From NCBI RefSeq assembly GCF_940670685.1, contig NZ_OW711693.1, positions 2,418,001 to 2,482,000 of the forward strand: a DNA stretch of 64,000 bases, read 5' to 3'. Within the stretch, counting starts at the first letter, position 1. Each line of letters opens with the position of its first letter. Positions 1 to 64,000 of the stretch are shown one piece after another. The translations under genes and the position numbers were made by a program. The notes below the pieces were generated by a model. That model was not told the DNA's origin and ran no database searches. It worked only from the letters and a program-made list of their open reading frames with translations. Source of the stretch: Anaeropeptidivorans aminofermentans (GTDB taxonomy: Bacteria; Bacillota; Clostridia; Lachnospirales; UBA5962).

Positions 1-1086
1 CCCTCCTTGAATAATTTTCGCTTCCTCTTTATTTGAAAGAACTCTTAAACCACTTTCCGCAAGGGCAAGCATTTCATCTTCCCCTGGAAAAACCATAACG
101 GTTCCTAAATGCTTAACCATCTTTTCAATATACTCAACCAAATCTTTATTATGGGCAAGGCCGCCGGTTAAGCAAACCGCATCTACTTCGCCGTGCAAAA
201 CCGCAGAGATTGCGCCTATTTCCTTTGCAACCTGATAGCCCATACCAAAAAATACCTGTTCTGCCTTCTTGTCGCCGGACTCAATCATTTTAGATATTTC
301 CATGCCGTCGTTTGTTCCTAAATATGCGCTTAAGCCCCCTTGGCCTACTAAAAGCTTCTTTATCTGGCTGCAGGTATATTCACCGCTGAAACACATATCA
401 ATAATGCTGAATACGGGAAGACCCCCTGCTCTTTCCGGGGAATAAGGCCCTTCTCCGCCCAAGGCATTATTTACGTCTATACATTCGCCTTTTCTGTGGG
501 CAGCAACGGAAATTCCTCCCCCTAAGTGAGCTATAATAAAATTACAGTCTTCATAAGGCTTACCGACTGCATTCGCTGCCCTTCTGCCTACGGCTTTATG
601 GTTAAGAGCATGGAAAATACTTTTCCTTTCTATTTGGGGAATGCCTGAAAGCCTGGCTATATCCTGAAGCTCATCTACAACTACAGGGTCTGCTATGTAG
701 GAAGGCTTATCTATGCCATTAGCTATTTCATAAGCCAAAAAAGCCCCTAAATTTGAAGCATGTTCGCCGTATTCGGCTGATTCTAATATGGTTAGCATAT
801 AAGGACTCACCTTATAAACTCCCGATTTAACAGGCATCATAAGACCGCCTCTGCCTATTACGGCGTCAAGCTCATGAACGGCTATGCCGGATTCGTCTAA
901 AGCCTTTATAATCAGGTCTTTTCTAAATTCAAGCTGGTCTACTATGTTTTCATAAGACTTAAGCTCTTCTACCTTATGGCTTATTTTCTTTTCAAAAAGC
1001 AAATATGTATTTTCATAAATTGCTATTTTTGTAGAAGTAGAACCGGGATTTATGATGAGCATTTTATATTCTTTATTCAAAGGCAT
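1..1086 (-). CDS. buk: Butyrate kinase (3' end outside window)
   Basis: Converts butyryl phosphate and ADP to butyrate and ATP, the last step of the phosphotransbutyrylase-butyrate kinase route; cytosolic. The N-terminus carries the acetokinase-family phosphate-binding motif NPGSTSTKIAIYE (about residues 13-25), followed by AHLGGGISVAAH and VCLTGGLAHNKDLVEYIE, typical of butyrate rather than acetate kinase. 362 codons are visible and the family is about 355-360 residues, so only the last few residues are missing. Start ATG at 1086 has GGAGGGG five bases upstream; a second ATG at 1062 (MLIINPG) is possible but lacks a ribosome binding site. It is transcribed away from the GntR gene, and the space between holds GTATAC-centred palindromes, so control by that regulator is a reasonable inference. 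The usual partner ptb would lie outside the window. Confidence 0.93.
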   Translation of the reverse strand, partial: MPLNKEYKMLIINPGSTSTKIAIYENTYLLFEKKISHKVEELKSYENIVDQLEFRKDLIIKALDESGIAVHELDAVIGRGGLMMPVKSGVYKVSPYMLTILESAEYGEHASNLGAFLAYEIANGIDKPSYIADPVVVDELQDIARLSGIPQIERKSIFHALNHKAVGRRAANAVGKPYEDCNFIIAHLGGGISVAAHRKGECIDVNNALGGEGPYSPERAGGLPVFSIIDMCFSGEYTCSQIKKLLVGQGGLSAYLGTNDGMEISKMIESGDKKAEQVFFGMGYQVAKEIGAISAVLHGEVDAVCLTGGLAHNKDLVEYIEKMVKHLGTVMVFPGEDEMLALAESGLRVLSNKEEAKIIQGG

Positions 1087-1217
1087 ATCCCCCTCCCATA
1101 CTGATAGATTAAAATAAACTGCTTAAAAAATCAGTTGAGGCAACTGATTCTTAACGTAAATGGCTTTCCGTATTAATAGTTTCTGTTTACTATAAGTATA
1201 TGTTTCTTATGGTTTTA

Positions 1218-1276
1218 ATTGTATACAAATTAATTTTTGTTTTGTGGTACAACTTGTATACAAGTTGTGTTATAAT
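1218..1276. promoter_or_regulatory. Tandem GTATAC palindromes (candidate GntR operators) with a -10 box
   Basis: A perfect 20-bp palindrome ACAACTTGTATACAAGTTGT lies at 1249-1268 and a second, shorter one (TTGTATACAA) at 1219-1228. A TATAAT box at 1271-1276 follows directly. GTATAC-centred palindromes are typical GntR-family operators. They lie between buk and the GntR gene, so binding could control one or both directions. Confidence 0.7.
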
Positions 1277-1515
1277 GATCATATCATATGGAAAAATTAT
1301 TGTAAACACATTCGATAATCAAGATTTTATTTTTAGCATTATAACAAAATAACTATGATTGTTTTTATTGAAAGTTACTATTTATATATTTTTACCCTTC
1401 TGCGTTTTAAGAATTATCTTCTTTAATATAGACCCACACTTTACAGTTTTAGTTCCTTGACGTATAATCTAATATAAAATGTGTTTTGATTAAATTTTAA
1501 TAGGAGTGTAGCGCT

Positions 1516-2154
1516 ATCGAAAATAATTGTGTAGGCAGAATTTATACTGAGCTTAAAAAGCGTATTATCACAAATATATATTTACCCGGGGAAGTTTTGA
1601 GCGAAAATAGCATAGCAGCTGAATTTAACGTAAGCCGTACCCCTGTTCGGGAGGCGTTAAAGGCCCTTCAAAATGAAAAATGGATAACCATTATTCCTAA
1701 AATAGGGATTCAGGTTTCTACTATAGAGATGAATGAGCTTAAAAAAAGCTTTAATGTTCGAAAGGCATTGGAAACCCTTGTCATTACTACCATTATGGAT
1801 ATTGATATTCCAAAGGAAACTATGGATAAGCTTGAATATCTATCGCAAAAATGCAATTCTCCCGAAACATCAAGTGCAGAAGCAATAGAAATTGACGTGG
1901 AATTCCATGAAACCCTATGGAAGCTCTGCGATAACGATATACTGCTGCGATACCTTCAGGAGCTTCATTATTATGAGCAAAGATGGTGGTATTATATGAA
2001 AAATGCAAATCCTAATCTTAAAGAGGTGGGGGATATGGGTTCTCTTATCAGACTTTGCAAATGTATAAAGGAAAGGGATTTAGATAATGCTTTAAATGTG
2101 CTGTATATGCATCTTGAATATTACATTGACCAGCTTCGAAACGCATTTTTTTAA
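1516..2154 (+). CDS. GntR-family regulator, FCD subfamily, non-canonical start
   Basis: Transcription factor with an N-terminal winged helix (GRIYTELKKRIITNIYLPG, then SENSIAAEFNVSRTPVREAL) and a C-terminal all-helical FCD-like ligand domain. About 212 residues from the chosen start, normal for the family. The first ATG/GTG/TTG in frame is TTG at 1597, which would remove helix 1 of the DNA-binding domain. The frame is open back to the TAG at 1501-1503; AGGAG at 1502-1506 sits nine bases before ATC 1516, which would give a normal N-terminus. I therefore place the start at ATC 1516, or the gene has lost its start codon. It lies divergent from butyrate kinase with operator-like palindromes between, suggesting local control. 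Confidence 0.75.
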   Translation: MENNCVGRIYTELKKRIITNIYLPGEVLSENSIAAEFNVSRTPVREALKALQNEKWITIIPKIGIQVSTIEMNELKKSFNVRKALETLVITTIMDIDIPKETMDKLEYLSQKCNSPETSSAEAIEIDVEFHETLWKLCDNDILLRYLQELHYYEQRWWYYMKNANPNLKEVGDMGSLIRLCKCIKERDLDNALNVLYMHLEYYIDQLRNAFF

Positions 2155-2164
2155 AAAAGAATAC

Positions 2165-2213
2165 AATAACAAAAGAAAAAACACCTGAAACAGGTGTTTT
2201 TTCTTTTGTTATT
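2165..2213. terminator. Bidirectional terminator between GntR and LysR genes
   Basis: Perfect inverted repeat with 23-bp arms (2165-2187 and 2191-2213) and a 3-base loop. A- and T-rich outer parts flank a CACCTG/CAGGTG core, so it can stop transcription from both convergent genes. Confidence 0.9.
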
Positions 2214-2226
2214 CATAAAAATATTC

Positions 2227-3147
2227 CTATTTATTATACGAAAAATTCTTGTCCATATAGTTTTTAAGATATTCAATAAAATGCTTTTCTCTTTCATTTA
2301 AAATATAATCATCGCATGTAAAATATACAACCACATAATCATCATCAACATTATCAAGATTTAGGCATACGCATTCAAGCCTTTCTGCCTCATCAGGAGC
2401 AAAATCGAAGGAAAAAGCAATATAGCCGCATAATCTTATGGCATCGTAATAGCTTGCGCGGCTTGAAATAAACTGTATATCGCTTCCTTCCGAATCTACC
2501 CCTACAGCCCCAAGGTTTTTTTCAAAATCCAAATCATCATAAGTTACAAAAGGATATTGAATAAGCTCGTCAAAATCCACCTTATCTCTTTTAGCCAGAG
2601 GGTGGTCCTTATATACGGCAATCTTTATAGGAAGCCCCTCTTTTAAAACCTTTAATTCAAGATTATTATTAACTGCATAATTTCTGTATATTTCCAAATC
2701 ATATCTGGAAAAGTATGTGAGACCCATTCTGCATCTTCTCGTTATAACGTCTTGAAAGTTTTGGTCAAGAACTTCCTCTCTGTAAATATCCCTTGAAGAA
2801 AAATTCACAGGATGGTCCTTTTTATAACTAAAAAAGGCATTGGAAAACATAGAAGAAGACGATGCAGATATAGAAAGATTTTCACTTTCGTAGTTAATAT
2901 CAGGAACAAGCTTCATTCTTTTATATTCGTTAAACATTTTTTCAGCCGATTCAATAAATTTCTTTCCCTGCTCCGTGGGAATAATGCCGGTTGTTGTTCT
3001 GTCAAATATCCGATAGCCGATTTCATTTTCAATATTTTTTAATATGCTGCTTAAGGTCGGCTGAGAAATAAACAACGTTTTAGATGCCCTGTTAATGGAC
3101 CTATATCTGTTTATTTCAAGAATATATGCTAAATGTTCCATTGTCAT
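2227..3147 (-). CDS. LysR-family transcriptional regulator
   Basis: N-terminal winged helix typical of LysR proteins (MEHLAYILEINRYRSINRAS, then LFISQPTLSSILKNIENEIG, residues about 3-50) followed by a periplasmic-binding-protein-like effector domain. About 306 residues, the usual length. Start ATG 3147 chosen over TTG 3156 because AAGGA lies at a suitable distance; ATG 3141 is also possible. It is transcribed away from oppA and may control the peptide importer, but no clear LysR box (T-N11-A) could be assigned with confidence. The effector is unknown. Confidence 0.88.
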   Translation of the reverse strand: MTMEHLAYILEINRYRSINRASKTLFISQPTLSSILKNIENEIGYRIFDRTTTGIIPTEQGKKFIESAEKMFNEYKRMKLVPDINYESENLSISASSSSMFSNAFFSYKKDHPVNFSSRDIYREEVLDQNFQDVITRRCRMGLTYFSRYDLEIYRNYAVNNNLELKVLKEGLPIKIAVYKDHPLAKRDKVDFDELIQYPFVTYDDLDFEKNLGAVGVDSEGSDIQFISSRASYYDAIRLCGYIAFSFDFAPDEAERLECVCLNLDNVDDDYVVVYFTCDDYILNEREKHFIEYLKNYMDKNFSYNK

Positions 3148-3570
3148 CGTAATCAATCCTTGTCCTTATATATATTTTTTTTCTATATCATGGTTAGACT
3201 TTTATATAACAATATTATCAAATACTATGTTATCATAAATTGTAACTAATGTTAAGCTATTACCGTACTGGCATTATGGCAGTTTTTACATTAATATAAT
3301 TTTCTTATTTTTTTGTTTGTAAATTTTTTATTTTTTTCGCTTACTTGCTTTCATATTTTCTAATTTATATAGCTAAATAGATAGCCATATAAAAATTAAT
3401 TTAAGTAGATTCTCTTTTATACTGTTTTTGCTATTCTGTTTTCGTCTTATATTTAACAAAGTGAACAGATATAAAATATATTCAAGAGAATTTTAAATAT
3501 GAGAGCAGATAAATAAATTTATTTCTTTTTTATAACCTGCAATCTTAAATTATTAAGGAGGTAACACCAA
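3148..3570. other. AT-rich divergent intergenic region, LysR gene / oppA
   Basis: About 420 bases with no gene. Very AT-rich with T tracts around 3300-3340. It must hold the promoters of the LysR gene and of the opp operon, but no single -35/-10 pair stands out. The oppA ribosome binding site AAGGAGG is at about 3555. Confidence 0.6.
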
Positions 3571-5313
3571 ATGAAAAGAAACAAATTGTTAGCATTAAGC
3601 CTCACAGCACTGATGGCGATTTCCGCCCTTTCAGGCTGCGGCGGCAATGGAGCGGAAGCGCCTGCACCTTCTGAAGTTGCTCCTTCTGAAGCTGCTCCTT
3701 CAGCAGAGGCTCCTGCGGATAAGGCTCCCGAAACACCCTCGGACGCAATCGACGAAGTTCAGTACTTCAACGATTATCTTAATTCAGAGCCTGCTACTCT
3801 TGACCCGGGCAAAGCCGCGGATGAATATGCAAACGGCATCTTAAACAACATCATGGAAAAGCTTACAGTGTATCAGGTAAATGCTGACGGGGAAGCTGAA
3901 ATTTCTCCTGCCGGCGCTGAAAGCTGGGATATTTCTCCTGACAATACTGTTTATACTTTTAAATTAAGAGAAAACTACTGGCAAGACGGCCAGAAGGTTA
4001 CTGCACAGGATTACGAATACGGTATTAAAAGATCGATAGATCCTGCAACAGGTTCTCCAAACTCTTACCTTTTAACACCGATTAAAAATGCAGAGGCTGT
4101 TATGGCAGGCGAAATGGGCGTTGATGAGCTTGGGGTAAAAGCAATTGACGAAAACACTCTTGAAATTACTCTTGGGGCGCCTACACCTTATTTCTTAAGC
4201 CTTACTTATCAGAACAATATGTCCCCTGTTCGTAAAGATATTATCGAAGCACAGGGCGATAAATTTGGTTCAGAAGCTGATACAATTCTTTCAAACGGAC
4301 CTTTTGTACTTTCAAGCTGGACTCATAACTCCGAGCTTAATTTAGTTAGAAACGACAAGTTCTGGAACAAAGACAATATTAAGCTTGAAAAAGTAAACAT
4401 TAAAATTCTTGACGATGACAATGCCCGTCACAACTCTTTTGATAACGGCTCTATTGACGCTGTTGCTACAACAATCGAAGAATGGGTAGACAGATTCGAC
4501 AAGAAAGACGGAACATACAGAATAGACTATACCTTAACCTCTAACTATTATTCTTTCTTTAACACACAGGACGAATTATTTAAAAATGCCAACATCAGAA
4601 AAGCGTTTATCGTAGCATTAGACAGAGATATGTTTAATGAAGTTCTTTTCAGCGGTTATTCAGAGCCTGCCTACGGCTGGGTTCCAAAGGGTGTTGCTGT
4701 TGACGCCACAGAATACAGAAGCGTTGCAGAAGAGCCTTTAAAGAAGCTTATTGAAGAAAATCCCGACCCTAAAGCACTTCTCTTAAAGGGTATGGAAGAG
4801 CTTGGCTTAGGCGACGATCCTTCAACACTTAAAGTAGTATGGAGCCTTGGCGGAACAAGCCAGAGAATGAGAACCATGGGTGAATTCTTCCAGCAGATAT
4901 TAAAGCAGAACCTTGGCGTAAACCTTGAAATAGAACTTAACGATTGGCCAATGTTCCAGTCTAAAATCGTATCAGGAGATTTCCAGATCGGCTACATGAG
5001 CTGGGGCGCAGAATATAACGATCCTTATTCAATGTTAAGCCTTCTTATCAGCACATCAAACGCTATTAACACAGGATGGGTTAACGAAGAATATGATAAA
5101 TTAATGGCTCAGGCTTCCGTGGAAATGTATGACGCAAAACGTATTGAATTATATCAGGAAGCTGAAAACCTTATGCTTTACGAAGAAGGCGTTGTAAATC
5201 CTGTTATTTATCCAAAACGTATTTCTTACGCATATGATTATGTTAAAAACATGGCTGACAGACCTCTCCTTACACAAGGTTACAGAAATCTTTATACTCA
5301 GGGCAGACCATAA
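3571..5313 (+). CDS. oppA: Oligopeptide/dipeptide ABC transporter substrate-binding lipoprotein
   Basis: Extracytoplasmic solute receptor of a family 5 (OppA/DppA) ABC importer. A lipoprotein signal peptide ends in LSGC with Cys23 as the lipidation site, followed by an Ala/Pro/Glu-rich linker to about residue 60. The mature domain shows family features such as EPATLDPGKAADEYANGI and YTFKLRENYWQDGQKVTAQD. 580 residues, within the usual range. AAGGAGG precedes the ATG. It heads the operon oppA-oppB-oppC-oppD-oppF and is separated from oppB by a hairpin that would keep receptor levels above those of the membrane parts. Peptide binding is inferred from family; nickel or another small ligand cannot be excluded. 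Confidence 0.93.
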   Translation: MKRNKLLALSLTALMAISALSGCGGNGAEAPAPSEVAPSEAAPSAEAPADKAPETPSDAIDEVQYFNDYLNSEPATLDPGKAADEYANGILNNIMEKLTVYQVNADGEAEISPAGAESWDISPDNTVYTFKLRENYWQDGQKVTAQDYEYGIKRSIDPATGSPNSYLLTPIKNAEAVMAGEMGVDELGVKAIDENTLEITLGAPTPYFLSLTYQNNMSPVRKDIIEAQGDKFGSEADTILSNGPFVLSSWTHNSELNLVRNDKFWNKDNIKLEKVNIKILDDDNARHNSFDNGSIDAVATTIEEWVDRFDKKDGTYRIDYTLTSNYYSFFNTQDELFKNANIRKAFIVALDRDMFNEVLFSGYSEPAYGWVPKGVAVDATEYRSVAEEPLKKLIEENPDPKALLLKGMEELGLGDDPSTLKVVWSLGGTSQRMRTMGEFFQQILKQNLGVNLEIELNDWPMFQSKIVSGDFQIGYMSWGAEYNDPYSMLSLLISTSNAINTGWVNEEYDKLMAQASVEMYDAKRIELYQEAENLMLYEEGVVNPVIYPKRISYAYDYVKNMADRPLLTQGYRNLYTQGRP

Positions 5314-5346
5314 ATATAAGAAATAAGTATCTAAGTATAGGCCGTT

Positions 5347-5385
5347 ACAAAGCCGGTTTGAATTGCCGAACCGGCTTTGTTATCT
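5347..5385 (+). terminator. Hairpin after oppA (terminator/attenuator)
   Basis: 12-bp perfect arms ACAAAGCCGGTT (5347-5358) and AACCGGCTTTGT (5369-5380) followed by only a short T-containing run. It lies inside the operon, so partial termination favouring oppA is likely. Confidence 0.8.
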
Positions 5386-5422
5386 ATTAAGGGTATTAAA
5401 GCAAAATATAAAAACATCAGAT

Positions 5423-5504
5423 ATAGTAAGTTAAAGTTAAACAGAAACAAAATCCTATATCCATAAATAGGTTTTTGTTACTTCTTTATGAGAAATTTAC
5501 TTTA
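5423..5504. repeat. Palindromic intergenic repeat, short copy
   Basis: Starts TATAGTAAGTTAAAGTTAAA, continues with an AACAAAATCC segment, and returns through GGTTTTTGTTACT to AAATTTACTTTA. Ends and inner GTAACAAAAACC/GGTTTTTGTTAC segments match the longer copies elsewhere in the window; the central part is missing. It lies between oppA and oppB. Confidence 0.65.
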
Positions 5505-5664
5505 TTATTTATATTTGTTATTATCTGATCAAGCCTATATATTTAGCCCATATTAAAAGTATAATTGAAGTAATCTATATTAAGGCAGACCTATGTATTC
5601 AGCAGGCTTTTTATCTGTTAAATGCTTAAGTATTTATCTGCCTCATTAAAGGGGGAGCATTGGA

Positions 5665-6588
5665 ATGTTAAAGTATATAATAAAAAGAATATTTTATATG
5701 CTTATAACCTTATTTATTATCATTACAGCTACATTTTTTATGATTCACAGTATTCCCGGGGACCCGCTTTCATACCTTGCAAAGAACCTTCCCCAGCAGA
5801 CAATGGAAAACTACTATAAAAAATACGGCTTAGATAAATCAAAGCCGGAACAATACGCAATCTTTATGAAAAATCTTGCAAAAGGCGATTTGGGAGAATC
5901 CTTAAGATATCCCGGCAGAAGCATCACAGATACTGTTGCAACAAACTCCGTCGTATCCGGTAAAACCGGAGGCGCCGCTCTTTTCATCGGCTTTGTTGTG
6001 GGGGTAAGCCTTGGTATCATAGCAGCCCTTAACAGAAATCGGTGGCCCGACTATATCGTTATGTTTGTGGCCATTGTAGGAACCACCATCCCTGTTTTTG
6101 TCATGTGCGCCTTGCTTCAATATGCCCTTACGGTAAAAATTCCTGTTCTTCCTACCACCGGCTGGGGAAAAGCTTCCCATATGGTGCTTCCTGTAATCGC
6201 ATTGTCCTTCGGTGTAATTGCTACTTATGCAAGATACATGAAATCAAGCGTTCTTGAAGTAAATAATCAGGATTATATTCTTACTGCTCAGGCAAAAGGC
6301 GTAAGCAGCTTTAGAATTGTAACGGACCACATCATAAAGAATGCAATTCTTCCTTGTGTTACGATGCTTGGGCCAAGAATTGCCGGTATCTTTACAGGAA
6401 GCTTCGTAGTAGAAAAAATATTTGCCATCCCCGGATTAGGCTTCTACTATGTAAACAGCATAAACGACAGAGATTATTCCATGATTTTAGGCATAACGGT
6501 TTTCTATGCGGCTTTATTTGTTATTGTACAGCTTTTAGTTGATATTCTCTATGTATTTATTGATCCGAGAATAAGAATTACAGACTAA
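5665..6588 (+). CDS. oppB: Peptide ABC transporter permease, OppB/DppB type
   Basis: Inner-membrane permease half of the peptide importer. An N-terminal membrane helix (about residues 9-30) is followed by the conserved extracytoplasmic SIPGDP motif and a five-helix permease core. The coupling (EAA) loop is visible near the C-terminus, followed by VEKIFAIPGLGFYYVNSI, diagnostic of this family. 307 residues, normal. GGGGGAG precedes the ATG. It pairs with OppC and is driven by OppD and OppF. Confidence 0.95.
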   Translation: MLKYIIKRIFYMLITLFIIITATFFMIHSIPGDPLSYLAKNLPQQTMENYYKKYGLDKSKPEQYAIFMKNLAKGDLGESLRYPGRSITDTVATNSVVSGKTGGAALFIGFVVGVSLGIIAALNRNRWPDYIVMFVAIVGTTIPVFVMCALLQYALTVKIPVLPTTGWGKASHMVLPVIALSFGVIATYARYMKSSVLEVNNQDYILTAQAKGVSSFRIVTDHIIKNAILPCVTMLGPRIAGIFTGSFVVEKIFAIPGLGFYYVNSINDRDYSMILGITVFYAALFVIVQLLVDILYVFIDPRIRITD

Positions 6589-6622
6589 GTCTTAAAATCC
6601 AATTTTAAAAGTGAGGTTTACT

Positions 6623-7543
6623 ATGGAAAATATATCTTCGGATAAATTTGAGATTATAGGCATAGATAAGTCTGCAATGGAGCTGAAGGGTCGTCCGCCG
6701 GTAAACTACTGGCAGGATGCATGGAGAAGATATAAGGAAAATAAAATTGCTCTTGTTGCGCTTTTTGTGCTTTTAGTTCTTATTATAATGATGATTATAG
6801 GCCCTGCCTTAAGCGGCTATTCCTTTGAACAGATGGATGCTTTGAATAAAAACAAGCCCCCAAGCATTGAACACTGGTTCGGTACCGACGAGCTTGGCCG
6901 GGATATTTTCGCAAGAGTATGGATTGCCGGCCGTGTCAGCATTATCATCGGTCTTTTCGGCGCTTTTATATCCAGCTTTGTTGGAACAATATACGGCGGT
7001 ATTTCCGCTTATTTCGGGGGAAAAGTAGATACCATTATGATGCGTATCGTTGAAATACTCATGAGTATCCCCTATCTTATCATCGTTATTTTAATCATGG
7101 TTATTACAGATTCAAAGAGTCTCGGTACGCTGATTGTCGCCCTTACGATTACAGGCTGGTGTAATATTGCCCGTATGGTAAGAGGACAGATTCTTCAGCT
7201 GAAAAGCAATGAATTTGTTATGGCGGCAGAGGCCCTTGGGGTAAGCCCCTTTAAAATTATTACACGCCATCTTATACCAAATACCCTCGGTATCATTATC
7301 GTTGCCATTACTTTTGATATACCAGGCTACATCTTCTCCGAAGCCTTTTTAAGCTATATAGGCTTAGGTATTCAGCCGCCCAACACAAGCTGGGGTGCTC
7401 TCGCCTCCGCCGCACAGCAGAAGTTTATGTTCTATCCGTATCAATTGTTCTTCCCTGCGCTTCTCATCGCTCTTACCATGCTTAGCTTTACGCTGATAGG
7501 CGATGGCCTCAGGGACGCTCTGGACCCTAAACTTAGAAAGTAG
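6623..7543 (+). CDS. oppC: Peptide ABC transporter permease, OppC/DppC type
   Basis: Second permease of the importer. Begins with a cytoplasmic tail of about 45 residues containing YWQDAWRRYKENKIAL, then a first membrane helix, the HWFGTDELGRDIFARV motif typical of OppC/DppC, and the permease core with an EAA loop near LGVSPFKIITRHLIPN. About 306 residues. Start placed at ATG 6623 with GAGG six bases upstream; an in-frame GTG at 6611 overlaps that ribosome binding site and is less likely. Confidence 0.95.
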   Translation: MENISSDKFEIIGIDKSAMELKGRPPVNYWQDAWRRYKENKIALVALFVLLVLIIMMIIGPALSGYSFEQMDALNKNKPPSIEHWFGTDELGRDIFARVWIAGRVSIIIGLFGAFISSFVGTIYGGISAYFGGKVDTIMMRIVEILMSIPYLIIVILIMVITDSKSLGTLIVALTITGWCNIARMVRGQILQLKSNEFVMAAEALGVSPFKIITRHLIPNTLGIIIVAITFDIPGYIFSEAFLSYIGLGIQPPNTSWGALASAAQQKFMFYPYQLFFPALLIALTMLSFTLIGDGLRDALDPKLRK

Positions 7544-7554
7544 AAGGTGTATAA

Positions 7555-8574
7555 ATGGATAAAATATTAGAAGTTAATAATTTACACGTTTCTTTTAATA
7601 CTTATGCAGGGGAAGTAAAAGCAGTAAGAGGCGTAAGCTTTCACCTTGAAAAGAAGGAAACCCTTGCCTTCGTAGGGGAATCCGGCTGCGGTAAAAGCGT
7701 TACGGCAAAGTCTATCCTTAGGCTTCTGAATCCAAGTGTTGCTGAAATCAAAAAAGGCTCTGAAATCAAATACAGCGGCAAAGACGTTCTTGCCATGAAT
7801 AAAAAAGAGCTGAATTCCTTTAGAGGTCAAGAAATAAGCATGATTTTTCAGGACCCTATGACAAGCTTGAACCCTACGATGACTGTAGGCAAGCAAATCA
7901 TGGAAAGCCTTAAAATACACAGAAATTTAAACGAAGCAGACGCTAAAAAAGAAGCCATCAGAATCCTTGAACTTGTAAAAATCCCCGATGCAGCAAAGAG
8001 AGTTGACAGCTATCCTCATGAGCTTTCCGGCGGTATGCGCCAAAGAGTTATGATTGCCATTGCCCTTTCCTGCGATCCCAATGTTTTAATTGCAGACGAG
8101 CCTACAACAGCCCTTGACGTTACAATACAGGCGCAGATTCTGCATCTTATTCACGAGCTTAAGGAAAATTTAGGTACGGCCGTTATCCTTGTTACTCATG
8201 ACTTGGGGGTAGTAGCAAACTATGCCGACCGTATTCAGGTAATGTATGCCGGGCAAATTATGGAAAGAGGAAGCACTCCTGAAATATTCCAGAATGCTAA
8301 GCATCCTTATACATGGGCTTTATTAAAAAGCATACCGAAACTTGCTAAAAACACCAAGGAAAAGCTTTACACCCTCCTTGGCACACCTCCCGACTTGGTT
8401 TTACCTTTAAAGGGCTGTCCCTTTGCCGCAAGGTGCGAATACTGCATGAAAATCTGCAAAGAAGAACCCCCTGCCGAAGTCTCCTTATCCGATACTCATA
8501 AGGTAAGCTGCTGGCTGATGCACCCCGGTGCGCCGAAGGTCAAAGGATTTTACGAAGATGAGGTGTTAAGATGA
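7555..8574 (+). CDS. oppD: Peptide ABC transporter ATPase, OppD/DppD type
   Basis: Cytoplasmic ATPase of the importer. Walker A GESGCGKS at residues 41-48, signature LSGGM at 157-161, Walker B VLIADEPT around 177-184, and an H-loop in LVTHDLGVV. The C-terminal oligopeptide-transporter extension has a cysteine cluster ([15 protein letters not shown]) of the kind reported to bind an iron-sulfur cluster in some OppD proteins. 339 residues. Its last four bases overlap the oppF start (ATGA), indicating translational coupling. Confidence 0.95.
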
Positions 8575-9527
8575 AAAAAGAAGCGATCTTAGAGGTTAAA
8601 AACCTTAAAAAATATTTCAATGTTAAAAATAAGGGAACCTTGAAAGCCGTAGACGATATAACCTTCACCATAAATAAAGGCGAAACCCTGGGGCTTGTTG
8701 GAGAATCCGGCTGCGGCAAAACCACCTGCGGAAGGACAATCCTCGGCATATACCCAAAAACCGGCGGAGAAATCATTATAAACGGCATCAACAACGATGA
8801 CTTAAAAGGCAAAGAAAAGCTGAAGTTTAAAAAAGACTGCCAGATGATTTTTCAGGACCCTTATGCCTCTTTGGACCCGCGTATGACCATCGGGGAAATC
8901 ATCGGCGAAGGCATGGATGTTCATTTTAATATTTCAACAGAGGAAAAAAATAAGCGAATTAAAACTTTACTTGAAAGGGTCGGCCTTACCCCTGATTACC
9001 AGAACCGCTTTCCCCACGAGCTTTCCGGCGGGCAGCGTCAGCGTATCGGTATTGCAAGGGCATTGGCTGTAGAGCCTAAATTTATCGTCTGCGACGAGCC
9101 TATTTCTGCTCTTGACGTATCTATTCAGGCTCAGATTGTAAACCTTTTAATCCGTCTTCAAAAAGAAGACCAGCTCACCTATTTGTTCATCTCCCATGAC
9201 CTTTCCATGGTAAAGCATATTTCCGACAGAGTCGGCGTTATGTATTTAGGTTCAATGGTAGAGCTTGCATCAAATATAGAGCTTTATGACAATCCAATGC
9301 ACCCTTATACAAAGGCGCTCATTGCCGCAATCCCCGAGGCGGACCCTGATAATCTGGGACAAAAGAAAGGCTATAAGCTTGAAGGAGAAGTTCCAAGCCC
9401 TATTAACCCTCCGTCAGGCTGCAAATTCCACGGAAGATGCCCTATTGCAACAGAACTATGTAAAACCGATATCCCGGAGCTTCGGGAATTAAAAGAAGGC
9501 CATTTTGTTGCGTGCCATCACGCTTAA
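8571..9527 (+). CDS. oppF: Peptide ABC transporter ATPase, OppF/DppF type
   Basis: Second ATPase, expected to pair with OppD. Walker A GESGCGKT at about 44-51, signature [15 protein letters not shown], Walker [14 protein letters not shown]-loop FISHDLSMV. The C-terminal extension again has a four-cysteine pattern (GCKFHGRCP, then LCKTD, then ACHHA). 318 residues. Last gene of the operon; a hairpin follows at 9543-9589. Confidence 0.95.
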
Positions 9528-9542
9528 TTTATACAAAGCGAA

Positions 9543-9592
9543 CTTGAAAAAATGATATATAGGCTTTAGCTTATAAACCATTTTTCAAGAAA
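9543..9592 (+). terminator. Terminator after oppF
   Basis: Imperfect stem between CTTGAAAAAATG (9543-9554) and CATTTTTCAAG (9579-9589), with an inner TATA-GGCTTTAGC-TTATA segment. It lies 16 bases after the oppF stop codon. The following T-run is weak. Confidence 0.6.
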
Positions 9593-9603
9593 ACGTTTCC
9601 TTA

Positions 9604-9733
9604 TATAGTAAAACAACTTTAAAGTAGTAACAAAAGCCTATTTTTCATAAACGGCTTAATATAATAGAGCCCCTTCTATTAAGCCATTCAAAATATACGG
9701 TTTTTGTTACTGTAATCTAATTGTTTTACTATA
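9604..9733. repeat. Palindromic intergenic repeat, full copy 1
   Basis: About 130 bp. Ends TATAGTAAAACAA and TTGTTTTACTATA are inverted repeats. Inside them are GTAACAAAAGCC and GGTTTTTGTTAC, then ACGGCTTAAT and TTAAGCCATT, so nearly the whole unit folds on itself. No coding capacity. Confidence 0.85.
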
Positions 9734-9864
9734 GTTAAAAAATGTTTATTTGACAAAATCAGCCTCTTAGCTTTATTAACTACAGAATTTGTTTTGGCTT
9801 TGATATTCAAGGGAGCAAGCCCTTGAGAATTTACTTTCATACGCCTTTAAGCATTTTTGCTTAA

Positions 9865-9994
9865 TACTAAGTAAAACAGTTTTAATGTAGTAACAAAAAC
9901 TATTCTTCATAAACGGCTTAAATACATAGAAGCACTTATATTAAGCCATTCAAAATTACGGTTTTTGTTGCTGTGATTCAACTGTTTTACTATA
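9865..9994. repeat. Palindromic intergenic repeat, full copy 2
   Basis: About 130 bp, same order as the copy at 9604-9733: AGTAAAACAG end, GTAACAAAAACT, ACGGCTTAAA, then TTAAGCCATT, CGGTTTTTGTTGC and the end CTGTTTTACTATA. Differences occur in matching positions of both arms, which suggests that pairing is kept. Confidence 0.85.
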
Positions 9995-10025
9995 TATGAA
10001 ATTTTTGAGAATAGATTCTCATAAG

Positions 10026-10052
10026 CCCCCTGTTTCATACAGGGGTTTTTTA
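10026..10052 (+). terminator. Hairpin with T-run just upstream of tldD
   Basis: CCCCTG (from about 10027) pairs with CAGGGG (about 10040-10045), followed by six T residues. It stands only about 25 bases before the tldD start, so it is a terminator of upstream transcription or an attenuator for tldDE. Confidence 0.75.
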
Positions 10053-10076
10053 ATGAATTTAGAGAGAAGGATGTTA

Positions 10077-11462
10077 ATGCTGAGAAAAGAAGTTATTGAG
10101 CGAATCCTTTCTGCTGCCACCGAAAGAGGCGCAGACTATGGAGAGGTATTTTTAGAAGACAGCAAATCTACCTCTATACAAATGAATAATAATACCATTG
10201 AAAGCGGCGTAATCAATCAGGATTACGGCATAGGCATAAGAATTTTTTCAGGTCTTGACAATATATATACCTATACCAATGACCTTAGGGAAGAAAACCT
10301 GATTAAAATGACAAGAGACGCCGCCGCTACTTTAAAAGAAAGAGAAAAGGCAGGCTACAGGCCTTTAGGAGAGCTTAAAACCGTAGAAAATAAAAGCCCT
10401 GCCCTCATTCTTCCTACGAAAACAGATTACAGCAAAAAAATTGACCTTCTTAAAAATATCGTTTCCACAGGAAATCAATACGATGAAAAAATAAAGAAAA
10501 TAACCGTAAATTATTACGATGGTGTTCAAAACGTAATCATCGCCAATACTGACGGCCTTTACGCAGAGGACCAAAGGGTAAAGACCCGTGTGAGAATCGG
10601 CGCTATGGCAGAAAATAAAAACAATGTCTATATGGGCTATAGAAGCGCCGGTGCTATGAAAGGCTTTGAATTTTACGAAAACGCCGACCTTGATTATATT
10701 ACAAAAGACAGCTGCCGTATGGCCATCGCCATGCTTGACGCAAAATATGCTCCTGCCGGAAGAATGAGCGTCATAGCGGATAACGGCTTCGGCGGCCTTC
10801 TTTTCCATGAGGCCTGCGGCCACAGCCTTGAAGCCTCTTTTGTATCAAAAGGCACAAGCGAATTCTGCGGAAAGCTTGGCACCCAAGTTGCAAGCCCAAT
10901 CCTTACTTTGATTGATGACGGCTCCATGCCGGGCATGTGGGGTTCTTTAAATATGGATGACGAAGGGACCCCTACTCAGAGAAACGTTCTCATAGAAAAG
11001 GGTATCTTAAAGGGCTACATGGTGGATAGACTAAACGGAAAGCGAATGGGCATGAATCCCACAGGCTCTTCCAGAAGGCAAAATTACCGCTTTGCTCCTA
11101 CTTCCCGAATGACAAATACTTATATTATGCCGGGAGAAAGCAAAAAAGAAGATATGATTGCAAATACCGAAAGAGGAATTTTTGTAAGCCATATTAACGC
11201 CGGCTCCGTAGACCCTCTTACGGGAGAATTTAATTTCTCTACCCTTGAAAGCTATATGGTTGAAAACGGAAAAATAACCTACCCCATAAAAGGTGCTTCC
11301 TTAATCGGAACAGGAATCAATATTCTAAAACAGGTAGACATGGTAGGAAATAATCTTGAAATCGGTGACGGCTTCTGCTTTGCAGGAAGCGGAGCTTTAT
11401 TCATCTGTGCAGGCCAGCCAACCGTAAGGGTTAACAACATGACCATAGGAGGTGTTGAATAA
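10077..11462 (+). CDS. tldD: TldD-family metalloprotease
   Basis: Catalytic subunit of the TldD/TldE protease, known in other bacteria for degrading unfolded peptides and maturing modified peptides such as microcin B17. The zinc-binding HExxxH motif is present as HEACGH at residues 244-249. About 461 residues. Start ATG 10077 (MLRKEVIERIL) chosen because AAGG lies six bases upstream; an upstream in-frame ATG at 9996 would place the hairpin at 10026-10052 inside the coding region. The stop shares one base with the next start, so the two genes form a coupled operon. No obvious precursor peptide gene is next to it. Confidence 0.93.
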   Translation: MLRKEVIERILSAATERGADYGEVFLEDSKSTSIQMNNNTIESGVINQDYGIGIRIFSGLDNIYTYTNDLREENLIKMTRDAAATLKEREKAGYRPLGELKTVENKSPALILPTKTDYSKKIDLLKNIVSTGNQYDEKIKKITVNYYDGVQNVIIANTDGLYAEDQRVKTRVRIGAMAENKNNVYMGYRSAGAMKGFEFYENADLDYITKDSCRMAIAMLDAKYAPAGRMSVIADNGFGGLLFHEACGHSLEASFVSKGTSEFCGKLGTQVASPILTLIDDGSMPGMWGSLNMDDEGTPTQRNVLIEKGILKGYMVDRLNGKRMGMNPTGSSRRQNYRFAPTSRMTNTYIMPGESKKEDMIANTERGIFVSHINAGSVDPLTGEFNFSTLESYMVENGKITYPIKGASLIGTGINILKQVDMVGNNLEIGDGFCFAGSGALFICAGQPTVRVNNMTIGGVE

Positions 11463-12808
11463 TGATTGATAAAGACCTTCTTAAAAGCCTTTCCGATACC
11501 CTTAAAAGTAAAGGCATCAAAGATATAAGATATTATATATCGGAGGCTGAAAAAACTTCTCTTTCCTTATATAAAGGCGAAAGTGACGGAAGCTCTGTTT
11601 CTTCAGTCCAGCGTGTTTTTGCAGAAGGAAACTATAATTGCAATCTGGGAAGCGTATACATAGAAAATTTAAATAAAGACTTATTTAACGAATATGCCGA
11701 AATCATCAAGGCTACCGCGGAATATAACAAAAAGCCCTTTATCGCCTACGACATTGACGAAAGCTTAACTTCAAAAGAAGCGCTTGTGTTTCCCGAAAAC
11801 AGTGAAATCCTTTCTCATATGGCGGCACTGGAAGAAAAGCTCTATGCCTCGGATAAAAGAATCAGCAATATCAATCACTTCTCCACGGTTAAGGCTCATG
11901 AAAAGATAACTTTAATGGACGAGAATGGAAAAAGCTGCCATAACAGCTCAGGCTATATATTCCAAAATATAGATATTATTTCCGAGGAAAATAATATTAA
12001 AAAAAGCAGCGGAAGCTACAGATCCTCTAAAGCCTATGATAAGGGCCTTATGGAAATTATCAGCAAAGAGGCCCTGAAGGAAAGTACGGCGCTTTTAAAT
12101 TCTGTAATTCCCGAAAGCGGAAATTATGCTGTTATCTTTAAAAATACGGTGTTTGCTGAAATATTATCTATGATTTTTCCTATTTTTTATGCTGACGTTA
12201 TATTAAACGATATGAGCCCTCTTAAAAATAAAATAGGAGAAAAGGTGTTTTCTGATATTCTGAATATCTATGAAGACCCTGTAAGTAAATTTGGACGGGT
12301 TTACAGAACATTTGACGATGAAGGCGTCAAGACCCAAAGAAAGAACATCATCACAAACGGCGCTTTTGAAACTATTCTTCATAATCAATCTACCGCTTCC
12401 AAAATGAACACCGTTTCCACAGGAAACGCCTTTAAAAAGTCCATTCAGGAAAGCCCTTCCATAGGCGTAAGCAATATATTCATAACAAAGGGTGATTTAT
12501 CCTACGAAGAGCTTAAAGCCTCCATGGGTTCCGGTATTGTGATTACAAATGTTCAGGGCCTTCATGCCGGAATCAATACCCTAACAGGAGATATTTCCCT
12601 TTTATCCACGGGAATCCTCATTGAAAACGGCAAAGAAGTGTCCGGCGTTGAGCAAATAACCGTTGCAGGCAATCTCTTTGATATGTTGAAAAATATCTCC
12701 GCCATAGGAAACGACTGGGGCTCTACCTCATTTTCTTCCATGGCAAATTTAAGTTTCATCACCTGCCCGTCAATTCTATTTCAATCTCTTACGGTGGCAG
12801 GGAAATAA
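11462..12808 (+). CDS. tldE: TldE/PmbA-family metalloprotease partner
   Basis: Non-catalytic partner in the TldD/E complex. Shares the TldD fold but lacks an HExxxH motif, as expected for TldE/PmbA. The C-terminal part (GIVITNVQGLHAGINTLTGD, then GNLFDMLKNISAIGND) matches the family. 448 residues. Starts by overlapping the tldD stop. A strong terminator follows at 12828-12873. Confidence 0.92.
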   Translation: MIDKDLLKSLSDTLKSKGIKDIRYYISEAEKTSLSLYKGESDGSSVSSVQRVFAEGNYNCNLGSVYIENLNKDLFNEYAEIIKATAEYNKKPFIAYDIDESLTSKEALVFPENSEILSHMAALEEKLYASDKRISNINHFSTVKAHEKITLMDENGKSCHNSSGYIFQNIDIISEENNIKKSSGSYRSSKAYDKGLMEIISKEALKESTALLNSVIPESGNYAVIFKNTVFAEILSMIFPIFYADVILNDMSPLKNKIGEKVFSDILNIYEDPVSKFGRVYRTFDDEGVKTQRKNIITNGAFETILHNQSTASKMNTVSTGNAFKKSIQESPSIGVSNIFITKGDLSYEELKASMGSGIVITNVQGLHAGINTLTGDISLLSTGILIENGKEVSGVEQITVAGNLFDMLKNISAIGNDWGSTSFSSMANLSFITCPSILFQSLTVAGK

Positions 12809-12827
12809 CTTTAATCACCTTAAAAAT

Positions 12828-12873
12828 AAGTATAAAAAGCTCTTTGCTTTAAAGCAAAGAGCTTTTTATACTT
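12828..12873. terminator. Strong terminator after tldE
   Basis: Perfect 22-bp arms at 12828-12849 and 12852-12873 around a GCTCTTTGC/GCAAAGAGC core with flanking A and T runs; works in both directions. Confidence 0.9.
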
Positions 12874-12916
12874 AAATTCATATGAAATCGTATCGTAAAT
12901 TTACTTTTTTCTTATT

Positions 12917-13055
12917 TATAGTAAATCTCTCATAAGGAAGTAACAAAAACCTATTCACTGCAGGTTCAATAACACAGATTCCCTTCGGAAGCGGCATACT
13001 TTTGAGCCTACACGAATATATGGTTTTGTTACTGTTTCACTTTAAATTTATTATA
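12917..13055. repeat. Palindromic intergenic repeat, variant copy
   Basis: Ends TATAGTAAAT and ATTTATTATA, with inner GAAGTAACAAAAACC and GGTTTTGTTACTG. The central part differs from the 9.6-kb copies (CCCTTCGGAAGC region). A partial end of the same type, TTTACTATATA, follows at 13095-13105. Confidence 0.75.
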
Positions 13056-13147
13056 TCCTCTCTAAAGCCAATGCTTACAGAGCCATAAAGGCAGTTTACT
13101 ATATAAAAAACAAATTAACTCATAAAAATAAAAATTATTAAAACAAA

Positions 13148-13182
13148 AAATAAAAGCCATAGCATAAACGCTACAGCCCTTA
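13148..13182 (-). terminator. Terminator of tRNA-Lys
   Basis: On the minus strand GCTGTAGC pairs with GCTATGGC (with G-U pairs) and is followed by a TTTTATTTTTT run, starting about 10 bases after the tRNA. Confidence 0.7.
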
Positions 13183-13191
13183 TTTATAAGA

Positions 13192-13264
13192 TACACCTTC
13201 GGGGATTCGAACCCCGGACCCACTGATTAAGAGTCAGTTGCTCTGCCAGCTGAGCTAAAGATGC
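13192..13264 (-). tRNA. tRNA-Lys (anticodon CTT)
   Basis: 73 bases fold as a cloverleaf: acceptor GCATCTT pairs with AAGGTGT (one G-U at the first pair and one inside), D arm TAGCTCAGCTGGCAGAGCA, anticodon stem ACTGA/TCAGT with loop CTCTTAA, and T arm around GGTTCGAATCC. Anticodon CTT reads AAG. CCA is not encoded. Confidence 0.96.
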
Positions 13265-13444
13265 ATAATAAAACAGCAGTTTTTCATTGTATTTGTTGTC
13301 CATCTTTCCGAACAACAGTGTAAATTATACCGCCTTTCCCCTTCATTGTCAATAGCTTTTTTTAAAAAAGATAAAAACTTGTCGTAACGTTTTTTAGGAT
13401 TTTAAAACCGGATAAATCCTTATCCGGTTTTGTTTTAATTCTCT

Positions 13445-14296
13445 TTATTTCTTCTCTTTTATGGGAACCCATATTTCCGTTTTGTAATCTTCGGACTGAT
13501 TATCTCCCTCAGAATACACTTCGATATCCGGTGCATCGGCATATTCATATCCCGATGTGGGAAGCCACTCCGTTACAATCCGCCTTTGCATATGCTGCAA
13601 AGCATGAGGCATAGGGCCTATGCATTCAAATACTGCCCATGTGCCCTCGGGAACAGTATAGGCCTGCATGCCTTCTGGAATTTCCCTGTCTGAGGAAACG
13701 GCTATATAATAATCAAAGCTTTTTCCGTCCATACAGGTACAAACCCCCATTAAGCCGTAGGGCGGTTTGTTCATAAGAGAAATTATTTCGGGTATTTTTG
13801 CCGCACTTTCCTGCCAGAACTTAGGTATTTCTTTAAAATTATCTTCCACATTCAAAATATAATTTTTGCTGACACCTACAATTCTAAATGCTTCCTTCTT
13901 TTCAATCTTATAATTCATTTCAGCTTCTCCTTTAATTGTTATTTTGAAGCTGATGGGAAGGAAGGCTTTCAGTTTTATCCCCTCAGACTTGGCTAAGGAC
14001 GGTGCAAAACCATGGACATTTTGAAAGGCCCTGTTAAATGCCGTTGGGGAATCGTATCCATATTTTAATGCGACATCAATAACCTTTTCCCCTTTTTGCA
14101 AATCCATTGCCGCCAAAGTCATTTTTCTTTTCCTTATATATTCGGAAAGAGGTATCTCCGCCATGTAAGAGAACATTCTTTGAAAGTGAAAGCCTGAGCA
14201 GCCGGCAATTTTCCCAAGCTTCGACAGGTCCATCTCCTCAGTCAAATGTTCTTCAATATATTTTATGGCGTTATTATAATTATTAAGCCACTCCAC
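13445..14296 (-). CDS. AraC-family regulator with GyrI-like effector-binding domain
   Basis: N-terminal double helix-turn-helix (IAGCSGFHFQRMFSYM and VALKYGYDSPTAFNRAFQNV, residues about 25-100), then a GyrI-like/BmrR C-terminal effector domain containing FRIVGVSKNYIL and DIEVYSEGD near the end. About 283 residues. The start is GTG 14296 with AGGAGG seven bases upstream; an in-frame TTG at 14314 lies before that ribosome binding site. This architecture (Rob/SoxS-like helix-turn-helix plus GyrI) senses hydrophobic ligands in known members. A palindrome AGTATATATGCATATACTT at about 14319-14337, just upstream, may be its operator. Confidence 0.9.
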   Translation of the reverse strand: MEWLNNYNNAIKYIEEHLTEEMDLSKLGKIAGCSGFHFQRMFSYMAEIPLSEYIRKRKMTLAAMDLQKGEKVIDVALKYGYDSPTAFNRAFQNVHGFAPSLAKSEGIKLKAFLPISFKITIKGEAEMNYKIEKKEAFRIVGVSKNYILNVEDNFKEIPKFWQESAAKIPEIISLMNKPPYGLMGVCTCMDGKSFDYYIAVSSDREIPEGMQAYTVPEGTWAVFECIGPMPHALQHMQRRIVTEWLPTSGYEYADAPDIEVYSEGDNQSEDYKTEIWVPIKEKK

Positions 14297-14555
14297 TCCA
14301 TCGCCTCCTGACAATTAAAGTATATATGCATATACTTAAGCTTTCCTCTTTAATTATATACGAAAAATGAGAGTATGCATATGAAGGCTTAATATATATT
14401 ATAGTCTATTTGTTTTTATTCCTCAGTAAGCAGGTGGCTAAGGAGGCATAAAATCAAAGAAAAACAAATAATAGATAATACTGCTATTTCATATTTAAAC
14501 GAGTATAAGTTTTATGATAAAATAGGAAGAATCAATATAGAATCAAGGTGAATAC

Positions 14556-15314
14556 ATGAAAATAATAATATCTCCTGCTAAAAAAATGAATATTGATACC
14601 GATAGCCTTCCTCATGAGGCTCTCCCCCATTTTCTTCCCGAAGCAAAAGCGCTTTTAGGGAAACTAAAATCTATGGACTATCATGAGCTTAAAAAATTAT
14701 GGGCATGCAGCGATGCCCTGGCAAAAATGAATTTTGAAAGGCTTCATACGATGGATTTTGAAAATAAACTCACTCCTGCCATACTGTCATATGAAGGCAT
14801 TCAATACCAATACATGGCCCCGGGCGTATTTGAGTATAATCAATATGCTTACATAAAAAAGCATCTTTATATTGTTTCAGGTATGTACGGCCTGCTCCGC
14901 CCTTTTGACGGTGTAGCTCCCTACCGCTTGGAAATGCAGGCAAAGCTCTCTGGAGATGCGTATAAAAATCTTTACGGATTCTGGAAGGATAAGCTTGCAA
15001 AAAAACTCTCAGAAGAAAGCAGTACCATAATAAACCTGGCCTCAAAAGAGTACAGTAAAAGCATAAGCAATGATCTGCCGAAAAATATCAGCTTTATAAC
15101 CTGTTTCTTTACCCAATTGAAAGATGGAAAACTAATCGAAAAAGGCACAGAATGTAAAATGGCCCGGGGAGAAATGGTTCGCTTTATGGCGGAAAACAAT
15201 ATTTCAGACCCTGAGAATATAAAATATTTCGATAAGCTTAATTATAAATTTTCAGATAAAGATTCCAATAAAAATAATTTTGTCTTTATCAAACCACGTA
15301 ATCAATTAAAATAG
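14556..15314 (+). CDS. yaaA: YaaA-family peroxide stress protein (DUF328)
   Basis: Starts with the family signature MKIIISPAKKMN and contains YGLLRPFDGVAPYRLEM and LASKEYSK, all typical. 252 residues, full length. In E. coli YaaA limits intracellular iron and protects from hydrogen peroxide damage, and the protein binds DNA. The start ATG has AAGGTG about seven bases upstream. Stand-alone gene next to an AraC regulator transcribed away from it. Its position just before the likely iron-uptake locus may be chance. Confidence 0.93.
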   Translation: MKIIISPAKKMNIDTDSLPHEALPHFLPEAKALLGKLKSMDYHELKKLWACSDALAKMNFERLHTMDFENKLTPAILSYEGIQYQYMAPGVFEYNQYAYIKKHLYIVSGMYGLLRPFDGVAPYRLEMQAKLSGDAYKNLYGFWKDKLAKKLSEESSTIINLASKEYSKSISNDLPKNISFITCFFTQLKDGKLIEKGTECKMARGEMVRFMAENNISDPENIKYFDKLNYKFSDKDSNKNNFVFIKPRNQLK

Positions 15315-15466
15315 ACGCTTTAAAAGTATTTTCCACTAACCGCCGGCTTAGAAATTCACTATATATTATAAAAGACCCTCCCAGCCGCAACAAAATAGCA
15401 TCAAATTATACAATATTGCCTTTTGGGGTATATTTTGTCTTTTTGGAGTAGAAATTCTCTAAAGTA

Positions 15467-15502
15467 TTAGTTAAACTAATAAAGTTAGCTTAGTATAACT
15501 AA
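15467..15502 (+). promoter_or_regulatory. Candidate DtxR/IdeR-type iron box upstream of ECF genes
   Basis: TTAGTTAAACTAA (15467-15479) is a perfect 13-base palindrome. TTAGCTTAGTATAACTAA (15485-15502) resembles the DtxR/IdeR consensus TTAGGTTAGGCTAACCTAA with one base fewer. Both lie just before the AGAGGAGG ribosome binding site of the S component, where a bound repressor would block expression. Confidence 0.5.
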
Positions 15503-15519
15503 AAGAGGAGGATTATCTA

Positions 15520-16101
15520 ATGAACAATAAACTTCAGGCAAAAGACCTGATAAACATCGGAATATTTACCGCAATTTATTTTATTGTATTTTTTACCACA
15601 GGCATGCTTGGCTATATTCCTGTTTTAATGCTTGCCATACCTATTATATGCCCGCTGGTTGCAGGAATTCCTTTTATGCTTTTTCTTACAAAAGTAAATA
15701 AATTCGGCATGGTAACCATAATGGGCATTTTATTAAGCCTTTTTATGTTTCTTACAGGGCATCCATGGCCTATTCTTATCTTCGGTGTGTGCTTTGGATT
15801 ATTAAGCGATATTGTCCTTAAGAAAGGAAATTATAAAAACTGGGGATTGGTATTAGTAGGGTATGCCATATTCAGCGAATGGATTATGGGGCTTCTTTTC
15901 CCTATTTTCTTTTTAAGGGAAAGCTTTTTCGCTTCCACAAGAGACGGCTACGGCGATACATATGCAGATACGCTTGCATCAATAACACCCATGTGGGTAT
16001 TTTTCCTAATGATTGCTTTCGTAGCTCTGGGAGCGCTTTTAGGCGCATTTCTTGGAAAATCACTGCTTAAAAAGCATTTCCAAAGGGCAGGGATAGCGTA
16101 A
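15520..16101 (+). CDS. MptD-like ECF transporter S component
   Basis: Small membrane protein (193 residues) with about five to six hydrophobic helices and an N-terminal NKLQAKDLINIGIFTAIYF segment typical of S components. It should give substrate specificity to the ECF module formed with the next two genes. Sequence style matches the MptD family, whose substrate is not settled. Its stop shares one base with the ecfT start. Ligand unknown; a metal chelate is inferred from the rest of the locus. Confidence 0.8.
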   Translation: MNNKLQAKDLINIGIFTAIYFIVFFTTGMLGYIPVLMLAIPIICPLVAGIPFMLFLTKVNKFGMVTIMGILLSLFMFLTGHPWPILIFGVCFGLLSDIVLKKGNYKNWGLVLVGYAIFSEWIMGLLFPIFFLRESFFASTRDGYGDTYADTLASITPMWVFFLMIAFVALGALLGAFLGKSLLKKHFQRAGIA

Positions 16102-16820
16102 TGGTTGAGTATATTTCGTCAAATAATGGAAAAAAGCCTTTAAACCTTGACCCCAGAACAAAAATAATGATTCTGATTTGCGTAAATGTCGTTATGGTTG
16201 GCGGCGGATTAAGCGGGACCTCTGTATTTGTCCGCCCGCTTTTTGGGCTCCTTCCCTTTATAATGCTCTTATCGGGATATAAATACAAACCGGCTTTTCT
16301 CTATTTGGCTTTTATTTCTTTTTCCATGTTTACCGAGCTTTTTCTTGTAAACATAACCACAGGCGTTCTCAATTTATTATGTATTATTTTTTCGGGAATA
16401 ATTTCACGTTTTATTCCCGGCATAATTACAGGCTACTATCTTGTAAGCACAACTAAAATAAGCGAATTAATCGCCTCTATGGAGCGTATGAGAATTTCTC
16501 CTAAAATCATTATTCCTTTTGCGGTTATGATTCGGTTTTTTCCAACTGTAAAAGAGGAAAGTGCCGCTATAAGCGATGCCATGAGAATGAGAGGAATACG
16601 TTTAGGGGGCGGAAACCCCCTTGCTATGCTTGAATACATTATCGTTCCTTTACTTATGTCTACAGTAAAAATAGGCGAAGAGCTTTCTTCGGCTGCCTTA
16701 ACAAGGGGCCTTGGGGCTCCTGTTAAAAGAACAAATATATGCAAAACAGGATTTAAAGCGCCGGATTTTGCAGCGGCAATGATCATATTACCCGCATTTT
16801 TATTTTGGAGCATTTATTAA
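16101..16820 (+). CDS. ecfT: ECF transporter transmembrane (T) component
   Basis: CbiQ/EcfT-type membrane protein with about five helices. Contains LNLDPRTKIMIL near the N-terminus and two Ala/Met-Arg-Gly coupling motifs, DAMRMRGIRLGG and ALTRGLGAP, which contact the ATPases. 239 residues. Translationally coupled to the S component before it, and followed by the double ATPase after about 30 bases. Confidence 0.9.
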   Translation: MVEYISSNNGKKPLNLDPRTKIMILICVNVVMVGGGLSGTSVFVRPLFGLLPFIMLLSGYKYKPAFLYLAFISFSMFTELFLVNITTGVLNLLCIIFSGIISRFIPGIITGYYLVSTTKISELIASMERMRISPKIIIPFAVMIRFFPTVKEESAAISDAMRMRGIRLGGGNPLAMLEYIIVPLLMSTVKIGEELSSAALTRGLGAPVKRTNICKTGFKAPDFAAAMIILPAFLFWSIY

Positions 16821-16850
16821 AAATGTTTGTGACTGTATAGGAGAACTTCA

Positions 16851-18329
16851 ATGATTGAAATAAAAAATGTTTCATTTTATTATGAAAGTAATGACAGGGA
16901 AGCTGGGCTGAGAAACATAAACCTTACTATAAAATCCGGAGAAACCGTTCTTTTATGCGGTGAATCCGGCTGCGGAAAAACTACCCTTACCCGCCTTATA
17001 AACGGTCTTATTCCCAATTATTACGAGGGTAGGCTCGAAGGGAACATCATTGTAAAGGGCAAGGATATTCCAAAGGCCCCCCTTTATGAAACTGCCTCTG
17101 TGGTAGGCTCTGTATTTCAAAATCCGCGTTCTCAGTTTTTTAATATAGATACTACAAGCGAGCTTGCCTTTGGCTGCGAAAATATGGGTATGGAGGAAGA
17201 AGAGATACTTAGAAGAATTGAAAAGACCGCTATGGAGCTTAATATGGAAAACCTCATGGACAGAAGCATATTTGCCCTTTCAGGCGGTGAAAAGCAAAAA
17301 ATCGCCTGCGGTTCCGTATCTGCCTTGGACCCTGAAATAATAGTCCTTGACGAGCCTTCCTCAAATCTTGACGCAAGGGCAACAGAGGACCTTTATTTCC
17401 TTCTCAAAATATGGAAAAGCCAGGGAAAAACAATAATTATATCAGAACACAGGCTTCATTATTTAAGCAGCTTGATAAATAGAGTTATTTATATGAATAG
17501 CGGAAAAATAGAAAAAGAATTTACTTCTTCTGAATTTTTAAGCCTTACGGAAGAAGAAAGAATTTCTCTCGGCCTTCGCCCTATTTCAATTAAAAACATA
17601 GGAAAAACAGAAAAACAACCGCCTTCTTTGATTGCGGAGGAAAAAATAATCTTAGAGGATTTTTGCTTTACATATAAAAACGGCTGCGAAGGTATAAAAA
17701 TAAAAAGCTGCTCTTTTCCAAAGGGCAGCATTATAGCCGTTATAGGCCATAATGGAGCCGGAAAATCAACCTTTGCCAGATGTTTATGCGGCCTTGAGAA
17801 AAAATGCAAGGGAACTATGCAGTTTAATAATTTAAGCCTTAAAGCAAAGGACCGTTTAAAAAATTGCTATATGGTTTTGCAGGACGTGAACCATCAGCTT
17901 TTTACAGAAAGCGTAATGGATGAAGTCCTTCTCAGTATGGAAACGGAAGATGAAAAAGCAGGGGAAGAAATATTAGCAGGCCTTAATCTTTCAGCGTTTA
18001 AGGATATACACCCCATGGCATTATCCGGCGGTCAAAAGCAACGGGTCGCCATAGCTTCGGCAGTAGCTTCCCAAAGAGATATTATCATCTTTGACGAGCC
18101 TACAAGCGGCCTTGATTTAAGACATATGAGAGAGGTTTCAGAAAATATTATCCGGCTTCAAAACAAGGGCAAGACCATTTTTGTTATTACCCATGACCCG
18201 GAGCTTATATTAAACTGCTGTACTTATGTAACAGAACTTAAAAACGGAAAAATAGAAGAAGAATATGCTCTTGACAAAAATGGTATCTCCCGTATGCTTG
18301 ATTTTTTTACAAGCAATGATTTTTCATAG
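16851..18329 (+). CDS. ECF transporter double ATPase (fused EcfA-EcfA')
   Basis: Two ABC ATPase domains in one chain. First: Walker [10 protein letters not shown] (about 37-45), LSGGEKQKIACG, Walker B IIVLDEPSSNLD. Second: Walker A GHNGAGKST (about 299-307), LSGGQKQRVAIASAV, Walker B IIIFDEPTSGLD. 492 residues, as in YkoD-type proteins. It energises the module with the two preceding membrane proteins. Cytoplasmic face of the membrane. Confidence 0.93.
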   Translation: MIEIKNVSFYYESNDREAGLRNINLTIKSGETVLLCGESGCGKTTLTRLINGLIPNYYEGRLEGNIIVKGKDIPKAPLYETASVVGSVFQNPRSQFFNIDTTSELAFGCENMGMEEEEILRRIEKTAMELNMENLMDRSIFALSGGEKQKIACGSVSALDPEIIVLDEPSSNLDARATEDLYFLLKIWKSQGKTIIISEHRLHYLSSLINRVIYMNSGKIEKEFTSSEFLSLTEEERISLGLRPISIKNIGKTEKQPPSLIAEEKIILEDFCFTYKNGCEGIKIKSCSFPKGSIIAVIGHNGAGKSTFARCLCGLEKKCKGTMQFNNLSLKAKDRLKNCYMVLQDVNHQLFTESVMDEVLLSMETEDEKAGEEILAGLNLSAFKDIHPMALSGGQKQRVAIASAVASQRDIIIFDEPTSGLDLRHMREVSENIIRLQNKGKTIFVITHDPELILNCCTYVTELKNGKIEEEYALDKNGISRMLDFFTSNDFS

Positions 18330-18367
18330 GCTACAGTAAATTTATATAAAAAGGCGGTGTATCAGGC

Positions 18368-19318
18368 TTGTTTGAAAAAATTGCCTTCTTAGGCTCAAAT
18401 GTGACGTTTATATCTAAAGATAAGGACTGCTGGGTTTACAAGGTTAAAGATGATTCCGGCGAAGGCACAATGACCTGCTACAGCGTATTTCCCGGCATTA
18501 TTTTAAATTACAATGATTTTCACATGGAAAAGTGCGTGTCGGAGTTCAAGCCTTCTGTGGAGATGTACAGCATAAATCACTGCCGGGAAGGCCGCATTGA
18601 ATGGGAACTTGACCCTAACCACTATATATATCTGGAAACAGGCGACCTTCAATTAAATACGCAGAAAAGCCATGCAAATAACTTCAGCTTTCCCCTGAAG
18701 CATTATCACGGCCTTACTGTGGGCATTTTCCCTCATGAAGCTTCTAAATCCTTAAAAGGCGTTTTAGAGGGTTATGACGTAGATATTTACGAGCTTATCA
18801 ATAGATTTTCAATCTCTGAAAAACCCTTTATCATGCGTGCGGGATTAAGTATCGCCCATATATTTTCAGAGCTTTACAATGTTCCTGAAAAAATAAGACC
18901 AAGCTACCATAAAATAAAGATACTGGAGCTTTTACTCTTCCTAAGTACCGTAGACGCCCCTGTCACTGAATGCGAGCGTCCTTATTTCCATAGAAATCAG
19001 GTGGAAAAAATTAAGCGGATTATGGCCTTTCTCATTGAGCAGCCCCAAAAACACTATACCCTTACGGAGCTATCCTCAATGTACGATATTTCTCTTACGG
19101 CAATGAAACAATGTTTTAAAGCCGTATATGGAACGTCTATATATAACTATATGCGTACCTACAGAATGAACGCAGCTGCCGTCATGCTTAAAACCACTGA
19201 TGACAGCATAGGAGAAATATCCTCGGCAATGGGATACGATAATCCCAGTAAGTTTTCTGCCGCCTTTAAAGAAATCATAGGCATAGCTCCAAGAGACTAC
19301 AGAAAATCTATTGTCTGA
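18368..19318 (+). CDS. AraC-family transcriptional regulator
   Basis: About 250 residues of cupin-like sensor region, then a C-terminal AraC DNA-binding domain with both helix-turn-helix units: TELSSMYDISLTAMKQCFKA and IGEISSAMGYDNPSKFSAAF. 316 residues. The start is TTG at 18368 with GGCGGTG about nine bases upstream; no ATG exists near the N-terminus. It lies between the ECF importer genes and two exporter-type ABC genes in the same direction. YbtA and similar metallophore regulators occupy the same relative place in siderophore loci, so sensing a metallophore is a reasonable inference. Confidence 0.88.
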   Translation: MFEKIAFLGSNVTFISKDKDCWVYKVKDDSGEGTMTCYSVFPGIILNYNDFHMEKCVSEFKPSVEMYSINHCREGRIEWELDPNHYIYLETGDLQLNTQKSHANNFSFPLKHYHGLTVGIFPHEASKSLKGVLEGYDVDIYELINRFSISEKPFIMRAGLSIAHIFSELYNVPEKIRPSYHKIKILELLLFLSTVDAPVTECERPYFHRNQVEKIKRIMAFLIEQPQKHYTLTELSSMYDISLTAMKQCFKAVYGTSIYNYMRTYRMNAAAVMLKTTDDSIGEISSAMGYDNPSKFSAAFKEIIGIAPRDYRKSIV

Positions 19319-19393
19319 TTGGAGCAAAACTTATTTTCCCGGAGTAGAGAATTAAAATAAAACATAGTATTATTTTACCTGCAATCCCTTTAT

Positions 19394-19632
19394 GCTAAAT
19401 AAATTAAAGTAACAAAAATCATGTATTTTAAATGGTTTAAACATAGCAATTTTATATATTTGAGCCGTTTATAAAAAGTAGATTTTTATTACTTTCTTAA
19501 GGCTATAGTAAATTTCAAATTAAACAGTAATAAAAATGTATATTTTGAATGGCTTAAACATAGGGATTCTATATGTTTAAGCCGTTTATGAAAAATAGAT
19601 TTTTACTGCTTCCTTCTGTGAAATTTACTATA
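19394..19632. repeat. Two adjacent palindromic intergenic repeats
   Basis: The right unit 19504-19632 is complete: TATAGTAAATTT end, AGTAATAAAAATG, AATGGCTTAAAC, then TTTAAGCCGTTTAT, GATTTTTACTGC and the end AAATTTACTATA. The left unit (about 19394-19503) has the same interior (AAGTAACAAAAATC to GATTTTTATTACTT) but eroded ends. The interior is inverted relative to the 9.6-kb copies, as a palindrome allows. Confidence 0.8.
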
Positions 19633-19765
19633 TTTTGTTATATTATTGTTCATGCAATATTTTTCAGGCATATGTTTTCCTAATATAACATGAATATAAA
19701 GCAAACGGGATTGCAGTGTAAGATACTACAAAGTTAATTTACTATTATCTGCCGGGAGGAGTTTC

Positions 19766-21559
19766 ATGAATAAAAAAAATCCGCTTAAAACAGTTTTTTC
19801 TTATGCTAAAGAATGCAGGGAGAAAATGATTTTTTCAGTAATTTTTGCTGTAATAAGCGCCTTTGCAGGGCTTATGCCTTATGTATGCGCCTATAAGATT
19901 ATTGTGCTCTTTTTTAATGAAAGCGCAAGCGTTTCCTCTGTTTTGCTATGGTCTGCCATCGCACTTATATCTCATATCATCCGTCTTCTTTTTTACGGAA
20001 TATCAACTACCCTTTCTCATATTTCAGCCTATACAATACTTAAAAACATGCGGCTTCGCATTGCCCATAAGCTTATGAAAGCCCCTTTGGGAACGGTTCT
20101 TAATCAAACCGGCGGACGCTTTAAAAACATCATAATAGACCAGGTTGAAACCATAGAGCTTCCTCTCGCCCATCTTATACCCGAGGGGATTTCTTATGCG
20201 CTCATCCCTGTAGCAACATTTATATATCTGCTCACTGTGGACTGGAGAATGGCTCTAGCTTCTTTGATTACATTGCCTTTAGCAGGGATTGCCTACGGTT
20301 ATGTAATGCAGACATTTAACCAGAAATACGCCGAATACATGAAATCTAATGATTATGTAAATGGGATTATAATCGAATATGTTGAAGGAATAGAAGTTAT
20401 CAAAGCCTTTAACCAGTCCGGGGCCTCTTATTCAAAATACAGCAGTGCCATCAACGCCTTTAAGGAATACACCCTTGATTGGTATAGAAGCACATGGAAG
20501 CTTATGAATTTAGGCGGTGCCCTGCTTCCCTCTACGCTTCTCGGAACTATGCCTATCGGAATGTACCTTTATTTAAAGGGCTCCTTATCCCCGGCGGACC
20601 TTACTATTTCTCTAATCCTTTCTATGGGGATTGTTGCTCCCCTTACGGCTTTCACTATATTTGTAAATCAGTTTAAATCCATAGAATTTGCTGTGGAAGC
20701 GGCTAATGAGCTTCTAGAAATTAAAGAGCTTCCGGAAAAGACAAATTCCGTTAAATTGAATAATTATAATGTATCCATCGAAAACGTATCCTTTTCCTAT
20801 GAAAGCCCTGATAAGGATGTTAAAAGTAATTCTGCTCTTAATAATATATCCCTTGAACTTGTGGAAGGCTCTTTTACGGCCCTTGTAGGCCCTTCCGGCG
20901 GCGGAAAATCCACAATAGCAAGACTTATTGCAAGGTTTTGGGACGTAGATAAAGGTGATATTAAAATAGGGGGTATCAGCATAAAGGATATGCCCCTTTC
21001 CCAGCTTGCGGATACTGTAAGCTTCGTCACTCAGGATAATTTTCTTTTTAATTGCACGCTTATGGAAAATATACGTCTTGGAAACCCTTCAGCATCTGAT
21101 GAAGAAGTATATAAAGCCGCAAAAGCCGCATGCTGTGACGAGTTTATAAATAAGCTTGACAAAGGATATCATACTCCGGCCGGAGAAGCCGGCGCAAAAC
21201 TTTCCGGCGGTGAAAGACAAAGGCTTGCAATTGCAAGGGCAATATTAAAAAATGCCCCTATTGTTATATTGGATGAAGCCACGGCCTTTACAGACCCTGA
21301 AAACGAAGACAAAATACAAAAATCCATTGCTTCTCTTACAAAGGGAAAGACTCTTTTAGTAATCGCTCACAGACTTTCAACAATAAAAAATGCCGATAAA
21401 ATAATCGTCGTTGAAAATGGCAAAATAGCCGATACGGGAACGCATAACGAGCTTATAAACAACTCTCCTCTCTACCGGAACATGTGGCAGTCGCATATAG
21501 GAGCCAAAAGCTGGGCCGCTGTTAAAAATATTTCCATGGAGAAAGGAGCTGCTGTATAA
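19766..21559 (+). CDS. ABC transporter half, YbtP/IrtA-like (membrane + ATPase)
   Basis: Six-helix exporter-fold membrane domain (residues 1 to about 310) fused to an ATPase domain. Walker A GPSGGGKST, signature LSGGERQRLAIARAI, Walker B IVILDEATAFTDPENE; the FTDPENE variant of the D-loop is typical of the YbtP/YbtQ-type group. 597 residues. It overlaps the next gene by one base, so the two form a heterodimer. YbtPQ and IrtAB have exporter folds but take up iron-metallophores. Import of a metallophore is inferred from that and from the ECF and AraC neighbours; export of a peptide or drug is the alternative. Confidence 0.85.
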   Translation: MNKKNPLKTVFSYAKECREKMIFSVIFAVISAFAGLMPYVCAYKIIVLFFNESASVSSVLLWSAIALISHIIRLLFYGISTTLSHISAYTILKNMRLRIAHKLMKAPLGTVLNQTGGRFKNIIIDQVETIELPLAHLIPEGISYALIPVATFIYLLTVDWRMALASLITLPLAGIAYGYVMQTFNQKYAEYMKSNDYVNGIIIEYVEGIEVIKAFNQSGASYSKYSSAINAFKEYTLDWYRSTWKLMNLGGALLPSTLLGTMPIGMYLYLKGSLSPADLTISLILSMGIVAPLTAFTIFVNQFKSIEFAVEAANELLEIKELPEKTNSVKLNNYNVSIENVSFSYESPDKDVKSNSALNNISLELVEGSFTALVGPSGGGKSTIARLIARFWDVDKGDIKIGGISIKDMPLSQLADTVSFVTQDNFLFNCTLMENIRLGNPSASDEEVYKAAKAACCDEFINKLDKGYHTPAGEAGAKLSGGERQRLAIARAILKNAPIVILDEATAFTDPENEDKIQKSIASLTKGKTLLVIAHRLSTIKNADKIIVVENGKIADTGTHNELINNSPLYRNMWQSHIGAKSWAAVKNISMEKGAAV

Positions 21560-23313
21560 TGGTTGCAATTATTAAAAGGATAACTTCCAAATGGCCTGAA
21601 GAATATAAAAGGAGGCTTAAAATTGGATATATATATTCCTTCTTTAATTCTGTGTTCAGCGCAATGCCTGTTATGGGAGCTGCTTACGGCTTAAATATTG
21701 TAATACAAAACAGCCGAAACGAAAGGGAAATGACCATAAATGATATTTATCTAATTCTTGGGTTTATGATTTTTACAGTCCTTGGAAGGTTTATTACCTC
21801 TTATTTAAGGGCAATTACCCAAGAAAGCATCGGCTATGAAGCAACATCAGACGAAAGGATAAAAATAGGAGATGTGTTAAAAAGGGTTTCCTTGGGCTTT
21901 TTCAGCAATAAAAATGCCGGTGAAATAGCAACTGCCGTTACCACCGACTTATCCTTTTTTGAAATGCATGCAATGAAAATGATTGATATGGTCATGAACG
22001 GGTATATTTACATAGGCGTAATTATTATATCTTTGCTTTTCTTCAGTATACCCGCCGCCTTGCTCTCTATTGCAGGAATAAGCTTTTCAGCTCTCTTTCT
22101 TAAGCTTCTCGGCAAAAAAAGCGCCGGAAACGCCCCGATGCATCAAAAAACCATTGATAATATGGCTTCCGCAACCTTGGAATACATAAGGGGTATGGCC
22201 GTAGTAAAAGCCTTCAAGCAAATAGGCGTTGCCCGTGAAGGAATAGAAAAGACCTACGGAGAAGGCTGTGACATAAACATAAAAATAGAGAAAAACTATG
22301 TGCCCTATAATTGTATGCATTTATTTTCTCTAAGAGCATCTTCTGTATTAATAATGGCGGCAGTATCTGCCGTTGGAGCAAAAGGCGGAATGAACATGTC
22401 CCATATGCTTATGATGATTATTTTTTCCTTCGTTATGTTCGGCCATTTGGAAAGATTAAGCGACGCCACTCATGTTCTTGAAAACCTGGATAATACCCTT
22501 AATAAGCTTGATAATATCATGAGCGCTGAATTTATAGATATTGACGGAAGAGATATCAGCCTGAACCATTACGATATTGAATTCCAAAACGTAACCTTTG
22601 CCTATGAAAAACAGGATGTTTTAAAGGAGATCTCCTTTAAAATAAAAGAAAACACAACAACAGCCATTGTAGGCCCCTCCGGAAGCGGAAAATCAACCAT
22701 GTGCAGCCTTATTGCAAGATTCTACGACCCAGATAAGGGCGCAATATATGTAGGCGGGGTCAATGTACGTGAAATGACCTGTGACAGCCTGCTTAAAAAT
22801 ATAAGCATGGTATTTCAGAAGGTCTATCTATTTAGGGATACGGTAATTAATAATATTCGCTTCGGAAGGCCTGAGGCCTCTATAGAAGAAGTAATAGAAG
22901 CGGCAAAAAAAGCTCAATGCCACGATTTTATTATGAATCTGCCAAAAGGATATGATACAATCATAGGAGACGGCGGGGCAACCCTATCCGGAGGCGAAAA
23001 GCAAAGAATTTCCATAGCAAGAGCCATCATAAAAAATGCCCCCATCGTCATTCTTGATGAAGCTACCGCAAGTATAGACCCTGAAAATGAAGCCCTGATA
23101 CAAAATGCCTTAGGCGAGCTTATAAACGGAAAAACCATCGTCATCATCGCCCACCGTCTTGCAACTATACAAAATGCGGACCAAATACTTGTAGTCGATA
23201 AAGGCCGTATTGTTCAAAAGGGAACCCATAAGGAGCTTTTGTCTGAAGAAGGCATATACAGTCGCTTTGTAAAAATACGAGAAGAGGCCGAAGGCTGGAC
23301 CATGGGAAAATAA
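21559..23313 (+). CDS. ABC transporter half, YbtQ/IrtB-like (membrane + ATPase)
   Basis: Partner of the preceding half-transporter. Exporter-fold membrane domain to about residue 320, then an ATPase with Walker A GPSGSGKST, signature LSGGEKQRISIARAI, Walker B IVILDEATASIDPENE. 584 residues. Both subunits have intact catalytic motifs, so the heterodimer should have two working ATP sites. A terminator follows at 23327-23378. Confidence 0.87.
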   Translation: MVAIIKRITSKWPEEYKRRLKIGYIYSFFNSVFSAMPVMGAAYGLNIVIQNSRNEREMTINDIYLILGFMIFTVLGRFITSYLRAITQESIGYEATSDERIKIGDVLKRVSLGFFSNKNAGEIATAVTTDLSFFEMHAMKMIDMVMNGYIYIGVIIISLLFFSIPAALLSIAGISFSALFLKLLGKKSAGNAPMHQKTIDNMASATLEYIRGMAVVKAFKQIGVAREGIEKTYGEGCDINIKIEKNYVPYNCMHLFSLRASSVLIMAAVSAVGAKGGMNMSHMLMMIIFSFVMFGHLERLSDATHVLENLDNTLNKLDNIMSAEFIDIDGRDISLNHYDIEFQNVTFAYEKQDVLKEISFKIKENTTTAIVGPSGSGKSTMCSLIARFYDPDKGAIYVGGVNVREMTCDSLLKNISMVFQKVYLFRDTVINNIRFGRPEASIEEVIEAAKKAQCHDFIMNLPKGYDTIIGDGGATLSGGEKQRISIARAIIKNAPIVILDEATASIDPENEALIQNALGELINGKTIVIIAHRLATIQNADQILVVDKGRIVQKGTHKELLSEEGIYSRFVKIREEAEGWTMGK

Positions 23314-23326
23314 TAATTCAATTTAT

Positions 23327-23378
23327 AAACACTCCGCTGCCATTTAAATTTGAAAATATGGCAAACGGAGTGTTTTAT
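23327..23378. terminator. Terminator between exporter genes and serine recombinase
   Basis: ACACTCCG and CGGAGTGT arms enclose an inner TGCCAT/ATGGCA stem; T-rich on the downstream side. It serves the ABC genes and possibly the convergent recombinase. Confidence 0.8.
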
Positions 23379-23385
23379 ATAAATA

Positions 23386-24888
23386 TTAGTAATACGCTGA
23401 AAAAACTTTGAAATAAATATTTACGTCCCCTTCTTTTGATACAGTTATTTTATCGATAATCTGCCTAAGCATCGTATTGTTTATATTCTGTGACGATATG
23501 ATGCAGCTGATGTCCTTAAATTTTTCATTTAGGATATTTTTTATGCTGTCGTTTTTGCCTAGGCTTTCTTTAATCAGCTCCAGTTCATTATTCAGCCTCT
23601 TTATTTCTTCATTCTGGTCTTTTGTATATTCTTTAAGCTCGCCTAAGGAAATAATCTCCGCTTCATACATATCCATATACTTTTTTTTGCTCTTCTTTAT
23701 CCTTTCTATTTCGCGTTTTATTTCCCTCTCCGTAATTATATCTGTATTGATGTTTTTATACTGCTTATCCAGCTCTTTTAAGATGTTTTGGGTAATGTTT
23801 TCCTTATCCTTTAGGATATTTAAAAAATACTTTTTTATTTCTTTAAGTAATATATCTTCGTCCACAACCACATTATTGGGGCAGCTATGAACCCCTCCTG
23901 TATTTCTTGTGGCGCATACCCATTTAATATATGTATTTTTATATTTTCTTTCGCACCTTCTAAAGGAGGCCCCGCAGTGTTCGCATTTTATCATTTTGCT
24001 GAAAGTATGCTTTTGTGAATTCCTTTCTTTTGTTCTTTTAAAGGCCTCTTTTCTGCTTCCCGTAATTCTTTTTGCCCTCTCAAACAGTTCATCAGAAATG
24101 AGCCTTAGTTCCGGTTTTTCCATAACAATCCATTGTTCTTTCTCAAGGCCTTTTCTTTCTCCTGTAAGAAAATCTTTTACTTCTTCTTTCCCGTTTATAA
24201 CCCTTCCTGTATATATGAGATTTCTTAAAAGGCGGCTTACTGCTATTTGAGTCCACTGAGCGTTTCGCTTTGTCTTTATATTTCTGGAATTAAGCTCCTG
24301 TGCAATTTTATTGGCTCCGAGATTTTTATTTACATACATGTCAAAAATTTCTTTCACTACTTCCGCCTCTGATTCATTTACCGTTAAATTAAAATAATCT
24401 CCCGGAGTTTTATCGTATCCGAAAACAAGATTAGGGACCCTCCCTTTTTCGGCGTTCACCTTTTTGCCGAACTTTATTCTTTTAGAAGTATTGTAGCTTT
24501 CCTCCTGAGCTATCGCCGAAAGCATTGTAAGCATAAACTCGGAACTGTCGGAAGATGTCTGGTCGTAATTAACAAATATTACTTTGATGCCTAAGGATTT
24601 CAACTGGCGTATGCTTGTCAAAAAATCCACTACATTTCTTGCAAGCCTCGAAATATCCTTTATAAGCACTACCTCAAACATCTGCTTATGAGCATCGGAA
24701 AGAAGCTGAATCAATTGATTTCTGTTTTTCATTCGTGTGCCGGTTTTGCCTTCATCGGCATATATTTTTATGAGGTCGTATCCGTTTTTTCTGGCATATT
24801 CTTCAAAAAAGCTCTGTTGGGTTTCTAAGCTGTCCAGCTGCTCGTCCTTATTGGTGGATACTCTCCCGTATGCAACAGCTTTTACCAT
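23386..24888 (-). CDS. Large serine recombinase
   Basis: Site-specific recombinase of the resolvase/invertase superfamily. N-terminal catalytic domain with YGRVSTNKDEQ (nucleophile Ser11) and IKDISRLARN (active-site arginine region), a Recombinase domain (about 170-280), and a zinc-ribbon starting CEHCGASFRRCERKYKNTY. A coiled-coil region rich in Lys/Glu follows (about 370-450). 500 residues, full length, and its start has AGGAGG five bases upstream. Unlike the second recombinase, its G+C content fits the host. No cargo or clear att sites were seen, so it may be a domesticated or stripped element. Confidence 0.92.
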   Translation of the reverse strand: MVKAVAYGRVSTNKDEQLDSLETQQSFFEEYARKNGYDLIKIYADEGKTGTRMKNRNQLIQLLSDAHKQMFEVVLIKDISRLARNVVDFLTSIRQLKSLGIKVIFVNYDQTSSDSSEFMLTMLSAIAQEESYNTSKRIKFGKKVNAEKGRVPNLVFGYDKTPGDYFNLTVNESEAEVVKEIFDMYVNKNLGANKIAQELNSRNIKTKRNAQWTQIAVSRLLRNLIYTGRVINGKEEVKDFLTGERKGLEKEQWIVMEKPELRLISDELFERAKRITGSRKEAFKRTKERNSQKHTFSKMIKCEHCGASFRRCERKYKNTYIKWVCATRNTGGVHSCPNNVVVDEDILLKEIKKYFLNILKDKENITQNILKELDKQYKNINTDIITEREIKREIERIKKSKKKYMDMYEAEIISLGELKEYTKDQNEEIKRLNNELELIKESLGKNDSIKNILNEKFKDISCIISSQNINNTMLRQIIDKITVSKEGDVNIYFKVFSAYY

Positions 24889-24972
24889 TTCTGCCTCCTG
24901 ATATTAAAGGAACAGACTATAGCATATCACCATAGTCCGCTGAAATTTATAGCCAATAAAGAAATTATTAAC

Positions 24973-25339
24973 TATAGTAAATTTAAAGTTAAATAGCCGC
25001 AAAGCCGTATATCCCGGAAGGCTCAAAAATGCGTTTTAGAGTAAAATATCCTTCAGGAAGTAACAAAAATCTATTTTTCATAAACGGCTTAATATAATAG
25101 AAACGCTTATATTAAGCCATTCAAAATATACGATTTTTATTACTGTAATTAAACTATTTAACTATAGAAGAAATATAATAAAGCGCCTTTGTGAAATTGC
25201 TTTTATTTGAGTTTATATATTAAAAGGCTTATATCTGTTATGGTATAAAAGCAATTTCACTATGTTTCCGAAGGAAATCCGTGTTTTTGAGCCTTAAGGG
25301 AATAGGCTTTTGCTGCTTCTTCATGTTAAATTTACTATA
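24973..25339. repeat. Composite palindromic repeat upstream of the recombinase
   Basis: Begins with the family end TATAGTAAATTTAAAGTTAA (24973), includes a complete inner core (AGTAACAAAAATC, ACGGCTTAAT, TTAAGCCATT, GATTTTTATTAC) closed at 25161-25167 by ACTATAG, and continues to a second family end TTAAATTTACTATA at 25339. The outer part contains AAATTGCTTTTATTTGA and AAAAGCAATTTCAC, an inverted pair also found in related form near 49.1-49.3 kb. It looks like one unit inserted in or next to another. A promoter of the recombinase gene would have to lie between 24889 and 24972. Confidence 0.7.
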
Positions 25340-25409
25340 TAATAAAACCCTTGCTTAAAAGATTACCAGGTCTTCGGCTGATACTCTTTTAATTTATCTG
25401 AGCGAAGAT

Positions 25410-25446
25410 GAAAAATTACACAAGCGTAAGCTTGTACGTAGTTTTT
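25410..25446. terminator. Terminator downstream of the small ORF
   Basis: GAAAAATTAC and GTAGTTTTTC arms with an inner ACAAGC/GCTTGT stem and a GTAA loop. It lies 50 bases past the stop of the possible small gene at 25496-25649 on the minus strand. Confidence 0.65.
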
Positions 25447-25495
25447 CAAGTAAGTGTCTTTTTACAGTGAATAAATGTCTTTTCGCCTTTCTCCG

Positions 25496-25649
25496 CTATA
25501 TCTTCGGGCGTTTTATATTTACTCTCATCTTCTGTTCAATAATCTGCTTTGCGGTATTTTCAGCTATTGCCTTTACCAGGGTTTTAGCCGTTTCATCTGG
25601 AGTATTGGGATTATGAAATACAAATTTCAAAATCTGCTTTTTCAGGCAT
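25496..25649 (-). pseudogene. Possible small gene with a frame break
   Basis: On the minus strand AGGAGGAGGGG is followed by ATG at 25649, but that frame stops after 12 codons. In the +1 frame an uninterrupted stretch reads FVFHNPNTPDETAKTLVKAI and goes on to a TAG at 25496-25498, followed by a terminator. Loss of one A in the AAAAA run just after the start would join the ribosome binding site to this frame and give a protein of about 50 residues. Its position upstream of the recombinase suggests a companion gene. Function unknown; it could also be chance. Confidence 0.35.
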
Positions 25650-25834
25650 GTCCCCTCCTCCTTGGCTCGCTCTTTATATGTTTATGTACAAGCCCAGCCC
25701 CCTATGAAATAAATATCCTTCAATTATAGACATAATAATATGAATTATAATATAACGCCTTATTAAACGTTTTTTCTAAGTCTTATTTAGATATCGGGAC
25801 TATGTCTTTCCCCTTTCAGGCTATATATTTTCTC

Positions 25835-25863
25835 TTGACTGTAAGTTTCCGCTGTGATAAAAT
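25835..25863 (+). promoter_or_regulatory. Promoter of tRNA-Leu
   Basis: TTGACT (25835-25840), 17-base spacer, TAAAAT (25858-25863); the tRNA begins 20 bases later. Near-consensus vegetative promoter. Confidence 0.8.
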
Positions 25864-25883
25864 ACACTGTGTTGTATTAATAA

Positions 25884-25966
25884 GCCCGAGTGATGGAATG
25901 GCAGACATGGCAGACTCAAAATCTGCTCCAAGCAATTGGGTGGGGGTTCGAGTCCCTTCTCGGGCA
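25884..25966 (+). tRNA. tRNA-Leu (anticodon CAA)
   Basis: Class II tRNA of 83 bases: acceptor GCCCGAG/CTCGGGC, discriminator A, anticodon stem GCAGA/TCTGC with loop CTCAAAA, a long variable arm, and GGTTCGAGTCC in the T arm. Anticodon CAA reads TTG. The integrated element begins about 27 bases after its 3' end. Confidence 0.96.
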
Positions 25967-25986
25967 TCGGAAAAGACATACTTTTC
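25963..25986 (+). terminator. Left half of the split tRNA-Leu terminator
   Basis: GGCATCGGAAAAGACATACT and following TTTC begin inside the tRNA 3' end. The complementary arm is not nearby but at 41020-41045, on the far side of the 15-kb element. The intact tRNA-Ser terminator at 50570-50626 has the same design (arm starting inside the tRNA end, AAAAGACATA core), which supports reading this as a half hairpin. Confidence 0.8.
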
Positions 25987-26045
25987 GCTAAGTCCACGGT
26001 ATCATAAGGACAATTTAGGGAAAGCAAACTGAATACGGAGCATAA

Positions 26046-26086
26046 AAGCACAGGGAGTCGAATTATCGACTCCCTGTGCTTTTATG
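26046..26086. terminator. Terminator inside the element's left end
   Basis: AAAAGCACAGGGAGTCGA and TCGACTCCCTGTGCTTTT form long perfect arms with a short loop. It can end the surface-protein transcript on the minus strand and tRNA-Leu transcription on the plus strand, replacing the terminator split by insertion. Confidence 0.9.
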
Positions 26087-26111
26087 AATATCTGTGATTA
26101 TTTCGTTTTTC

Positions 26112-29100
26112 TCACGCCGTTTTGTCCACCTCATATCCATCTACTTTTGTGTTTTTGGCAAGGGAGCCGTCCGCATAGAAGTAGTACCACTTGCCGCCGA
26201 TCTCCAGCCATTTCCCGGACACCATGATGCCATCCTTGGTGAAGTAGTAGCGTTTGTCGCTGATGTCCAGCCAGCCCACAGCGGCCTTGTTCCCGGAATA
26301 GTACCGCCAGTTGCCTCCGTCCTTCACCCAGCCGGTTTTTAGTGCGCCGGTGGTTTCAAAGAAATACTTCACGCCGTCGATGGTCTGTGTGCCGGTGAGG
26401 GATTTGCCGTCCTTGTAGTACATATACTGTCCATCGTCATTCAGCGCCCATCCCTGCGCCGTGGCTGGGTCGATGGTCAGCTTGATGTAGCGGTGGAGCA
26501 TGGCGCTGACTTCGGCGCGGGTGGCGTTGGATTTGGGATTAAACTTGTTATTCGTTTCGCCCATCATAATCCCTGCCTGTTGCATAGCTGTTACCGCTGT
26601 TTTATAGGTGCTGCCGATGCTGGAAGCATCCGCATAGGCGGTTGCTTCACGGGTCACAGGCAGCTTGTAGCCGGTGACCTTGGCATAATTTACAAAGATT
26701 ACTGCTATTTCCTCACGGGTGATCGCACGGTCAGGGGCAAACTGCTGGTTACCGATGCCCTGCACAACACCTTTCTTGTACGCCCATTCGATGTAGGGAC
26801 GGAATGCGCTGTCTGCCTTTACATCGGTGAAGCTGTTGGTGGTGTATGCCTTCACATCCACGCCTGCCAGTCTGCCGAGAGCCGTCACCAGCATCCCGCG
26901 GGTCATGGATGCATCGGGTGCAAAGGTTGTTTTTGATGTGCCGGAGAGAAGCCCCCTGCCGACCACATAGTCAATCGCTTCCTTGCCCCAATGGTTTCCG
27001 ATGTCGGTGAACTTGGCGCTTGGAGCCGTGTAGCCCACGCCATACACCGAGAAATGGCCGGTAGGGATCAGCAGGCTTCCGCTGTTTGCGTCATAGGCGG
27101 AAGTGTCGATGCGGATTGCCTTACCATTTGCGTCCACATACACGCCGAACAGATAGCCGACAGCCTCATTCCTGTCCGGTGTGTAGGGGATGGAAAGGGT
27201 GGCTGTGCCGCTGCCAAGGCTGGTTACGTTGACAGTTTTGCCGTCCTTGACATAACTGATGGTGATGCTATAAACCGGCCTGTTTCCGAGGAGGGCCTTT
27301 GCTTCTTTAGAGAGACCTGTCGCCGGAACGATGGTGATGCTGATATCACCGCCGCTTTGCTTCTGGATTTCCTGTAAAGCCTTCAAGTCAAAACTCACGT
27401 CTACCGGAGAACCGGCGAGTGTAAGGCTGGATACCCCCGCGCTCACAAGACTGTTCAGCGAGTTGCGGGACAGGGTTGCTGTAAAGGAAGTTGTTCCCTG
27501 CGGCAGAGCGACATTCAGCGCTACAGCAATGCCATTGACTGTCTTTCCCTGCGCCTTTGCGTCGGTCTGTGCCTTGGTGATGGCATCGGTTATTGATTTC
27601 TCCGGAATGGACGCATTTGCCGCGCCGTTTGCCCCAGTCGTGGCTGTAACAGAGACCGTCGCCGTAACAGGCTGGTCTGGCTTCTTTGCAGGCGTAGTGA
27701 TTGCCGGTGTGCCCGGCGTATAGGAATCACCACCACCAGAGCCGCCGCCACCGTTATAGCTCCAGCTTGCCGTAACCGTCAGATCAGCGGTCACGTTATC
27801 AAAGGATTTATCCCAGCCAGTAAATGTGTAGCTGCTGCGGCTGACTGTGGGAGCCGTCGCTGCACTGCCCTTGGCAACGGTCTGTATCAGCTCGCCGCCG
27901 CCTGTACGGGTACCGCCATTTAAGTTGAAGGTGATAGTATAGGTCTGTTCCGCAACAGTCAATGTTCCGTCTGTGCGGGCTGTAATGCTGTAATTATCCG
28001 TTGCCGTGCCGCCTGTGAGCGTTATGGTATAGCTGCCCGGCGTATTGCCATTGAAGGTCGGGCAAGCCAGCGCAGGTTCTGTACTCAAGGCATCCGCTTT
28101 GGTCTTTCCGGGAGCCAGATTGCCTACTGTATAGGTAAGCTCCGGCAGGCTACTGCCCTTAATAACCGATTTATGATCTGCGGTAAGGGTAATCTGCCGC
28201 TTTTCGATGGTGAAGGTGAGCACCTCCCTGCCTGCGTAGTTTGCGTTGCTATCTGGCACGGAAATGGTCAGCTTATATGCGCCTGCGTTTGTGGGTGCTG
28301 TGCTGCTACTGTAGTCTGCGCCGTCAGTAGATTCATACAGCCATTCCAGTTGATTTATGGGAAAACTGTGGCTGCAAGTCACCGTGCCGGTAGGTGCATA
28401 GAAAGTGCCGTCGTAGGTTTTATTGGCGGTTGTGATGCCTCCAATGGTTACCAGAGTTTTATCCGCGACCGTTACCTTGCGACTTACCGTGAGGTCGCTT
28501 GGCAAGGTAATCCATGCCGGAGGGGAGGAATAGTTGATGGTTCCGGTAAAGGTCTGCTCGTTGCCTACAGCCGTTCTGTCCAACGTTTCTCCGCCGTTCC
28601 AATCGACAGTATAGGCAATGCTTTGGCCTTCTACCAGGATATTACCGCTTGCAGGCAGGATGGTGCTTCCCAATTCAGCGGCTGTAGCGGAGCTGTCGCT
28701 GTTTATAACCACCAGAGTGTCTCCGAAGGTCGGATTCGCCGCCGTAACCGGGGTGACCGTGACGGTTATGCTCTTGGAGATGCTGTTTGCGTCAATGTTT
28801 TCGTTGCCGGTGAGGGTTCCGGTCACAGCGTATTCTGTGCCCTTAATATTGTAGGCGGTGGAAGTTTCCCATGTAATTGGCAGCACTGCCGTACCGCCAT
28901 CGGTGCTGACGTTCACACTTGAAGGCAGACCTGCCGCATCCACAACAGCTTGTGCAGTTGTGGCGGTGCGCATTTCATAGGCGGTTTTGTTTGCGTTGTC
29001 CACAGTCGTGGTGATCTCTGACACCTTGGCCTGCTCAATGGTGAAATGGACCGTGACCAGATCAAGGGAAAGCTCGTAGTTTCCACCCGCACTTAAATTG

Positions 29101-32100
29101 CCGAGGGAAATGCCATAGGTCCCCACGTTTTCCCCTGCTGCACGACTGAGATTGCCGGTGAAAGCCTCCGGAGCCAAGCCAGCGCCATTTGTAAAGGTCA
29201 ATATTGGGTCAATCTTGCCATATTTTTTGCTCTGACCGGAGTGGGGCATGATGGTGATTGGCTTGGGAGCAATGGTGTAGCTGATGTTTTTCGTGCCGTA
29301 AAAGCTGCCGATGCCGGTGATGGTGAGCGTCACCGTTCCGGCGTTTGTGCCGTCGCTTGCGCTCCCGTCTGCTACCGCAACAGTATAATCGGTGTCCTTA
29401 ACCAGTGTTTCGCCGTCAAAGGTCAAGGCTGGGATTTGCTCACTGCCGTTATAAATGCGAGGGGCTGTGTCTGCTGCGGCATACTGGATATCCCGTGCTA
29501 TCAGATATAATCCGCCGTCGCCGTTCTGCCCCGCAAGCCCTTTTAGCGTGGGCAGCTTACCCTCGGCGAATGTCCAAACGCCGCTGTCCCAGGCAGATGT
29601 ATTCCAATTCTCCGCCGTCGTCCAGAAGCTGTCGCCAAACAGGGCCTGCGATGTCAAATCCACACCGTCTTTTGCATTTAGACCCTTATTTGCCCATGTG
29701 CCGGGTATGCGGCTGAACGCATAGTTGTTCAAGAGGGTGTCGGAGGTGTTTTTTCCCACCACGCGCCCGAAATTGTATGCTCCTGCGTTGATAGAAGGGT
29801 TAAGTGCCACACAATTTTTCACGGTGCCGCTGCTGAGAGTGCCCAGCACACCGCCAACATACCCCTCCGGATCCGTACCCAGAACGCTGCCGGTACTATA
29901 GCAATTTTTCACGGTGCCGCTGCTAACGTCTCCCGCAACGCCACCGACATAGAGAACGCCTTTGATATTGCCGGTGCTATAGCAATCTTGCACAGTAGCT
30001 ACCCCAACTCCTCCCACAATGCCACCGACATTGAACCGTCCGGAAACGCTGCTGCCGCTATAGCATCGCCGCACCGTAGTAGCATTGTTTTCGAGATACC
30101 CCATTATTCCGCCAATATAGTCACCGCTGCCGGTTACGCTGCCGGAGCTATAGCAGTCTTGTACCGTACCGCTGGAGATGCGCCCTACTGTTCCTCCGAC
30201 ATTATCCGCACCGGATATGTTGCCGATCACGGCGCAGTTCTCTACTGCCGCACCCCAAGCATATCCAGCTACGCCGCCGACACGGTTATTTCCGATGACG
30301 CTTGCGTCGATGATTCTGATATTCTGCACTTTGCTATCGACATAGAGATAGCCAAATAAACCGATGCAATCAGCCGCCGACCGGTTGATAGTTAGCCCGG
30401 TAATGGTTTTGTTGTTGCCATTAAAGTTTCCCTTGAATTGTTTTGCAGAGGTGCCAATGGGCATCCAGCCCTCCCTACTTGCATAGCTGGAAAGGTCAAG
30501 GTCATTTTCCAGCCTGTAATACCTTCCAGAATCTGCATAAGGTGAGGTTCCCGCATTCACCAGCTCCGCCAGCTTGGCAAGGTCTGCGGCGGTTTTGATA
30601 AGGTAGGGGTCGCCCTCGCTTGTGCCTGCGCCCTCAAAGAAGCTCGCGCCCGCCGGGAGCAAGTGCGCAGGCATGGAGGCGTCCTGCCCCGCAATGCCCT
30701 TGAGGATGGGCAGCTTGCCGGGTGCTATTTCCCATACGGTGGTATTCCAGTTTGCCGTAAAGCCCGTATCTTGCGTCCAGAAGTCCGCCGCACTGATTTC
30801 GGCGGCGGTTTTGGATAACCCGTCTACGCTGGTTGCATCGTTGTCGATTGCTTCCGAGCCACCGTTCTTTAACACTACCACACCATCAAAAGCCAAATTG
30901 CCACGTAGAGTCCCTTGATTAAATAGTACTAACACGCGCTCGACACCGCCTGAACCACTGACTGAGGGGTTAAGTGCAGCGCAATTTTCTACCCTGGGCC
31001 AACCTTGGACGCCCGAACCTTGGGCTTGACCCGCTATACCGCCGGCTTTGTAGCTGTCAGAGACGACGCCGGTGCTGTAGCAGTTTTCCACCGTGCCAGC
31101 GATGACAACCCCCGCCACGCCGCCAGCTATTTCAGCCCCGGAGATATTGCCGGTGCTGTAGCAGTCTTGTACATTGCCGCCCACGTCTACCTTGCCCACC
31201 ACCCCACCGGCAGAACCCTTTTGGCCTGTGCTTATCCGAGAAATATTTCCGGTGCTATAACAGTTTCTCACTATACCATCAACGCATCCCGCCACACCGC
31301 CTCGATCTTGACTCGAACTCTCTCCTGCGCTGTTGACATCGCAGGTACTATAGCAGTATTCCACTGTGCTGCTGTAGCCCACATAACCGACCACACCGCC
31401 GACAGAGTCTAAAGCGGTGATATTGCCCATAGTGTAACAATTTTGCAATGTGGCGGCTTCCATGAAGCCTGCGATGCCGCCGACCCTCTTGCCGCCGTTG
31501 ATGTAGACACCGGTAACACCGAGGTTTTTTACTGCTCCTCCACTGCCTATACACCCGAATAGTCCTTGATACATGACGCCTTCAAGGACATTATTGATGG
31601 TTAAGTTAGCAATTGTATTACCGTTTCCGTCAAATGTGCCATTAAATTTCATGTCGTATGCGTTGCCAATGGGCATCCAGCCCTCCCCGGTGGCATAGCC
31701 GGAAAGGTCGAGATCTTTCATCAGTCTGTAGTGTGCGGCATTATAGCTTGCGTTCCCTGCGTTTACAAGCCCCGCCAGCTTGGCGAGCTGGGCGGGGGTG
31801 CTGATTTGATATGGGTTTTCGCTGGTGCCAGCGCCGAAGAAATTCGGGTCGCTGCCGTCCACAATATGTGCGGGCAGGGCAACTGCCGCGCCAAAGCCGG
31901 GGAGCTTGCCGTTTTCTATTGTCCAACCGTTTTCCGTGGTAAACCGTCCGCCCAGTGTGCCGTCCGCCTTGATTTCGGCGGCTATTTTGGATTCACCGTC
32001 CATCTGATCCGCACCCTCAACAAGGGGTTTTGCATCGCCATCCTCCGTCACCGTCATGCCGCCAAAGGCGATGTTGCTGGAAAGGGGGATGTCATCGGCA

Positions 32101-33653
32101 ATTCCCACCACGCGCCCGACATCGCCTGAACCACTGACCGAGGGGTTCATCGCGGCGCAGTTTTCCACCGTGCCACCGTAGACATACCCCGCCACGCCGC
32201 CGACATGGTTGCCTGTGCCGCTGACCGCGCCGGTGCTGTAGCAGTTTTTCACACTGCCGCCGTCAACATACTCCACATGCCCCGCCACGCCGCCAACAGC
32301 GCTCTCGCCGCTGACGCTGCCGGTGCTGTAGCAGTTTTCTATCGTGCCGCCAACAACTGCCCCTGCCACGCCGCCGACATCGCTGCCTCCGCTGACGCTA
32401 ACATTCACCAGCCCCAAGCCGCCCACCTTGCCGCCTGTGCCGACAAAACCGAAAAAGCCCTGCGCATCTTCGCCGCTGCGGTTGATGGTCAGATTGCTGA
32501 TCCTGTGGCCGCCGCCGTCAAAGGTGCCCTCGAATGAATAGGAGTCATTGCCAATTGGCACCCAGCCCTCACCGCTAGAGTATGCCGAAAGGTCGAGGTC
32601 GTTCATCAGCTTCAGACTGACCTTTGCGCCTGCATCGTTAAACAAAAACAGCTCCAAGCCGTTTTCCCGCACATTCACCAGCGCGGCAATCTCGGCAAGC
32701 TGCGCCGCCGTGATGATTTCCAGCGGGCTGGCGCTTGTACCGCCGCCCGCCATGCGGGACATCTCTCCGCCGGCTGACTGCGGAATATACACCGTGATGC
32801 GGGGCGGCTCCACGCCGTCCGCAACGCCGCAGCCCTCGCCCAAAACGGCGGTAAACACATAGAGCCCCCGTTGAGGATTTTTTTGGTCATAATCCTGTTC
32901 TGTATCCCATGTCACCGGGATTTGAACCGTTTCGCCCTCGACCGTACCGCTTACGATTTCCGGGAATTCCGGTGCGGTGGCGTTCTGCCAGCGGATATCC
33001 TCGGGCAAATCGTCAAAGGCCGTCACTGTGCCTATAATGGTAACCGCACCAACGGTCACGGTGATTGCCGGGACTTCCACGCCGCTGGCAAGGGTAAGTT
33101 CCTCCGGCAGCTCGGGAGTGAAAATATATGTACCCGCTGCTTCACCGTTGTATTCCGGCGATGAAGTCCATGTGACAGGCAGGGGGACGGTGATTTCCTT
33201 GGCACTGTCCACGGTTTTCTCCGTGGGTTCGGCTTCAGAGCTGTCCCCGATTTTTTCCGCGTCGGAGGGAGAGGCGATTTCATCTCCCTCGCTGTCGCTG
33301 ATTTCGGATTCCTCCATTTCTTCAACGCCAATCGCTGACCCGCTTACCGTATCGGCGCTGTCTGAATCCGAATCAGCGCCCCCTGAATCCAGCACCGCTT
33401 CTTCTTCCAAAGCCGCAAGCCGTACCGTTGCCGTCAGGGTATCCGGCAGCTTCAAATCCGCTTCGGATGTGCCAATCGGCACATTCTGAACTGCAATATC
33501 CCACTCCAGCGCCTCAAAGGCGGTTACCTCGCCGCTTGCGCCAATAGGGAATGAGCCTGTTTCAGCCAGCGCCGAGACAGGCGTCATACCCACAACCATG
33601 ATGACGGACAACACCATAGCCGTGAGCCTTTGAATTGCTTTCCTTTTGCTCAT
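26112..33653 (-). CDS. Giant secreted surface protein: GLUG, MBG, SLH and cell-wall-binding repeats
   Basis: 2513 residues, secreted and held on the cell surface. Signal peptide about residues 1-33 (cleavage after SALA), Ig-like region with an acidic Ser/Asp/Glu linker (about 90-145), then three large blocks (starting near residues 306, 620 and 1020), each opening with a module containing AQLA(K/E)LA, LDLS and a GxFDG/FxG pattern and continuing in many GLUG repeats of the type GGVAGxxxGGTVxNCYSTG. MBG-type (about 1400-1850) and InlB-like (about 1905-1975) domains follow, then three SLH domains (about 2214-2391) and glucan/choline-type wall-binding repeats to the end. Start ATG 33653 has GGAGG seven bases upstream. 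Divergent from a TetR gene. Likely an adhesin; the ligand is unknown. Repeat number may vary by recombination. Confidence 0.9.
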   Translation of the reverse strand: MSKRKAIQRLTAMVLSVIMVVGMTPVSALAETGSFPIGASGEVTAFEALEWDIAVQNVPIGTSEADLKLPDTLTATVRLAALEEEAVLDSGGADSDSDSADTVSGSAIGVEEMEESEISDSEGDEIASPSDAEKIGDSSEAEPTEKTVDSAKEITVPLPVTWTSSPEYNGEAAGTYIFTPELPEELTLASGVEVPAITVTVGAVTIIGTVTAFDDLPEDIRWQNATAPEFPEIVSGTVEGETVQIPVTWDTEQDYDQKNPQRGLYVFTAVLGEGCGVADGVEPPRITVYIPQSAGGEMSRMAGGGTSASPLEIITAAQLAEIAALVNVRENGLELFLFNDAGAKVSLKLMNDLDLSAYSSGEGWVPIGNDSYSFEGTFDGGGHRISNLTINRSGEDAQGFFGFVGTGGKVGGLGLVNVSVSGGSDVGGVAGAVVGGTIENCYSTGSVSGESAVGGVAGHVEYVDGGSVKNCYSTGAVSGTGNHVGGVAGYVYGGTVENCAAMNPSVSGSGDVGRVVGIADDIPLSSNIAFGGMTVTEDGDAKPLVEGADQMDGESKIAAEIKADGTLGGRFTTENGWTIENGKLPGFGAAVALPAHIVDGSDPNFFGAGTSENPYQISTPAQLAKLAGLVNAGNASYNAAHYRLMKDLDLSGYATGEGWMPIGNAYDMKFNGTFDGNGNTIANLTINNVLEGVMYQGLFGCIGSGGAVKNLGVTGVYINGGKRVGGIAGFMEAATLQNCYTMGNITALDSVGGVVGYVGYSSTVEYCYSTCDVNSAGESSSQDRGGVAGCVDGIVRNCYSTGNISRISTGQKGSAGGVVGKVDVGGNVQDCYSTGNISGAEIAGGVAGVVIAGTVENCYSTGVVSDSYKAGGIAGQAQGSGVQGWPRVENCAALNPSVSGSGGVERVLVLFNQGTLRGNLAFDGVVVLKNGGSEAIDNDATSVDGLSKTAAEISAADFWTQDTGFTANWNTTVWEIAPGKLPILKGIAGQDASMPAHLLPAGASFFEGAGTSEGDPYLIKTAADLAKLAELVNAGTSPYADSGRYYRLENDLDLSSYASREGWMPIGTSAKQFKGNFNGNNKTITGLTINRSAADCIGLFGYLYVDSKVQNIRIIDASVIGNNRVGGVAGYAWGAAVENCAVIGNISGADNVGGTVGRISSGTVQDCYSSGSVTGSGDYIGGIMGYLENNATTVRRCYSGSSVSGRFNVGGIVGGVGVATVQDCYSTGNIKGVLYVGGVAGDVSSGTVKNCYSTGSVLGTDPEGYVGGVLGTLSSGTVKNCVALNPSINAGAYNFGRVVGKNTSDTLLNNYAFSRIPGTWANKGLNAKDGVDLTSQALFGDSFWTTAENWNTSAWDSGVWTFAEGKLPTLKGLAGQNGDGGLYLIARDIQYAAADTAPRIYNGSEQIPALTFDGETLVKDTDYTVAVADGSASDGTNAGTVTLTITGIGSFYGTKNISYTIAPKPITIMPHSGQSKKYGKIDPILTFTNGAGLAPEAFTGNLSRAAGENVGTYGISLGNLSAGGNYELSLDLVTVHFTIEQAKVSEITTTVDNANKTAYEMRTATTAQAVVDAAGLPSSVNVSTDGGTAVLPITWETSTAYNIKGTEYAVTGTLTGNENIDANSISKSITVTVTPVTAANPTFGDTLVVINSDSSATAAELGSTILPASGNILVEGQSIAYTVDWNGGETLDRTAVGNEQTFTGTINYSSPPAWITLPSDLTVSRKVTVADKTLVTIGGITTANKTYDGTFYAPTGTVTCSHSFPINQLEWLYESTDGADYSSSTAPTNAGAYKLTISVPDSNANYAGREVLTFTIEKRQITLTADHKSVIKGSSLPELTYTVGNLAPGKTKADALSTEPALACPTFNGNTPGSYTITLTGGTATDNYSITARTDGTLTVAEQTYTITFNLNGGTRTGGGELIQTVAKGSAATAPTVSRSSYTFTGWDKSFDNVTADLTVTASWSYNGGGGSGGGDSYTPGTPAITTPAKKPDQPVTATVSVTATTGANGAANASIPEKSITDAITKAQTDAKAQGKTVNGIAVALNVALPQGTTSFTATLSRNSLNSLVSAGVSSLTLAGSPVDVSFDLKALQEIQKQSGGDISITIVPATGLSKEAKALLGNRPVYSITISYVKDGKTVNVTSLGSGTATLSIPYTPDRNEAVGYLFGVYVDANGKAIRIDTSAYDANSGSLLIPTGHFSVYGVGYTAPSAKFTDIGNHWGKEAIDYVVGRGLLSGTSKTTFAPDASMTRGMLVTALGRLAGVDVKAYTTNSFTDVKADSAFRPYIEWAYKKGVVQGIGNQQFAPDRAITREEIAVIFVNYAKVTGYKLPVTREATAYADASSIGSTYKTAVTAMQQAGIMMGETNNKFNPKSNATRAEVSAMLHRYIKLTIDPATAQGWALNDDGQYMYYKDGKSLTGTQTIDGVKYFFETTGALKTGWVKDGGNWRYYSGNKAAVGWLDISDKRYYFTKDGIMVSGKWLEIGGKWYYFYADGSLAKNTKVDGYEVDKTA

Positions 33654-33787
33654 ACCGTTTCCTCCATTTCGTATTCTTAAAAACCTTGTTCCGTAATGAA
33701 CAGACCCATTTACCTGTCTTATGAAAATACAGAGAGTTCCGCACAATCACTTGAATTCTGATTTAATCAGTGATACACTAATTTTAA

Positions 33788-33816
33788 TAACTTAATTTAC
33801 AAACCTAATTTAGTTA
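33788..33816. promoter_or_regulatory. Candidate TetR operator between surface protein and TetR gene
   Basis: TAACTTAATT (33788-33797) and AATTTAGTTA (33807-33816) form an imperfect inverted repeat with 10-base arms, with CTAATTTAG nested at 33805-33813. It stands in the AT-rich divergent promoter region, where a TetR dimer could control both directions. Confidence 0.5.
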
Positions 33817-33866
33817 CTTAGATTATTTTACGGTACTTTCCTTAAAAAATCAAGAGGAGAAGAAGC

Positions 33867-34490
33867 ATGGAGGATAAAAAAACAGACAAGCGAAAAGCGC
33901 AGGGCGCCGAAACAAAAAGAAAGCTGATTGAAATTTCAAAACGGCTTTTTACGGAGCGCAGCTTTTCCGAGGTTGGTGTCGAGGATATCACTGATGAGGC
34001 CGGGATTACGAAGGGCGCATTCTATGTGCATTTTGCGTCTAAGGATGCGCTGATTGCCCTGCTGATTGCCGATTACACCGCACGCACGGATGCGGACTAC
34101 AAAGCGGTGTTTGATACGCTTCCCCCTAATATGCCTGCCTCCGGAGTGCTGCTTGCTTTAACCGAAAAAATAGCCGATGTGCTGACGGGCGACATCGGCT
34201 ATGATAATATTAAAAAAATCTATCAAATTCTGCTGACAGGGGTGGTGGACGCCAAGGCCGTCAAAAGCTATGACAGAGAGTTGTATACACTGTTTTATGG
34301 CATATTGGAACAGGGAATCCACAATGGAGAGTTTCAGAGTGATCTGCCGGTAGAGGTGCTATCACGGCACTTTGTGATGGCGATTCGGGGCATTTGCATC
34401 GACTGGTGCATCCAATACCCGAATGTTGACTTGAAGGCGCAGTCGCTGGAGCATTGCCAGATGCTGATGCAGGGATTGCAAAACGAATAG
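33867..34490 (+). CDS. TetR-family regulator, paralog 1
   Basis: 207 residues. The N-terminal helix-turn-helix (RKLIEISKRLFTERSFSEVG, then VEDITDEAGITKGAFYVHF, residues about 18-60) is classical TetR. The C-terminal ligand domain is all-helical. AGGAG precedes the ATG. It closely resembles the protein encoded at 34667-35287 throughout, so the two arose by duplication; they are convergent. Divergent from the surface-protein gene with an operator-like inverted repeat between, which suggests control of that gene. Ligand unknown. Confidence 0.93.
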   Translation: MEDKKTDKRKAQGAETKRKLIEISKRLFTERSFSEVGVEDITDEAGITKGAFYVHFASKDALIALLIADYTARTDADYKAVFDTLPPNMPASGVLLALTEKIADVLTGDIGYDNIKKIYQILLTGVVDAKAVKSYDRELYTLFYGILEQGIHNGEFQSDLPVEVLSRHFVMAIRGICIDWCIQYPNVDLKAQSLEHCQMLMQGLQNE

Positions 34491-34557
34491 CCTCATCATC
34501 TTTTTGACTTCCGGTCCCTGTTAGAACGCACCCAAAGTTCGATAAGTATTTAGAAGA

Positions 34558-34604
34558 AAAAAGACCATGCTCGTCTGCTAAAATTGCAGGGAGCACAGTC
34601 TTTT
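34558..34604. terminator. Terminator between the two TetR genes
   Basis: AAAAGAC and GTCTTTT arms with an inner TGCTC/GAGCA and TGC/GCA stem form an imperfect hairpin between the two convergent regulators. Confidence 0.7.
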
Positions 34605-34666
34605 GTTTTTAATGTGTATTGTTTTTTCTGCAAAACCAGAGCTGGGGATAAGAACCAACCGGTTTC

Positions 34667-35287
34667 TCAAACAGTAATCCCTTCAATCAACAGTCTGCAA
34701 TGCTCTACGGATTGTTCTTTCAGGTCAAAATCGGGATAGCGGATACACCATTCAAAGCTGATGCCCCGAAGCGCCGCAACGAAATGGCGTGCCAGTGTTT
34801 CGGCGGACAATGTGCTTTTTAGTTCTCCCTGACCAATTCCTTTCTCCAGGATGCCGTGAAACAGCAAATACAATTCCCGCCCATAGCCTTTTACCGCTTC
34901 GGTATCCACTGTTCCCGCCAGCAGCATCTGGTAAACCTTTTTCATATTCTCACAGCCGATTGTCTCTATAAGGACTTCAGCTATTTTCTCAGTCAGAGCC
35001 AAAAGCACATTAGATGTAGGCATATCAGCAGGCAGCGCTTCCAAAAACGCCTTATAGTCCGTATCGGCGCGGGAGGCATAATCCGCAATTACCATTGCGA
35101 TGAGGGCATCTTTAGATTCAAAATGCACATAGAACGCACCTTTGGTAATCCCGGCTTCGTCGGTGATATCCTCAACCATGACATCGGCATAATTATGTTC
35201 CTTAAACATTCTTTCCGCGATTTCATATAGCTTCTTTTTTGTTTCGGCGCCCTGCACCTTTCTTTTATCCGGTTTTTTCTGTCTCAT
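34667..35287 (-). CDS. TetR-family regulator, paralog 2
   Basis: 206 residues with the same layout and much the same sequence as paralog 1: KKLYEIAERMFKEHNYADVM, VEDITDEAGITKGAFYVHFE and a matching C-terminal domain including EHCRLLIEGI. Ribosome binding site and leader (AGAGGAGAAAAACT) also resemble those of paralog 1. A separate palindrome upstream at 35351-35370 suggests it binds a different operator and may regulate itself. Confidence 0.93.
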   Translation of the reverse strand: MRQKKPDKRKVQGAETKKKLYEIAERMFKEHNYADVMVEDITDEAGITKGAFYVHFESKDALIAMVIADYASRADTDYKAFLEALPADMPTSNVLLALTEKIAEVLIETIGCENMKKVYQMLLAGTVDTEAVKGYGRELYLLFHGILEKGIGQGELKSTLSAETLARHFVAALRGISFEWCIRYPDFDLKEQSVEHCRLLIEGITV

Positions 35288-35350
35288 AGTTTTTCTCCTC
35301 TTGAAAATCTAAAAAAAGTAGCCTATAACAATCAAAGATTATAACCCTAT

Positions 35351-35370
35351 TTAGAAAAACTGTTTTCTAA
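35351..35370. promoter_or_regulatory. Palindrome upstream of TetR paralog 2
   Basis: TTAGAAAAACTGTTTTCTAA has 8-base perfect arms around a 4-base centre, about 65 bases before the start codon. Size and place suit a TetR-type operator. Confidence 0.6.
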
Positions 35371-35487
35371 CCTGAGTATAGCACTTGATGCGCTATGAAT
35401 CAAGCGACCTAATTTATGCGGATAACATCGCCAGTACAAGACATACTGAACCAACAAAACGTTCTATTGTTTTCACATACCTTCCGT

Positions 35488-36405
35488 TTACCTGTTGTTC
35501 AGCTTCGCCTCATATTCCGTCAGGTCAAATACCTTTTTCTCAGCCTTGGCCTTTAAGTAGTCAGGCAGCGTCTCATCCCGAAGCTTTTCCGCAAAGTCTG
35601 CCCACTCGGTGAATTCCGGCTTGCTCATGGTCTTTTTCAGCACGCGGGCGTAATATTTCTTGTAGGCGCGCTGGTGCAGCTTCCAGACATCGTTGCTTTC
35701 AGTTTTTTCCTTAAAGCTTCTGGCGGCGCCGAGCTCACGGCAGGTCTGCCCGCCCTCGAAAACACTGTCGCAATATTCATAGTGAAAGCCTTTTTCCAGC
35801 AGAAAATATTGTCCGCAGAGCTTACACTGTTTGGGAACGCAGCCCTTTAGGATGCCTTTGAAAAAATCCGTGTAGAGAAAATCCAGCAGCCGCGTAAAGG
35901 TCATGCGTTCAAACAACGCCGCTTTTCCGTTTTCATCCTCCAAAAGCAGATACTGAAGACTGGAAACTGCCGCCGTCCGCTGCTCCGACGCACCCATGGT
36001 TTTGTCGGCTACAAAAGAACCCATGCCGTTCTTGGCAATCTGTTGGATAAAGCTCTTGTCTTTTTTCAAGCTTACATCCTTCAAAAAAACGCGGTAACAC
36101 CCCAGCAGTTCCAAGTCCTCCAGTAGGGCGGCGTACTCCCCTTCGGTCGCGCCGCTCAGTCTGTCCGGGTTGGGAAAATCCCGAAACAGGGGCATCTCCA
36201 AAATTATTTCATTTATCCTGTCTGTGCCGCAGCCTTGTGCCGCGGCACTTTTATATTCCCCCATATCATAATTCAAAAAGGCAGTGAAAAGCTCGTTGTA
36301 CTTGTAGCTCCGCCTGTTTATTTCAATATGCGTCTCCCCGAAAAGAACATCAAACGAAAAGAAGCCGGTATCGTCCGGAAACAGGTCTTTAAAAAACAGC
36401 GCCAT
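35488..36405 (-). CDS. Zinc-ribbon protein, DUF6076-like, unknown function
   Basis: 305 residues. A cysteine cluster near residues 195-230 (PKQCKLCGQYFLLEKGFHYE, then YCDSVFEGGQTC) looks like a treble-clef zinc site. The C-terminal part is rich in basic and aromatic residues (HQRAYKKYYARVLKK). The pattern fits the DUF6076 group found with clostridial mobile elements, but this assignment is from memory and tentative. GAGGTG precedes the ATG. It is divergent from the RepA-like ATPase gene. DNA binding is possible; no function is known to me. Confidence 0.7.
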   Translation of the reverse strand: MALFFKDLFPDDTGFFSFDVLFGETHIEINRRSYKYNELFTAFLNYDMGEYKSAAAQGCGTDRINEIILEMPLFRDFPNPDRLSGATEGEYAALLEDLELLGCYRVFLKDVSLKKDKSFIQQIAKNGMGSFVADKTMGASEQRTAAVSSLQYLLLEDENGKAALFERMTFTRLLDFLYTDFFKGILKGCVPKQCKLCGQYFLLEKGFHYEYCDSVFEGGQTCRELGAARSFKEKTESNDVWKLHQRAYKKYYARVLKKTMSKPEFTEWADFAEKLRDETLPDYLKAKAEKKVFDLTEYEAKLNNR

Positions 36406-36554
36406 AGGCTCACCTCAATAGATAATGGATTTCATGCAGTAGAGTATATACATATACTATCTCATTTTCTATTTACAAAGTCAAGAGAGTCTGTTAGCAT
36501 AACGATAGATAATTTAGTCATAACACTCATTATCTACAGGGAGGTGGATGAGCA

Positions 36555-37607
36555 ATGCTAAAGAAATTAGAAACCATGGATGCGGAAACCCTGATGACCA
36601 CACCCATGGAGCCGATCAGGTTTATTGTAAGCGGATTAATTCCGCAGGGGCTGCATATCCTTGCAGGCTCTCCGAAAGTCGGCAAGAGCTGGCTGGCGCT
36701 CTGGATTTGTCTGCAGGTAACAAAGGGAGAACCGGTGTGGGGGTTCGAAACCCGAAAGTGCGAGGTGCTCTATCTCTGTCTGGAGGACAGCTTCGCCCGC
36801 ATCCAAAGCAGATTGTTTGAAATTACGGAAGAAGCTCCACCCACTTTACACTTTGCTATTATGAGCGACGCCATCGGAAACGGTCTGGAGCTTCAGATTG
36901 AGAATTTCCTTGCAGAGCATCCCTGCACGGGATTGATTGTCATTGATACCCTGCAAAAGGTTCGCAAAACGGTTTCCTCCAATGTGAATCCCTATGCCGC
37001 CGACTATGATGACATTTCTGCTCTCAAGGGGCTGGCAGACCAGCACAGGCTTGCTATCGTACTCGTCCACCATCTACGGAAAAGTGCTGACAACGATCCG
37101 CTGAACATGATATCCGGCACCACGGGAATTGCGGGCGGCACGGACAGCAGCTTCATCCTGCAGAAAGAAAAAAGAACAGAAACCACGGCAACTCTCATCT
37201 GCACCGGCAGGGATATTGAAAGCCGGGAACTGTTTTTGGGGTTCAACAAAGATACTTTCCTTTGGGAGCTGCTCCAACCGATTGAAGCGGCAGAGCACAA
37301 AGCGGACGAGGTGATTTTACTTCTCTCTGACTTTATGAAATCGGCGGTTGTGTTCACAGGAACCGCTACCGAGCTTGCGGAGCGGCTCAAGCTGTTTGGC
37401 GGAACGGAATATCTCCCGGCGGTTCTGAAGAAGAAAATCATGAAACACATGGACTATCTTCAGAAAAACAAGATTTCCTATTCCGATCAGCGCAGCTTTG
37501 AACGGCGGGAGTTTACCCTCCGTTATGACGGCAATGACGGCATGACGGCAGAAAACGCCCCCACAGATTTGCCGTCTTTGCCGTCACAGCCGTCAGCAGA
37601 GGTATAA
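36555..37607 (+). CDS. RepA-like AAA ATPase (AAA_25 family)
   Basis: 350 residues. Walker A GSPKVGKSW around residue 39, Walker B TGLIVIDTLQKV, and a RecA-like core with VLVHHLRKSADNDPLNMISG, matching hexameric plasmid RepA/DnaB-like helicases of the AAA_25 type. Such proteins are common in clostridial integrative elements near the recombinase, and may act in replication or processing of the excised circle. The C-terminal part (about 255-330) resembles a winged helix. GGAGG lies ten bases before the start. A hairpin-rich non-coding region follows directly. Confidence 0.85.
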   Translation: MLKKLETMDAETLMTTPMEPIRFIVSGLIPQGLHILAGSPKVGKSWLALWICLQVTKGEPVWGFETRKCEVLYLCLEDSFARIQSRLFEITEEAPPTLHFAIMSDAIGNGLELQIENFLAEHPCTGLIVIDTLQKVRKTVSSNVNPYAADYDDISALKGLADQHRLAIVLVHHLRKSADNDPLNMISGTTGIAGGTDSSFILQKEKRTETTATLICTGRDIESRELFLGFNKDTFLWELLQPIEAAEHKADEVILLLSDFMKSAVVFTGTATELAERLKLFGGTEYLPAVLKKKIMKHMDYLQKNKISYSDQRSFERREFTLRYDGNDGMTAENAPTDLPSLPSQPSAEV

Positions 37608-37985
37608 TCGCTCCACGTTGCCCCTTGTGTCGCCCTGTGTGCCGGTTTTGACCGGCAGGATGGCATTCCTGCACCGAACCAGAGTAAAACCGCAGCGTGA
37701 GGGCTTTGTGCCGAGCGTTTGGGAAAGAGCACCGGCTCCTGAATCCGGAGTTCTCCACGGTAGAAAGGATGAGCAGGATAAAGTCAGGTGACCGCAAGCG
37801 GCCCCCTGACGGTCACAGCGTCCCGCAGTGCGGGGCGCAGAGCGGCATTGTACGGTGGTCGGACAAGGTGCCCTAAATCAAAATGGGTATTCCTTCGGGA
37901 AGTCCGGGGGGCAGAAAACACCGGGATGCCAGCCGCTATCCCGGATGTCCACAACGGAAAATAAGCGAAAAAGGAGATTTTCACA
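37608..37985. other. Hairpin-rich non-coding block, candidate origin of transfer or replication
   Basis: About 380 G+C-rich bases without a gene. Hairpins seen: GCCGGT/ACCGGC (37641-37656), CAGGA/TCCTG (37656-37671), GTGACCG/CGGTCAC (37788-37816), CCCGC/GCGGG (37822-37834), TTCC-TTCG-GGAA near 37893-37904, CCGGGAT/ATCCCGG (37921-37944). It lies between a RepA-like ATPase and ribbon-helix-helix genes, the usual place for an oriT or replication origin in such elements. No relaxase gene is present in the element. Confidence 0.45.
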
Positions 37986-38417
37986 ATGAATGACAGCAAC
38001 AAAGCCAAAGTAGGGATTCACATGAGGCCGGAGCTCATCGCCCGGGTGGATGCGGAATACCCTCTGTACGATTACCCCAGCCGCAGTGCCTTTATCGGTG
38101 CGGCGACCGAGTTCTATCTCGGCTATCTTCACAGCCAGAGCGACGCCGATTACATGAGTAAAACCACCCTCGCGTTTCTGGAGGATCAGGTCACAAAGCT
38201 GGATGCCAAGATCTGCCGTCAGTTGTTTCGCCTGTGCGTAGAACTGTCCATGGTGGCCCATGTGACCGCTGCTATTGTCCCCGGAGCCAATGAGGAAACG
38301 CTGAAACGGCTGCGCACCAAGTGCGTCAAGGATGTGAAAAACACCATCGGCAACATCCGGTATGACAGCATTTACGCTCACCAGCACGCCATGACAGAGG
38401 CGGATGACTATGAGTAA
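37986..38417 (+). CDS. Ribbon-helix-helix protein, element-encoded
   Basis: 143 residues. The N-terminal 45 residues (KVGIHMRPELIARVDAEYPL, then SRSAFIGAATEFYLGYL) fit a ribbon-helix-helix DNA-binding fold. The helical C-terminal part (about 60-135) probably mediates assembly. AAGGAG precedes the ATG. It overlaps the next gene by about 14 bases. Likely binds the hairpin block just upstream or regulates this gene set; MobC-like roles are possible. Confidence 0.7.
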   Translation: MNDSNKAKVGIHMRPELIARVDAEYPLYDYPSRSAFIGAATEFYLGYLHSQSDADYMSKTTLAFLEDQVTKLDAKICRQLFRLCVELSMVAHVTAAIVPGANEETLKRLRTKCVKDVKNTIGNIRYDSIYAHQHAMTEADDYE

Positions 38418-38844
38418 GACAGAAAAAATAACGGTATCGCTGCCAAGCGATACCATCAGACTGGCCGATGAAAAATATTTGGAGTTTGGCTTTTCCAACC
38501 GCTCAGAGCTCATCAATGCCGCCATCCGTGAGTACCTCAGCCGTGATCTGATGCGGCAGTTTACCGGTGAGCTGGCGAGTGTCTACCAGAAAATCGAGCG
38601 TAGTGAAATCAAGGAGCTGGAGCAGCATCTCTCCAAGCTCTCCTACAAAATCGCCGTGGAGCTGGCACAAATCTATATGCTGCTGGCGACCGCCATGGAG
38701 CTTCCCTATGATGTTGACCGCAGCCTGCGGGGGAAAGCAGTCAAGTAGGTCAACCATCTGAAGGGCTTTGTACCCATCTCCAAGGCTGTGAAGGAAACCG
38801 AAGGAATCACAGGGACAGAGGAAGAATCCGAAGATTTCTTTTGA
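38404..38844 (+). pseudogene. Second ribbon-helix-helix protein, interrupted by in-frame TAG
   Basis: Begins with a clear ribbon-helix-helix domain (KITVSLPSDTIRLADEKYLE, then SNRSELINAAIREYLSRDL) and runs 114 codons to TAG at 38746-38748. The same frame then stays open for another 31 codons (VNHLKGFVPISKAVKETEGI and on) to TGA at 38842-38844, ending in an acidic tail. A GAG-to-TAG change is the simplest explanation. The DNA-binding half is intact, so the shortened product may still work. Starts: ATG 38404 or ATG 38410. Confidence 0.65.
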
Positions 38845-38926
38845 CATGAACCCTTGCCGCCCTTCTCCGGCGGCAGTACATACCCCGGCACACAGTCAGG
38901 GGAAAACAAAAAAGGAGAAGTGCTAT

Positions 38927-39172
38927 ATGAAAGAAAACAAATGCAACGGCGTCTATGCCGCGAGCAACCCCCACATCCTATCCCCCTTCGGCTATCCTGT
39001 TCTCACCTTTGACGACACGCTGGCCGTTATCTCCGAGGAGGGATTCTTCCGGGAAAGAGAGATGGTTCTGGAGGGAAAGCCCTTCAAAGTCCGTTCCTTC
39101 TTCCGGCCGGTTTCTTCTGAAACCGCTACGGACAAACTGCTCCGCCTCATTGATGCGGGGCAAAATCGGTAA
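38927..39172 (+). CDS. Small conserved-type hypothetical protein of the element
   Basis: 81 residues (MKENKCNGVYAASNPHILSP at the start, ending LLRLIDAGQNR). The start ATG 38927 has AAGGAG eight bases upstream; an in-frame ATG at 38846 lies before that site and is rejected. No domain recognised. It lies between the ribbon-helix-helix genes and the recombinase in the same direction and is probably co-transcribed. Its place suggests a recombination directionality factor, but this is only a guess from position. Confidence 0.6.
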   Translation: MKENKCNGVYAASNPHILSPFGYPVLTFDDTLAVISEEGFFREREMVLEGKPFKVRSFFRPVSSETATDKLLRLIDAGQNR

Positions 39173-39255
39173 TCTTTTCTTTGGCATAGACTTGTGCGAA
39201 CCGTTGCGGTATGATGTGTACTACCGTATTCGGTTTGCCGGAAAGGAGCTTACAG

Positions 39256-40923
39256 ATGAAACAGGCAAACGAAAAATACACGATTTTATACGCAAGACTC
39301 AGCCAGGACGACGGCAGTCAGGGAGACTCCAACAGCATCCAGAACCAGAGGATGATGCTGGAGAAGTACGCAAAGGACAATGGATTTGAGAATGTGAAAT
39401 TCCTGTATGACGACGGTGCGTCCGGCACAAATTTCAACCGGCCTGCCTTTCAAGAGGCAATGGAGCTCATCGAAAACGGAGAGGTTGCAACCTTTATCGT
39501 CAAGGATATGAGCCGGTTGGGTAGGGAGTATTTAGAGGTCGGCAGGCTGACAGAAATCGTGTTCCCAAGCTACGGCGTGCGGTTTATCGCCATGAATGAC
39601 GGCGTGGACAGCCTCTACGGTGATAATGAATTCACCCCGTTCAAAAATATCATCAACGAATGGTACGCGAAAGACTGCAGCAAAAAGGGAAAAGCCGCCG
39701 CTAAAATCAAAGCGGAAAGCGGAGCGAGGGTTGGCTCAAGACCGCCCTTCGGGTATCAGAAAGACCCTGCCGACCCCAAGCGCAAAATCATTCCCGATGA
39801 AGAAACCGCGCCCATTGTCAAGTACATTTTCTCTCTATGCATGAATGGAAAGGGCCCTACTCAGGTTGCGGTGCAGCTTCGAGAGGAGCAGATTCCCATC
39901 CCCGCCTATTACTATCACAAGAAAAACGGAGTCAAGATTGTCGGCTTCGATCCTGTCCAACCGTACTACTGGTCATCCACAACCGTAGGAAAGATATTGG
40001 AGGATGAGGTTTACCTCGGACACACCATCAACCTCAAATATACCACCTTGTCCTACAAAAACAAGAAACGTGTCAAGCGCCCTGTGTCGGAAAGAATTCG
40101 GATTGAGAACACTCACGAGCCGCTGATAGACCAGAGCACTTGGAATATCGTGCAGGACATCCGCAGGCACAAGCGCCGTCCGGCCAAGATGGCGGAGCAG
40201 AATATGTTCTCCGGACTGATTTACTGCAAGGACTGCGGAAAGGCGATGGTGCTCAGTCGGGCTCATACTATGGACGCAGTCAAAAACAACTTCCAATGCG
40301 CCACCTACAGGAAAAGAGGCAAGGAAACCTGTTCCGGGCATTACATCCGGGAATCCCAGCTCACCGCCATCCTTCTGGACGATCTCTGCAGGGTGACCCA
40401 CTTCGCGAGGCAGAACGAACTGCTCTTCGCGAAACACATAACCCAAAAGAACGGCACTGAAATCCGACGTGAGATTGCCCGTGTCGAGCGTGAACTGGAA
40501 TCGCTCAAACGGAGGGACACGGAGCTGAGCGCATTATTCAAAAGGCTGTATGAAGACAATGTTCTTGGCAAAATCCCAAATGAGGTGTTCCGAAAGCTCA
40601 GCGACGACTACTTTGCCGAGCAAAAAGAAATCCAGACCGCCATCCCGAAGAATGAGGGCGAACTGGAAAAGCTGAAGGGCTCGGTGGCCAATGTCAGCGC
40701 CTTCATTGAAAAGGCGAAGCAATATACGGAAATCAATGAGCTCACCGCTGAAATACTGAACCTCTTTATTGAGCGGGTGGAGGTCGGTGAACGTGAGGGA
40801 AAATGGTCTCACACTGCCCCGCAGGAAATCAATATTTACTACAGGGACATTGGCTTGATGGACAGCGTGACCGAACAGAAAACAGAGCAGGAAGCACAGG
40901 GCGATTCACCAGAGGTCGCATAA
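39256..40923 (+). CDS. Large serine recombinase of the integrative element
   Basis: 555 residues; expected to insert and excise the element. Catalytic domain with ILYARLSQDDG (nucleophile Ser16) and VKDMSRLGREYLEVG, then a Recombinase domain (about 175-290), a zinc-ribbon beginning CKDCGKAMVLSRAHTM, and a coiled coil (about 400-490). The pattern is that of Tn4451 TnpX/Tn5397 TndX-like enzymes. AGGAG nine bases before ATG 39256 fixes the start. It reads toward the right end and stops about 100 bases from it. Confidence 0.94.
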   Translation: MKQANEKYTILYARLSQDDGSQGDSNSIQNQRMMLEKYAKDNGFENVKFLYDDGASGTNFNRPAFQEAMELIENGEVATFIVKDMSRLGREYLEVGRLTEIVFPSYGVRFIAMNDGVDSLYGDNEFTPFKNIINEWYAKDCSKKGKAAAKIKAESGARVGSRPPFGYQKDPADPKRKIIPDEETAPIVKYIFSLCMNGKGPTQVAVQLREEQIPIPAYYYHKKNGVKIVGFDPVQPYYWSSTTVGKILEDEVYLGHTINLKYTTLSYKNKKRVKRPVSERIRIENTHEPLIDQSTWNIVQDIRRHKRRPAKMAEQNMFSGLIYCKDCGKAMVLSRAHTMDAVKNNFQCATYRKRGKETCSGHYIRESQLTAILLDDLCRVTHFARQNELLFAKHITQKNGTEIRREIARVERELESLKRRDTELSALFKRLYEDNVLGKIPNEVFRKLSDDYFAEQKEIQTAIPKNEGELEKLKGSVANVSAFIEKAKQYTEINELTAEILNLFIERVEVGEREGKWSHTAPQEINIYYRDIGLMDSVTEQKTEQEAQGDSPEVA

Positions 40924-40971
40924 AACGGCAACGGCAGACAGCGGAAATCCACTGCCTGCCGATACATACCG

Positions 40972-41015
40972 CCCCACTTCACCACGGTTTAGAAAATGTC
41001 CCTATCACACCGTGG
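40972..41015. other. Right end of the element (attachment site half)
   Basis: CCACGGT near 40982 and ACCGTGG at 41009-41015 form an inverted repeat around TTAGAAAATGTCCCTATCAC. The outer segment 40998-41015 is the inverted counterpart of the left end at 25994. Large serine recombinase att sites commonly have such imperfect symmetry. Confidence 0.6.
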
Positions 41016-41019
41016 GGAA

Positions 41020-41045
41020 GGGGAAAGTATGTCTTTTCTGATGCC
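41020..41045 (+). terminator. Right half of the split tRNA-Leu terminator
   Basis: GGGGAAAGTATGTCTTTTCT plus GATGCC complements 25963-25986 (GGCATC, GAAAAGACATAC, TTT) with one mismatch and a G-U pair. Removing the element would give a hairpin with loop GCTAAG directly behind tRNA-Leu. Confidence 0.8.
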
Positions 41046-41133
41046 GATAAAGTATGGTATTATGAGTATAGGATTTCCGCTCTAATCAATTAGATAAATA
41101 AGAATTTAACGTAAAAATGAAAGGGTGGTAAAA

Positions 41134-41559
41134 TTGGCTATAATCACACCGAATTTTAACTTTGCAGGTCGCTGTGAAGAAGCGGTCGCACTGTATCAAA
41201 AGGCTTTTAACGCAAAGGTTGGTTGTTTATTACGATATTCCGATGCCAATAAGTCTGATTGGAATAAAAAGTTAACACCGGAACAAGAAAATTATATATA
41301 TCATGTGGAGCTTTTTATCGGCGATCAAAGAATTATGATGTGCGATAATATGGATGTTGACTTGGTAAAAAGTACGGCTCTTTCACTGACTGTCACATTC
41401 GATACTAAAGATGAAGTCAAACAAGCATATAATATTTTACGAGAAGACAGCGAGACAATCTATCAAATGCAGAGCACAACATATAGTTCTTGTATGGTTG
41501 TCTTTATTGATAAATTTGGTTTTCGATGGGGATTGATGACCGAACAAACAGAACGATAA
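41134..41559 (+). CDS. VOC-family (PhnB/glyoxalase-like) protein
   Basis: 141 residues. Starts MAIITPNFNFAGRCEEAVALYQ, the typical opening of PhnB-like vicinal-oxygen-chelate proteins, and ends with VFIDKFGFRWGLMTE. Two beta-alpha-beta-beta-beta units. The start TTG 41134 has AAGGGTGG about five bases upstream; GTG at 41125 overlaps that site. Substrate unknown; members include glyoxalases and antibiotic-binding proteins. A terminator follows at 41632-41677. First host-type gene right of the element. Confidence 0.85.
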   Translation: MAIITPNFNFAGRCEEAVALYQKAFNAKVGCLLRYSDANKSDWNKKLTPEQENYIYHVELFIGDQRIMMCDNMDVDLVKSTALSLTVTFDTKDEVKQAYNILREDSETIYQMQSTTYSSCMVVFIDKFGFRWGLMTEQTER

Positions 41560-41631
41560 ATTTCCAGTTTGCCGGTCGGACTATAAGTAATGCCCTCCCA
41601 TGCTGTCAAATCTTTTTTACATTGTTTCTCC

Positions 41632-41677
41632 AAAGAAACAGACAGATTTCTATAAAGAAATTTGTCTGTTTCTTTTT
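41632..41677. terminator. Terminator after the VOC gene
   Basis: AAAGAAACAGACA and TGTCTGTTTCTTT arms with an inner ATTTCT/AGAAAT stem, followed by T-rich sequence. Confidence 0.88.
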
Positions 41678-41789
41678 GCTTTTCGATAAACTATAATTAA
41701 AAAAAGGCTAATTATTTATTGAGTATATAGATAAACAGAAATTTATCGAATGCTCATAATTAATGATATAAGAGGAGAGAGCTAATATA

Positions 41790-42428
41790 ATGGATTTAAT
41801 TATCAAATACGGCTGGTATGCCTTGTTGATTGCTATTGTTGGGGAAATGCTTATACCAATTCTTCTTGCACCGTTTTATAAAGGGTATAACCATGCTACA
41901 ATGGCAATTAGTACATTAGGAAATGTCAATAGTCCTGTTAGGCTACCGTTCAATTTATGGATGTTACTTGCCGGAATATTGTTTTTGGCAGCTACCCCTG
42001 CGATATATCACGCCTACTATCAGGTGTCAAAGCCTTTAACCACGGTATCCGTTTTATTTATTGCAGTTTTTGCTGTGGGGGCATGTATATTTACCTGCTT
42101 TTTCAGTGTCAACGAAACAAAGGATATGGTTACCTCCTCCTCAAAAATACATGGCGCTGGTTCGGCCATTGGTTTTATGCTGTTTTTATTTGTACCTCTG
42201 TTCATGGCAATACTCTCGTTCAAAACCAACGATAACATAACAGGAACACTATCTACTATTTCCTTTATGCTTGCTCTGCTGTTCTTCATATTGTTTATCA
42301 TGGCAGATAAACCAGAATTGCAGCGAACATTAGTAGCGAAAGAGGGTTTATGGCAAAGACTGAATTTGTTGTTTATGTATCTACCACTTGGATACATTGC
42401 AGTAAGAAACATTTGGGGTCGGATTTAG
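41790..42428 (+). CDS. DUF998 membrane protein
   Basis: 212 residues with six hydrophobic helices, e.g. YALLIAIVGEMLIPILLAPF and LIALTxx-type stretches further on. The segment ISTLGNVNSPVRLPFNLWML is characteristic of DUF998 proteins. GGAGAG precedes the ATG. Function unknown. Stand-alone gene. Confidence 0.8.
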   Translation: MDLIIKYGWYALLIAIVGEMLIPILLAPFYKGYNHATMAISTLGNVNSPVRLPFNLWMLLAGILFLAATPAIYHAYYQVSKPLTTVSVLFIAVFAVGACIFTCFFSVNETKDMVTSSSKIHGAGSAIGFMLFLFVPLFMAILSFKTNDNITGTLSTISFMLALLFFILFIMADKPELQRTLVAKEGLWQRLNLLFMYLPLGYIAVRNIWGRI

Positions 42429-42784
42429 CAGCGTCTGACTGAATACTTTGGTTTACATTATCCCAAAAATGTGAAGCTATCAATCCCAATTTATCATTCA
42501 GCCAATACACAATGCTTTGGCCGCCGGAAAAGTCTTTTCTCATTGTTATCACAAAAATAAAAAACATTCTTATCGAGTATCTTTTAATTTTATCTAAGGT
42601 ACACGAGGGATGAACGGCCGAACCTGCCATATAGACAAGGGTCGCAGATACGACTAGCAGAAAAACAATTATCTTTCATTGTGATTTATCTTGGTTACCG
42701 TTTAACTTTAAATTTACTATAGTTATTATATATCCAAATTAGGGTATATTAAAATTTAAGCTTAAATTAAAGGAGGGTTTATCT
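42429..42784. other. Intergenic region with one repeat end
   Basis: No convincing gene. A single family end TTTAACTTTAAATTTACTAT, continuing AG, lies at 42701-42722 without a partner, so the rest of that repeat is lost. The cupin ribosome binding site AAGGAGGG is at about 42770. Confidence 0.55.
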
Positions 42785-43132
42785 ATGAACAAGTTTATTT
42801 TCAATGATTATTTTCATGAGCCTGAGGGAAAAATCGCCAAGCGGATGCTTTTCAAAAGCGATAATGTAATTGCCTTTGTTCTAAACATTGCAAAAGGAGA
42901 AATACTGCCGGGACACACACATCTGGAATCAACCCTTTTCCTGCAGGTTATGGAGGGTAGTGCCAAGGTTGTCACGGACGGCACTGAAACCTTATTGCAA
43001 GTAGGCGAGTTAATGCAGGTTGACGGGCAGGAAAGCTTGCAGGTTATAAATATCGGCGAAGAGGTCCTGCGCCTTTACGTCACAATTTCACCAATGGGTT
43101 CAGAGGCCTTTGCAACAGACGCAAATGTTTAA
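42785..43132 (+). CDS. Cupin-domain protein
   Basis: 115 residues forming a single cupin beta barrel. Motif 1 appears as PGHTHLESTLFLQVMEGSA with His residues for a metal, motif 2 around GELMQVDGQESLQVINIG. The start ATG has AAAGGAGGG. Small cupins of this type often sense or bind small ligands, but none can be named here. The hairpin at 43292-43330 could be its terminator. Confidence 0.85.
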   Translation: MNKFIFNDYFHEPEGKIAKRMLFKSDNVIAFVLNIAKGEILPGHTHLESTLFLQVMEGSAKVVTDGTETLLQVGELMQVDGQESLQVINIGEEVLRLYVTISPMGSEAFATDANV

Positions 43133-43291
43133 TGATTTATTTTTATCATTGCTGTGTGAAAAACTTTTTCACCATTTATACCCCTTATTAAAGTTGACAA
43201 AATGATTTGCTCTTCACTCTAAAATGCCTAAGCTTTGTAAAAACCTTTTATGCAATGGGCGAGAATCTTTTTTATACTATTAATTCAGACG

Positions 43292-43330
43292 AAAACATAT
43301 CTTCCGCCAACGGGAAGTCATATGTTTTTA
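43292..43330 (+). terminator. Hairpin between cupin and GNAT genes
   Basis: AAAACATAT and ATATGTTTTT with inner CTTCC/GGGAAG, followed by T residues; imperfect stem 160 bases after the cupin stop codon. Confidence 0.6.
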
Positions 43331-43494
43331 TGCAGTAAAGTGTAATATGATGAATTCAGTTTATTACATGATATAAAAATAGGAATTTATCAAGTAGTTT
43401 GAACGGCGGATTATTTATATACTATAATCTTATAGACGAATAAGAATTGACCGAACTATTTTGACTAAGGATTTTATATGCTGGAGGGATAGCT

Positions 43495-43941
43495 ACGGAA
43501 AATCCTTACATTTTACAATTCGCAGAACTTAACGATGTTGATAATTGGATGGATATGATTTGTATTGTAAAAAATAATTTCCCCGGACTCATTTTGAATG
43601 AATACAGAAAGATACTTGAAAAGAATATCTCTCGCCAGACAGCATTATGCGTAAAATATTATAATCAAATTGTAGGTATCCTGTTATTCTCGAATAATAA
43701 TAGCTGCTTATCCTGTATGGCTGTTCATCCTCTGCACAGAAAAAAGGGAATTGGTTCAGCCCTTGTAGAAAAAATGATTTCGTTACTTCCAAACGATGTG
43801 GATATTTGGGTATCCACATTCAGAGAAGACGATAAATTAGGCGATGCGCCGAGAGCCCTATATCGAAAGTTTGGCTTTACAGAAGATGAACTGATTATGG
43901 AATATGGCTACCCAAACCAAAGATTTGTCCTGCGAAGATAA
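43495..43941 (+). CDS. GNAT-family N-acetyltransferase with ACG in place of the start codon
   Basis: 148 residues from the chosen start. Acetyl-CoA motif A is CMAVHPLHRKKGIGSALVEK (Q/RxxGxG/A as RKKGIG); the C-terminus LYRKFGFTEDELIMEYGYPN is typical of GNAT. The first in-frame ATG is 43549, but the family-like N-terminus ENPYILQFAELNDVDNW lies upstream in the same frame and begins after ACG 43495, six bases behind GGAGGG. Either ACG is used at low efficiency, or an ATG-to-ACG change has impaired the gene. Substrate unknown. Confidence 0.75.
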   Translation, partial: TENPYILQFAELNDVDNWMDMICIVKNNFPGLILNEYRKILEKNISRQTALCVKYYNQIVGILLFSNNNSCLSCMAVHPLHRKKGIGSALVEKMISLLPNDVDIWVSTFREDDKLGDAPRALYRKFGFTEDELIMEYGYPNQRFVLRR

Positions 43942-43960
43942 TAAGAAATGTGAAAGTACC

Positions 43961-44012
43961 AAAATAAAAAAGCCAATAAATTTTAATATAAAATTTATTG
44001 GCTTTTTATTTT
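43961..44012. terminator. Terminator after the GNAT gene
   Basis: Long, nearly perfect arms 43961-43985 and 43989-44012 with AAGCCAATAAATTTTA core, A-run before and T-run after. Confidence 0.9.
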
Positions 44013-44138
44013 GCATTAGAGTCTAAAAAGGAGCAAAAACGTCAAAAGCCTTTTCGCTTCTTTTAGCTGTAATAACGAGGGACAATCTTTAAAATCACCT
44101 TTATGGAAGTGAGCTTAAAGCCGCCTTATAAAATAATC

Positions 44139-44408
44139 CCTAGAGCATGTTTTGAAACCTAAGTATTGTGGTAAAAGTAACCAAATATGATATGCTAAAG
44201 CCTATGAGAAGACACGAAAGAACTCAAAGAAAAACTGACTGGTGGCTTTATAAGGAACGGCATCTCTTAGAAAACCTTTTTCTTAAACTCAAAAATTACC
44301 GTCGTTTTGCTACTCGTTATGAAAAACTTGCTTCTTCCTTTTATTCTGTTTCCTATCTTTCCTGCATTCTCCTTTGGTTATTTTGATGGTTTCAAAACAT
44401 GCTCTAGG
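44139..44408. mobile_element. IS5-family relic with intact inverted ends
   Basis: 270 bp bounded by perfect 21-bp inverted repeats (44139-44159, 44388-44408; CTAGAGCATGTTTTGAAACC inside). CTAG at both outer ends fits the 4-base target duplication of IS5/IS427-type elements. Inside, 44168-44386 encodes only the C-terminal part of a DDE transposase (KERHLLENLFLKLKNYRRFA), so most of the transposase has been deleted. It could still move if a full copy supplies transposase. The right end forms the stop codon region of sbcC. Confidence 0.85.
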
Positions 44409-47400
44409 ACGAAATTAATTTTATGCTGCTTCCTGTGTTATTCTTTTTAATGATAATCTGCTTATCAATTCTTTCCTTCAGCTCGCTTACATGGGAAATG
44501 ATACCCACAAGGCGGTTTCCTTCGGCAAGGCCTGCCAGGGTATTAATGGCCTGTTCCAAAGATTCCGTATCTAAAGCACCGAAACCCTCATCTATAAATA
44601 ATGCGTCAAGCTCCACGCCTCCGGCGTATCTTTGAATCACATCTGAAAGACCCAGGGCAAGGGATAAGGCGGCCTTGAAGGATTCTCCGCCGGACAGGGA
44701 CTTTACGGAACGAATCCTTCCTGTGTAATTATCCATTACGTCAATTTCCAATCCTGTTTGAGAACGAAGATCGGCGGAGTCCTTCTTTCTTAAAAGCTCA
44801 AACCTGCTATTGGTCATAATACTTAGCCGTTTATTGGCTTCAATCAGAATTTGGCTAAAGTAGGCCGCCTGAACGTATTGCTCAAAGGCGATTTTCTGTT
44901 TTCCTGCCAATTCACCGTTGGCGGTTTTTGAAAGACTGCTTACTAAAAGATATTCCTTCTGATAATGCAAATAATCGGGGATTGCTTTTTTAAGCGCATG
45001 ATATAAGGGCTCGTTTATCCCAAGACGGGCAACGATTTTATGAATCTCTTCTTCTATGCCCTTTTTTTCTTTTTCTAATAATTCTTTTTGGGTATTGAGG
45101 TCTTTTATATCTTTTTTTGTTTTATTTTCCGTTTCTTTCGAAAGCCTTAAAATATCTTGATTCACAGCCCTAACTTCATTAATGTAATTTTCTATGGCGG
45201 TTTTAAGCTCTTCTATTTTTTCCTGAGTAATTTTTGAATCGAAATAGCTTTTTTCGTCGAAAAATCCGCATTCCTTTAATTTATTTATATAAATTTTAAA
45301 ATCTATCTCTTTTAACTTTATTACTTCCTCAAGTCTTTTTATTTTTTCAGATAAAACAGCACTGCTTCCTTCAAGCTTATTTTTCCATTCATAATATTCT
45401 TCTTCCGATCTTTTAAAGAATGCCTTCATATGAGATAATGTTAAAGACCATGCTTTAGCTTTTTCTTCTGCATCTTTTTTATCCTTATATTCCAGTGTGT
45501 CTTTCAGGGTTTTAAGCTCCCCTTCTTTACTGGAAAGTGTAAGAGCAATTTCCGAATAAGTCTTTTCGCTCTTATGGATCTCTTCTTCTGTGGATTTAAA
45601 GGCTTCATCAGATTTTATTAAATGCCTTTTATATTTTTCCTTTAAAGAAATTAATTTTTCGATCTCTAGGGCTAAGACATCATTCTTCTGCTTTTCTTTT
45701 AGAGCTTCCGCTATTTCTGCTTGAAGCATATCGGCCATTTCTGAAACTGAATTGATATGGTCTATAGTGTCAAAATGACCTTTCGCCAAGTCTTTAAGCT
45801 GGGTACTATTAACAGTGATTTCCGATATTTTTAAGGCGGATTTTTCACTTGCATTTTGCATGTAAGTTCTTGCATCGTCTAATTTCTTTTTTAATAACTT
45901 TAATTCATCTTCTTTGGGAGCGTCAAAAGACAATACCGCTTTTTTAGGATGGGTTTTTGAACCGCATACGGGGCATGGCATATTTTCTTTAAGCCTTTCG
46001 GCCAAAAGTCCTGCCTGCTCCTTAAAAAATAGACTTTCTTTTTCTATGTATTCATTATTTAATAAATCATAATCCTTTTGAGCATTAATAAACTTATTTT
46101 TCAGGTCTTTACTTTCATTTTTTAATACATTGATTTTTTTAATAAGCTCCTTTAAGTTTTCAAGACCTGCAAGCTCTTTATTAAGCTCTTTTGATTTCTG
46201 GGTACAGTTTGCCCACTGAACCTCTATACCTTCCATTTCTTTTAAGTCATTATTCAGCTTATCTATATATTCAATGATTTTCTGCTTTTTTTCTTTTAGC
46301 TGAGATAAAGTTTCGTTCAATTCTTCTTTTTTTAATTTAATAGTATTTATTTCTTTTTTCAAAAGAGCCAGACGGTCATATTGGGGAATGCTTTTGGTTA
46401 ACCTGTCTATTTTCGAGGATAGGCCTTCCCTCTCCGATTCTTTATTCTTTTCTTCTTCATAGACCTTTTGTTTTTCCTTTAGTTCAATAGATAATTTATC
46501 AATACTGTCAGTGAGAATGGAAATATCATTTTTTAAATCTTTTTCTTCCTTCAAGGTCCTTTGATATTCTGCTTCTAAAGGATATACGGTATATAAAGCC
46601 TTTTCCCCGTTATTAAGAAGATTTTTACGGGCATTGTGTTCTTCAATGGATTTATCAAGGGATTCTTTCTTTTGAAACGCTTCCTCAAGCTTTTTGAAGG
46701 TTTCGTTTATATATTGGGCCTCCGTTATGAGTGAAATACAGGCGGAAAGCTTTTTATCAAGCATTCCTCCCCTTAAGGCCATGTTTTCTTTTTTCTCCTT
46801 ATCTGTTTGAATTAATTGATTTAAAAGCCCTAATATTTCTTCCGAATCATGGATACTTAAAGCATTTATTTGGCCTTTAATATCCTCCCAGTTTTCTTCA
46901 GAATAAGATATGGAAGCTATATATTGAAGAATGCTTTGTTCAAAGGATTCACAGCTTTTCTTTAGTTCTCTTTCTTTTTCTTTAAAGAGCCTTTGAAACT
47001 GCTGAAAAATATCCGTATTGAAAATCCTTCTGAAAATATCCCCTCTGTCCTTGCTGTCTGCAAGAAGAAGCTGGATAAACTCCCCTTGGGCAATCATTGC
47101 TATCTGCTTAAACTGCATATAGGTAATCCCCAGAATACTTGCGATTCTTGCAGTAACTTCTCTGTATCCTGTAATAATATCTCCTTCAGGCAGTTTAAGC
47201 TCCGCATCGGCATTTTCCGTCGTTAAACCTTCTCCGCTTTTTTTAGGCCTATTGTATCTTGGATTTCTTCTTACTGTATAAATCTTATTTCTGTGGGAAA
47301 ATGTAAGTTCCACATAGGTTTTAACAGAAGCATCGGCAAAATCGCTTCGTAATGTATCAGCCGTTCTTACTAAGCCGCTTGCCTCCCCAAAAAGAGCAAA

Positions 47401-47547
47401 TGCAATGGCATCGAATATGGTAGTCTTTCCGGCCCCTGTATCTCCTGTAATGAGAAAAAGCCCCTGGCCGCTCATCTCATAAAGATGAATCACCGTCTTT
47501 TCAGCATAAGGGCCAAAAGCACTCATTTCTATTACTAAAGGCTTCAT
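44404..47547 (-). CDS. sbcC: Exonuclease subunit SbcC
   Basis: SMC-like ATPase subunit of the SbcCD nuclease, which cleaves hairpins and processes DNA ends. Walker A GDTGAGKTTIFDAI near residues 35-48, long coiled coils, a zinc-hook CPVCGSKTHPKK in the middle, then the signature SLSGGESFKAALSLALGLSD and Walker B LDALFIDEGFGALD. 1047 residues. GGAGG precedes the ATG; the start overlaps the sbcD stop by four bases (ATGA). The stop TAG lies in the target CTAG of the IS relic, which therefore abuts the gene without shortening it. Confidence 0.96.
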   Translation of the reverse strand: MKPLVIEMSAFGPYAEKTVIHLYEMSGQGLFLITGDTGAGKTTIFDAIAFALFGEASGLVRTADTLRSDFADASVKTYVELTFSHRNKIYTVRRNPRYNRPKKSGEGLTTENADAELKLPEGDIITGYREVTARIASILGITYMQFKQIAMIAQGEFIQLLLADSKDRGDIFRRIFNTDIFQQFQRLFKEKERELKKSCESFEQSILQYIASISYSEENWEDIKGQINALSIHDSEEILGLLNQLIQTDKEKKENMALRGGMLDKKLSACISLITEAQYINETFKKLEEAFQKKESLDKSIEEHNARKNLLNNGEKALYTVYPLEAEYQRTLKEEKDLKNDISILTDSIDKLSIELKEKQKVYEEEKNKESEREGLSSKIDRLTKSIPQYDRLALLKKEINTIKLKKEELNETLSQLKEKKQKIIEYIDKLNNDLKEMEGIEVQWANCTQKSKELNKELAGLENLKELIKKINVLKNESKDLKNKFINAQKDYDLLNNEYIEKESLFFKEQAGLLAERLKENMPCPVCGSKTHPKKAVLSFDAPKEDELKLLKKKLDDARTYMQNASEKSALKISEITVNSTQLKDLAKGHFDTIDHINSVSEMADMLQAEIAEALKEKQKNDVLALEIEKLISLKEKYKRHLIKSDEAFKSTEEEIHKSEKTYSEIALTLSSKEGELKTLKDTLEYKDKKDAEEKAKAWSLTLSHMKAFFKRSEEEYYEWKNKLEGSSAVLSEKIKRLEEVIKLKEIDFKIYINKLKECGFFDEKSYFDSKITQEKIEELKTAIENYINEVRAVNQDILRLSKETENKTKKDIKDLNTQKELLEKEKKGIEEEIHKIVARLGINEPLYHALKKAIPDYLHYQKEYLLVSSLSKTANGELAGKQKIAFEQYVQAAYFSQILIEANKRLSIMTNSRFELLRKKDSADLRSQTGLEIDVMDNYTGRIRSVKSLSGGESFKAALSLALGLSDVIQRYAGGVELDALFIDEGFGALDTESLEQAINTLAGLAEGNRLVGIISHVSELKERIDKQIIIKKNNTGSSIKLISS

Positions 47548-48695
47548 ATTTCAATTCCTCCTGCCTTTTCCAAAAGCCTCTCTATGATTTTAATCTCTTC
47601 TTCAGATAATTTTTTATTATTTTGTGCTTCATAGAACTCTTCAAATAAATCCAAAGGGCTTTTGCTTTCTATTTTTTCAGAAGATAGTTCCTCAAAAGAA
47701 ATATTGCTTCTGCTTCTTTTATTGTCAAAATCCAGAATCATTATATTAGGATAAACTTGGCGGAGCTTCCCTAAGGCGTCGTAAATTTCATCTTCATCGG
47801 TAATGGTTGCGTGAATATAATCTGTTGAGCCTTTATAATCTTCTTTGCCTATTTTAATGAGTTCATTGATGGGACCTTTTATTTCTCTTAAATCCCGTAA
47901 GGGTAAAAGCGGAATTAAGTCTATTTTTACATTCCCCTTTTCTTTTATTTCAAGAACCGTGACAGACTTATGATGGCGGGCCTCGGAAAAAGAATATTTG
48001 AGGGGGGAACCTGCATACCTTATTTCGTCTCTCCCTATTTTTTGAGGTCTATGAATATGGCCAAGGGCTACATAATCAAAATTACGAAACAAAGAGGCAT
48101 CTACATTATCAAGCCCTCCAAGGGAGATATTTTCAGAATCCGATCTTTCAGGAGAAACTCCTCCGCTTGTAACAAACTGATGGGCTACCAGAATATTTCT
48201 TTCATCCATGGATATTTTTTCATTTGAAATTATTACATTTACAGCATCGTTATAGGATTCAATCTCTTCATCATAATAAGCTCTTACAACCGCAGGCTTT
48301 ACAAAAGGCAGCAAATAAACATGAAGGGGGCCGTATTCATCTTTAAGAGTTATTTTATTCATTTTTCCATCGAATACCCCTGCGATATAAAGCCCGCTCT
48401 TTTTCAGTATCCTGCTTCCAAAGCTCAACCGCTCGGGGGAATCATGATTCCCGCTGATTATAAAAACAAACTCTGCTAAAGAAACAAGCTTCGTAAGAAA
48501 ATCATCAAAAAGCTCCACGGCTTCTCCCGAAGGCTGGCTTTTATCATATACGTCCCCTGCTATAATAATCCCTTTCGGCTTTTCAGACTCTATGACTGAA
48601 ATCAATTGTTCCAATATATATTTCTGATCTTCTATCATATTAAACTCATTTACTCTTTTTCCTATATGTAAATCTGCAATGTGAAGAAATTTCAT
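47544..48695 (-). CDS. sbcD: Exonuclease subunit SbcD
   Basis: Mre11-like calcineurin-fold nuclease, partner of SbcC. Metal-binding motifs DLHIGKR, GDVYDKSQPS, SGNHDSPERL, VAHQFVTSGG and GHIHRPQ are all present. 383 residues, full length. The start has AGGAG seven bases upstream. Coupled to sbcC by an ATGA overlap. Palindromic repeats of the kind seen in this genome are natural substrates of the enzyme. Confidence 0.96.
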   Translation of the reverse strand: MKFLHIADLHIGKRVNEFNMIEDQKYILEQLISVIESEKPKGIIIAGDVYDKSQPSGEAVELFDDFLTKLVSLAEFVFIISGNHDSPERLSFGSRILKKSGLYIAGVFDGKMNKITLKDEYGPLHVYLLPFVKPAVVRAYYDEEIESYNDAVNVIISNEKISMDERNILVAHQFVTSGGVSPERSDSENISLGGLDNVDASLFRNFDYVALGHIHRPQKIGRDEIRYAGSPLKYSFSEARHHKSVTVLEIKEKGNVKIDLIPLLPLRDLREIKGPINELIKIGKEDYKGSTDYIHATITDEDEIYDALGKLRQVYPNIMILDFDNKRSRSNISFEELSSEKIESKSPLDLFEEFYEAQNNKKLSEEEIKIIERLLEKAGGIEI

Positions 48696-49037
48696 CTTTT
48701 TTCTCCTATGATATATTTATATAAAATTTAAGATATACAAAGCAAACATGAAAACGATACAAGCAAAAGCTTATAAATAATCGTTAAAGGAGTATCTCCT
48801 TATAGTTATAATCAAATTAAATAATGATGCTTCCGGTCTTTTATGGGGCGAAGCCTGTTAGGCATACATCCTGCAGGTATATACAGCCCTAAAATTCGTT
48901 AAGACGAATACTTCATAGGTAAACGCCCAAGAACATAAGGCCTAAGAGTCCACGTTCCACAGCTTAGGTACAGATATATAATTATAATAAGCAAACTTGT
49001 TAGGCAGAGTCTGAAAATAATCAAACCGACAAGAATA

Positions 49038-49387
49038 TATAGTAAATTTAAAGTTAACCCGTAAGAAAGTCACATATCGCTTAAATTTATATGAACTAGC
49101 GGCATTGTCAATTTGCTTTTCTATTATTTTTATGTCCTCTAAAACCAAATGCCTATAAAAATACAAAAGCAAATTAACTATACCCAGACTGAAAAACGCG
49201 TTATAGAAGAAATAGAATAAATGGTCTTTTGCAAAACTGCCTCTATTTGATTTTATAGATTGAAAGCCTTATGCTCTATTGCAGTACAAATTTATTTTTT
49301 GTTCGGTAACCATGAGTCTTAAGGAAATAGGCTTTTATTTCTTCTTCGTTTACTATAAAATAAACTAAAGTTTATTTTATAGTAAAC
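49038..49387. repeat. Composite palindromic repeats
   Basis: Family end TATAGTAAATTTAAAGTTAA at 49038; a matching end TTAACTATA at about 49174-49182; then a second unit ending GTTTACTATA. At 49348-49387 two family ends face each other in an almost perfect 40-base palindrome. The interior resembles the outer part of the composite at 24973-25339 (e.g. TTAAGGAAATAGGCTTTTAT here, TTAAGGGAATAGGCTTTTGC there). Confidence 0.7.
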
Positions 49388-49840
49388 GCCAAAAATACGT
49401 TTATAAGCTTTAAAGCCGGAAATATTATTTGCAAAAAAACGTGAACTTGAGTGGAATCGGAAAAAGGTCTGAACAGCCAGAAGCTGGATTTTGCCAAGCA
49501 AAATTTCTGAGGAAAAAAACCAGAAATACTGGAACTATTTCGAGTATTTTTGACGATGAAATTGCGTTTCCATGGCAAATTAGGCTAGGCTTCGGACTTT
49601 TCAGGCACGCCCTAATTATAGTAATATTAATTCTAATGGTTTTTAAAATTAGGCTAGTCACAGAATATTTTACATGAAAGCAAAAACTTAGACGGGATAA
49701 TCAAAAAATCCCACGGCATTAAGTATGGCTTTTACGAAAAAATTCTTTTTCAGCGATGATGTTATACCTTCGTGTAAAAATAAACTAGGTTTTAAGTTTT
49801 CAGCATCCTAAGAACTATTATAGCAAAATTTATGATAGAT

Positions 49841-50002
49841 AGTAAAATTACTTTGGCTCTATTTATTCTATAATGACATCATACTCAATTCGGTAAAATA
49901 TAAAGCACTCAGTAAAGTTAGTTTAAGTTTATTTACTGTATAATGATATCCTCTATCTGCTGTACCCAGTAAAATCACTCAATTTTATTTGTTATATAAT
50001 GA
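49841..50002 (+). repeat. Three direct repeats each ending TATAATGA
   Basis: Units begin AGTAAAATTACT (49841), AGTAAAGTTAGT (49911), AGTAAAATCACT (49968), share a TTTATTT-type middle, and end in TATAATGA at 49869, 49939 and 49995. Spacing is 70 and then 56-57 bases. Each could be a promoter-like unit; no gene follows within 480 bases except tRNA-Ser. Confidence 0.6.
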
Positions 50003-50486
50003 CTTTAAGTAAATTAGATATATGGTTAAATTTTTTAGAGAATAGCCTGAAATAATAAGGTCATAAGATTAAATAAGCTTAAAAATAAGTTTATTTAGTG
50101 TTCATATAAGGAATATATTATTGAGCTTTGAAAGCATTTAAAGTTTAATAATTATTGTTTGATAAGAATAAATTCCTAAGAAAAACGGAGAAATCATATT
50201 TAATTTTTTCCTTATAAAACAATTCAAATATAAATTTAGTATTTGATTTTACCAGATTCATATGATAAAATGTCTTAGTCAACTGAAATGTACTCTTAGA
50301 AATATTAAATTAGTTATAACGAGCCAAACCTAAAAACCACTTAATTATTTTTTCTAAAAACGTCGGAAGCTGCGAGTTTCCATGAAATTAGAGGATTTTG
50401 GAAATTTAGCTTTTTACTGATTTCTACGGTTTTTCCACACTTTGCCTTGGCTTCTTACGCGGGGCTTGATGTATTAAAATAAATAT

Positions 50487-50575
50487 GGAGGCGTATCGAA
50501 GTGGTCATAACGAGCCTGACTCGAAATCAGGTTGTCCTCACGGGCACGTGAGTTCGAATCTCACCGCCTCCGCCA
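50487..50575 (+). tRNA. tRNA-Ser (anticodon CGA)
   Basis: Class II tRNA: acceptor GGAGGCG/CGCCTCC, discriminator G, encoded CCA, anticodon stem CCTGA/TCAGG with loop CTCGAAA, long variable arm, T arm with GTTCGAATC. Anticodon CGA reads TCG. Confidence 0.96.
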
Positions 50576-50626
50576 AACAAAAGACATAGCTTTCCTCTAA
50601 GGAAAGCTATGTCTTTTGTTTGGCGG
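50570..50626. terminator. tRNA-Ser terminator starting inside the tRNA end
   Basis: Perfect 26-bp arms around loop TCTAA; the left arm begins with the last bases of the tRNA (CCGCCA) and continues AACAAAAGACATAGCTTTCC. Same design as the reconstructed tRNA-Leu terminator. Confidence 0.92.
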
Positions 50627-50724
50627 AAAAATGTGATACTATGGCTCCAAAAAACATGTTAATATAAATAGGTAAATAGAACTTATTACACAATCTAATT
50701 ACACAATCTAAATGAGGTGTCCCG

Positions 50725-51681
50725 ATGGATAAAAGTACGGAAAAAATGCTTTATACTGAATATGGAATACAGGTGCGGTCTTTACAGCAAATTCCTGCAG
50801 GCTGGTCAGCATCTGCATGGAAAGTACATTCTGATTGCGGCGACTATTTTTTGAAAGTGTATGACAAGCATAACCCCTCCACAAAAAATTGGGTTGCTAG
50901 AATCGACAGTTATATGCCGGTTGTTCTGTGGTTACATGAACATACAAAACTACAAAAGAAAATGATCGCGCCGGTTCTAGCCAGAGATAAAACTTTTAAA
51001 AAAGAGGATTCATCTTTTCTATACATGGTATTTCCTTTTATCGAAGGCTCAACCATATGCAGCGAAAAATTAAAGCTTCAGCAGATACGGGAAATTGCGC
51101 AGATTCTTTCCGAATTGCATTTTTATGGTGCTGAGATACCTGTATCTGTAAATGACTTGCTCGAAACCTTTGATATTTCATTTTGTTCAACCTTGGCCAA
51201 CCGGCTTGGGACAATTCATACTTCTATTTATTTGCAAAAAGTGCTAAAGCCCTATATAACAACACTTACTCAGGCGGCAGAAGTACTTCAAAATTTGGCA
51301 CTCCTGCTACAAAATACTAAAATGCGGTATGCCCTGTGCCACACAGATATTCATGGCTGGAATCTGATACAATCTGAAAATCTTATCCTGATTGACTGGG
51401 AGGGATTGAAACTGGCTCCTGTAGAAGCCGACCTCTTTTCATTTACCGAAACTTTCTTCTTTGGCTACGCATGGGAAGAGTTCATGACCATTTACCGTAC
51501 CGCACACAAGGATTATCAGATTAACACCGATATAATGCATTTTTACAGATTGCGGCGCAGGCTGGAAGATATCCATGAGTTTGTCGAAAGCATCCTGTTT
51601 GACAACCTCACACAGGTTGATATGAATCGATCACTTCGTTATCTAAAACAGGAATGTGAGCTGCTGAATGCTGTACTCTGA
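50725..51681 (+). CDS. Aminoglycoside phosphotransferase-like kinase
   Basis: 318 residues with the APH/choline-kinase fold. Catalytic loop LCHTDIHGWNLI (HxDxxxxN) and metal-binding LIDWEGLKLAP are intact; the N-lobe has DYFLKVYDKH with the ATP-binding lysine. The sequence style recalls APH(9) spectinomycin kinases, but substrate cannot be set by eye; self-resistance, sugar or choline phosphorylation are alternatives. Upstream, the 14-base unit TTACACAATCTAAT occurs twice in tandem (50685-50711), just before the GAGGTG ribosome binding site. Confidence 0.8.
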   Translation: MDKSTEKMLYTEYGIQVRSLQQIPAGWSASAWKVHSDCGDYFLKVYDKHNPSTKNWVARIDSYMPVVLWLHEHTKLQKKMIAPVLARDKTFKKEDSSFLYMVFPFIEGSTICSEKLKLQQIREIAQILSELHFYGAEIPVSVNDLLETFDISFCSTLANRLGTIHTSIYLQKVLKPYITTLTQAAEVLQNLALLLQNTKMRYALCHTDIHGWNLIQSENLILIDWEGLKLAPVEADLFSFTETFFFGYAWEEFMTIYRTAHKDYQINTDIMHFYRLRRRLEDIHEFVESILFDNLTQVDMNRSLRYLKQECELLNAVL

Positions 51682-52752
51682 CAGGGAAGGCCTGCCTCAT
51701 AAATTCCAATTTGCTGTAACCCAGTCCGCATGATTTTACCTGACAGTAAAAACCTTTTTTATCATAGTTCTAAAAAAGACATAGCTTCTGTCTGGGGGAG
51801 GTCATGTCTTTTTTATGCAGTAAAATTTTATTATGAATTTAATATTTATTTAATCCCACAGGCAAACAGGAATCTCAGCGCTATTCCTCAGAACAGTAAT
51901 CATTTTGCAGTATTTTTAATGCATCATTGAATTCCTCTGCAGTCTTTTTATCATTTTATTCAGAGCACCAGATTGACGGTCAAATCTATCGGCAAATATG
52001 GAAAACCCAAGCAATATCCCATAGAAACACTTGTGAGTATTCCCTCAAAATAGAGAATCGACAGTAATACAATACCGTTCACTAACTGTTCCCATACCGA
52101 GCATTTTGGTAAGTGCCACAAATATGATTATCAGAAGTTATTTTTCTGTAAAAAGATTTGCCGGAATAGTCACAGGTATAAATCAAAATCCTCCTTACTT
52201 TTAGCCTAAAGCAAAAATATAAGACAAAAAATATAAAATATATTTTCCAAAGCCATTTTTAACATTGGTTAAAAACAGCTTTGTCTTTTTATATGCCTTA
52301 AAATAGTTTATTTTAGATTAATTTTTTATATAAATAGTAAATTCCTAGGAATAAACTTAAGCATCCTCCTTAAGCGTTTATCTCGCAGATGAGCCTGATT
52401 TAGCCGGACTTTGAAATTCGTAAGATAAAGCTCTGCATGCCAATTTTAAAATCTGCCTATATCAAATTCTCTTCCGATACAAAATAATGAAGTTCAAAAT
52501 AAATTCGATACATAAAAACATAAATTCCATACATAATCTCTCGTAGACAGCAATATTACATGTATCTTTAATAAATATGCTATTCTCCGTTTCATTGGGT
52601 AATATTATAGCATCTGCTGTTTCGGCACCTCATTTGTCTATTATTGATATGTACATATATAAACAAGATTTCTGACATAATAACAATAGCACTTATCCAA
52701 ACTACTATTTCTAAGTAAGCGTTACCCTTATGCAGGGAGGTACAAATGAATT
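51682..52752. other. 1.07-kb region with traces of a decayed gene
   Basis: A hairpin at about 51772-51814 (AAAAAGACAT/ATGTCTTTTT) may end the kinase transcript. On the minus strand between about 51900 and 52190, a ribosome-binding-like AAGGAGG is followed by short coding-like pieces in changing frames (VALTKMLGMGTVSERYC; EEFNDALKILQNDYCSEE) broken by stops. I read this as a gene relic of unknown type, at low confidence. The rest is AT-rich, with the promoter of the LytTR gene presumably near 52600-52740. Confidence 0.35.
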
Positions 52753-53520
52753 ATGTTAAGAATCGCCTTATGTGATGATAACAATAACGCAATAGATCGG
52801 TACGCAAGGCTCATTCTTCAAGTTGCTAAAAAAAACCAGATAGAGATTGAGCTTTCCAGCTTTAGCAGCGGAGAAGCATTGCTTTTTCAATATACTGACG
52901 CTCCCGAACAAGTGGATATTATCTATTTAGATATTATGATGGATAAAACAAATGGAATGGAAACGGCCCGCAAACTGCGGGATTGTCACTGTAAAGCCCA
53001 AATCATCTTCTTAACCAGTAGCGAAGAATACGTTTATGAGGCTTTTGACGTAAATGCAATTCACTATCTTTTAAAAGAAGACACAAGCATTGATAAATTT
53101 GAAAATGTTTTCCTTAAAGCGGCAGAGCTTGCGTTAAAAAAAGAGGACGAACGGTTTACATTTGAATTTGATGGTGAAACAGATGTAATCCCAATGGGGG
53201 AAATCTCTTATTTTGAAATTTGGCAAAGGCTTGTCACAGTACATTATGGCGCAGGAAAAATAGGAAAATTCTATGCCAGCATGGAACAGCTGGAAGATAG
53301 GCTCTCCGGTAAAGACTTTGTACGGACACACCGCTCTTTCCTCGTCCATTTGCCCTACATCGCAAAATTCCAGCGTCAAAGCCTATTATTAAGGACTGGA
53401 GAAGAAATTCCTATCGGTATTACTTATATGCAATCTTTAAAAAGAATATTTTCAGATTATATTTCAAGACTAAGTCTTTATACCTCCAGAAATTCATGCG
53501 ATAAGGGGGAGACATCATGA
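52753..53520 (+). CDS. LytTR-family response regulator
   Basis: 255 residues. N-terminal receiver domain with acidic pocket CDD (about 7-9) and phosphorylation site in IIYLDIMMDKTNG; C-terminal LytTR DNA-binding domain with MEQLEDRLSGKDFVRTHRSF and IPIGITYMQSLKR. Architecture as AgrA/NatR. It overlaps the kinase gene by four bases (ATGA). No agrB/agrD-like peptide genes lie nearby, so the signal is unknown. Confidence 0.93.
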   Translation: MLRIALCDDNNNAIDRYARLILQVAKKNQIEIELSSFSSGEALLFQYTDAPEQVDIIYLDIMMDKTNGMETARKLRDCHCKAQIIFLTSSEEYVYEAFDVNAIHYLLKEDTSIDKFENVFLKAAELALKKEDERFTFEFDGETDVIPMGEISYFEIWQRLVTVHYGAGKIGKFYASMEQLEDRLSGKDFVRTHRSFLVHLPYIAKFQRQSLLLRTGEEIPIGITYMQSLKRIFSDYISRLSLYTSRNSCDKGETS

Positions 53521-54887
53521 GCTGCGTTGCCACTATAATGATTCTCATGCATTACTTTGTTTTTATGCTTTACTATCAAGAATTGTTTCCTGCACAGAGA
53601 CGCAGACAAATTTATGTTTTGCTTTTTTTATCTATTGTGCTTGCGTCCTATGCATTTCTGGATGCACATAATCTACGGGGACTAAGGATTCCAATTATCA
53701 TAATTGCCATGACTGCGGGAATCTATTTTTCAACAACCATGAACTTGATGCAGGCAATATGCTGTGGAAGCTTCTGTGTCTTAGCTTCTTACAGCTTCCG
53801 CGGAATATTTATTTCAATTGGTTTATTGGCTTTGCAGGGAAATGATTTCTCATTCATAACAAAAGCAAATTATGCCATAACCATATTTTCCTTGCCTTTT
53901 TCACTCTTATTTTTTTTAATCTTGCACAGAACAATATTTCCTGATAATAAAATCAAAAAATTTCTGAATAACCGCAGCCAGCTTACGCTTATCATTCCAT
54001 ATGAAATTATGGCGGCATTAAATCTAATGAATATAAATTTGAGCAGGGATATATTTCCATATGATATGTGGTATCAAGGGTCCTATCTATCTACCCATGG
54101 TCTATGGAATGTAAAAATAGCCATCGGCTGCTGCCTTCTTACTCTTGGTATGCTGCTTTATGCCGTTTATCAATCCATTCAAAGTACGGAGCTTTTAGAA
54201 TACCGCTACCGTACCAAAGTTTTGGAAGAGCAGTATGAACAGCAGCTCAGGCATTACAAATCTTACCAAAAATATACAGAAAGCTTTCAGACATTTAAGC
54301 ATGATTATAAATCTATGATGGTTTCTTTAAAAGCCCTTCTTAGGGCACAGGATAATGAGAGGGCAATCCAGCTAATCGACGACCTTTATGATGATATGCA
54401 AAAACGGGTAGAAGTCCATAAAAAGTATTCCGACAACGTTATCCTGGATGCCATGCTCCAGGATATTGCAAATATATGCGAAGAAAAGGAAATTCGCTTC
54501 CTATTTAACATCTTTGTGCCGCGCAATACTGAATTATCCAAGCTAGATGCAATCAGAATTTTTTCTAATATTGCCAAAAATGCTGTTGAAGCATGTGAGA
54601 AAGTACCTGTATCGGAGCGGTTTATAAATATTGTAGCTAAAAATGATAACCAGTGGGCTACTCTTGAAGCAGTTAATTCCTATGATGGAAAAACGCTCAT
54701 GAATAAGGGAACTCTTATGACAACAAAATCAGAAAAAGAAGGACATGGCCTAGGTTTGAGTATTGTTCAGGAGATTGTCCAAAATTTAGGCGGATTTGTA
54801 ATTTATGATGCAGACATGAAAAGGAAAACTTTTTTAATTAGAGTCCATATTCCCCGTATAAGTAAAACGAAGGAAGAAGAAGCCTGA
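53517..54887 (+). CDS. AgrC-like GHKL sensor histidine kinase
   Basis: 456 residues. About six membrane helices in the first 230 residues, a coiled-coil linker, phosphoacceptor box FKHDYKSMMVSLKALL, N box NIAKNAVEAC, G box GHGLGLSIVQEIV. Typical AgrC/NatK layout; expected to phosphorylate the LytTR regulator encoded just before it. A terminator (CAGAAATTCTGT, 54899-54910, with ACAGAATTTCTG, 54937-54948) follows. Confidence 0.92.
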   Translation: MSCVATIMILMHYFVFMLYYQELFPAQRRRQIYVLLFLSIVLASYAFLDAHNLRGLRIPIIIIAMTAGIYFSTTMNLMQAICCGSFCVLASYSFRGIFISIGLLALQGNDFSFITKANYAITIFSLPFSLLFFLILHRTIFPDNKIKKFLNNRSQLTLIIPYEIMAALNLMNINLSRDIFPYDMWYQGSYLSTHGLWNVKIAIGCCLLTLGMLLYAVYQSIQSTELLEYRYRTKVLEEQYEQQLRHYKSYQKYTESFQTFKHDYKSMMVSLKALLRAQDNERAIQLIDDLYDDMQKRVEVHKKYSDNVILDAMLQDIANICEEKEIRFLFNIFVPRNTELSKLDAIRIFSNIAKNAVEACEKVPVSERFINIVAKNDNQWATLEAVNSYDGKTLMNKGTLMTTKSEKEGHGLGLSIVQEIVQNLGGFVIYDADMKRKTFLIRVHIPRISKTKEEEA

Positions 54888-54898
54888 TTCAGACCAAA

Positions 54899-55007
54899 CA
54901 GAAATTCTGTAGGATTATATAGTATAAAGGTCTTTTACAGAATTTCTGTTTTATAGTAAATTTTAAGTTAAATAGGTATTGTTTTTTCTTCAGAATAAAT
55001 TTAGTAT
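54899..55007. terminator. Terminator of the kinase gene plus a minimal palindromic repeat
   Basis: CAGAAATTCTGT/ACAGAATTTCTG followed by TTTTA ends the two-component operon. Directly after, 54952-55007 holds the shortest repeat-family copy: TATAGTAAATTTTAAGTTAA to AATTTAGTATA with almost no interior. Confidence 0.75.
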
Positions 55008-55116
55008 AGTAAACCATTAAGAGGGTATCCTGTAATTTCGTAAAAGTCCTTTATCTTTACAATCTATCTCCCCTACTTTTTTATATTTCCTGTCTCTTCT
55101 TAATAAGGCGTTCTTA

Positions 55117-55650
55117 CTAAACTTTTTCACCCTCTTGCTGCTCCATAACCCTAAAACGGCATGCCCCATCTCCGGTTGAGCGGCAGCTAATTTTTTTTAC
55201 AGTAAAAGGCTTATTACTATAGGCTTCAAAAATACCTCCAATAAGGCCTTCATAATAGCCGCAAACCATTTCGCCAGATATATCCCGACCTGAACAGTCA
55301 ATATCCTCTGAAAGTGCCAAAACAAAGGAAATAGAATCCTCTTTCTCCATATGTAAAATGCCCATTTTCAACTTTTGCAATTTATTTGCCATATCGGCAA
55401 TAAAGGCATCAAAATCCCCGGAAATATCCAGCATATTCTTTGCAAACTCCTTGCCTGCCAAATACCCGGCGGCACGGTAGTGCAGACCGATGGTTTCTTC
55501 GTCATATTCACGGGCCAAAATATCCTTTAATGTATATTGGAATAGGCGATAGATAAGCACCGGCATATTTTCCCCTAAATTTTTTCTTCCCTCATCAATA
55601 TTTCCCAACCCTTCCCAGATAAAATTGTACGATTTATTTTCATGGTTCAT
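55117..55650 (-). CDS. V4R-domain protein
   Basis: 177 residues. The C-terminal half matches the V4R (4-vinyl reductase) fold: CGYYEGLIGGIFEAYSNKPF followed by KKISCRSTGDGACRFRVM, with the usual cysteine pattern. The N-terminal part (NYxx-IGLHYRAAGYLAGKEFAK) is the accompanying helical region. V4R domains bind small hydrocarbons or act as sensors, sometimes with a metal. AAAGGTG precedes the ATG. Stand-alone, role unknown. Confidence 0.8.
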   Translation of the reverse strand: MNHENKSYNFIWEGLGNIDEGRKNLGENMPVLIYRLFQYTLKDILAREYDEETIGLHYRAAGYLAGKEFAKNMLDISGDFDAFIADMANKLQKLKMGILHMEKEDSISFVLALSEDIDCSGRDISGEMVCGYYEGLIGGIFEAYSNKPFTVKKISCRSTGDGACRFRVMEQQEGEKV

Positions 55651-55732
55651 AAAAATTCACCTTTCTGTTGGAATAGATATATAATTCTATTTTGAAATAA
55701 TAAGCTTTCAGAAAACTTAAAAATAGTTTTAC

Positions 55733-55775
55733 AAATGAAAGGGCGCTTACTTATCGATAAGCGCCTCTTTCATTT
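55733..55775. terminator. Terminator between V4R and AP2 genes
   Basis: AAATGAAAGGGCGCTTA and TAAGCGCCTCTTTCATTT arms with one mismatch; A- and T-rich outside, so it works for the AP2 gene on the minus strand. Confidence 0.85.
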
Positions 55776-55818
55776 GCGGATTTGCACATAAAACTGCCCT
55801 CTGTTATGGCGGGCTTAT

Positions 55819-56625
55819 CTATGTATTAAGTAAATGGCGATGCTCATCTATAAAGGGTTTTATTATTTCCTCTTCAGCTTTCCATCGTGCTTTAGCGGCA
55901 GCCGTTATATTATCGTATTCACCGAGATAATGGCGCTTCCCTTTAAATGTAAGTGTCGCAATCCATGAATTCGTTTTGCTGTAGTAAGAAACGCCCTTTA
56001 TGCCGCTGCGATTATTCTTTGACACCTTAGAAGATGCAATAACCTCCAAACACGTTCCATCAATCAATGTTCGATATTCCTTATCCTGTAAGCATCCGCA
56101 GCTTTTTGTGTGGCCGTTCCTTAAATTCGATATGCTTACGCTGCAAATATTTCCGCAGTCACAGCGGCAAAGCCATTTCCGTGGACTATTTTTTGAGGTT
56201 TTATCAGGATATAAGGCCAGCAGATGCCCAAAACGTTGGTTTGAAATATTGCTTCTTTCTTTTAAAAGACAGCCGCAGCTTTTCGTCTCGCCGCGAATAA
56301 GATTACGCCCGACAACATGAACCGTCTTGCCGCATTTACAGATACATTCCCATACAACATAGCCGTCTTTGCGCTGGTCCGTCGGAGCCACTGCTTTTAA
56401 TCTGCCAAAGGTCCTATTAGACAAATCGACAAATCTTCTTCGGTTCCTATCTTCAAGACAGCCACAGCTTTTTGTCCTGCCGGATGTAATATTATTTTTA
56501 TAAATAATTTTTATATTGCCACACTCACATTGGCAGCGGCAAACCCGGTATCCTTTTTCATTCTTAAATTCATCTAAAATCATTAGCAGACCAAACTGCT
56601 TTCCAACTATATTTTTATATGTCAT
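55819..56625 (-). CDS. AP2-domain protein with three zinc-knuckle repeats
   Basis: 268 residues. Three repeats of about 55 residues (starting near 8, 70 and 128) share G-x-F-G-x-L, a CxCxCG pair site and a TKSCGCL ending; each likely binds zinc. A C-terminal AP2/ERF-like DNA-binding domain follows (GIKGVSYYSKTNSWIATLTF, about 208-255). AP2 domains in bacteria mostly sit in HNH homing endonucleases; no HNH nuclease motif is visible here. Such triple-repeat AP2 proteins occur in phages and mobile DNA. It may be a stand-alone DNA-binding regulator or the remnant of a selfish gene. Confidence 0.8.
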   Translation of the reverse strand: MTYKNIVGKQFGLLMILDEFKNEKGYRVCRCQCECGNIKIIYKNNITSGRTKSCGCLEDRNRRRFVDLSNRTFGRLKAVAPTDQRKDGYVVWECICKCGKTVHVVGRNLIRGETKSCGCLLKERSNISNQRFGHLLALYPDKTSKNSPRKWLCRCDCGNICSVSISNLRNGHTKSCGCLQDKEYRTLIDGTCLEVIASSKVSKNNRSGIKGVSYYSKTNSWIATLTFKGKRHYLGEYDNITAAAKARWKAEEEIIKPFIDEHRHLLNT

Positions 56626-56986
56626 ATGTTGTCAACCTCGCTATAGCCGTTCTGCCTTTGAATAAATCCAACTGTTATAGAAAATATACTGCTTTTTACT
56701 TCATACAGAGCCATTGATGTATTTAACTAAGCTTCTGATGTAGTAAATATTATGAAAACTGCGCCGAAAAAAAACGCCAAATTATTTCTATAAACCACCG
56801 ATATTGACATTATTTCCTATTAAGGATATTAAACCGCCAATTTAATACATACAGAAGCTGCTGAAAACTTAAAATCAATATAATTTATTGATTAGATTTA
56901 TCTGATTGGTATTTTTATAATGCTTTCATTGGGAAACGGAAGGCTTAAGTGGATAAAAATCCAACGAACACGAGGAGGAAATAGAA
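56626..56986. other. Intergenic region upstream of chemoreceptor
   Basis: 360 AT-rich bases without a gene. Promoter-like TATAAT lies near 56917; the chemoreceptor ribosome binding site GAGGAGG is at about 56973. No other structure recognised. Confidence 0.5.
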
Positions 56987-58801
56987 ATGGCAAAATTAAA
57001 ATTCAAAATGCAGATTAAAGAAAAGCTGGCTCTGTTTATCGGCGTTTTGCTGGGTACGGTAATCTTACTGCTATCAGCAATATCCTATTTCAATCTGGAC
57101 AAGGCCTATAAGCAAGCCATATCTGCTAAGCAAGATGATTATGACAGTAGAATTAAAGTTGCTGTGGAAAGTATCATAGGCGTTCTTAATGTAAATTATG
57201 AGAGATACCTTAACGGAGAAATCACCGAACAAGATGCGCTGGAATCCGCAAAAAAAATCCTTCGTGACACCCGTTACGAAGACGGTGGCTACCTTTGGGC
57301 ATATACAGAAGACGGGGAATGCATTGTCCACATGGACCCGGAAATTGAAGGGACCCAGCGCTATAATATTACAGACCCAAAAGGAAATTATTATGTTCGC
57401 AATATTATCGCCGCAGGAAACCAGTCCGAAGGCGGGTATACGGAATATTATATGAAAAGCCCGACGCAAGAAGAAACTTCTCAAAAAAGAGCTTTTACAA
57501 TGAAATTTGAACCTTACGGCTGGTACATAAGTACAGGAAATTATTATGATGAAATTAATGACACTATTGCTAAACTTCGTCAGCAATCGGCTGCTTCACA
57601 TATAAATCTTTTGATAATCAGTTTCGTTACTGCTGCTGTTGGTGTTGCTATAACGTTCTTCGGCCTTAATCAATTGACCGGTCCTCTTTCAAATGTAGCC
57701 AGACGTCTCCAACTGCTTGCAGAAGGTGATGCTCATACACCGCCGGTTTCTATTTCAAATACCAAAGACGAGATGCAGACCCTTACCCAAGCGTCTGAAA
57801 CCTTAATATTGGCAATCCAGAGCATTGTTAATGACCTTACGGCACATATGAAAAATATTGCAAAAGGAGATTTAACGACACCAATTACACGCCAATATGT
57901 TGGTGATTTTCTTCCAATTCAGGATTCCCTGGGAGAAATATATCTTTCTTTAACTCATGCCTTATCCAATATAAGTGTGTCCGCAGAGACGGTTAATTCA
58001 GGAGCGACACAAGTCTCCGCTACTGCTCAGGCGCTTGCTTCCGGTGCTACAGAGCAGGCAGCTTCAGCAGAGGAGCTTTCTGCATCCATTACTACCATAT
58101 CAAATCAGGCAAACCATATTGCGGAAATTGTTAAGCAAGCCTCTGAAGGTATGGCAAAAACAGCGGCGGGCGCAGAAGACGGACATGACAAAATGGAACG
58201 GCTCCTTAAGTCCATAGAGATGATTCAGAACAGTTCGAAACAAATCAGCGGAATTACCAATGCCATTCAAGACATTGCCCATCAGACTAATATTTTAGCC
58301 TTAAATGCGGCTATTGAGGCAGCCCGCGCCGGAGCCGCAGGCAAAGGCTTTGCCGTTGTGGCCGATGAGGTCCGCAATTTGGCTGGAAAATCCGCAGAAT
58401 CTGCAAAAAGAACGGCTGCCTTAATTGAGCATTCCATGGAGGAAGTGGCCGAAAGCTTACGGCTCGCAAAAGAAACACTGACTTCAACCGAATATGCTTC
58501 TGCAGAAATTTTAATTTTGCAAAATATCTTAGAAGATATTAATAGCGATGCACAGGGTCAGGCCGCCGCCATCACACAAATTACAATGGGTGTGGAGCAG
58601 ATATCCGCTGTTATACAGACAAATGCGGCGACAGCAGAAGAAAGCTCTGCTTCCAGCGAGGAACTTTCTGCCCAGGCAGCAATACTTAAAGATGCCATAT
58701 CTAATTTCAAATTTGAAACTGATTTAATTTCCCATGAAACAGCACCGGAGCTATCCCATGATTTAATCCGCTTGGAATCCATTAATAAGTATCTTTATTA
58801 A
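56987..58801 (+). CDS. Methyl-accepting chemotaxis protein with single Cache domain
   Basis: 604 residues. Membrane helix about 13-33, extracellular sCache_2-type sensor (about 35-200) including [20 protein letters not shown] and [17 protein letters not shown], second membrane helix about 203-224, HAMP domain, then the cytoplasmic signalling helix with the conserved tip [20 protein letters not shown]. This type of Cache domain often binds small organic acids; the ligand here is unknown. GAGGAGG precedes the ATG. No che genes nearby. Confidence 0.95.
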
Positions 58802-58903
58802 CTTTAAAATAGTCTTTTTGTTTTAACATTCAGTAACTATTTTCAAAAGCATCAATACTTCTATCACAGCTTCCGCCTCTCCATTTTCATTTAAAAAGCC
58901 TCA

Positions 58904-58955
58904 ACACAAACAGAGCTGTTTTTACGAAAGTAAAAGCAGCTCTGTTTGCTTGTGT
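58904..58955. terminator. Terminator after the chemoreceptor gene
   Basis: CACAAACAGAGCTG and CAGCTCTGTTTG-CTTGTG arms with inner TTTTTAC/GTAAAAG stem; a long stable hairpin. Confidence 0.85.
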
Positions 58956-59142
58956 CCTGAAAAGAGTAATTTAAAACTTGCAATATGCTCCCTAAGAGTA
59001 TATAAAAATGGTGAACTTTCTGATATAATTAATCAAAAACATGGAACGCTGTTCGAAATGTTTTAAAGATACCATTAGCTACACATATGCCCCTTCAATG
59101 AGGCATTAACCGCATTTAAAATTTCTCTCATTAAGAGGGAGG

Positions 59143-60285
59143 GTGAGCAATATAAATAAAGAAGATTCAGATGACATATATATTCGCACAGTACAGAAAG
59201 AGTATACAAAAATTGACGGAAAGTGGCTTCAGCTGCATTATAAGACAGCAGTTGTTCTAGTTATAGTTGCTTTCTTAGTCGAGGTTTCCATGGGAATATT
59301 TTTAATCAATTCAGATATGCTTAGAACGACAGTCCATCGATTTTTTCTGAAATATTTAATTTTTCCAAGTGGAATTAATTTTATTTTTATTGCTCTTAAT
59401 ATGTTTATAATCAAATCAAAAATTTTTTCACAAACCTTTAAGATTTATGCTATTTCAATTATTTTTGTATGTATTAATTTCGTTCTTTTTGCTGTACATA
59501 ATGCCTTTATAGCAATTTATTATATTGCCGCAATAGCAATTATGCTGACTATAATCTATGCCAACTATTATGTAACAGGCATGACTGCGCTAACAAGCAT
59601 TGTTTCTATGGTGATTTCAGAGCTGTTTATACAATGGGATGGAGATAAAATCAGTATTTTTCAAAGCACCCTTCGATTTAGTGAATTTTTGATTTCTCTT
59701 ATTTCTCTTATTACCTTTTCCATTGCTTGTATGATAATAATTCGGTTTGAACGTAAAAAGAACAGCGCAAGCATACAAAAAGAAATCGAACGGCAGCAAT
59801 TACAGCAAATTCTTCATATGGACGAAATGACTGGAATATATAATCGGAAAGCACTTCATAATGAGCTTAAACATGTGGAAGATACTCCATCAGATACCCA
59901 GCATATTCTTGCAATCGTAGACATTGATAGATTTAAAAGTATCAACGACACATGGGGCCATCATATAGGAGACCGCTGTTTAATAGAATTTGCGAAAATT
60001 CTGAAAGAATATCATACGAATATTACTCCTTTTCGCTATGGGGGTGATGAGTTCTGCCTGCTGTTCCGAGGTATCCGTATGGCAGATGCAGAAATTATTT
60101 GCAGAGAAATCCAGGATAAAGTCAACAATTTAGCCTTTAAAGATTATCCAAAGCTGGAGCTCACAGTAAGCTTCGGGCTCGCGGCAATTTCCGATCAAAT
60201 TGACACAGTAAGGCTTTTTATTAATGCCGACCATGCCCTATATGAAGCAAAAAAAGTCCGCAATTCTATCTGTGTTTTTAAATAA
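59143..60285 (+). CDS. Membrane-bound GGDEF diguanylate cyclase
   Basis: 380 residues. Six hydrophobic helices in residues about 30-200, then a GGDEF domain with MDEMTGIYNRKAL, DIDRFKSINDTWGH and the intact active-site loop RYGGDEF (about 300). The RxxD inhibitory site that should lie before it reads HTNI, so product inhibition through that site is unlikely. The start is GTG 59143 behind GAGGGAGG. Makes c-di-GMP at the membrane; the input signal is unknown. Stand-alone; no c-di-GMP riboswitch was recognised upstream. Confidence 0.93.
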   Translation: MSNINKEDSDDIYIRTVQKEYTKIDGKWLQLHYKTAVVLVIVAFLVEVSMGIFLINSDMLRTTVHRFFLKYLIFPSGINFIFIALNMFIIKSKIFSQTFKIYAISIIFVCINFVLFAVHNAFIAIYYIAAIAIMLTIIYANYYVTGMTALTSIVSMVISELFIQWDGDKISIFQSTLRFSEFLISLISLITFSIACMIIIRFERKKNSASIQKEIERQQLQQILHMDEMTGIYNRKALHNELKHVEDTPSDTQHILAIVDIDRFKSINDTWGHHIGDRCLIEFAKILKEYHTNITPFRYGGDEFCLLFRGIRMADAEIICREIQDKVNNLAFKDYPKLELTVSFGLAAISDQIDTVRLFINADHALYEAKKVRNSICVFK

Positions 60286-60552
60286 GATGATTACAAGGTA
60301 TTAGGAAAAGTATACGAAAAACCATGAGAATTCTCTTCGGTAAAATTTATAAGACCTTTTGTATAGAAGAACAGGATAAGATAAATTTGTTTGTAATTTC
60401 TACTGAAAAGACATTTTATGTTTTCTTCAATTTGAAGTCAAAGACTCACCTTTCTTGAAGAGCTCCTTGATGGGATTTATTATGTTTATCAGAAAGTACA
60501 AAAATTATAGTAAAAGCACTTTTTAAAAATGTTGAAAGGGTGAAAATCGAAC

Positions 60553-61101
60553 ATGAAAAAGGTCATTGTAATTTATAAATCAAAGTATGGCTTCACAAAA
60601 AAATACGCCCATTGGATTTCACAGGAACTGGGGGCTGAGTTAAGAGAAGCTGAAAAAACAAAGGCTTCTGATTTGCTTGACTATGACATTATTGTTTATG
60701 GAGGCGGGCTTTATGCAGGAGGTGTGAACGGTCTTTCGCTAATTGTGAAATCTTTTCCGTCTATTGCAGATAAGTCGCTCTATCTATTTACTGTAGGCGC
60801 TGCCGATGTAAATAATGAAACGAATATATCAAGCATACGCCGTTCATTGGCAAAGGTACTTACACCTGAAATGGAAAGAAAAATTAACATCTTTCATTTT
60901 AGAGGCGGCATTGATTACCCAAAACTTAGCTTTAGTCATCGCATTATGATGCGTATGATGGTAAAAATGATACAAAAGAAACCTGAACATGAACTAAGTA
61001 ATGAAGATAAAGATATGCTGGCAACCTATGGTCAGGTTATCGATTTTACGGATAAATCCTCTATAGATACCATGATTAATCGAATAAAATCAGAAATTTA
61101 G
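60553..61101 (+). CDS. Flavodoxin-domain protein
   Basis: 182 residues. Opens with VIVIYKSKYGFTKKYAHWIS, the FMN phosphate-binding loop of flavodoxin/HemG-like proteins, and contains YGGGLYAGGVNGL for the isoalloxazine ring. Family flavodoxin_5, whose members include protoporphyrinogen oxidase HemG; the clostridial ones are generally electron carriers of unknown partner. AAAGGGTG precedes the ATG. 36 bases before the next gene, so possibly co-transcribed with the two-component pair. Confidence 0.88.
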   Translation: MKKVIVIYKSKYGFTKKYAHWISQELGAELREAEKTKASDLLDYDIIVYGGGLYAGGVNGLSLIVKSFPSIADKSLYLFTVGAADVNNETNISSIRRSLAKVLTPEMERKINIFHFRGGIDYPKLSFSHRIMMRMMVKMIQKKPEHELSNEDKDMLATYGQVIDFTDKSSIDTMINRIKSEI

Positions 61102-61137
61102 GGTCACCTATAAAACGAAATGTATGGGAAGTGGTCT

Positions 61138-61833
61138 ATGAACATCCTAATTGCAGATGATGAAAAAGACATTCTTAATCTAATAAAAATCAGCCTTGTA
61201 GAAAACGGATACACCGCCTTTACAGCACAGAACGGAAAAGAAGCATGGGATATTTTGACTACCCAAGAAGTCCATCTTGCAGTTCTCGACGTGATGATGC
61301 CTGTAATGGACGGCTTTAACCTTCTGCGTAAAATACGGGAGCACAGCACCATTCCGGTTATTTTTCTTACTGCAAGGATTGACGATATGGATAAGGTGCT
61401 CGGGCTTGGCGCAGACGACTATATTGCCAAGCCCTTTTCCGTTGCTGAATTGATGGCCCGTGTAGGAGCCCAGCTGCGCCGAAATAACGAATACCTATCT
61501 CCTAAGGAAAAAGCCGCAACAACCATTGTTTATGGAAACTTATCTATCGATACAGATAAATGCTGTGCCTTTAAGAATGGAGAACTGATTGAACTTGGCG
61601 CAAAGGAATACAAGCTCCTTTTATATTTTATGGAGCATCCCGAGCGGTTTTTTACAAAACGGCAGCTTTATCATGCAGTATGGAACGAGGAATTATATTT
61701 TGATGATAATACTGTGATGGTTCATATCAGCCGGATCAGAAGCCGCATAGAAGATGACCCGCAAAAGCCTAAATACCTGAAAACTATTCGCGGTATCGGG
61801 TATAAGCTTCATTACATAGGTGAAAAGCCATGA
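61138..61833 (+). CDS. OmpR-family response regulator (VanR-like)
   Basis: 231 residues. Receiver domain with DDE at 7-9 and phosphorylation site Asp51 in VLDVMMPVMDG, then a winged-helix DNA-binding domain ending LKTIRGIGYKL. The start ATG 61138 (MNILIADDE) has GGGAAGTGG upstream; an in-frame ATG at 61120 has none. It overlaps the kinase gene by four bases. Confidence 0.95.
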   Translation: MNILIADDEKDILNLIKISLVENGYTAFTAQNGKEAWDILTTQEVHLAVLDVMMPVMDGFNLLRKIREHSTIPVIFLTARIDDMDKVLGLGADDYIAKPFSVAELMARVGAQLRRNNEYLSPKEKAATTIVYGNLSIDTDKCCAFKNGELIELGAKEYKLLLYFMEHPERFFTKRQLYHAVWNEELYFDDNTVMVHISRIRSRIEDDPQKPKYLKTIRGIGYKLHYIGEKP

Positions 61834-63230
61834 GAAGAAAACTCTCTAATCAGTTTCTCGTAAATTTCCTTGTAATATTCCTTCTGACGCTGCTTGCCAC
61901 GGCGTTGGCATTTGTGATGCTGTCCTTTGCCAGCAGATTAATTTCAGATTCTCTTGTAAAAAACCAATATCCGGCAAGCACAATCATAAAAGAGGATTAT
62001 ACCCAGATTGATTCATCTGCTATTATTAAAAACGGCGGCGGTGTACAGGTTGTTAATAAGGAATATCGCATCGTTTATTCCAAAGGCCTTGACACCATAG
62101 GGAAAAATCAGCTAAATATCCAGGAGTTCACAGCCTTTTTAACCGAAAGCAAAGAAAAGCCCTATCATTACGATATCCTTTATCAGCCAGAGGGTGAATT
62201 CTGGCTGATTGTCACCTTCCCCACCTCCATTCGCCTTGATTTTTCCTTAATATATAATAAAGAAGCCTCTTCCAGTGATTTCACACGGACAGGCTTTGCC
62301 ATTGCTTTTGTTGCACTTCTTTATTTTTTAATCCTTGCTTTTCTTACCTTTATTTATTCAAGAATTACGGCTGCAAGTATTACTGTGCCTTTACGAAAAC
62401 TCTGTGATGGCACAAGGCTTTTACGTGAAGGCGATTATTCCGCAAGGGTGGATTTGCGTCTAAAAAATGAATTTTCTGAACTTCAGAGCACCTTTAACGA
62501 CATGGCCGCCCGTATTGAGCATGAAATTTCTCTTCGTAAAAAGTCCGAGGAGGATAGAAAACAATTAGTTCTTGATATTTCCCATGACCTAAAAAACCCT
62601 ATGTCAAGCATACATGGCTACGCTGAAATATGTATAAAAAAACCAGAGCTAACCAAGAAGGACCAAAAGGAATATCTTGAAATCATTCTTCATAACAGTA
62701 AGAGGGCAAATAAATTGCTTACAGAGCTTTTTGAGCTTTCCCAAATGGATAGCCCTGAGTTCTCATTGAAATCCGAAAAAACAGACCTTTGTGAATACCT
62801 GCGGCAGGCTTGTGGCGACCTTGTGCCCCAGTTTGAAGAAACGGGCTTTGTCTATGAATTTACTATTCCAGAAGAAAGCGTTTTTGCTTTGCTTGATGCC
62901 GACAGATTCAGCCGGATCATTGGAAATCTTGCAGAAAACGCATTACGGTATAATCCCCAAGGAACAACAATTTCTATAAACATGGCTATTGAAAATCATT
63001 ATGCATTGATTGACTTTAGCGACAATGGGATCGGAATTCCTCCTCACCTTGCAGACAACGTATTTAAGCCTTTCATCAGTGCAGATGATGCTCGCAGTTC
63101 CAAAGCCGGCGGAAGCGGCCTTGGGCTTTCCATCGCACAAAAAATCGCCGAGGCCCACGGAGGGGAATTGACGCTGATACCCCATAGAAATAAGGGCAGC
63201 ACATTCAGGATTACAATTCCTACGATTTAA
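61830..63230 (+). CDS. Sensor histidine kinase (VanS-like)
   Basis: 466 residues. First membrane helix about 12-35, extracytoplasmic sensor to about 150, second helix about 155-180, HAMP, HisKA with LDISHDLKNPMSSIHGY, and HATPase_c with NLAENALRYN, DNGIGIPPHL and GSGLGLSIAQKI. Partner of the preceding regulator by overlap. The likely theme is cell-envelope stress or antibiotic sensing, inferred only from similarity in style to VanS-type kinases. Confidence 0.95.
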   Translation: MRRKLSNQFLVNFLVIFLLTLLATALAFVMLSFASRLISDSLVKNQYPASTIIKEDYTQIDSSAIIKNGGGVQVVNKEYRIVYSKGLDTIGKNQLNIQEFTAFLTESKEKPYHYDILYQPEGEFWLIVTFPTSIRLDFSLIYNKEASSSDFTRTGFAIAFVALLYFLILAFLTFIYSRITAASITVPLRKLCDGTRLLREGDYSARVDLRLKNEFSELQSTFNDMAARIEHEISLRKKSEEDRKQLVLDISHDLKNPMSSIHGYAEICIKKPELTKKDQKEYLEIILHNSKRANKLLTELFELSQMDSPEFSLKSEKTDLCEYLRQACGDLVPQFEETGFVYEFTIPEESVFALLDADRFSRIIGNLAENALRYNPQGTTISINMAIENHYALIDFSDNGIGIPPHLADNVFKPFISADDARSSKAGGSGLGLSIAQKIAEAHGGELTLIPHRNKGSTFRITIPTI

Positions 63231-63246
63231 GGTAAATTTAAAGTTC

Positions 63247-63313
63247 ATATCAGCTGTATGAAAGGTTCCATTGCTATAATGGCAATGAGCCTTAAATACA
63301 GCTGATTTTTTAT
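63247..63313 (+). terminator. Terminator after the VanS-like gene, with a repeat-family fragment
   Basis: ATCAGCTGTAT and ATACAGCTGAT arms enclose AGGTTCCATTGC-type inner stems, followed by six T residues. A single repeat-family end fragment (GTAAATTTAAAGTT) lies just before it at 63232-63245. Confidence 0.8.
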
Positions 63314-63329
63314 TGTGGGGTGATAAATA

Positions 63330-64000
63330 ATAAAGCACGAACCGTTCCTTTTAGAAATGCTTTTAACAAATCTTGCCTTTTTTTTGCGGCAAATTAGTAT
63401 ACAAAACATTTGCAGACCGTCTGCCTCTTGCCGGCAGCGAGCAGGTGCTTGATTTCGGGTGCGGAATGGGCACAGTCGCCTATTATGTTATGAAAAGGCT
63501 TCCCAAAGGACAATTGACCTGTATTGATATTTCAGAAAGATGGCTTAATACCTGCCGTAAGACTTTAAGCAAATACAGAAACGTTAGTTTTATAAAATCG
63601 GATTTTCCGGAACTGGTTGACAGCAGCTTTAATGTAGTATACTGCCACTTTGTCTTACATGATATTTCAAAAAGTGAGCTTGAAAAAGTAATTTCTGTGC
63701 TGACTAAATCCATCAAATCCGGCGGCACTTTCATTTTTCGCGAACCATTAAATGAAACGGAAAAATTAAATATAATCAAAAGGCTAGTTGAGGAAAATGA
63801 CCTATCTCTCAAAAACAGCCGAATCACAGATATTCCGCTGATGGGCAATGCCCTTACAAAATATCTGAAAGAACACTTTTCACAGGAGAAGATTTATCTG
63901 ATCGGTGAATCCTGGGGCAGTGCTTTAGGAATTTTTCTCATTGATAAATATCCTGAATCCTATCATGGATTTATCGGTACTGCACAAATGGTTGACTTTG
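63330..64000 (+). pseudogene. Methyltransferase, frameshifted and fused to an alpha/beta hydrolase fragment
   Basis: Reads through the window end. From ATA 63330 (with GGGGTG upstream) the frame encodes IKHEPFLLEMLLTNLAFF up to a T8 run at 63378-63385; the continuation GKLVYKTFADRLPLAGSEQV is in the next frame, so one extra T would explain the shift. A class I SAM-methyltransferase core follows: VLDFGCGMGTVAYYVM (glycine-rich SAM loop), TCIDIS, FIKSDFPEL, SGGTFIFREPL. After NSRITDIPLMGN it passes without a stop into ALTKYLKEHF and KIYLIGESWGSALGIFL, the nucleophile elbow (GESWG) region of an alpha/beta hydrolase. A deletion that joined two genes is the simplest reading. Confidence 0.7.

Follow-up and report, generated by a model that had tools for sequence, protein, structure and literature searches.

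Split intrinsic terminator at the ends of a 15,028-bp element points to transcription terminators as probable landing sites of a group of DUF4368 large serine recombinases

Multi-targeting large serine recombinases (LSRs) with a DUF4368 domain, for example Cp36, have been described with a target motif that runs from an A-rich stretch through AA to a T-rich stretch (Durrant et al. 2022, PMC10083194; available portion of the text). For Tn4451, a 2-bp core and low target specificity are given in the available part of a further source (PMC5704250). Intrinsic terminators are also the insertion points of group IIC (class C) introns, according to the accessible portion of a paper that cites Robart 2007 for this point (PMC4424553).

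Here we describe an element of 15,028 bp in the window (the whole stretch of DNA analysed, 64,000 nucleotides), with a core dinucleotide AA at 25990–25991 (attL) and at 41018–41019 (attR). With a probability of roughly 0.88, the two ends are the attL and attR sites of an element whose own DUF4368 LSR joins the element site attP to a host site attB, attB being an intrinsic terminator that is cut at an AA in its loop.

Alignment of positions 25963–26016 with the reverse complement of 40993–41045 yielded a near-perfect inverted match with a score of 61; the chance level, taken as the best score among 2000 random pairs of window stretches, was 36. A step in G+C content from ~35% to ~53% coincides with the element borders. 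The attL core lies 24 nt past the 3' end of tRNA-Leu(CAA), and the first 4 nt of the left attB half overlap the 3' end of the tRNA. The features assigned to the two ends are as follows.

25884–25966, plus strand: tRNA-Leu(CAA), intact despite the insertion (ARAGORN, Rfam tRNA)
25963–25989, plus strand: attB, left half, which supplies the 5' half-stem of the host's terminator; pairs with 41020–41045 when joined
25990–25991, plus strand: AA core of attL, which comes to lie in the apical loop once the outer arms are joined; common with 41018–41019 and most relatives
25992–26020, plus strand: P' arm (element half of attL), kept in the second copy and in relatives
40982–41017, plus strand: P arm (element half of attR), near-identical in the second copy and conserved in relatives
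41018–41019, plus strand: core dinucleotide AA at attR, matching the attL core
41020–41045, plus strand: attB, right half, which supplies the 3' half-stem and the T-rich segment of the host's terminator; pairs with 25963–25989

The initial annotation had placed an inverted match at 25994 and 40998–41015. The match is present, with CCACGGTATCATAAGGACA at 25994–26012 and GTCCCTATCACACCGTGG at 40998–41015; its extent was drawn too short, the outer arm GGCATC(G/A)GAAAAGACATACTTT having been overlooked. The trinucleotide AAG does lie at both junctions (25990–25992 and 41018–41020), yet as a common core it has to be reduced to AA, which is found at both ends and in relatives generally, whereas the G is not generally shared. 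Comparison across relatives shows that the G 3' of AA is derived from the element at the left end and from the target at the right end. We infer that AA is the dinucleotide cleaved by the recombinase. The inner CCACGGT/ACCGTGG symmetry ascribed to the right end was recovered at 40982–40988 and 41009–41015; it recurs in a second copy of the element, with TACCGTGG as its second arm. Reading the imperfect symmetry as that of attL and attR was correct but incomplete, since it stems partly from attP and partly from a split host hairpin.

The second copy emerged from a search of the same genome, which yielded a second LSR, 93% identical to that of the window, in a second element that is largely collinear with the window element. 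Its inner arms are nearly identical to those of the window element; its outer arms are akin to the window's, yet they mirror each other with differences of their own. Because the inner arms are conserved and the outer arms vary between the two copies, we assign the inner arms to the element (attP halves) and the outer arms to the host (attB halves). In the two copies and in relatives alike, each end combines an attB half and an attP half on the two sides of a short shared core, with conserved inner and variable outer arms. The borders proposed at the outset, and their assignment to the attL and attR of an LSR, are both borne out by the second copy and by the relatives. ARAGORN found no tRNA gene upstream of the second copy.

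The element carries nine open reading frames that were scanned with Pfam.

26112–33746, minus strand: cargo, a 2544-aa surface protein with GLUG, MBG, SLH and choline-binding repeats (Pfam); homologue in the second copy
33867–34490, plus strand: TetR-family regulator (Pfam)
34667–35287, minus strand: TetR-family regulator (Pfam)
35488–36405, minus strand: DUF6076 protein (Pfam)
36555–37607, plus strand: AAA_25 / DnaB-like ATPase (Pfam)
37986–38417, plus strand: small protein, no match in the Pfam scan
38404–38748, plus strand: ribbon-helix-helix protein (Pfam RHH_1)
38846–39172, plus strand: TnpW-like ORF (Pfam PF14202 at 22.6 bits, under the 25-bit cut-off)
39256–40923, plus strand: large serine recombinase of 555 aa with Resolvase, Recombinase, Zn-ribbon and DUF4368 domains (Pfam, alignment)

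The 555-residue enzyme named earlier is thus the ORF that begins at 39256; it would comprise 570 aa if the start were taken at 39211. Domains PF00239, PF07508 and PF13408 score over the cut-off, and DUF4368 (PF14287) is matched at 72.9 bits. LSRs are characterized by a conserved N-terminal Y-x-R-x-S with the nucleophilic serine; Tyr12, Arg14 and Ser16 are invariant across three aligned LSRs, with Ser16 as the predicted nucleophile. The nearest solved structure is the N-terminal catalytic domain of TnpX (2mhc).

Further recombinase genes and repeats were seen in this genome. Just left of tRNA-Leu, at 23386–24888 on the minus strand, the window holds a second, unrelated large serine recombinase of 500 aa, whose nearest NCBIfam models are cassette chromosome recombinases, far below the cut-off. 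Elsewhere in the genome (G000:C1:1468731-1473593; L011–L013), three serine recombinase genes that are 30–34% identical to the window LSR stand in tandem on the same strand. Two host interspersed repeat families lie in the window outside the element: one of ~47 bp at 25300–25348, with some 40 near copies genome-wide on both strands, and one at ~25399–25490, with several copies in the genome.

When the outer arms are joined across the AA, the window element and the second copy each yield a terminator-like hairpin with AA in the loop; the DNA folds of the joined sites have z values of −11.8 (window) and −7.2 (second copy). A scan of genome contigs for relatives returned 46 loci. In the 24 loci read in which the LSR is at least 55% identical, the right-end core is followed, by eye, by a half-stem and T's, and the stems differ by host. 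A run of at least four T at +8 to +24 occurs in 24 of 25 right arms of the first set and 15 of 16 reverse-complemented left arms, against a background of 426 of 3343 AA positions sampled from the loci; held-out right arms carry it in 14 of 19 cases. The positions of the right-end cores were set by eye from the conserved inner arm, and the chosen core holds no AA in G619, G609, G551, G516, G827a–c, G759 and L081, where it is possibly misplaced. L082, whose right end has no clear core, was left out of the counts; L201, which is the right end of L039, and L227 (G524), which is the L055 contig, were each counted once with their duplicates.

Left ends were taken from the loci themselves or from elsewhere in the same genomes. 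For 13 pairs, matched left and right arms folded at −23.2 kcal/mol compared with −10.2 kcal/mol for mismatched arms (0 of 20,000 permutations). Six more pairs were gathered after the idea had formed: L154 and L155, for which the prediction had been set down, together with G619, G645, G690 and G597 from a family-wide search that produced matches in 21 of 400 genomes. Among these six, the matched arrangement ranks best of 720 possible. The left end of L154 has the top score among 12,047 candidate AA positions and that of L155 ranks second among 13,095, and each was accepted since a P' arm follows. Over all 19 pairs, which are not wholly independent because similar sites occur in the window, the second copy and L037, and likewise in L048 and L052, the mean fold is −22.3 kcal/mol matched and −9.7 kcal/mol mismatched (0 of 20,000 permutations); a fold of −18 kcal/mol or lower is reached by 14 of 19 matched and 17 of 342 mismatched pairs. 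An explicit terminator rule (stem of at least 5 pairs including at least 3 G-C, loop of 3–8, T-rich tail, either strand) is satisfied by 15 of the 19 two-ended elements, the window element and the second copy among them, and by 81 of the 342 mismatched left/right pairs. At the level of sequence, the split-terminator geometry is thus present in most relatives, and it suggests that terminators serve as landing sites for a whole group of LSRs.

In a tree of 47 LSRs, the 25 of the terminator type all fall on one side of a branch with support of 99/95. The 21 more distant LSRs in the tree have their ends elsewhere as far as these were legible, many of them in a conserved coding stretch as judged by eye; L077, L078, L080, L081 and L082 are left out of this tree, and L010, the 22nd, bears the label 'other' provisionally. 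Enzymes 80–93% identical to the window LSR occupy unrelated stems (L042, L043, L040) with different neighbours. Of 392 genomes covered by an order-wide search, 4 gave matches, one of them being the window's own, and the viral contigs searched contained no relative.

The exceptions concern hairpins, T-runs and missing ends. The joined arms of L038, L041 and G645 form no hairpin, and the joined hairpin of L040 is weak. By eye, L038, L041 and G645 have at least one terminator-like half each, a pattern that could reflect subsequent rearrangement of one of the two ends. T-runs are absent from the right arms of G827a, G827b, G827c and G759. In an LSR tree (in which the placements of L193 and L198, read in the wrong frame, are meaningless) the G827 LSRs are nested beside those of G516 and G690, whose right ends carry a T-run; given this position amid T-run-bearing relatives, the terminator habit seems to change within the group. 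L221 and L223, both from G827, are two elements with 57%-identical LSRs, and both end in the G+C-rich GAGAGGCGGCCCCTAC, possibly a dispersed palindromic repeat, not in a T-tract. The left end of L156 was not found within 58 kb, and those of L229, G484, G609, G674, G683, G516 and G827b were sought and not found; as judged by eye only, L229 and L230 have T-rich right ends. For L228 (Bacillus badius, LSR 45% identical), with ends read by eye, the joined fold has a z of −1.48 and 15 of 200 shuffles were equally good, no clear advantage over shuffled sequence. A restriction-modification island of type III is present at L231 (~37760–49901) and L228 (Bacillus badius plasmid pPM400); besides the 45%-identical LSR it has TnpW and a primase of the P4 type. 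The island has a T-rich right end, and on the left it probably starts near L231:37770. In Clostridiales bacterium CCNA10 (G014), L139 and L140 provide matching left and right ends of this family at a distance of ~97 kb; if the two belong to one element, it would be exceptionally long.

Empty sites were obtained for one relative. The joined flanks of L045 were searched in 31 genomes of its genus, of which 30 matched, the occupied genome included; 12 loci were returned, 1 occupied and 11 unoccupied. All 11 unoccupied loci (three of them identical) have a tRNA-Ser followed directly by an unbroken hairpin. No empty site was obtained for the window insertion in its genus, which is represented by one genome. 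Among five family relatives, the tRNA-Leu has a hairpin directly 3' in one (L238), a G+C-rich folded stretch in L237 and neither in the other three. The window's own genome has four vacant hairpins whose stems are related to that of the occupied site, and one of the four is the following hairpin of the window.

50579–50617, no strand assigned: unoccupied hairpin of similar stem, 3' of tRNA-Ser, its loop containing AA (stem likeness, fold)

It is possible that this hairpin is an unused attB in the same genome. Both it and the stretch at ~51771–51820 are terminators of the host, and their stems are akin to that of the occupied site (AAAAGACATAGC...); a single family of terminator stems seems to be used repeatedly in this genome.

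In the mechanism that we propose, the circular element would carry a dyad attP made up of the right end, AA and the left end (CCGTGGGG-AA-GTCCACGG). LSR dimers on attP and on the terminator would make 2-bp staggered cuts at AA, and the strands would be exchanged by rotation and then religated; staggered 2-bp cleavage, rotation and religation are established LSR chemistry. After a cut in the terminator loop, the two ends of the insertion would each retain one half-stem together with the A- or T-tract that belongs to it; tRNA-Leu would remain whole and its terminator would be split. A candidate for a replacement lies just inside attL.

26041–26086, no strand assigned: perfect 21-bp hairpin with a 4-nt loop (fold, explicit terminator rule)

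This hairpin is called on both strands by the explicit terminator rule and is not called by a stock terminator scan. All 15 left ends that were folded have a strong hairpin within the first 170 bp of the element, with sequences that differ between most of them. In the window, the hairpin probably takes over termination for tRNA-Leu and ends the large cargo gene.

We infer that the preference for terminators is a property of the recombinase itself, and we lean slightly towards the view that it is exerted through sequence only: the enzyme would read A- and T-tracts set at fixed distances about a central AA, terminators would be hit for containing such sequences, and the hairpin would be a by-product. 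The half-sites are loosely conserved save for the T-tract. Ranked by a half-site matrix alone (8.9 bits per half), most real sites come close to the top among 17,193 AA positions, so sequence explains much of the targeting. L040 and L154 combine weak hairpins with good tracts. The published Cp36 motif, A-rich 5', AA core and T-rich 3', comes from insertions in human DNA, so that a hairpin would not be strictly needed (PMC10083194, available portion). Against sequence-only targeting, strong hairpins were found in 7 of 43 matrix-matched intergenic background sites and in 10 of 12 real sites (Fisher 3e-5; three of 15 real sites fell under the matrix cut and four G-labelled pairs were left out). 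We entertain as a tentative alternative that the recombinase recognises the terminator as a structure, that is, as a dyad stem and perhaps as a cruciform or a transcription-exposed hairpin, and not only its A- and T-tracts; for a structure-guided serine integrase of this kind, nearly every intrinsic terminator would be a usable site, irrespective of the sequence of the stem.

The same counts bear on survivorship, in which insertion would be loosely specific and insertions in terminators would persist as the least harmful. Many sites are intergenic or behind tRNA genes, where insertion is tolerated, and the background sites likewise come from living genomes; however, these intergenic background sites do not match the real ones in their hairpins (7/43 vs 10/12), and the paired cases have the core within the apical loop, whereas tolerance alone would scatter insertions across whole intergenic regions. 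We consider this explanation improbable. The resemblance among the outer arms of the window, the second copy and L037 could be taken to mean that the enzyme is specific for a single sequence 3' of tRNA-Leu, in the manner of many phage integrases. Such single-site targeting is very improbable and was rejected, being contradicted by the unrelated stems that the 80–93% identical enzymes occupy and by a second copy that stands behind no tRNA gene detected by ARAGORN. A conventional DDE transposon or IS bounded by terminal inverted repeats would explain why the ends are inverted repeats, but it is hardly credible here and was likewise rejected: the outer halves vary between copies with the host site, only two bases are generally common to the ends, and Pfam found no DDE transposase among ten ORFs scanned, the recombinases there being serine recombinases.

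An intrinsic terminator split by the element's own LSR remains the reading that we prefer, and it can be set against the described systems. The window LSR resembles the multi-targeting DUF4368 enzymes in its DUF4368 domain, in the many targets of its close relatives and in the motif as given in the available portion of PMC10083194. It differs from that account, in which Cp36 can be likened by description only, in that the natural targets here are terminators with paired stems; the words 'terminator' and 'hairpin' have 0 occurrences in the searched text of that paper. The type of LSR is known, and the connection to terminators was not found in the literature searched: a full-text search, whose coverage takes in few preprints and subscription papers, returned no statement of a serine recombinase that targets terminators. 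The connection would lend biological sense to the A-rich/AA/T-rich motif of multi-targeting LSRs, which are now in use as genome-engineering tools. Terminators, which are abundant, dispersed and safe to break if the newcomer supplies its own, would be the sites at which these enzymes naturally land. Targeting of this kind predicts integration sites, accounts for insertion beside tRNA genes without touching the tRNA, and makes hairpin sensing by a serine integrase directly testable.

With TnpX and TndX (Tn4451/Tn4453 and Tn5397), the element shares the nearest structure, the TnpX N-terminal domain 2mhc, and a TnpW-like neighbour gene; plasmid-borne tndX matches are only ~39% identical to the window LSR, and LSRs 36–42% identical to it have their ends in other sites by eye. 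It departs from an integrative mobilizable element of the Tn4451 type in that Pfam found no relaxase (Mob) gene among its nine scanned ORFs. As with tRNA-gene integrases, left ends are found directly 3' of a tRNA gene (6 of the 16 read); here, in contrast, the target is the terminator of the tRNA and not the tRNA gene, and no tRNA 3' end is duplicated. The likeness to group IIC introns, which are RNA-based retroelements that insert after a terminator motif (PMC4424553, accessible portion), is an analogy only: in elements of the window type, a serine recombinase would split the loop and bring in some 10–20 kb of DNA.

Follow-up and report, generated by a model that had tools for sequence, protein, structure and literature searches.

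DUF4368 marks a multi-targeting clade of large serine recombinases (PMC10083194), to which the recombinases of Tn4451/Tn4453 (TnpX) and the TndX-like enzymes belong. A surface protein has been described as the cargo of a clostridial element in CTn1 of Clostridioides difficile, which carries CD0386 (PMC3158075).

Here, we analyzed 64,000 nt of the Anaeropeptidivorans aminofermentans genome (NZ_OW711693.1, positions 2,418,001 to 2,482,000 of the forward strand), referred to below as the window; all coordinates are those of the window. The window contains an element that resembles Tn4451/Tn4453 and the TndX-like DUF4368 clade in its DUF4368 recombinase, its TnpW-like gene, its presence in more than one copy per genome and its Clostridia hosts (PMC5704250, PMC10083194). 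It differs in that it carries a surface protein gene instead of a resistance gene and appears to be inserted in terminator hairpins rather than in loosely chosen sites. Moreover, the window copy is without a relaxase of its own, the hallmark of integrative mobilizable elements of the Tn4451 kind. What it has in common with CTn1 is a stalk-like surface protein carried by a clostridial element that has a serine recombinase (PMC3158075). However, CD0386 is LPXTG anchored and built of Cna B repeats, whereas the window protein has SLH domains, choline-type repeats and GLUG blocks, and its gene is accompanied by a divergent TetR gene.

RESULTS

Extent and gene content of the element

The element (Table 1) has a G+C content of 52.3% (25990-41017), as opposed to 37.8% and 36.4% on its two sides. 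The giant cargo gene takes up 7.5 kb of the 15.03 kb, in agreement with the original prediction that a single gene makes up half of the element. The recombinase carries Resolvase, Recombinase, zinc ribbon and DUF4368 domains, all over the Pfam cutoff, which places it in the multi-targeting clade. No relaxase was matched in the window element by Pfam, and the relaxases of its relatives find no counterpart there. Defense cargo was ruled out because PADLOC returned no defense match, and a plasmid or phage origin was rejected, since plasmid and phage records gave no more than weak partial matches and viral contigs gave no match.

Table 1. Features of the element and of its insertion site in the window
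Feature	Position	Strand	Basis
tRNA-Leu, anticodon caa, host gene adjoining the insertion	25884..25966	+	ARAGORN, Rfam
tRNA-Leu terminator hairpin, left arm, split by the element	25963..25989		Inverted repeat
Mobile element of 15,028 bp with an AAG core on each side	25990..41017		Ends compared with second copy (L085); G+C step
Left end of element, AAGTCCACGGTATCATAAGGACAATTT...	25990..26040		Common to L085, L040, L050, L054
Perfect hairpin of 21 bp, probably a bidirectional terminator supplied by the element (inferred function)	26041..26086		Repeat search
Cargo gene, GLUG/MBG/SLH/choline-repeat surface protein, predicted secreted, 2513 aa	26112..33653	-	ORF, Pfam
Choline-binding-type wall repeats	26115..26468	-	Pfam, structure model
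Three SLH domains, motifs TRGM, TREE, TRAE	26469..27023	-	Pfam, structure model
Pre-SLH module, 235 residues, without Pfam family, kept in homologues	27024..27728	-	
Big/MBG-type and List_Bact repeat domains	27729..29483	-	Pfam
GLUG block 3, predicted repetitive all-strand fold	29499..30629	-	AlphaFold2
GLUG block 2	30699..31808	-	Motif positions, block comparison
GLUG block 1	31854..32678	-	Motif positions, block comparison
Signal peptide, MSKRKAIQRLTAMVLSVIMVVGMTPVSALA	33561..33653	-	Read from sequence by eye
Putative divergent promoter/operator region	33654..33866		Synteny, palindrome
TetR-family regulator 1	33867..34490	+	Pfam TetR_N
TetR-family regulator 2	34667..35287	-	Pfam
DUF6076 protein	35488..36405	-	Pfam
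AAA_25 ATPase, RepA/DnaB-like	36555..37607	+	Pfam
Small protein, no known family, 92% identical in Syntrophomonas zehnderi	37986..38417	+	
Ribbon-helix-helix protein, 90% identical in S. zehnderi	38404..38748	+	
TnpW-like protein	38846..39172	+	Pfam TnpW, just below cutoff (22.6 vs 25 bits)
Large serine recombinase, intact, 570 aa	39211..40923	+	Pfam
Second AAG core and right arm of tRNA-Leu terminator hairpin	41018..41045		

A second, different large serine recombinase of 500 aa (23386-24888, negative strand) adjoins tRNA-Leu on the left; it was rejected as the element's own since it lies outside both ends. To the right of the element, positions 41125 to 43941 hold small separate genes for VOC/3-dmu-9_3-mt, DUF998, cupin and GNAT acetyltransferase proteins, and a GNAT gene is also found to the left of the second copy (L085:2127-2600).

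A second copy in the same genome

The chromosome has another copy of the element at a different location (L085, at about G000:C1:80676-94905), bounded by the same ends; this copy, too, has no relaxase. At the nucleotide level, the two copies are 87% identical over 70 nt at the left end and 91% identical from the TnpW-like gene through the right end. Their recombinases are 93% identical, their giant proteins about 71% and their AAA_25 proteins 52%. The last two values are no closer than those of the copies from other species, which led us to reject a recent duplication within the genome; judging from these identities, independent arrival or exchange of cargo is likelier. Integration has occurred at several different sites, two in this genome and more among related elements.

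Probable insertion into terminator hairpins

Positions 25963-25989 and 41019-41045 form a 27-nt inverted repeat with 89% complementarity. Alignment of both copies placed the junctions at an AAG core, the left reading ...GCTAAGTCCACGG and the right CCGTGGGGAAGGGG.... Read together, the free ends of the element make up a symmetrical site, CCGTGGGG-AAG-TCCACGG, and the joint of the excised circle would read CCGTGGGGAAGTCCACGG; neither a circular form nor an empty site was seen.

The rejoined window flanks fold into a hairpin of -39.4 kcal/mol, as opposed to -11.7 kcal/mol for shuffled sequences, and this hairpin begins at the last bases of tRNA-Leu. Hairpins were likewise obtained for the second copy (-23.7 kcal/mol versus -6.1 for shuffles), the element of Ruminiclostridium cellobioparum (-19.3 versus -9.1) and a Pelotomaculum contig that keeps both ends (L050; -21.9 versus -10.7). 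All four insertions with both ends and hairpin-testable flanks thus yielded a hairpin on rejoining, and a fifth misfits: the left flank of the S. zehnderi element completes no hairpin and is an exception to the pattern. When arms were swapped between unlike sites, the folding energies were -7 to -12 kcal/mol. A value of -19 kcal/mol was reached by 14 of 500 joins made at random over 15 kb in the window; taken by itself, the weakest site is therefore not decisive.

In the host genome, the hairpin type AAAGACAT..ATGTCTTT occurs nine times, and the loop of several of these hairpins resembles CYAAGG. The tRNA-Leu gene itself was rejected as the target because the tRNA is intact, the second copy is not at a tRNA, and both copies lie in the same hairpin type. 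Insertion of this recombinase group in the loops of intrinsic terminators is the best reading of these sequences, and a sequence rule and a palindromy rule would both fit. A literature search, mostly outside subscription journals, returned nothing fitting on serine recombinases with terminators.

Two free hairpins of the same type are present in the window (50569-50627 and 51774-51825), one of them directly behind tRNA-Ser; they are possible unused landing sites.

Relatives and exchange between families

The elements of S. zehnderi (L120/L121) and R. cellobioparum (L042/L125) have the same gene order as the window element: the giant gene or genes on the negative strand, TetR on the positive, DUF6076 on the negative, then AAA_25, small genes and the recombinase on the positive strand. 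Together with the second copy, which has the same ends, this order bears out the original prediction that the giant gene is cargo of a mobile element. The AAA_25 proteins of the two species are 88 to 89% identical to that of the window and their recombinases 58 to 59%, whereas RecA is only 63 to 70% identical for these species; across all twelve genomes compared, RecA identity to the host is 63 to 71%. Therefore, genes of the element have moved between families. The proposed exchange of surface traits is upheld to this extent, by sequence alone, in that the package crosses family boundaries.

The view of the cargo as unusual was overstated, CD0386 on CTn1 being a precedent (PMC3158075). It is further weakened by the fact that, for most homologues of the protein, the 10 kb examined contained no serine recombinase. 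The same fact could mean that the pair of TetR and giant genes is not a specialized cargo but a chromosomal surface locus of long standing in Firmicutes, once picked up by a serine-recombinase element; in other species, TetR-giant pairs with no nearby serine recombinase are found at L038, L039, L055 and L064, so the pair is distributed more widely than the element. However, four elements from three species carry the pair within one and the same backbone, the pair is far more alike between families than RecA would predict, and L122 has kept a left-end-like sequence behind the giant gene despite the loss of the recombinase. We consider an old locus acquired once to be rather unlikely.

In R. cellobioparum, MobC and a relaxase lie between the ATPase and the recombinase, in the position of the two small genes of the window element; the S. 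zehnderi element has no relaxase. Two further relatives (G055 and G317) have a similar backbone, with recombinases 57 to 58% identical to that of the window, but differ in their cargo and have a relaxase; their right ends are followed by T-runs, and their left ends were not found. The backbone is probably an integrative element with exchangeable cargo that was once mobilizable. The distribution of the relaxase, missing from the window element, the second copy and S. zehnderi and present in R. cellobioparum and these two relatives, could also indicate an immobile remnant whose recombinase is inactive or whose transfer was lost with the relaxase. We find this doubtful, given that the recombinase is intact over all 570 aa and that two copies at different sites share right-hand modules as similar as noted above (91%). 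An element that may still move is the reading we retain.

Giant genes of the SLH-anchor type also occur in other settings. An island in the same genome (L086-L088, 1.423-1.474 Mb) has five such genes, followed by a sigma-like gene, a helicase gene and three tandem large serine recombinase genes. Giant SLH genes lie beside two or three tandem recombinase genes in Marasmitruncus (L052/L127), Lacrimispora defluvii (L046), a Clostridia MAG (L128) and G027 (L093). Directly behind one giant gene of the island is a remnant like the right end of the element (L087:158-177, about 1.44016 Mb), which would fit arrival of this giant gene by way of a related element.

TetR genes and the shared promoter region

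Two TetR genes lie in inverted arrangement, with TetR1 divergent from the cargo gene. The TetR proteins of other loci are 73 to 80% identical to TetR2 as opposed to 63 to 68% to TetR1; TetR1, beside the cargo gene, is the more diverged of the two, and the inverted TetR2 is nearer to the usual regulator. Divergent orientation of a TetR gene and a giant gene was found in eleven loci. In eight of the eleven intergenic regions, an exact TRACC-N15-GGTTA palindrome occurs 80 to 84 nt from the TetR start, and in seven of these eight it directly follows a sigma-A-like promoter. Each shuffled region has a probability of 0.00025 of containing such a palindrome; the loci are, however, homologous and therefore not independent. 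The region in the window has a changed palindrome, TAACT..AGTTA (read by eye). The dedicated TetR control originally predicted for the cargo gene is favored by divergent synteny in the eleven loci and the palindrome in eight, and is complicated by the diverged palindrome here. We infer from these sequences that TetR probably controls the cargo gene.

The two TetR genes form a 502-nt inverted repeat with 70% identity (33817-35337).

Domains and predicted folds of the cargo protein

The cargo open reading frame begins at the ATG at 33653; the mechanical start is a TTG located 31 codons upstream. Since the positive strand of 26112-33653 has many stops, the frame lies on the negative strand, a detail absent from the original prediction of a 2513-residue GLUG/SLH protein, which is otherwise confirmed. 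Matches over the Pfam cutoff comprise SLH (three domains, E value of 1e-32), Glug (2e-28) and MBG_2 (two domains, 3e-19), as well as Choline_bind_3, Choline_bind_1 and List_Bact_rpt. The GLUG blocks (residues about 326-600, 616-985 and 1009-1385) are 36 to 43% identical in pairwise comparisons and are therefore old repeats rather than recent copies. The predicted layout of three near-repeated GLUG blocks, MBG-type domains and three SLH domains was borne out by Pfam and block comparison, and so was a second type of anchor, which Pfam assigns to choline-binding-type repeats. A signal peptide and three SLH domains, the marks of an SLH surface protein, are both present.

The SLH model matches the SLH domains of Sap from Bacillus anthracis, with a TM score of 0.82 by target length, and the model of the choline-type repeats matches CbpJ, CbpF and LytA. 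The host has CsaB (TIGR03609, over the curated cutoff, in one frame with a glycosyltransferase-like part), which fits SLH anchoring. Binding to the wall through both SLH domains and choline-type repeats is predicted. The cargo protein shares with Sap an SLH triplet, a matching predicted fold and a host that has CsaB, but adds a second set of wall-binding repeats, a GLUG/MBG display region and its location on an element. The C-terminal repeats belong to a family common with the C termini of clostridial toxins; a toxin was rejected because Pfam and NCBIfam found no toxin catalytic domain.

Structure prediction, suggested earlier as a check on the GLUG blocks, was run on block 3 and gave a strand-rich repetitive fold (AlphaFold2, pLDDT of 89.5, pTM of 0.88). 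Its best PDB matches are 3n6z and IgA1 proteases, the latter of which also share the GLUG motif. Similar repetitive folds are known in polysaccharide lyases and phage tailspikes, and the outer GLUG part could accordingly be an enzyme, or a partner of something other than a surface, instead of an adhesive fiber. This is improbable in our view: Pfam, NCBIfam (E value of 0.001) and PDB sequence searches of the cargo protein returned neither a peptidase nor a lyase nor any further catalytic family, and, unlike the IgA1 proteases, the protein has no catalytic metalloprotease domain (Pfam and NCBIfam, E value of 0.001). Pfam found no known adhesive or ligand-binding domain either; the anchor and repeated stalk-like domains are present. 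With no catalytic domain found, an adhesin or matrix-binding fiber is the most likely role.

The pre-SLH module (27024-27728) is predicted with good confidence to be a mixed alpha/beta domain.

A constant anchor and a variable display region

The last 546 residues, which comprise the pre-SLH module, the SLH triplet and the choline repeats, are 52 to 88% identical to those of the window protein in 38 sequences, and, with a single exception, the SLH triplet of the compared homologues is 66 to 91% identical. The GLUG part of the homologues is 30 to 79% identical or absent. By sequence comparison, the cargo couples a conserved wall anchor with a display region that varies far more. Given a constant anchor and a variable outer part, an exchange of elements would exchange surface properties. 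A search of the literature, again mostly outside subscription journals, returned nothing fitting on GLUG with SLH.

DISCUSSION

The observations are jointly best explained, with good probability, by a wall-anchored protein with an outward GLUG display that is the TetR-switched cargo of a DUF4368 recombinase element lodged in a terminator loop. A TndX/TnpX-like large serine recombinase would move the element with its cargo gene by joining the end site, the palindromic CCGTGGGG-AAG-TCCACGG, to an intrinsic-terminator hairpin at its loop; in the window, this hairpin is the terminator of tRNA-Leu. Such insertion would break no coding gene, and the element itself brings hairpins, located close to its ends. 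The TetR protein encoded divergently from the giant gene probably acts as a repressor, binding the promoter region common to both genes and switching the giant gene. The product would be exported and held on a pyruvylated wall polymer by its three SLH domains, with the choline-type repeats in addition, and the GLUG blocks would be displayed outward, most likely as an adhesin or matrix-binding fiber.

Insertion in terminator loops and the pattern of constant anchor and variable display are additions to the original prediction. A broader view is that a family of serine-recombinase elements lands in intrinsic-terminator hairpins, splitting them and supplying its own, and that one of its lineages has specialized in moving giant surface proteins between families of Firmicutes, the proteins being TetR switched and combining a standard wall anchor with outer parts that can be interchanged; we regard the case for this generalization as evenly balanced.

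Terminator loops offer a testable rule for insertion sites, which would help to predict them, and would be a harmless place to land. In a family of very large, unstudied proteins, a portable wall anchor can now be told apart from variable outer domains. Since closely related packages occur in distantly related anaerobes, the element probably helps them to swap surface features, and it provides a concrete way in which surface properties could pass between anaerobes of different families.
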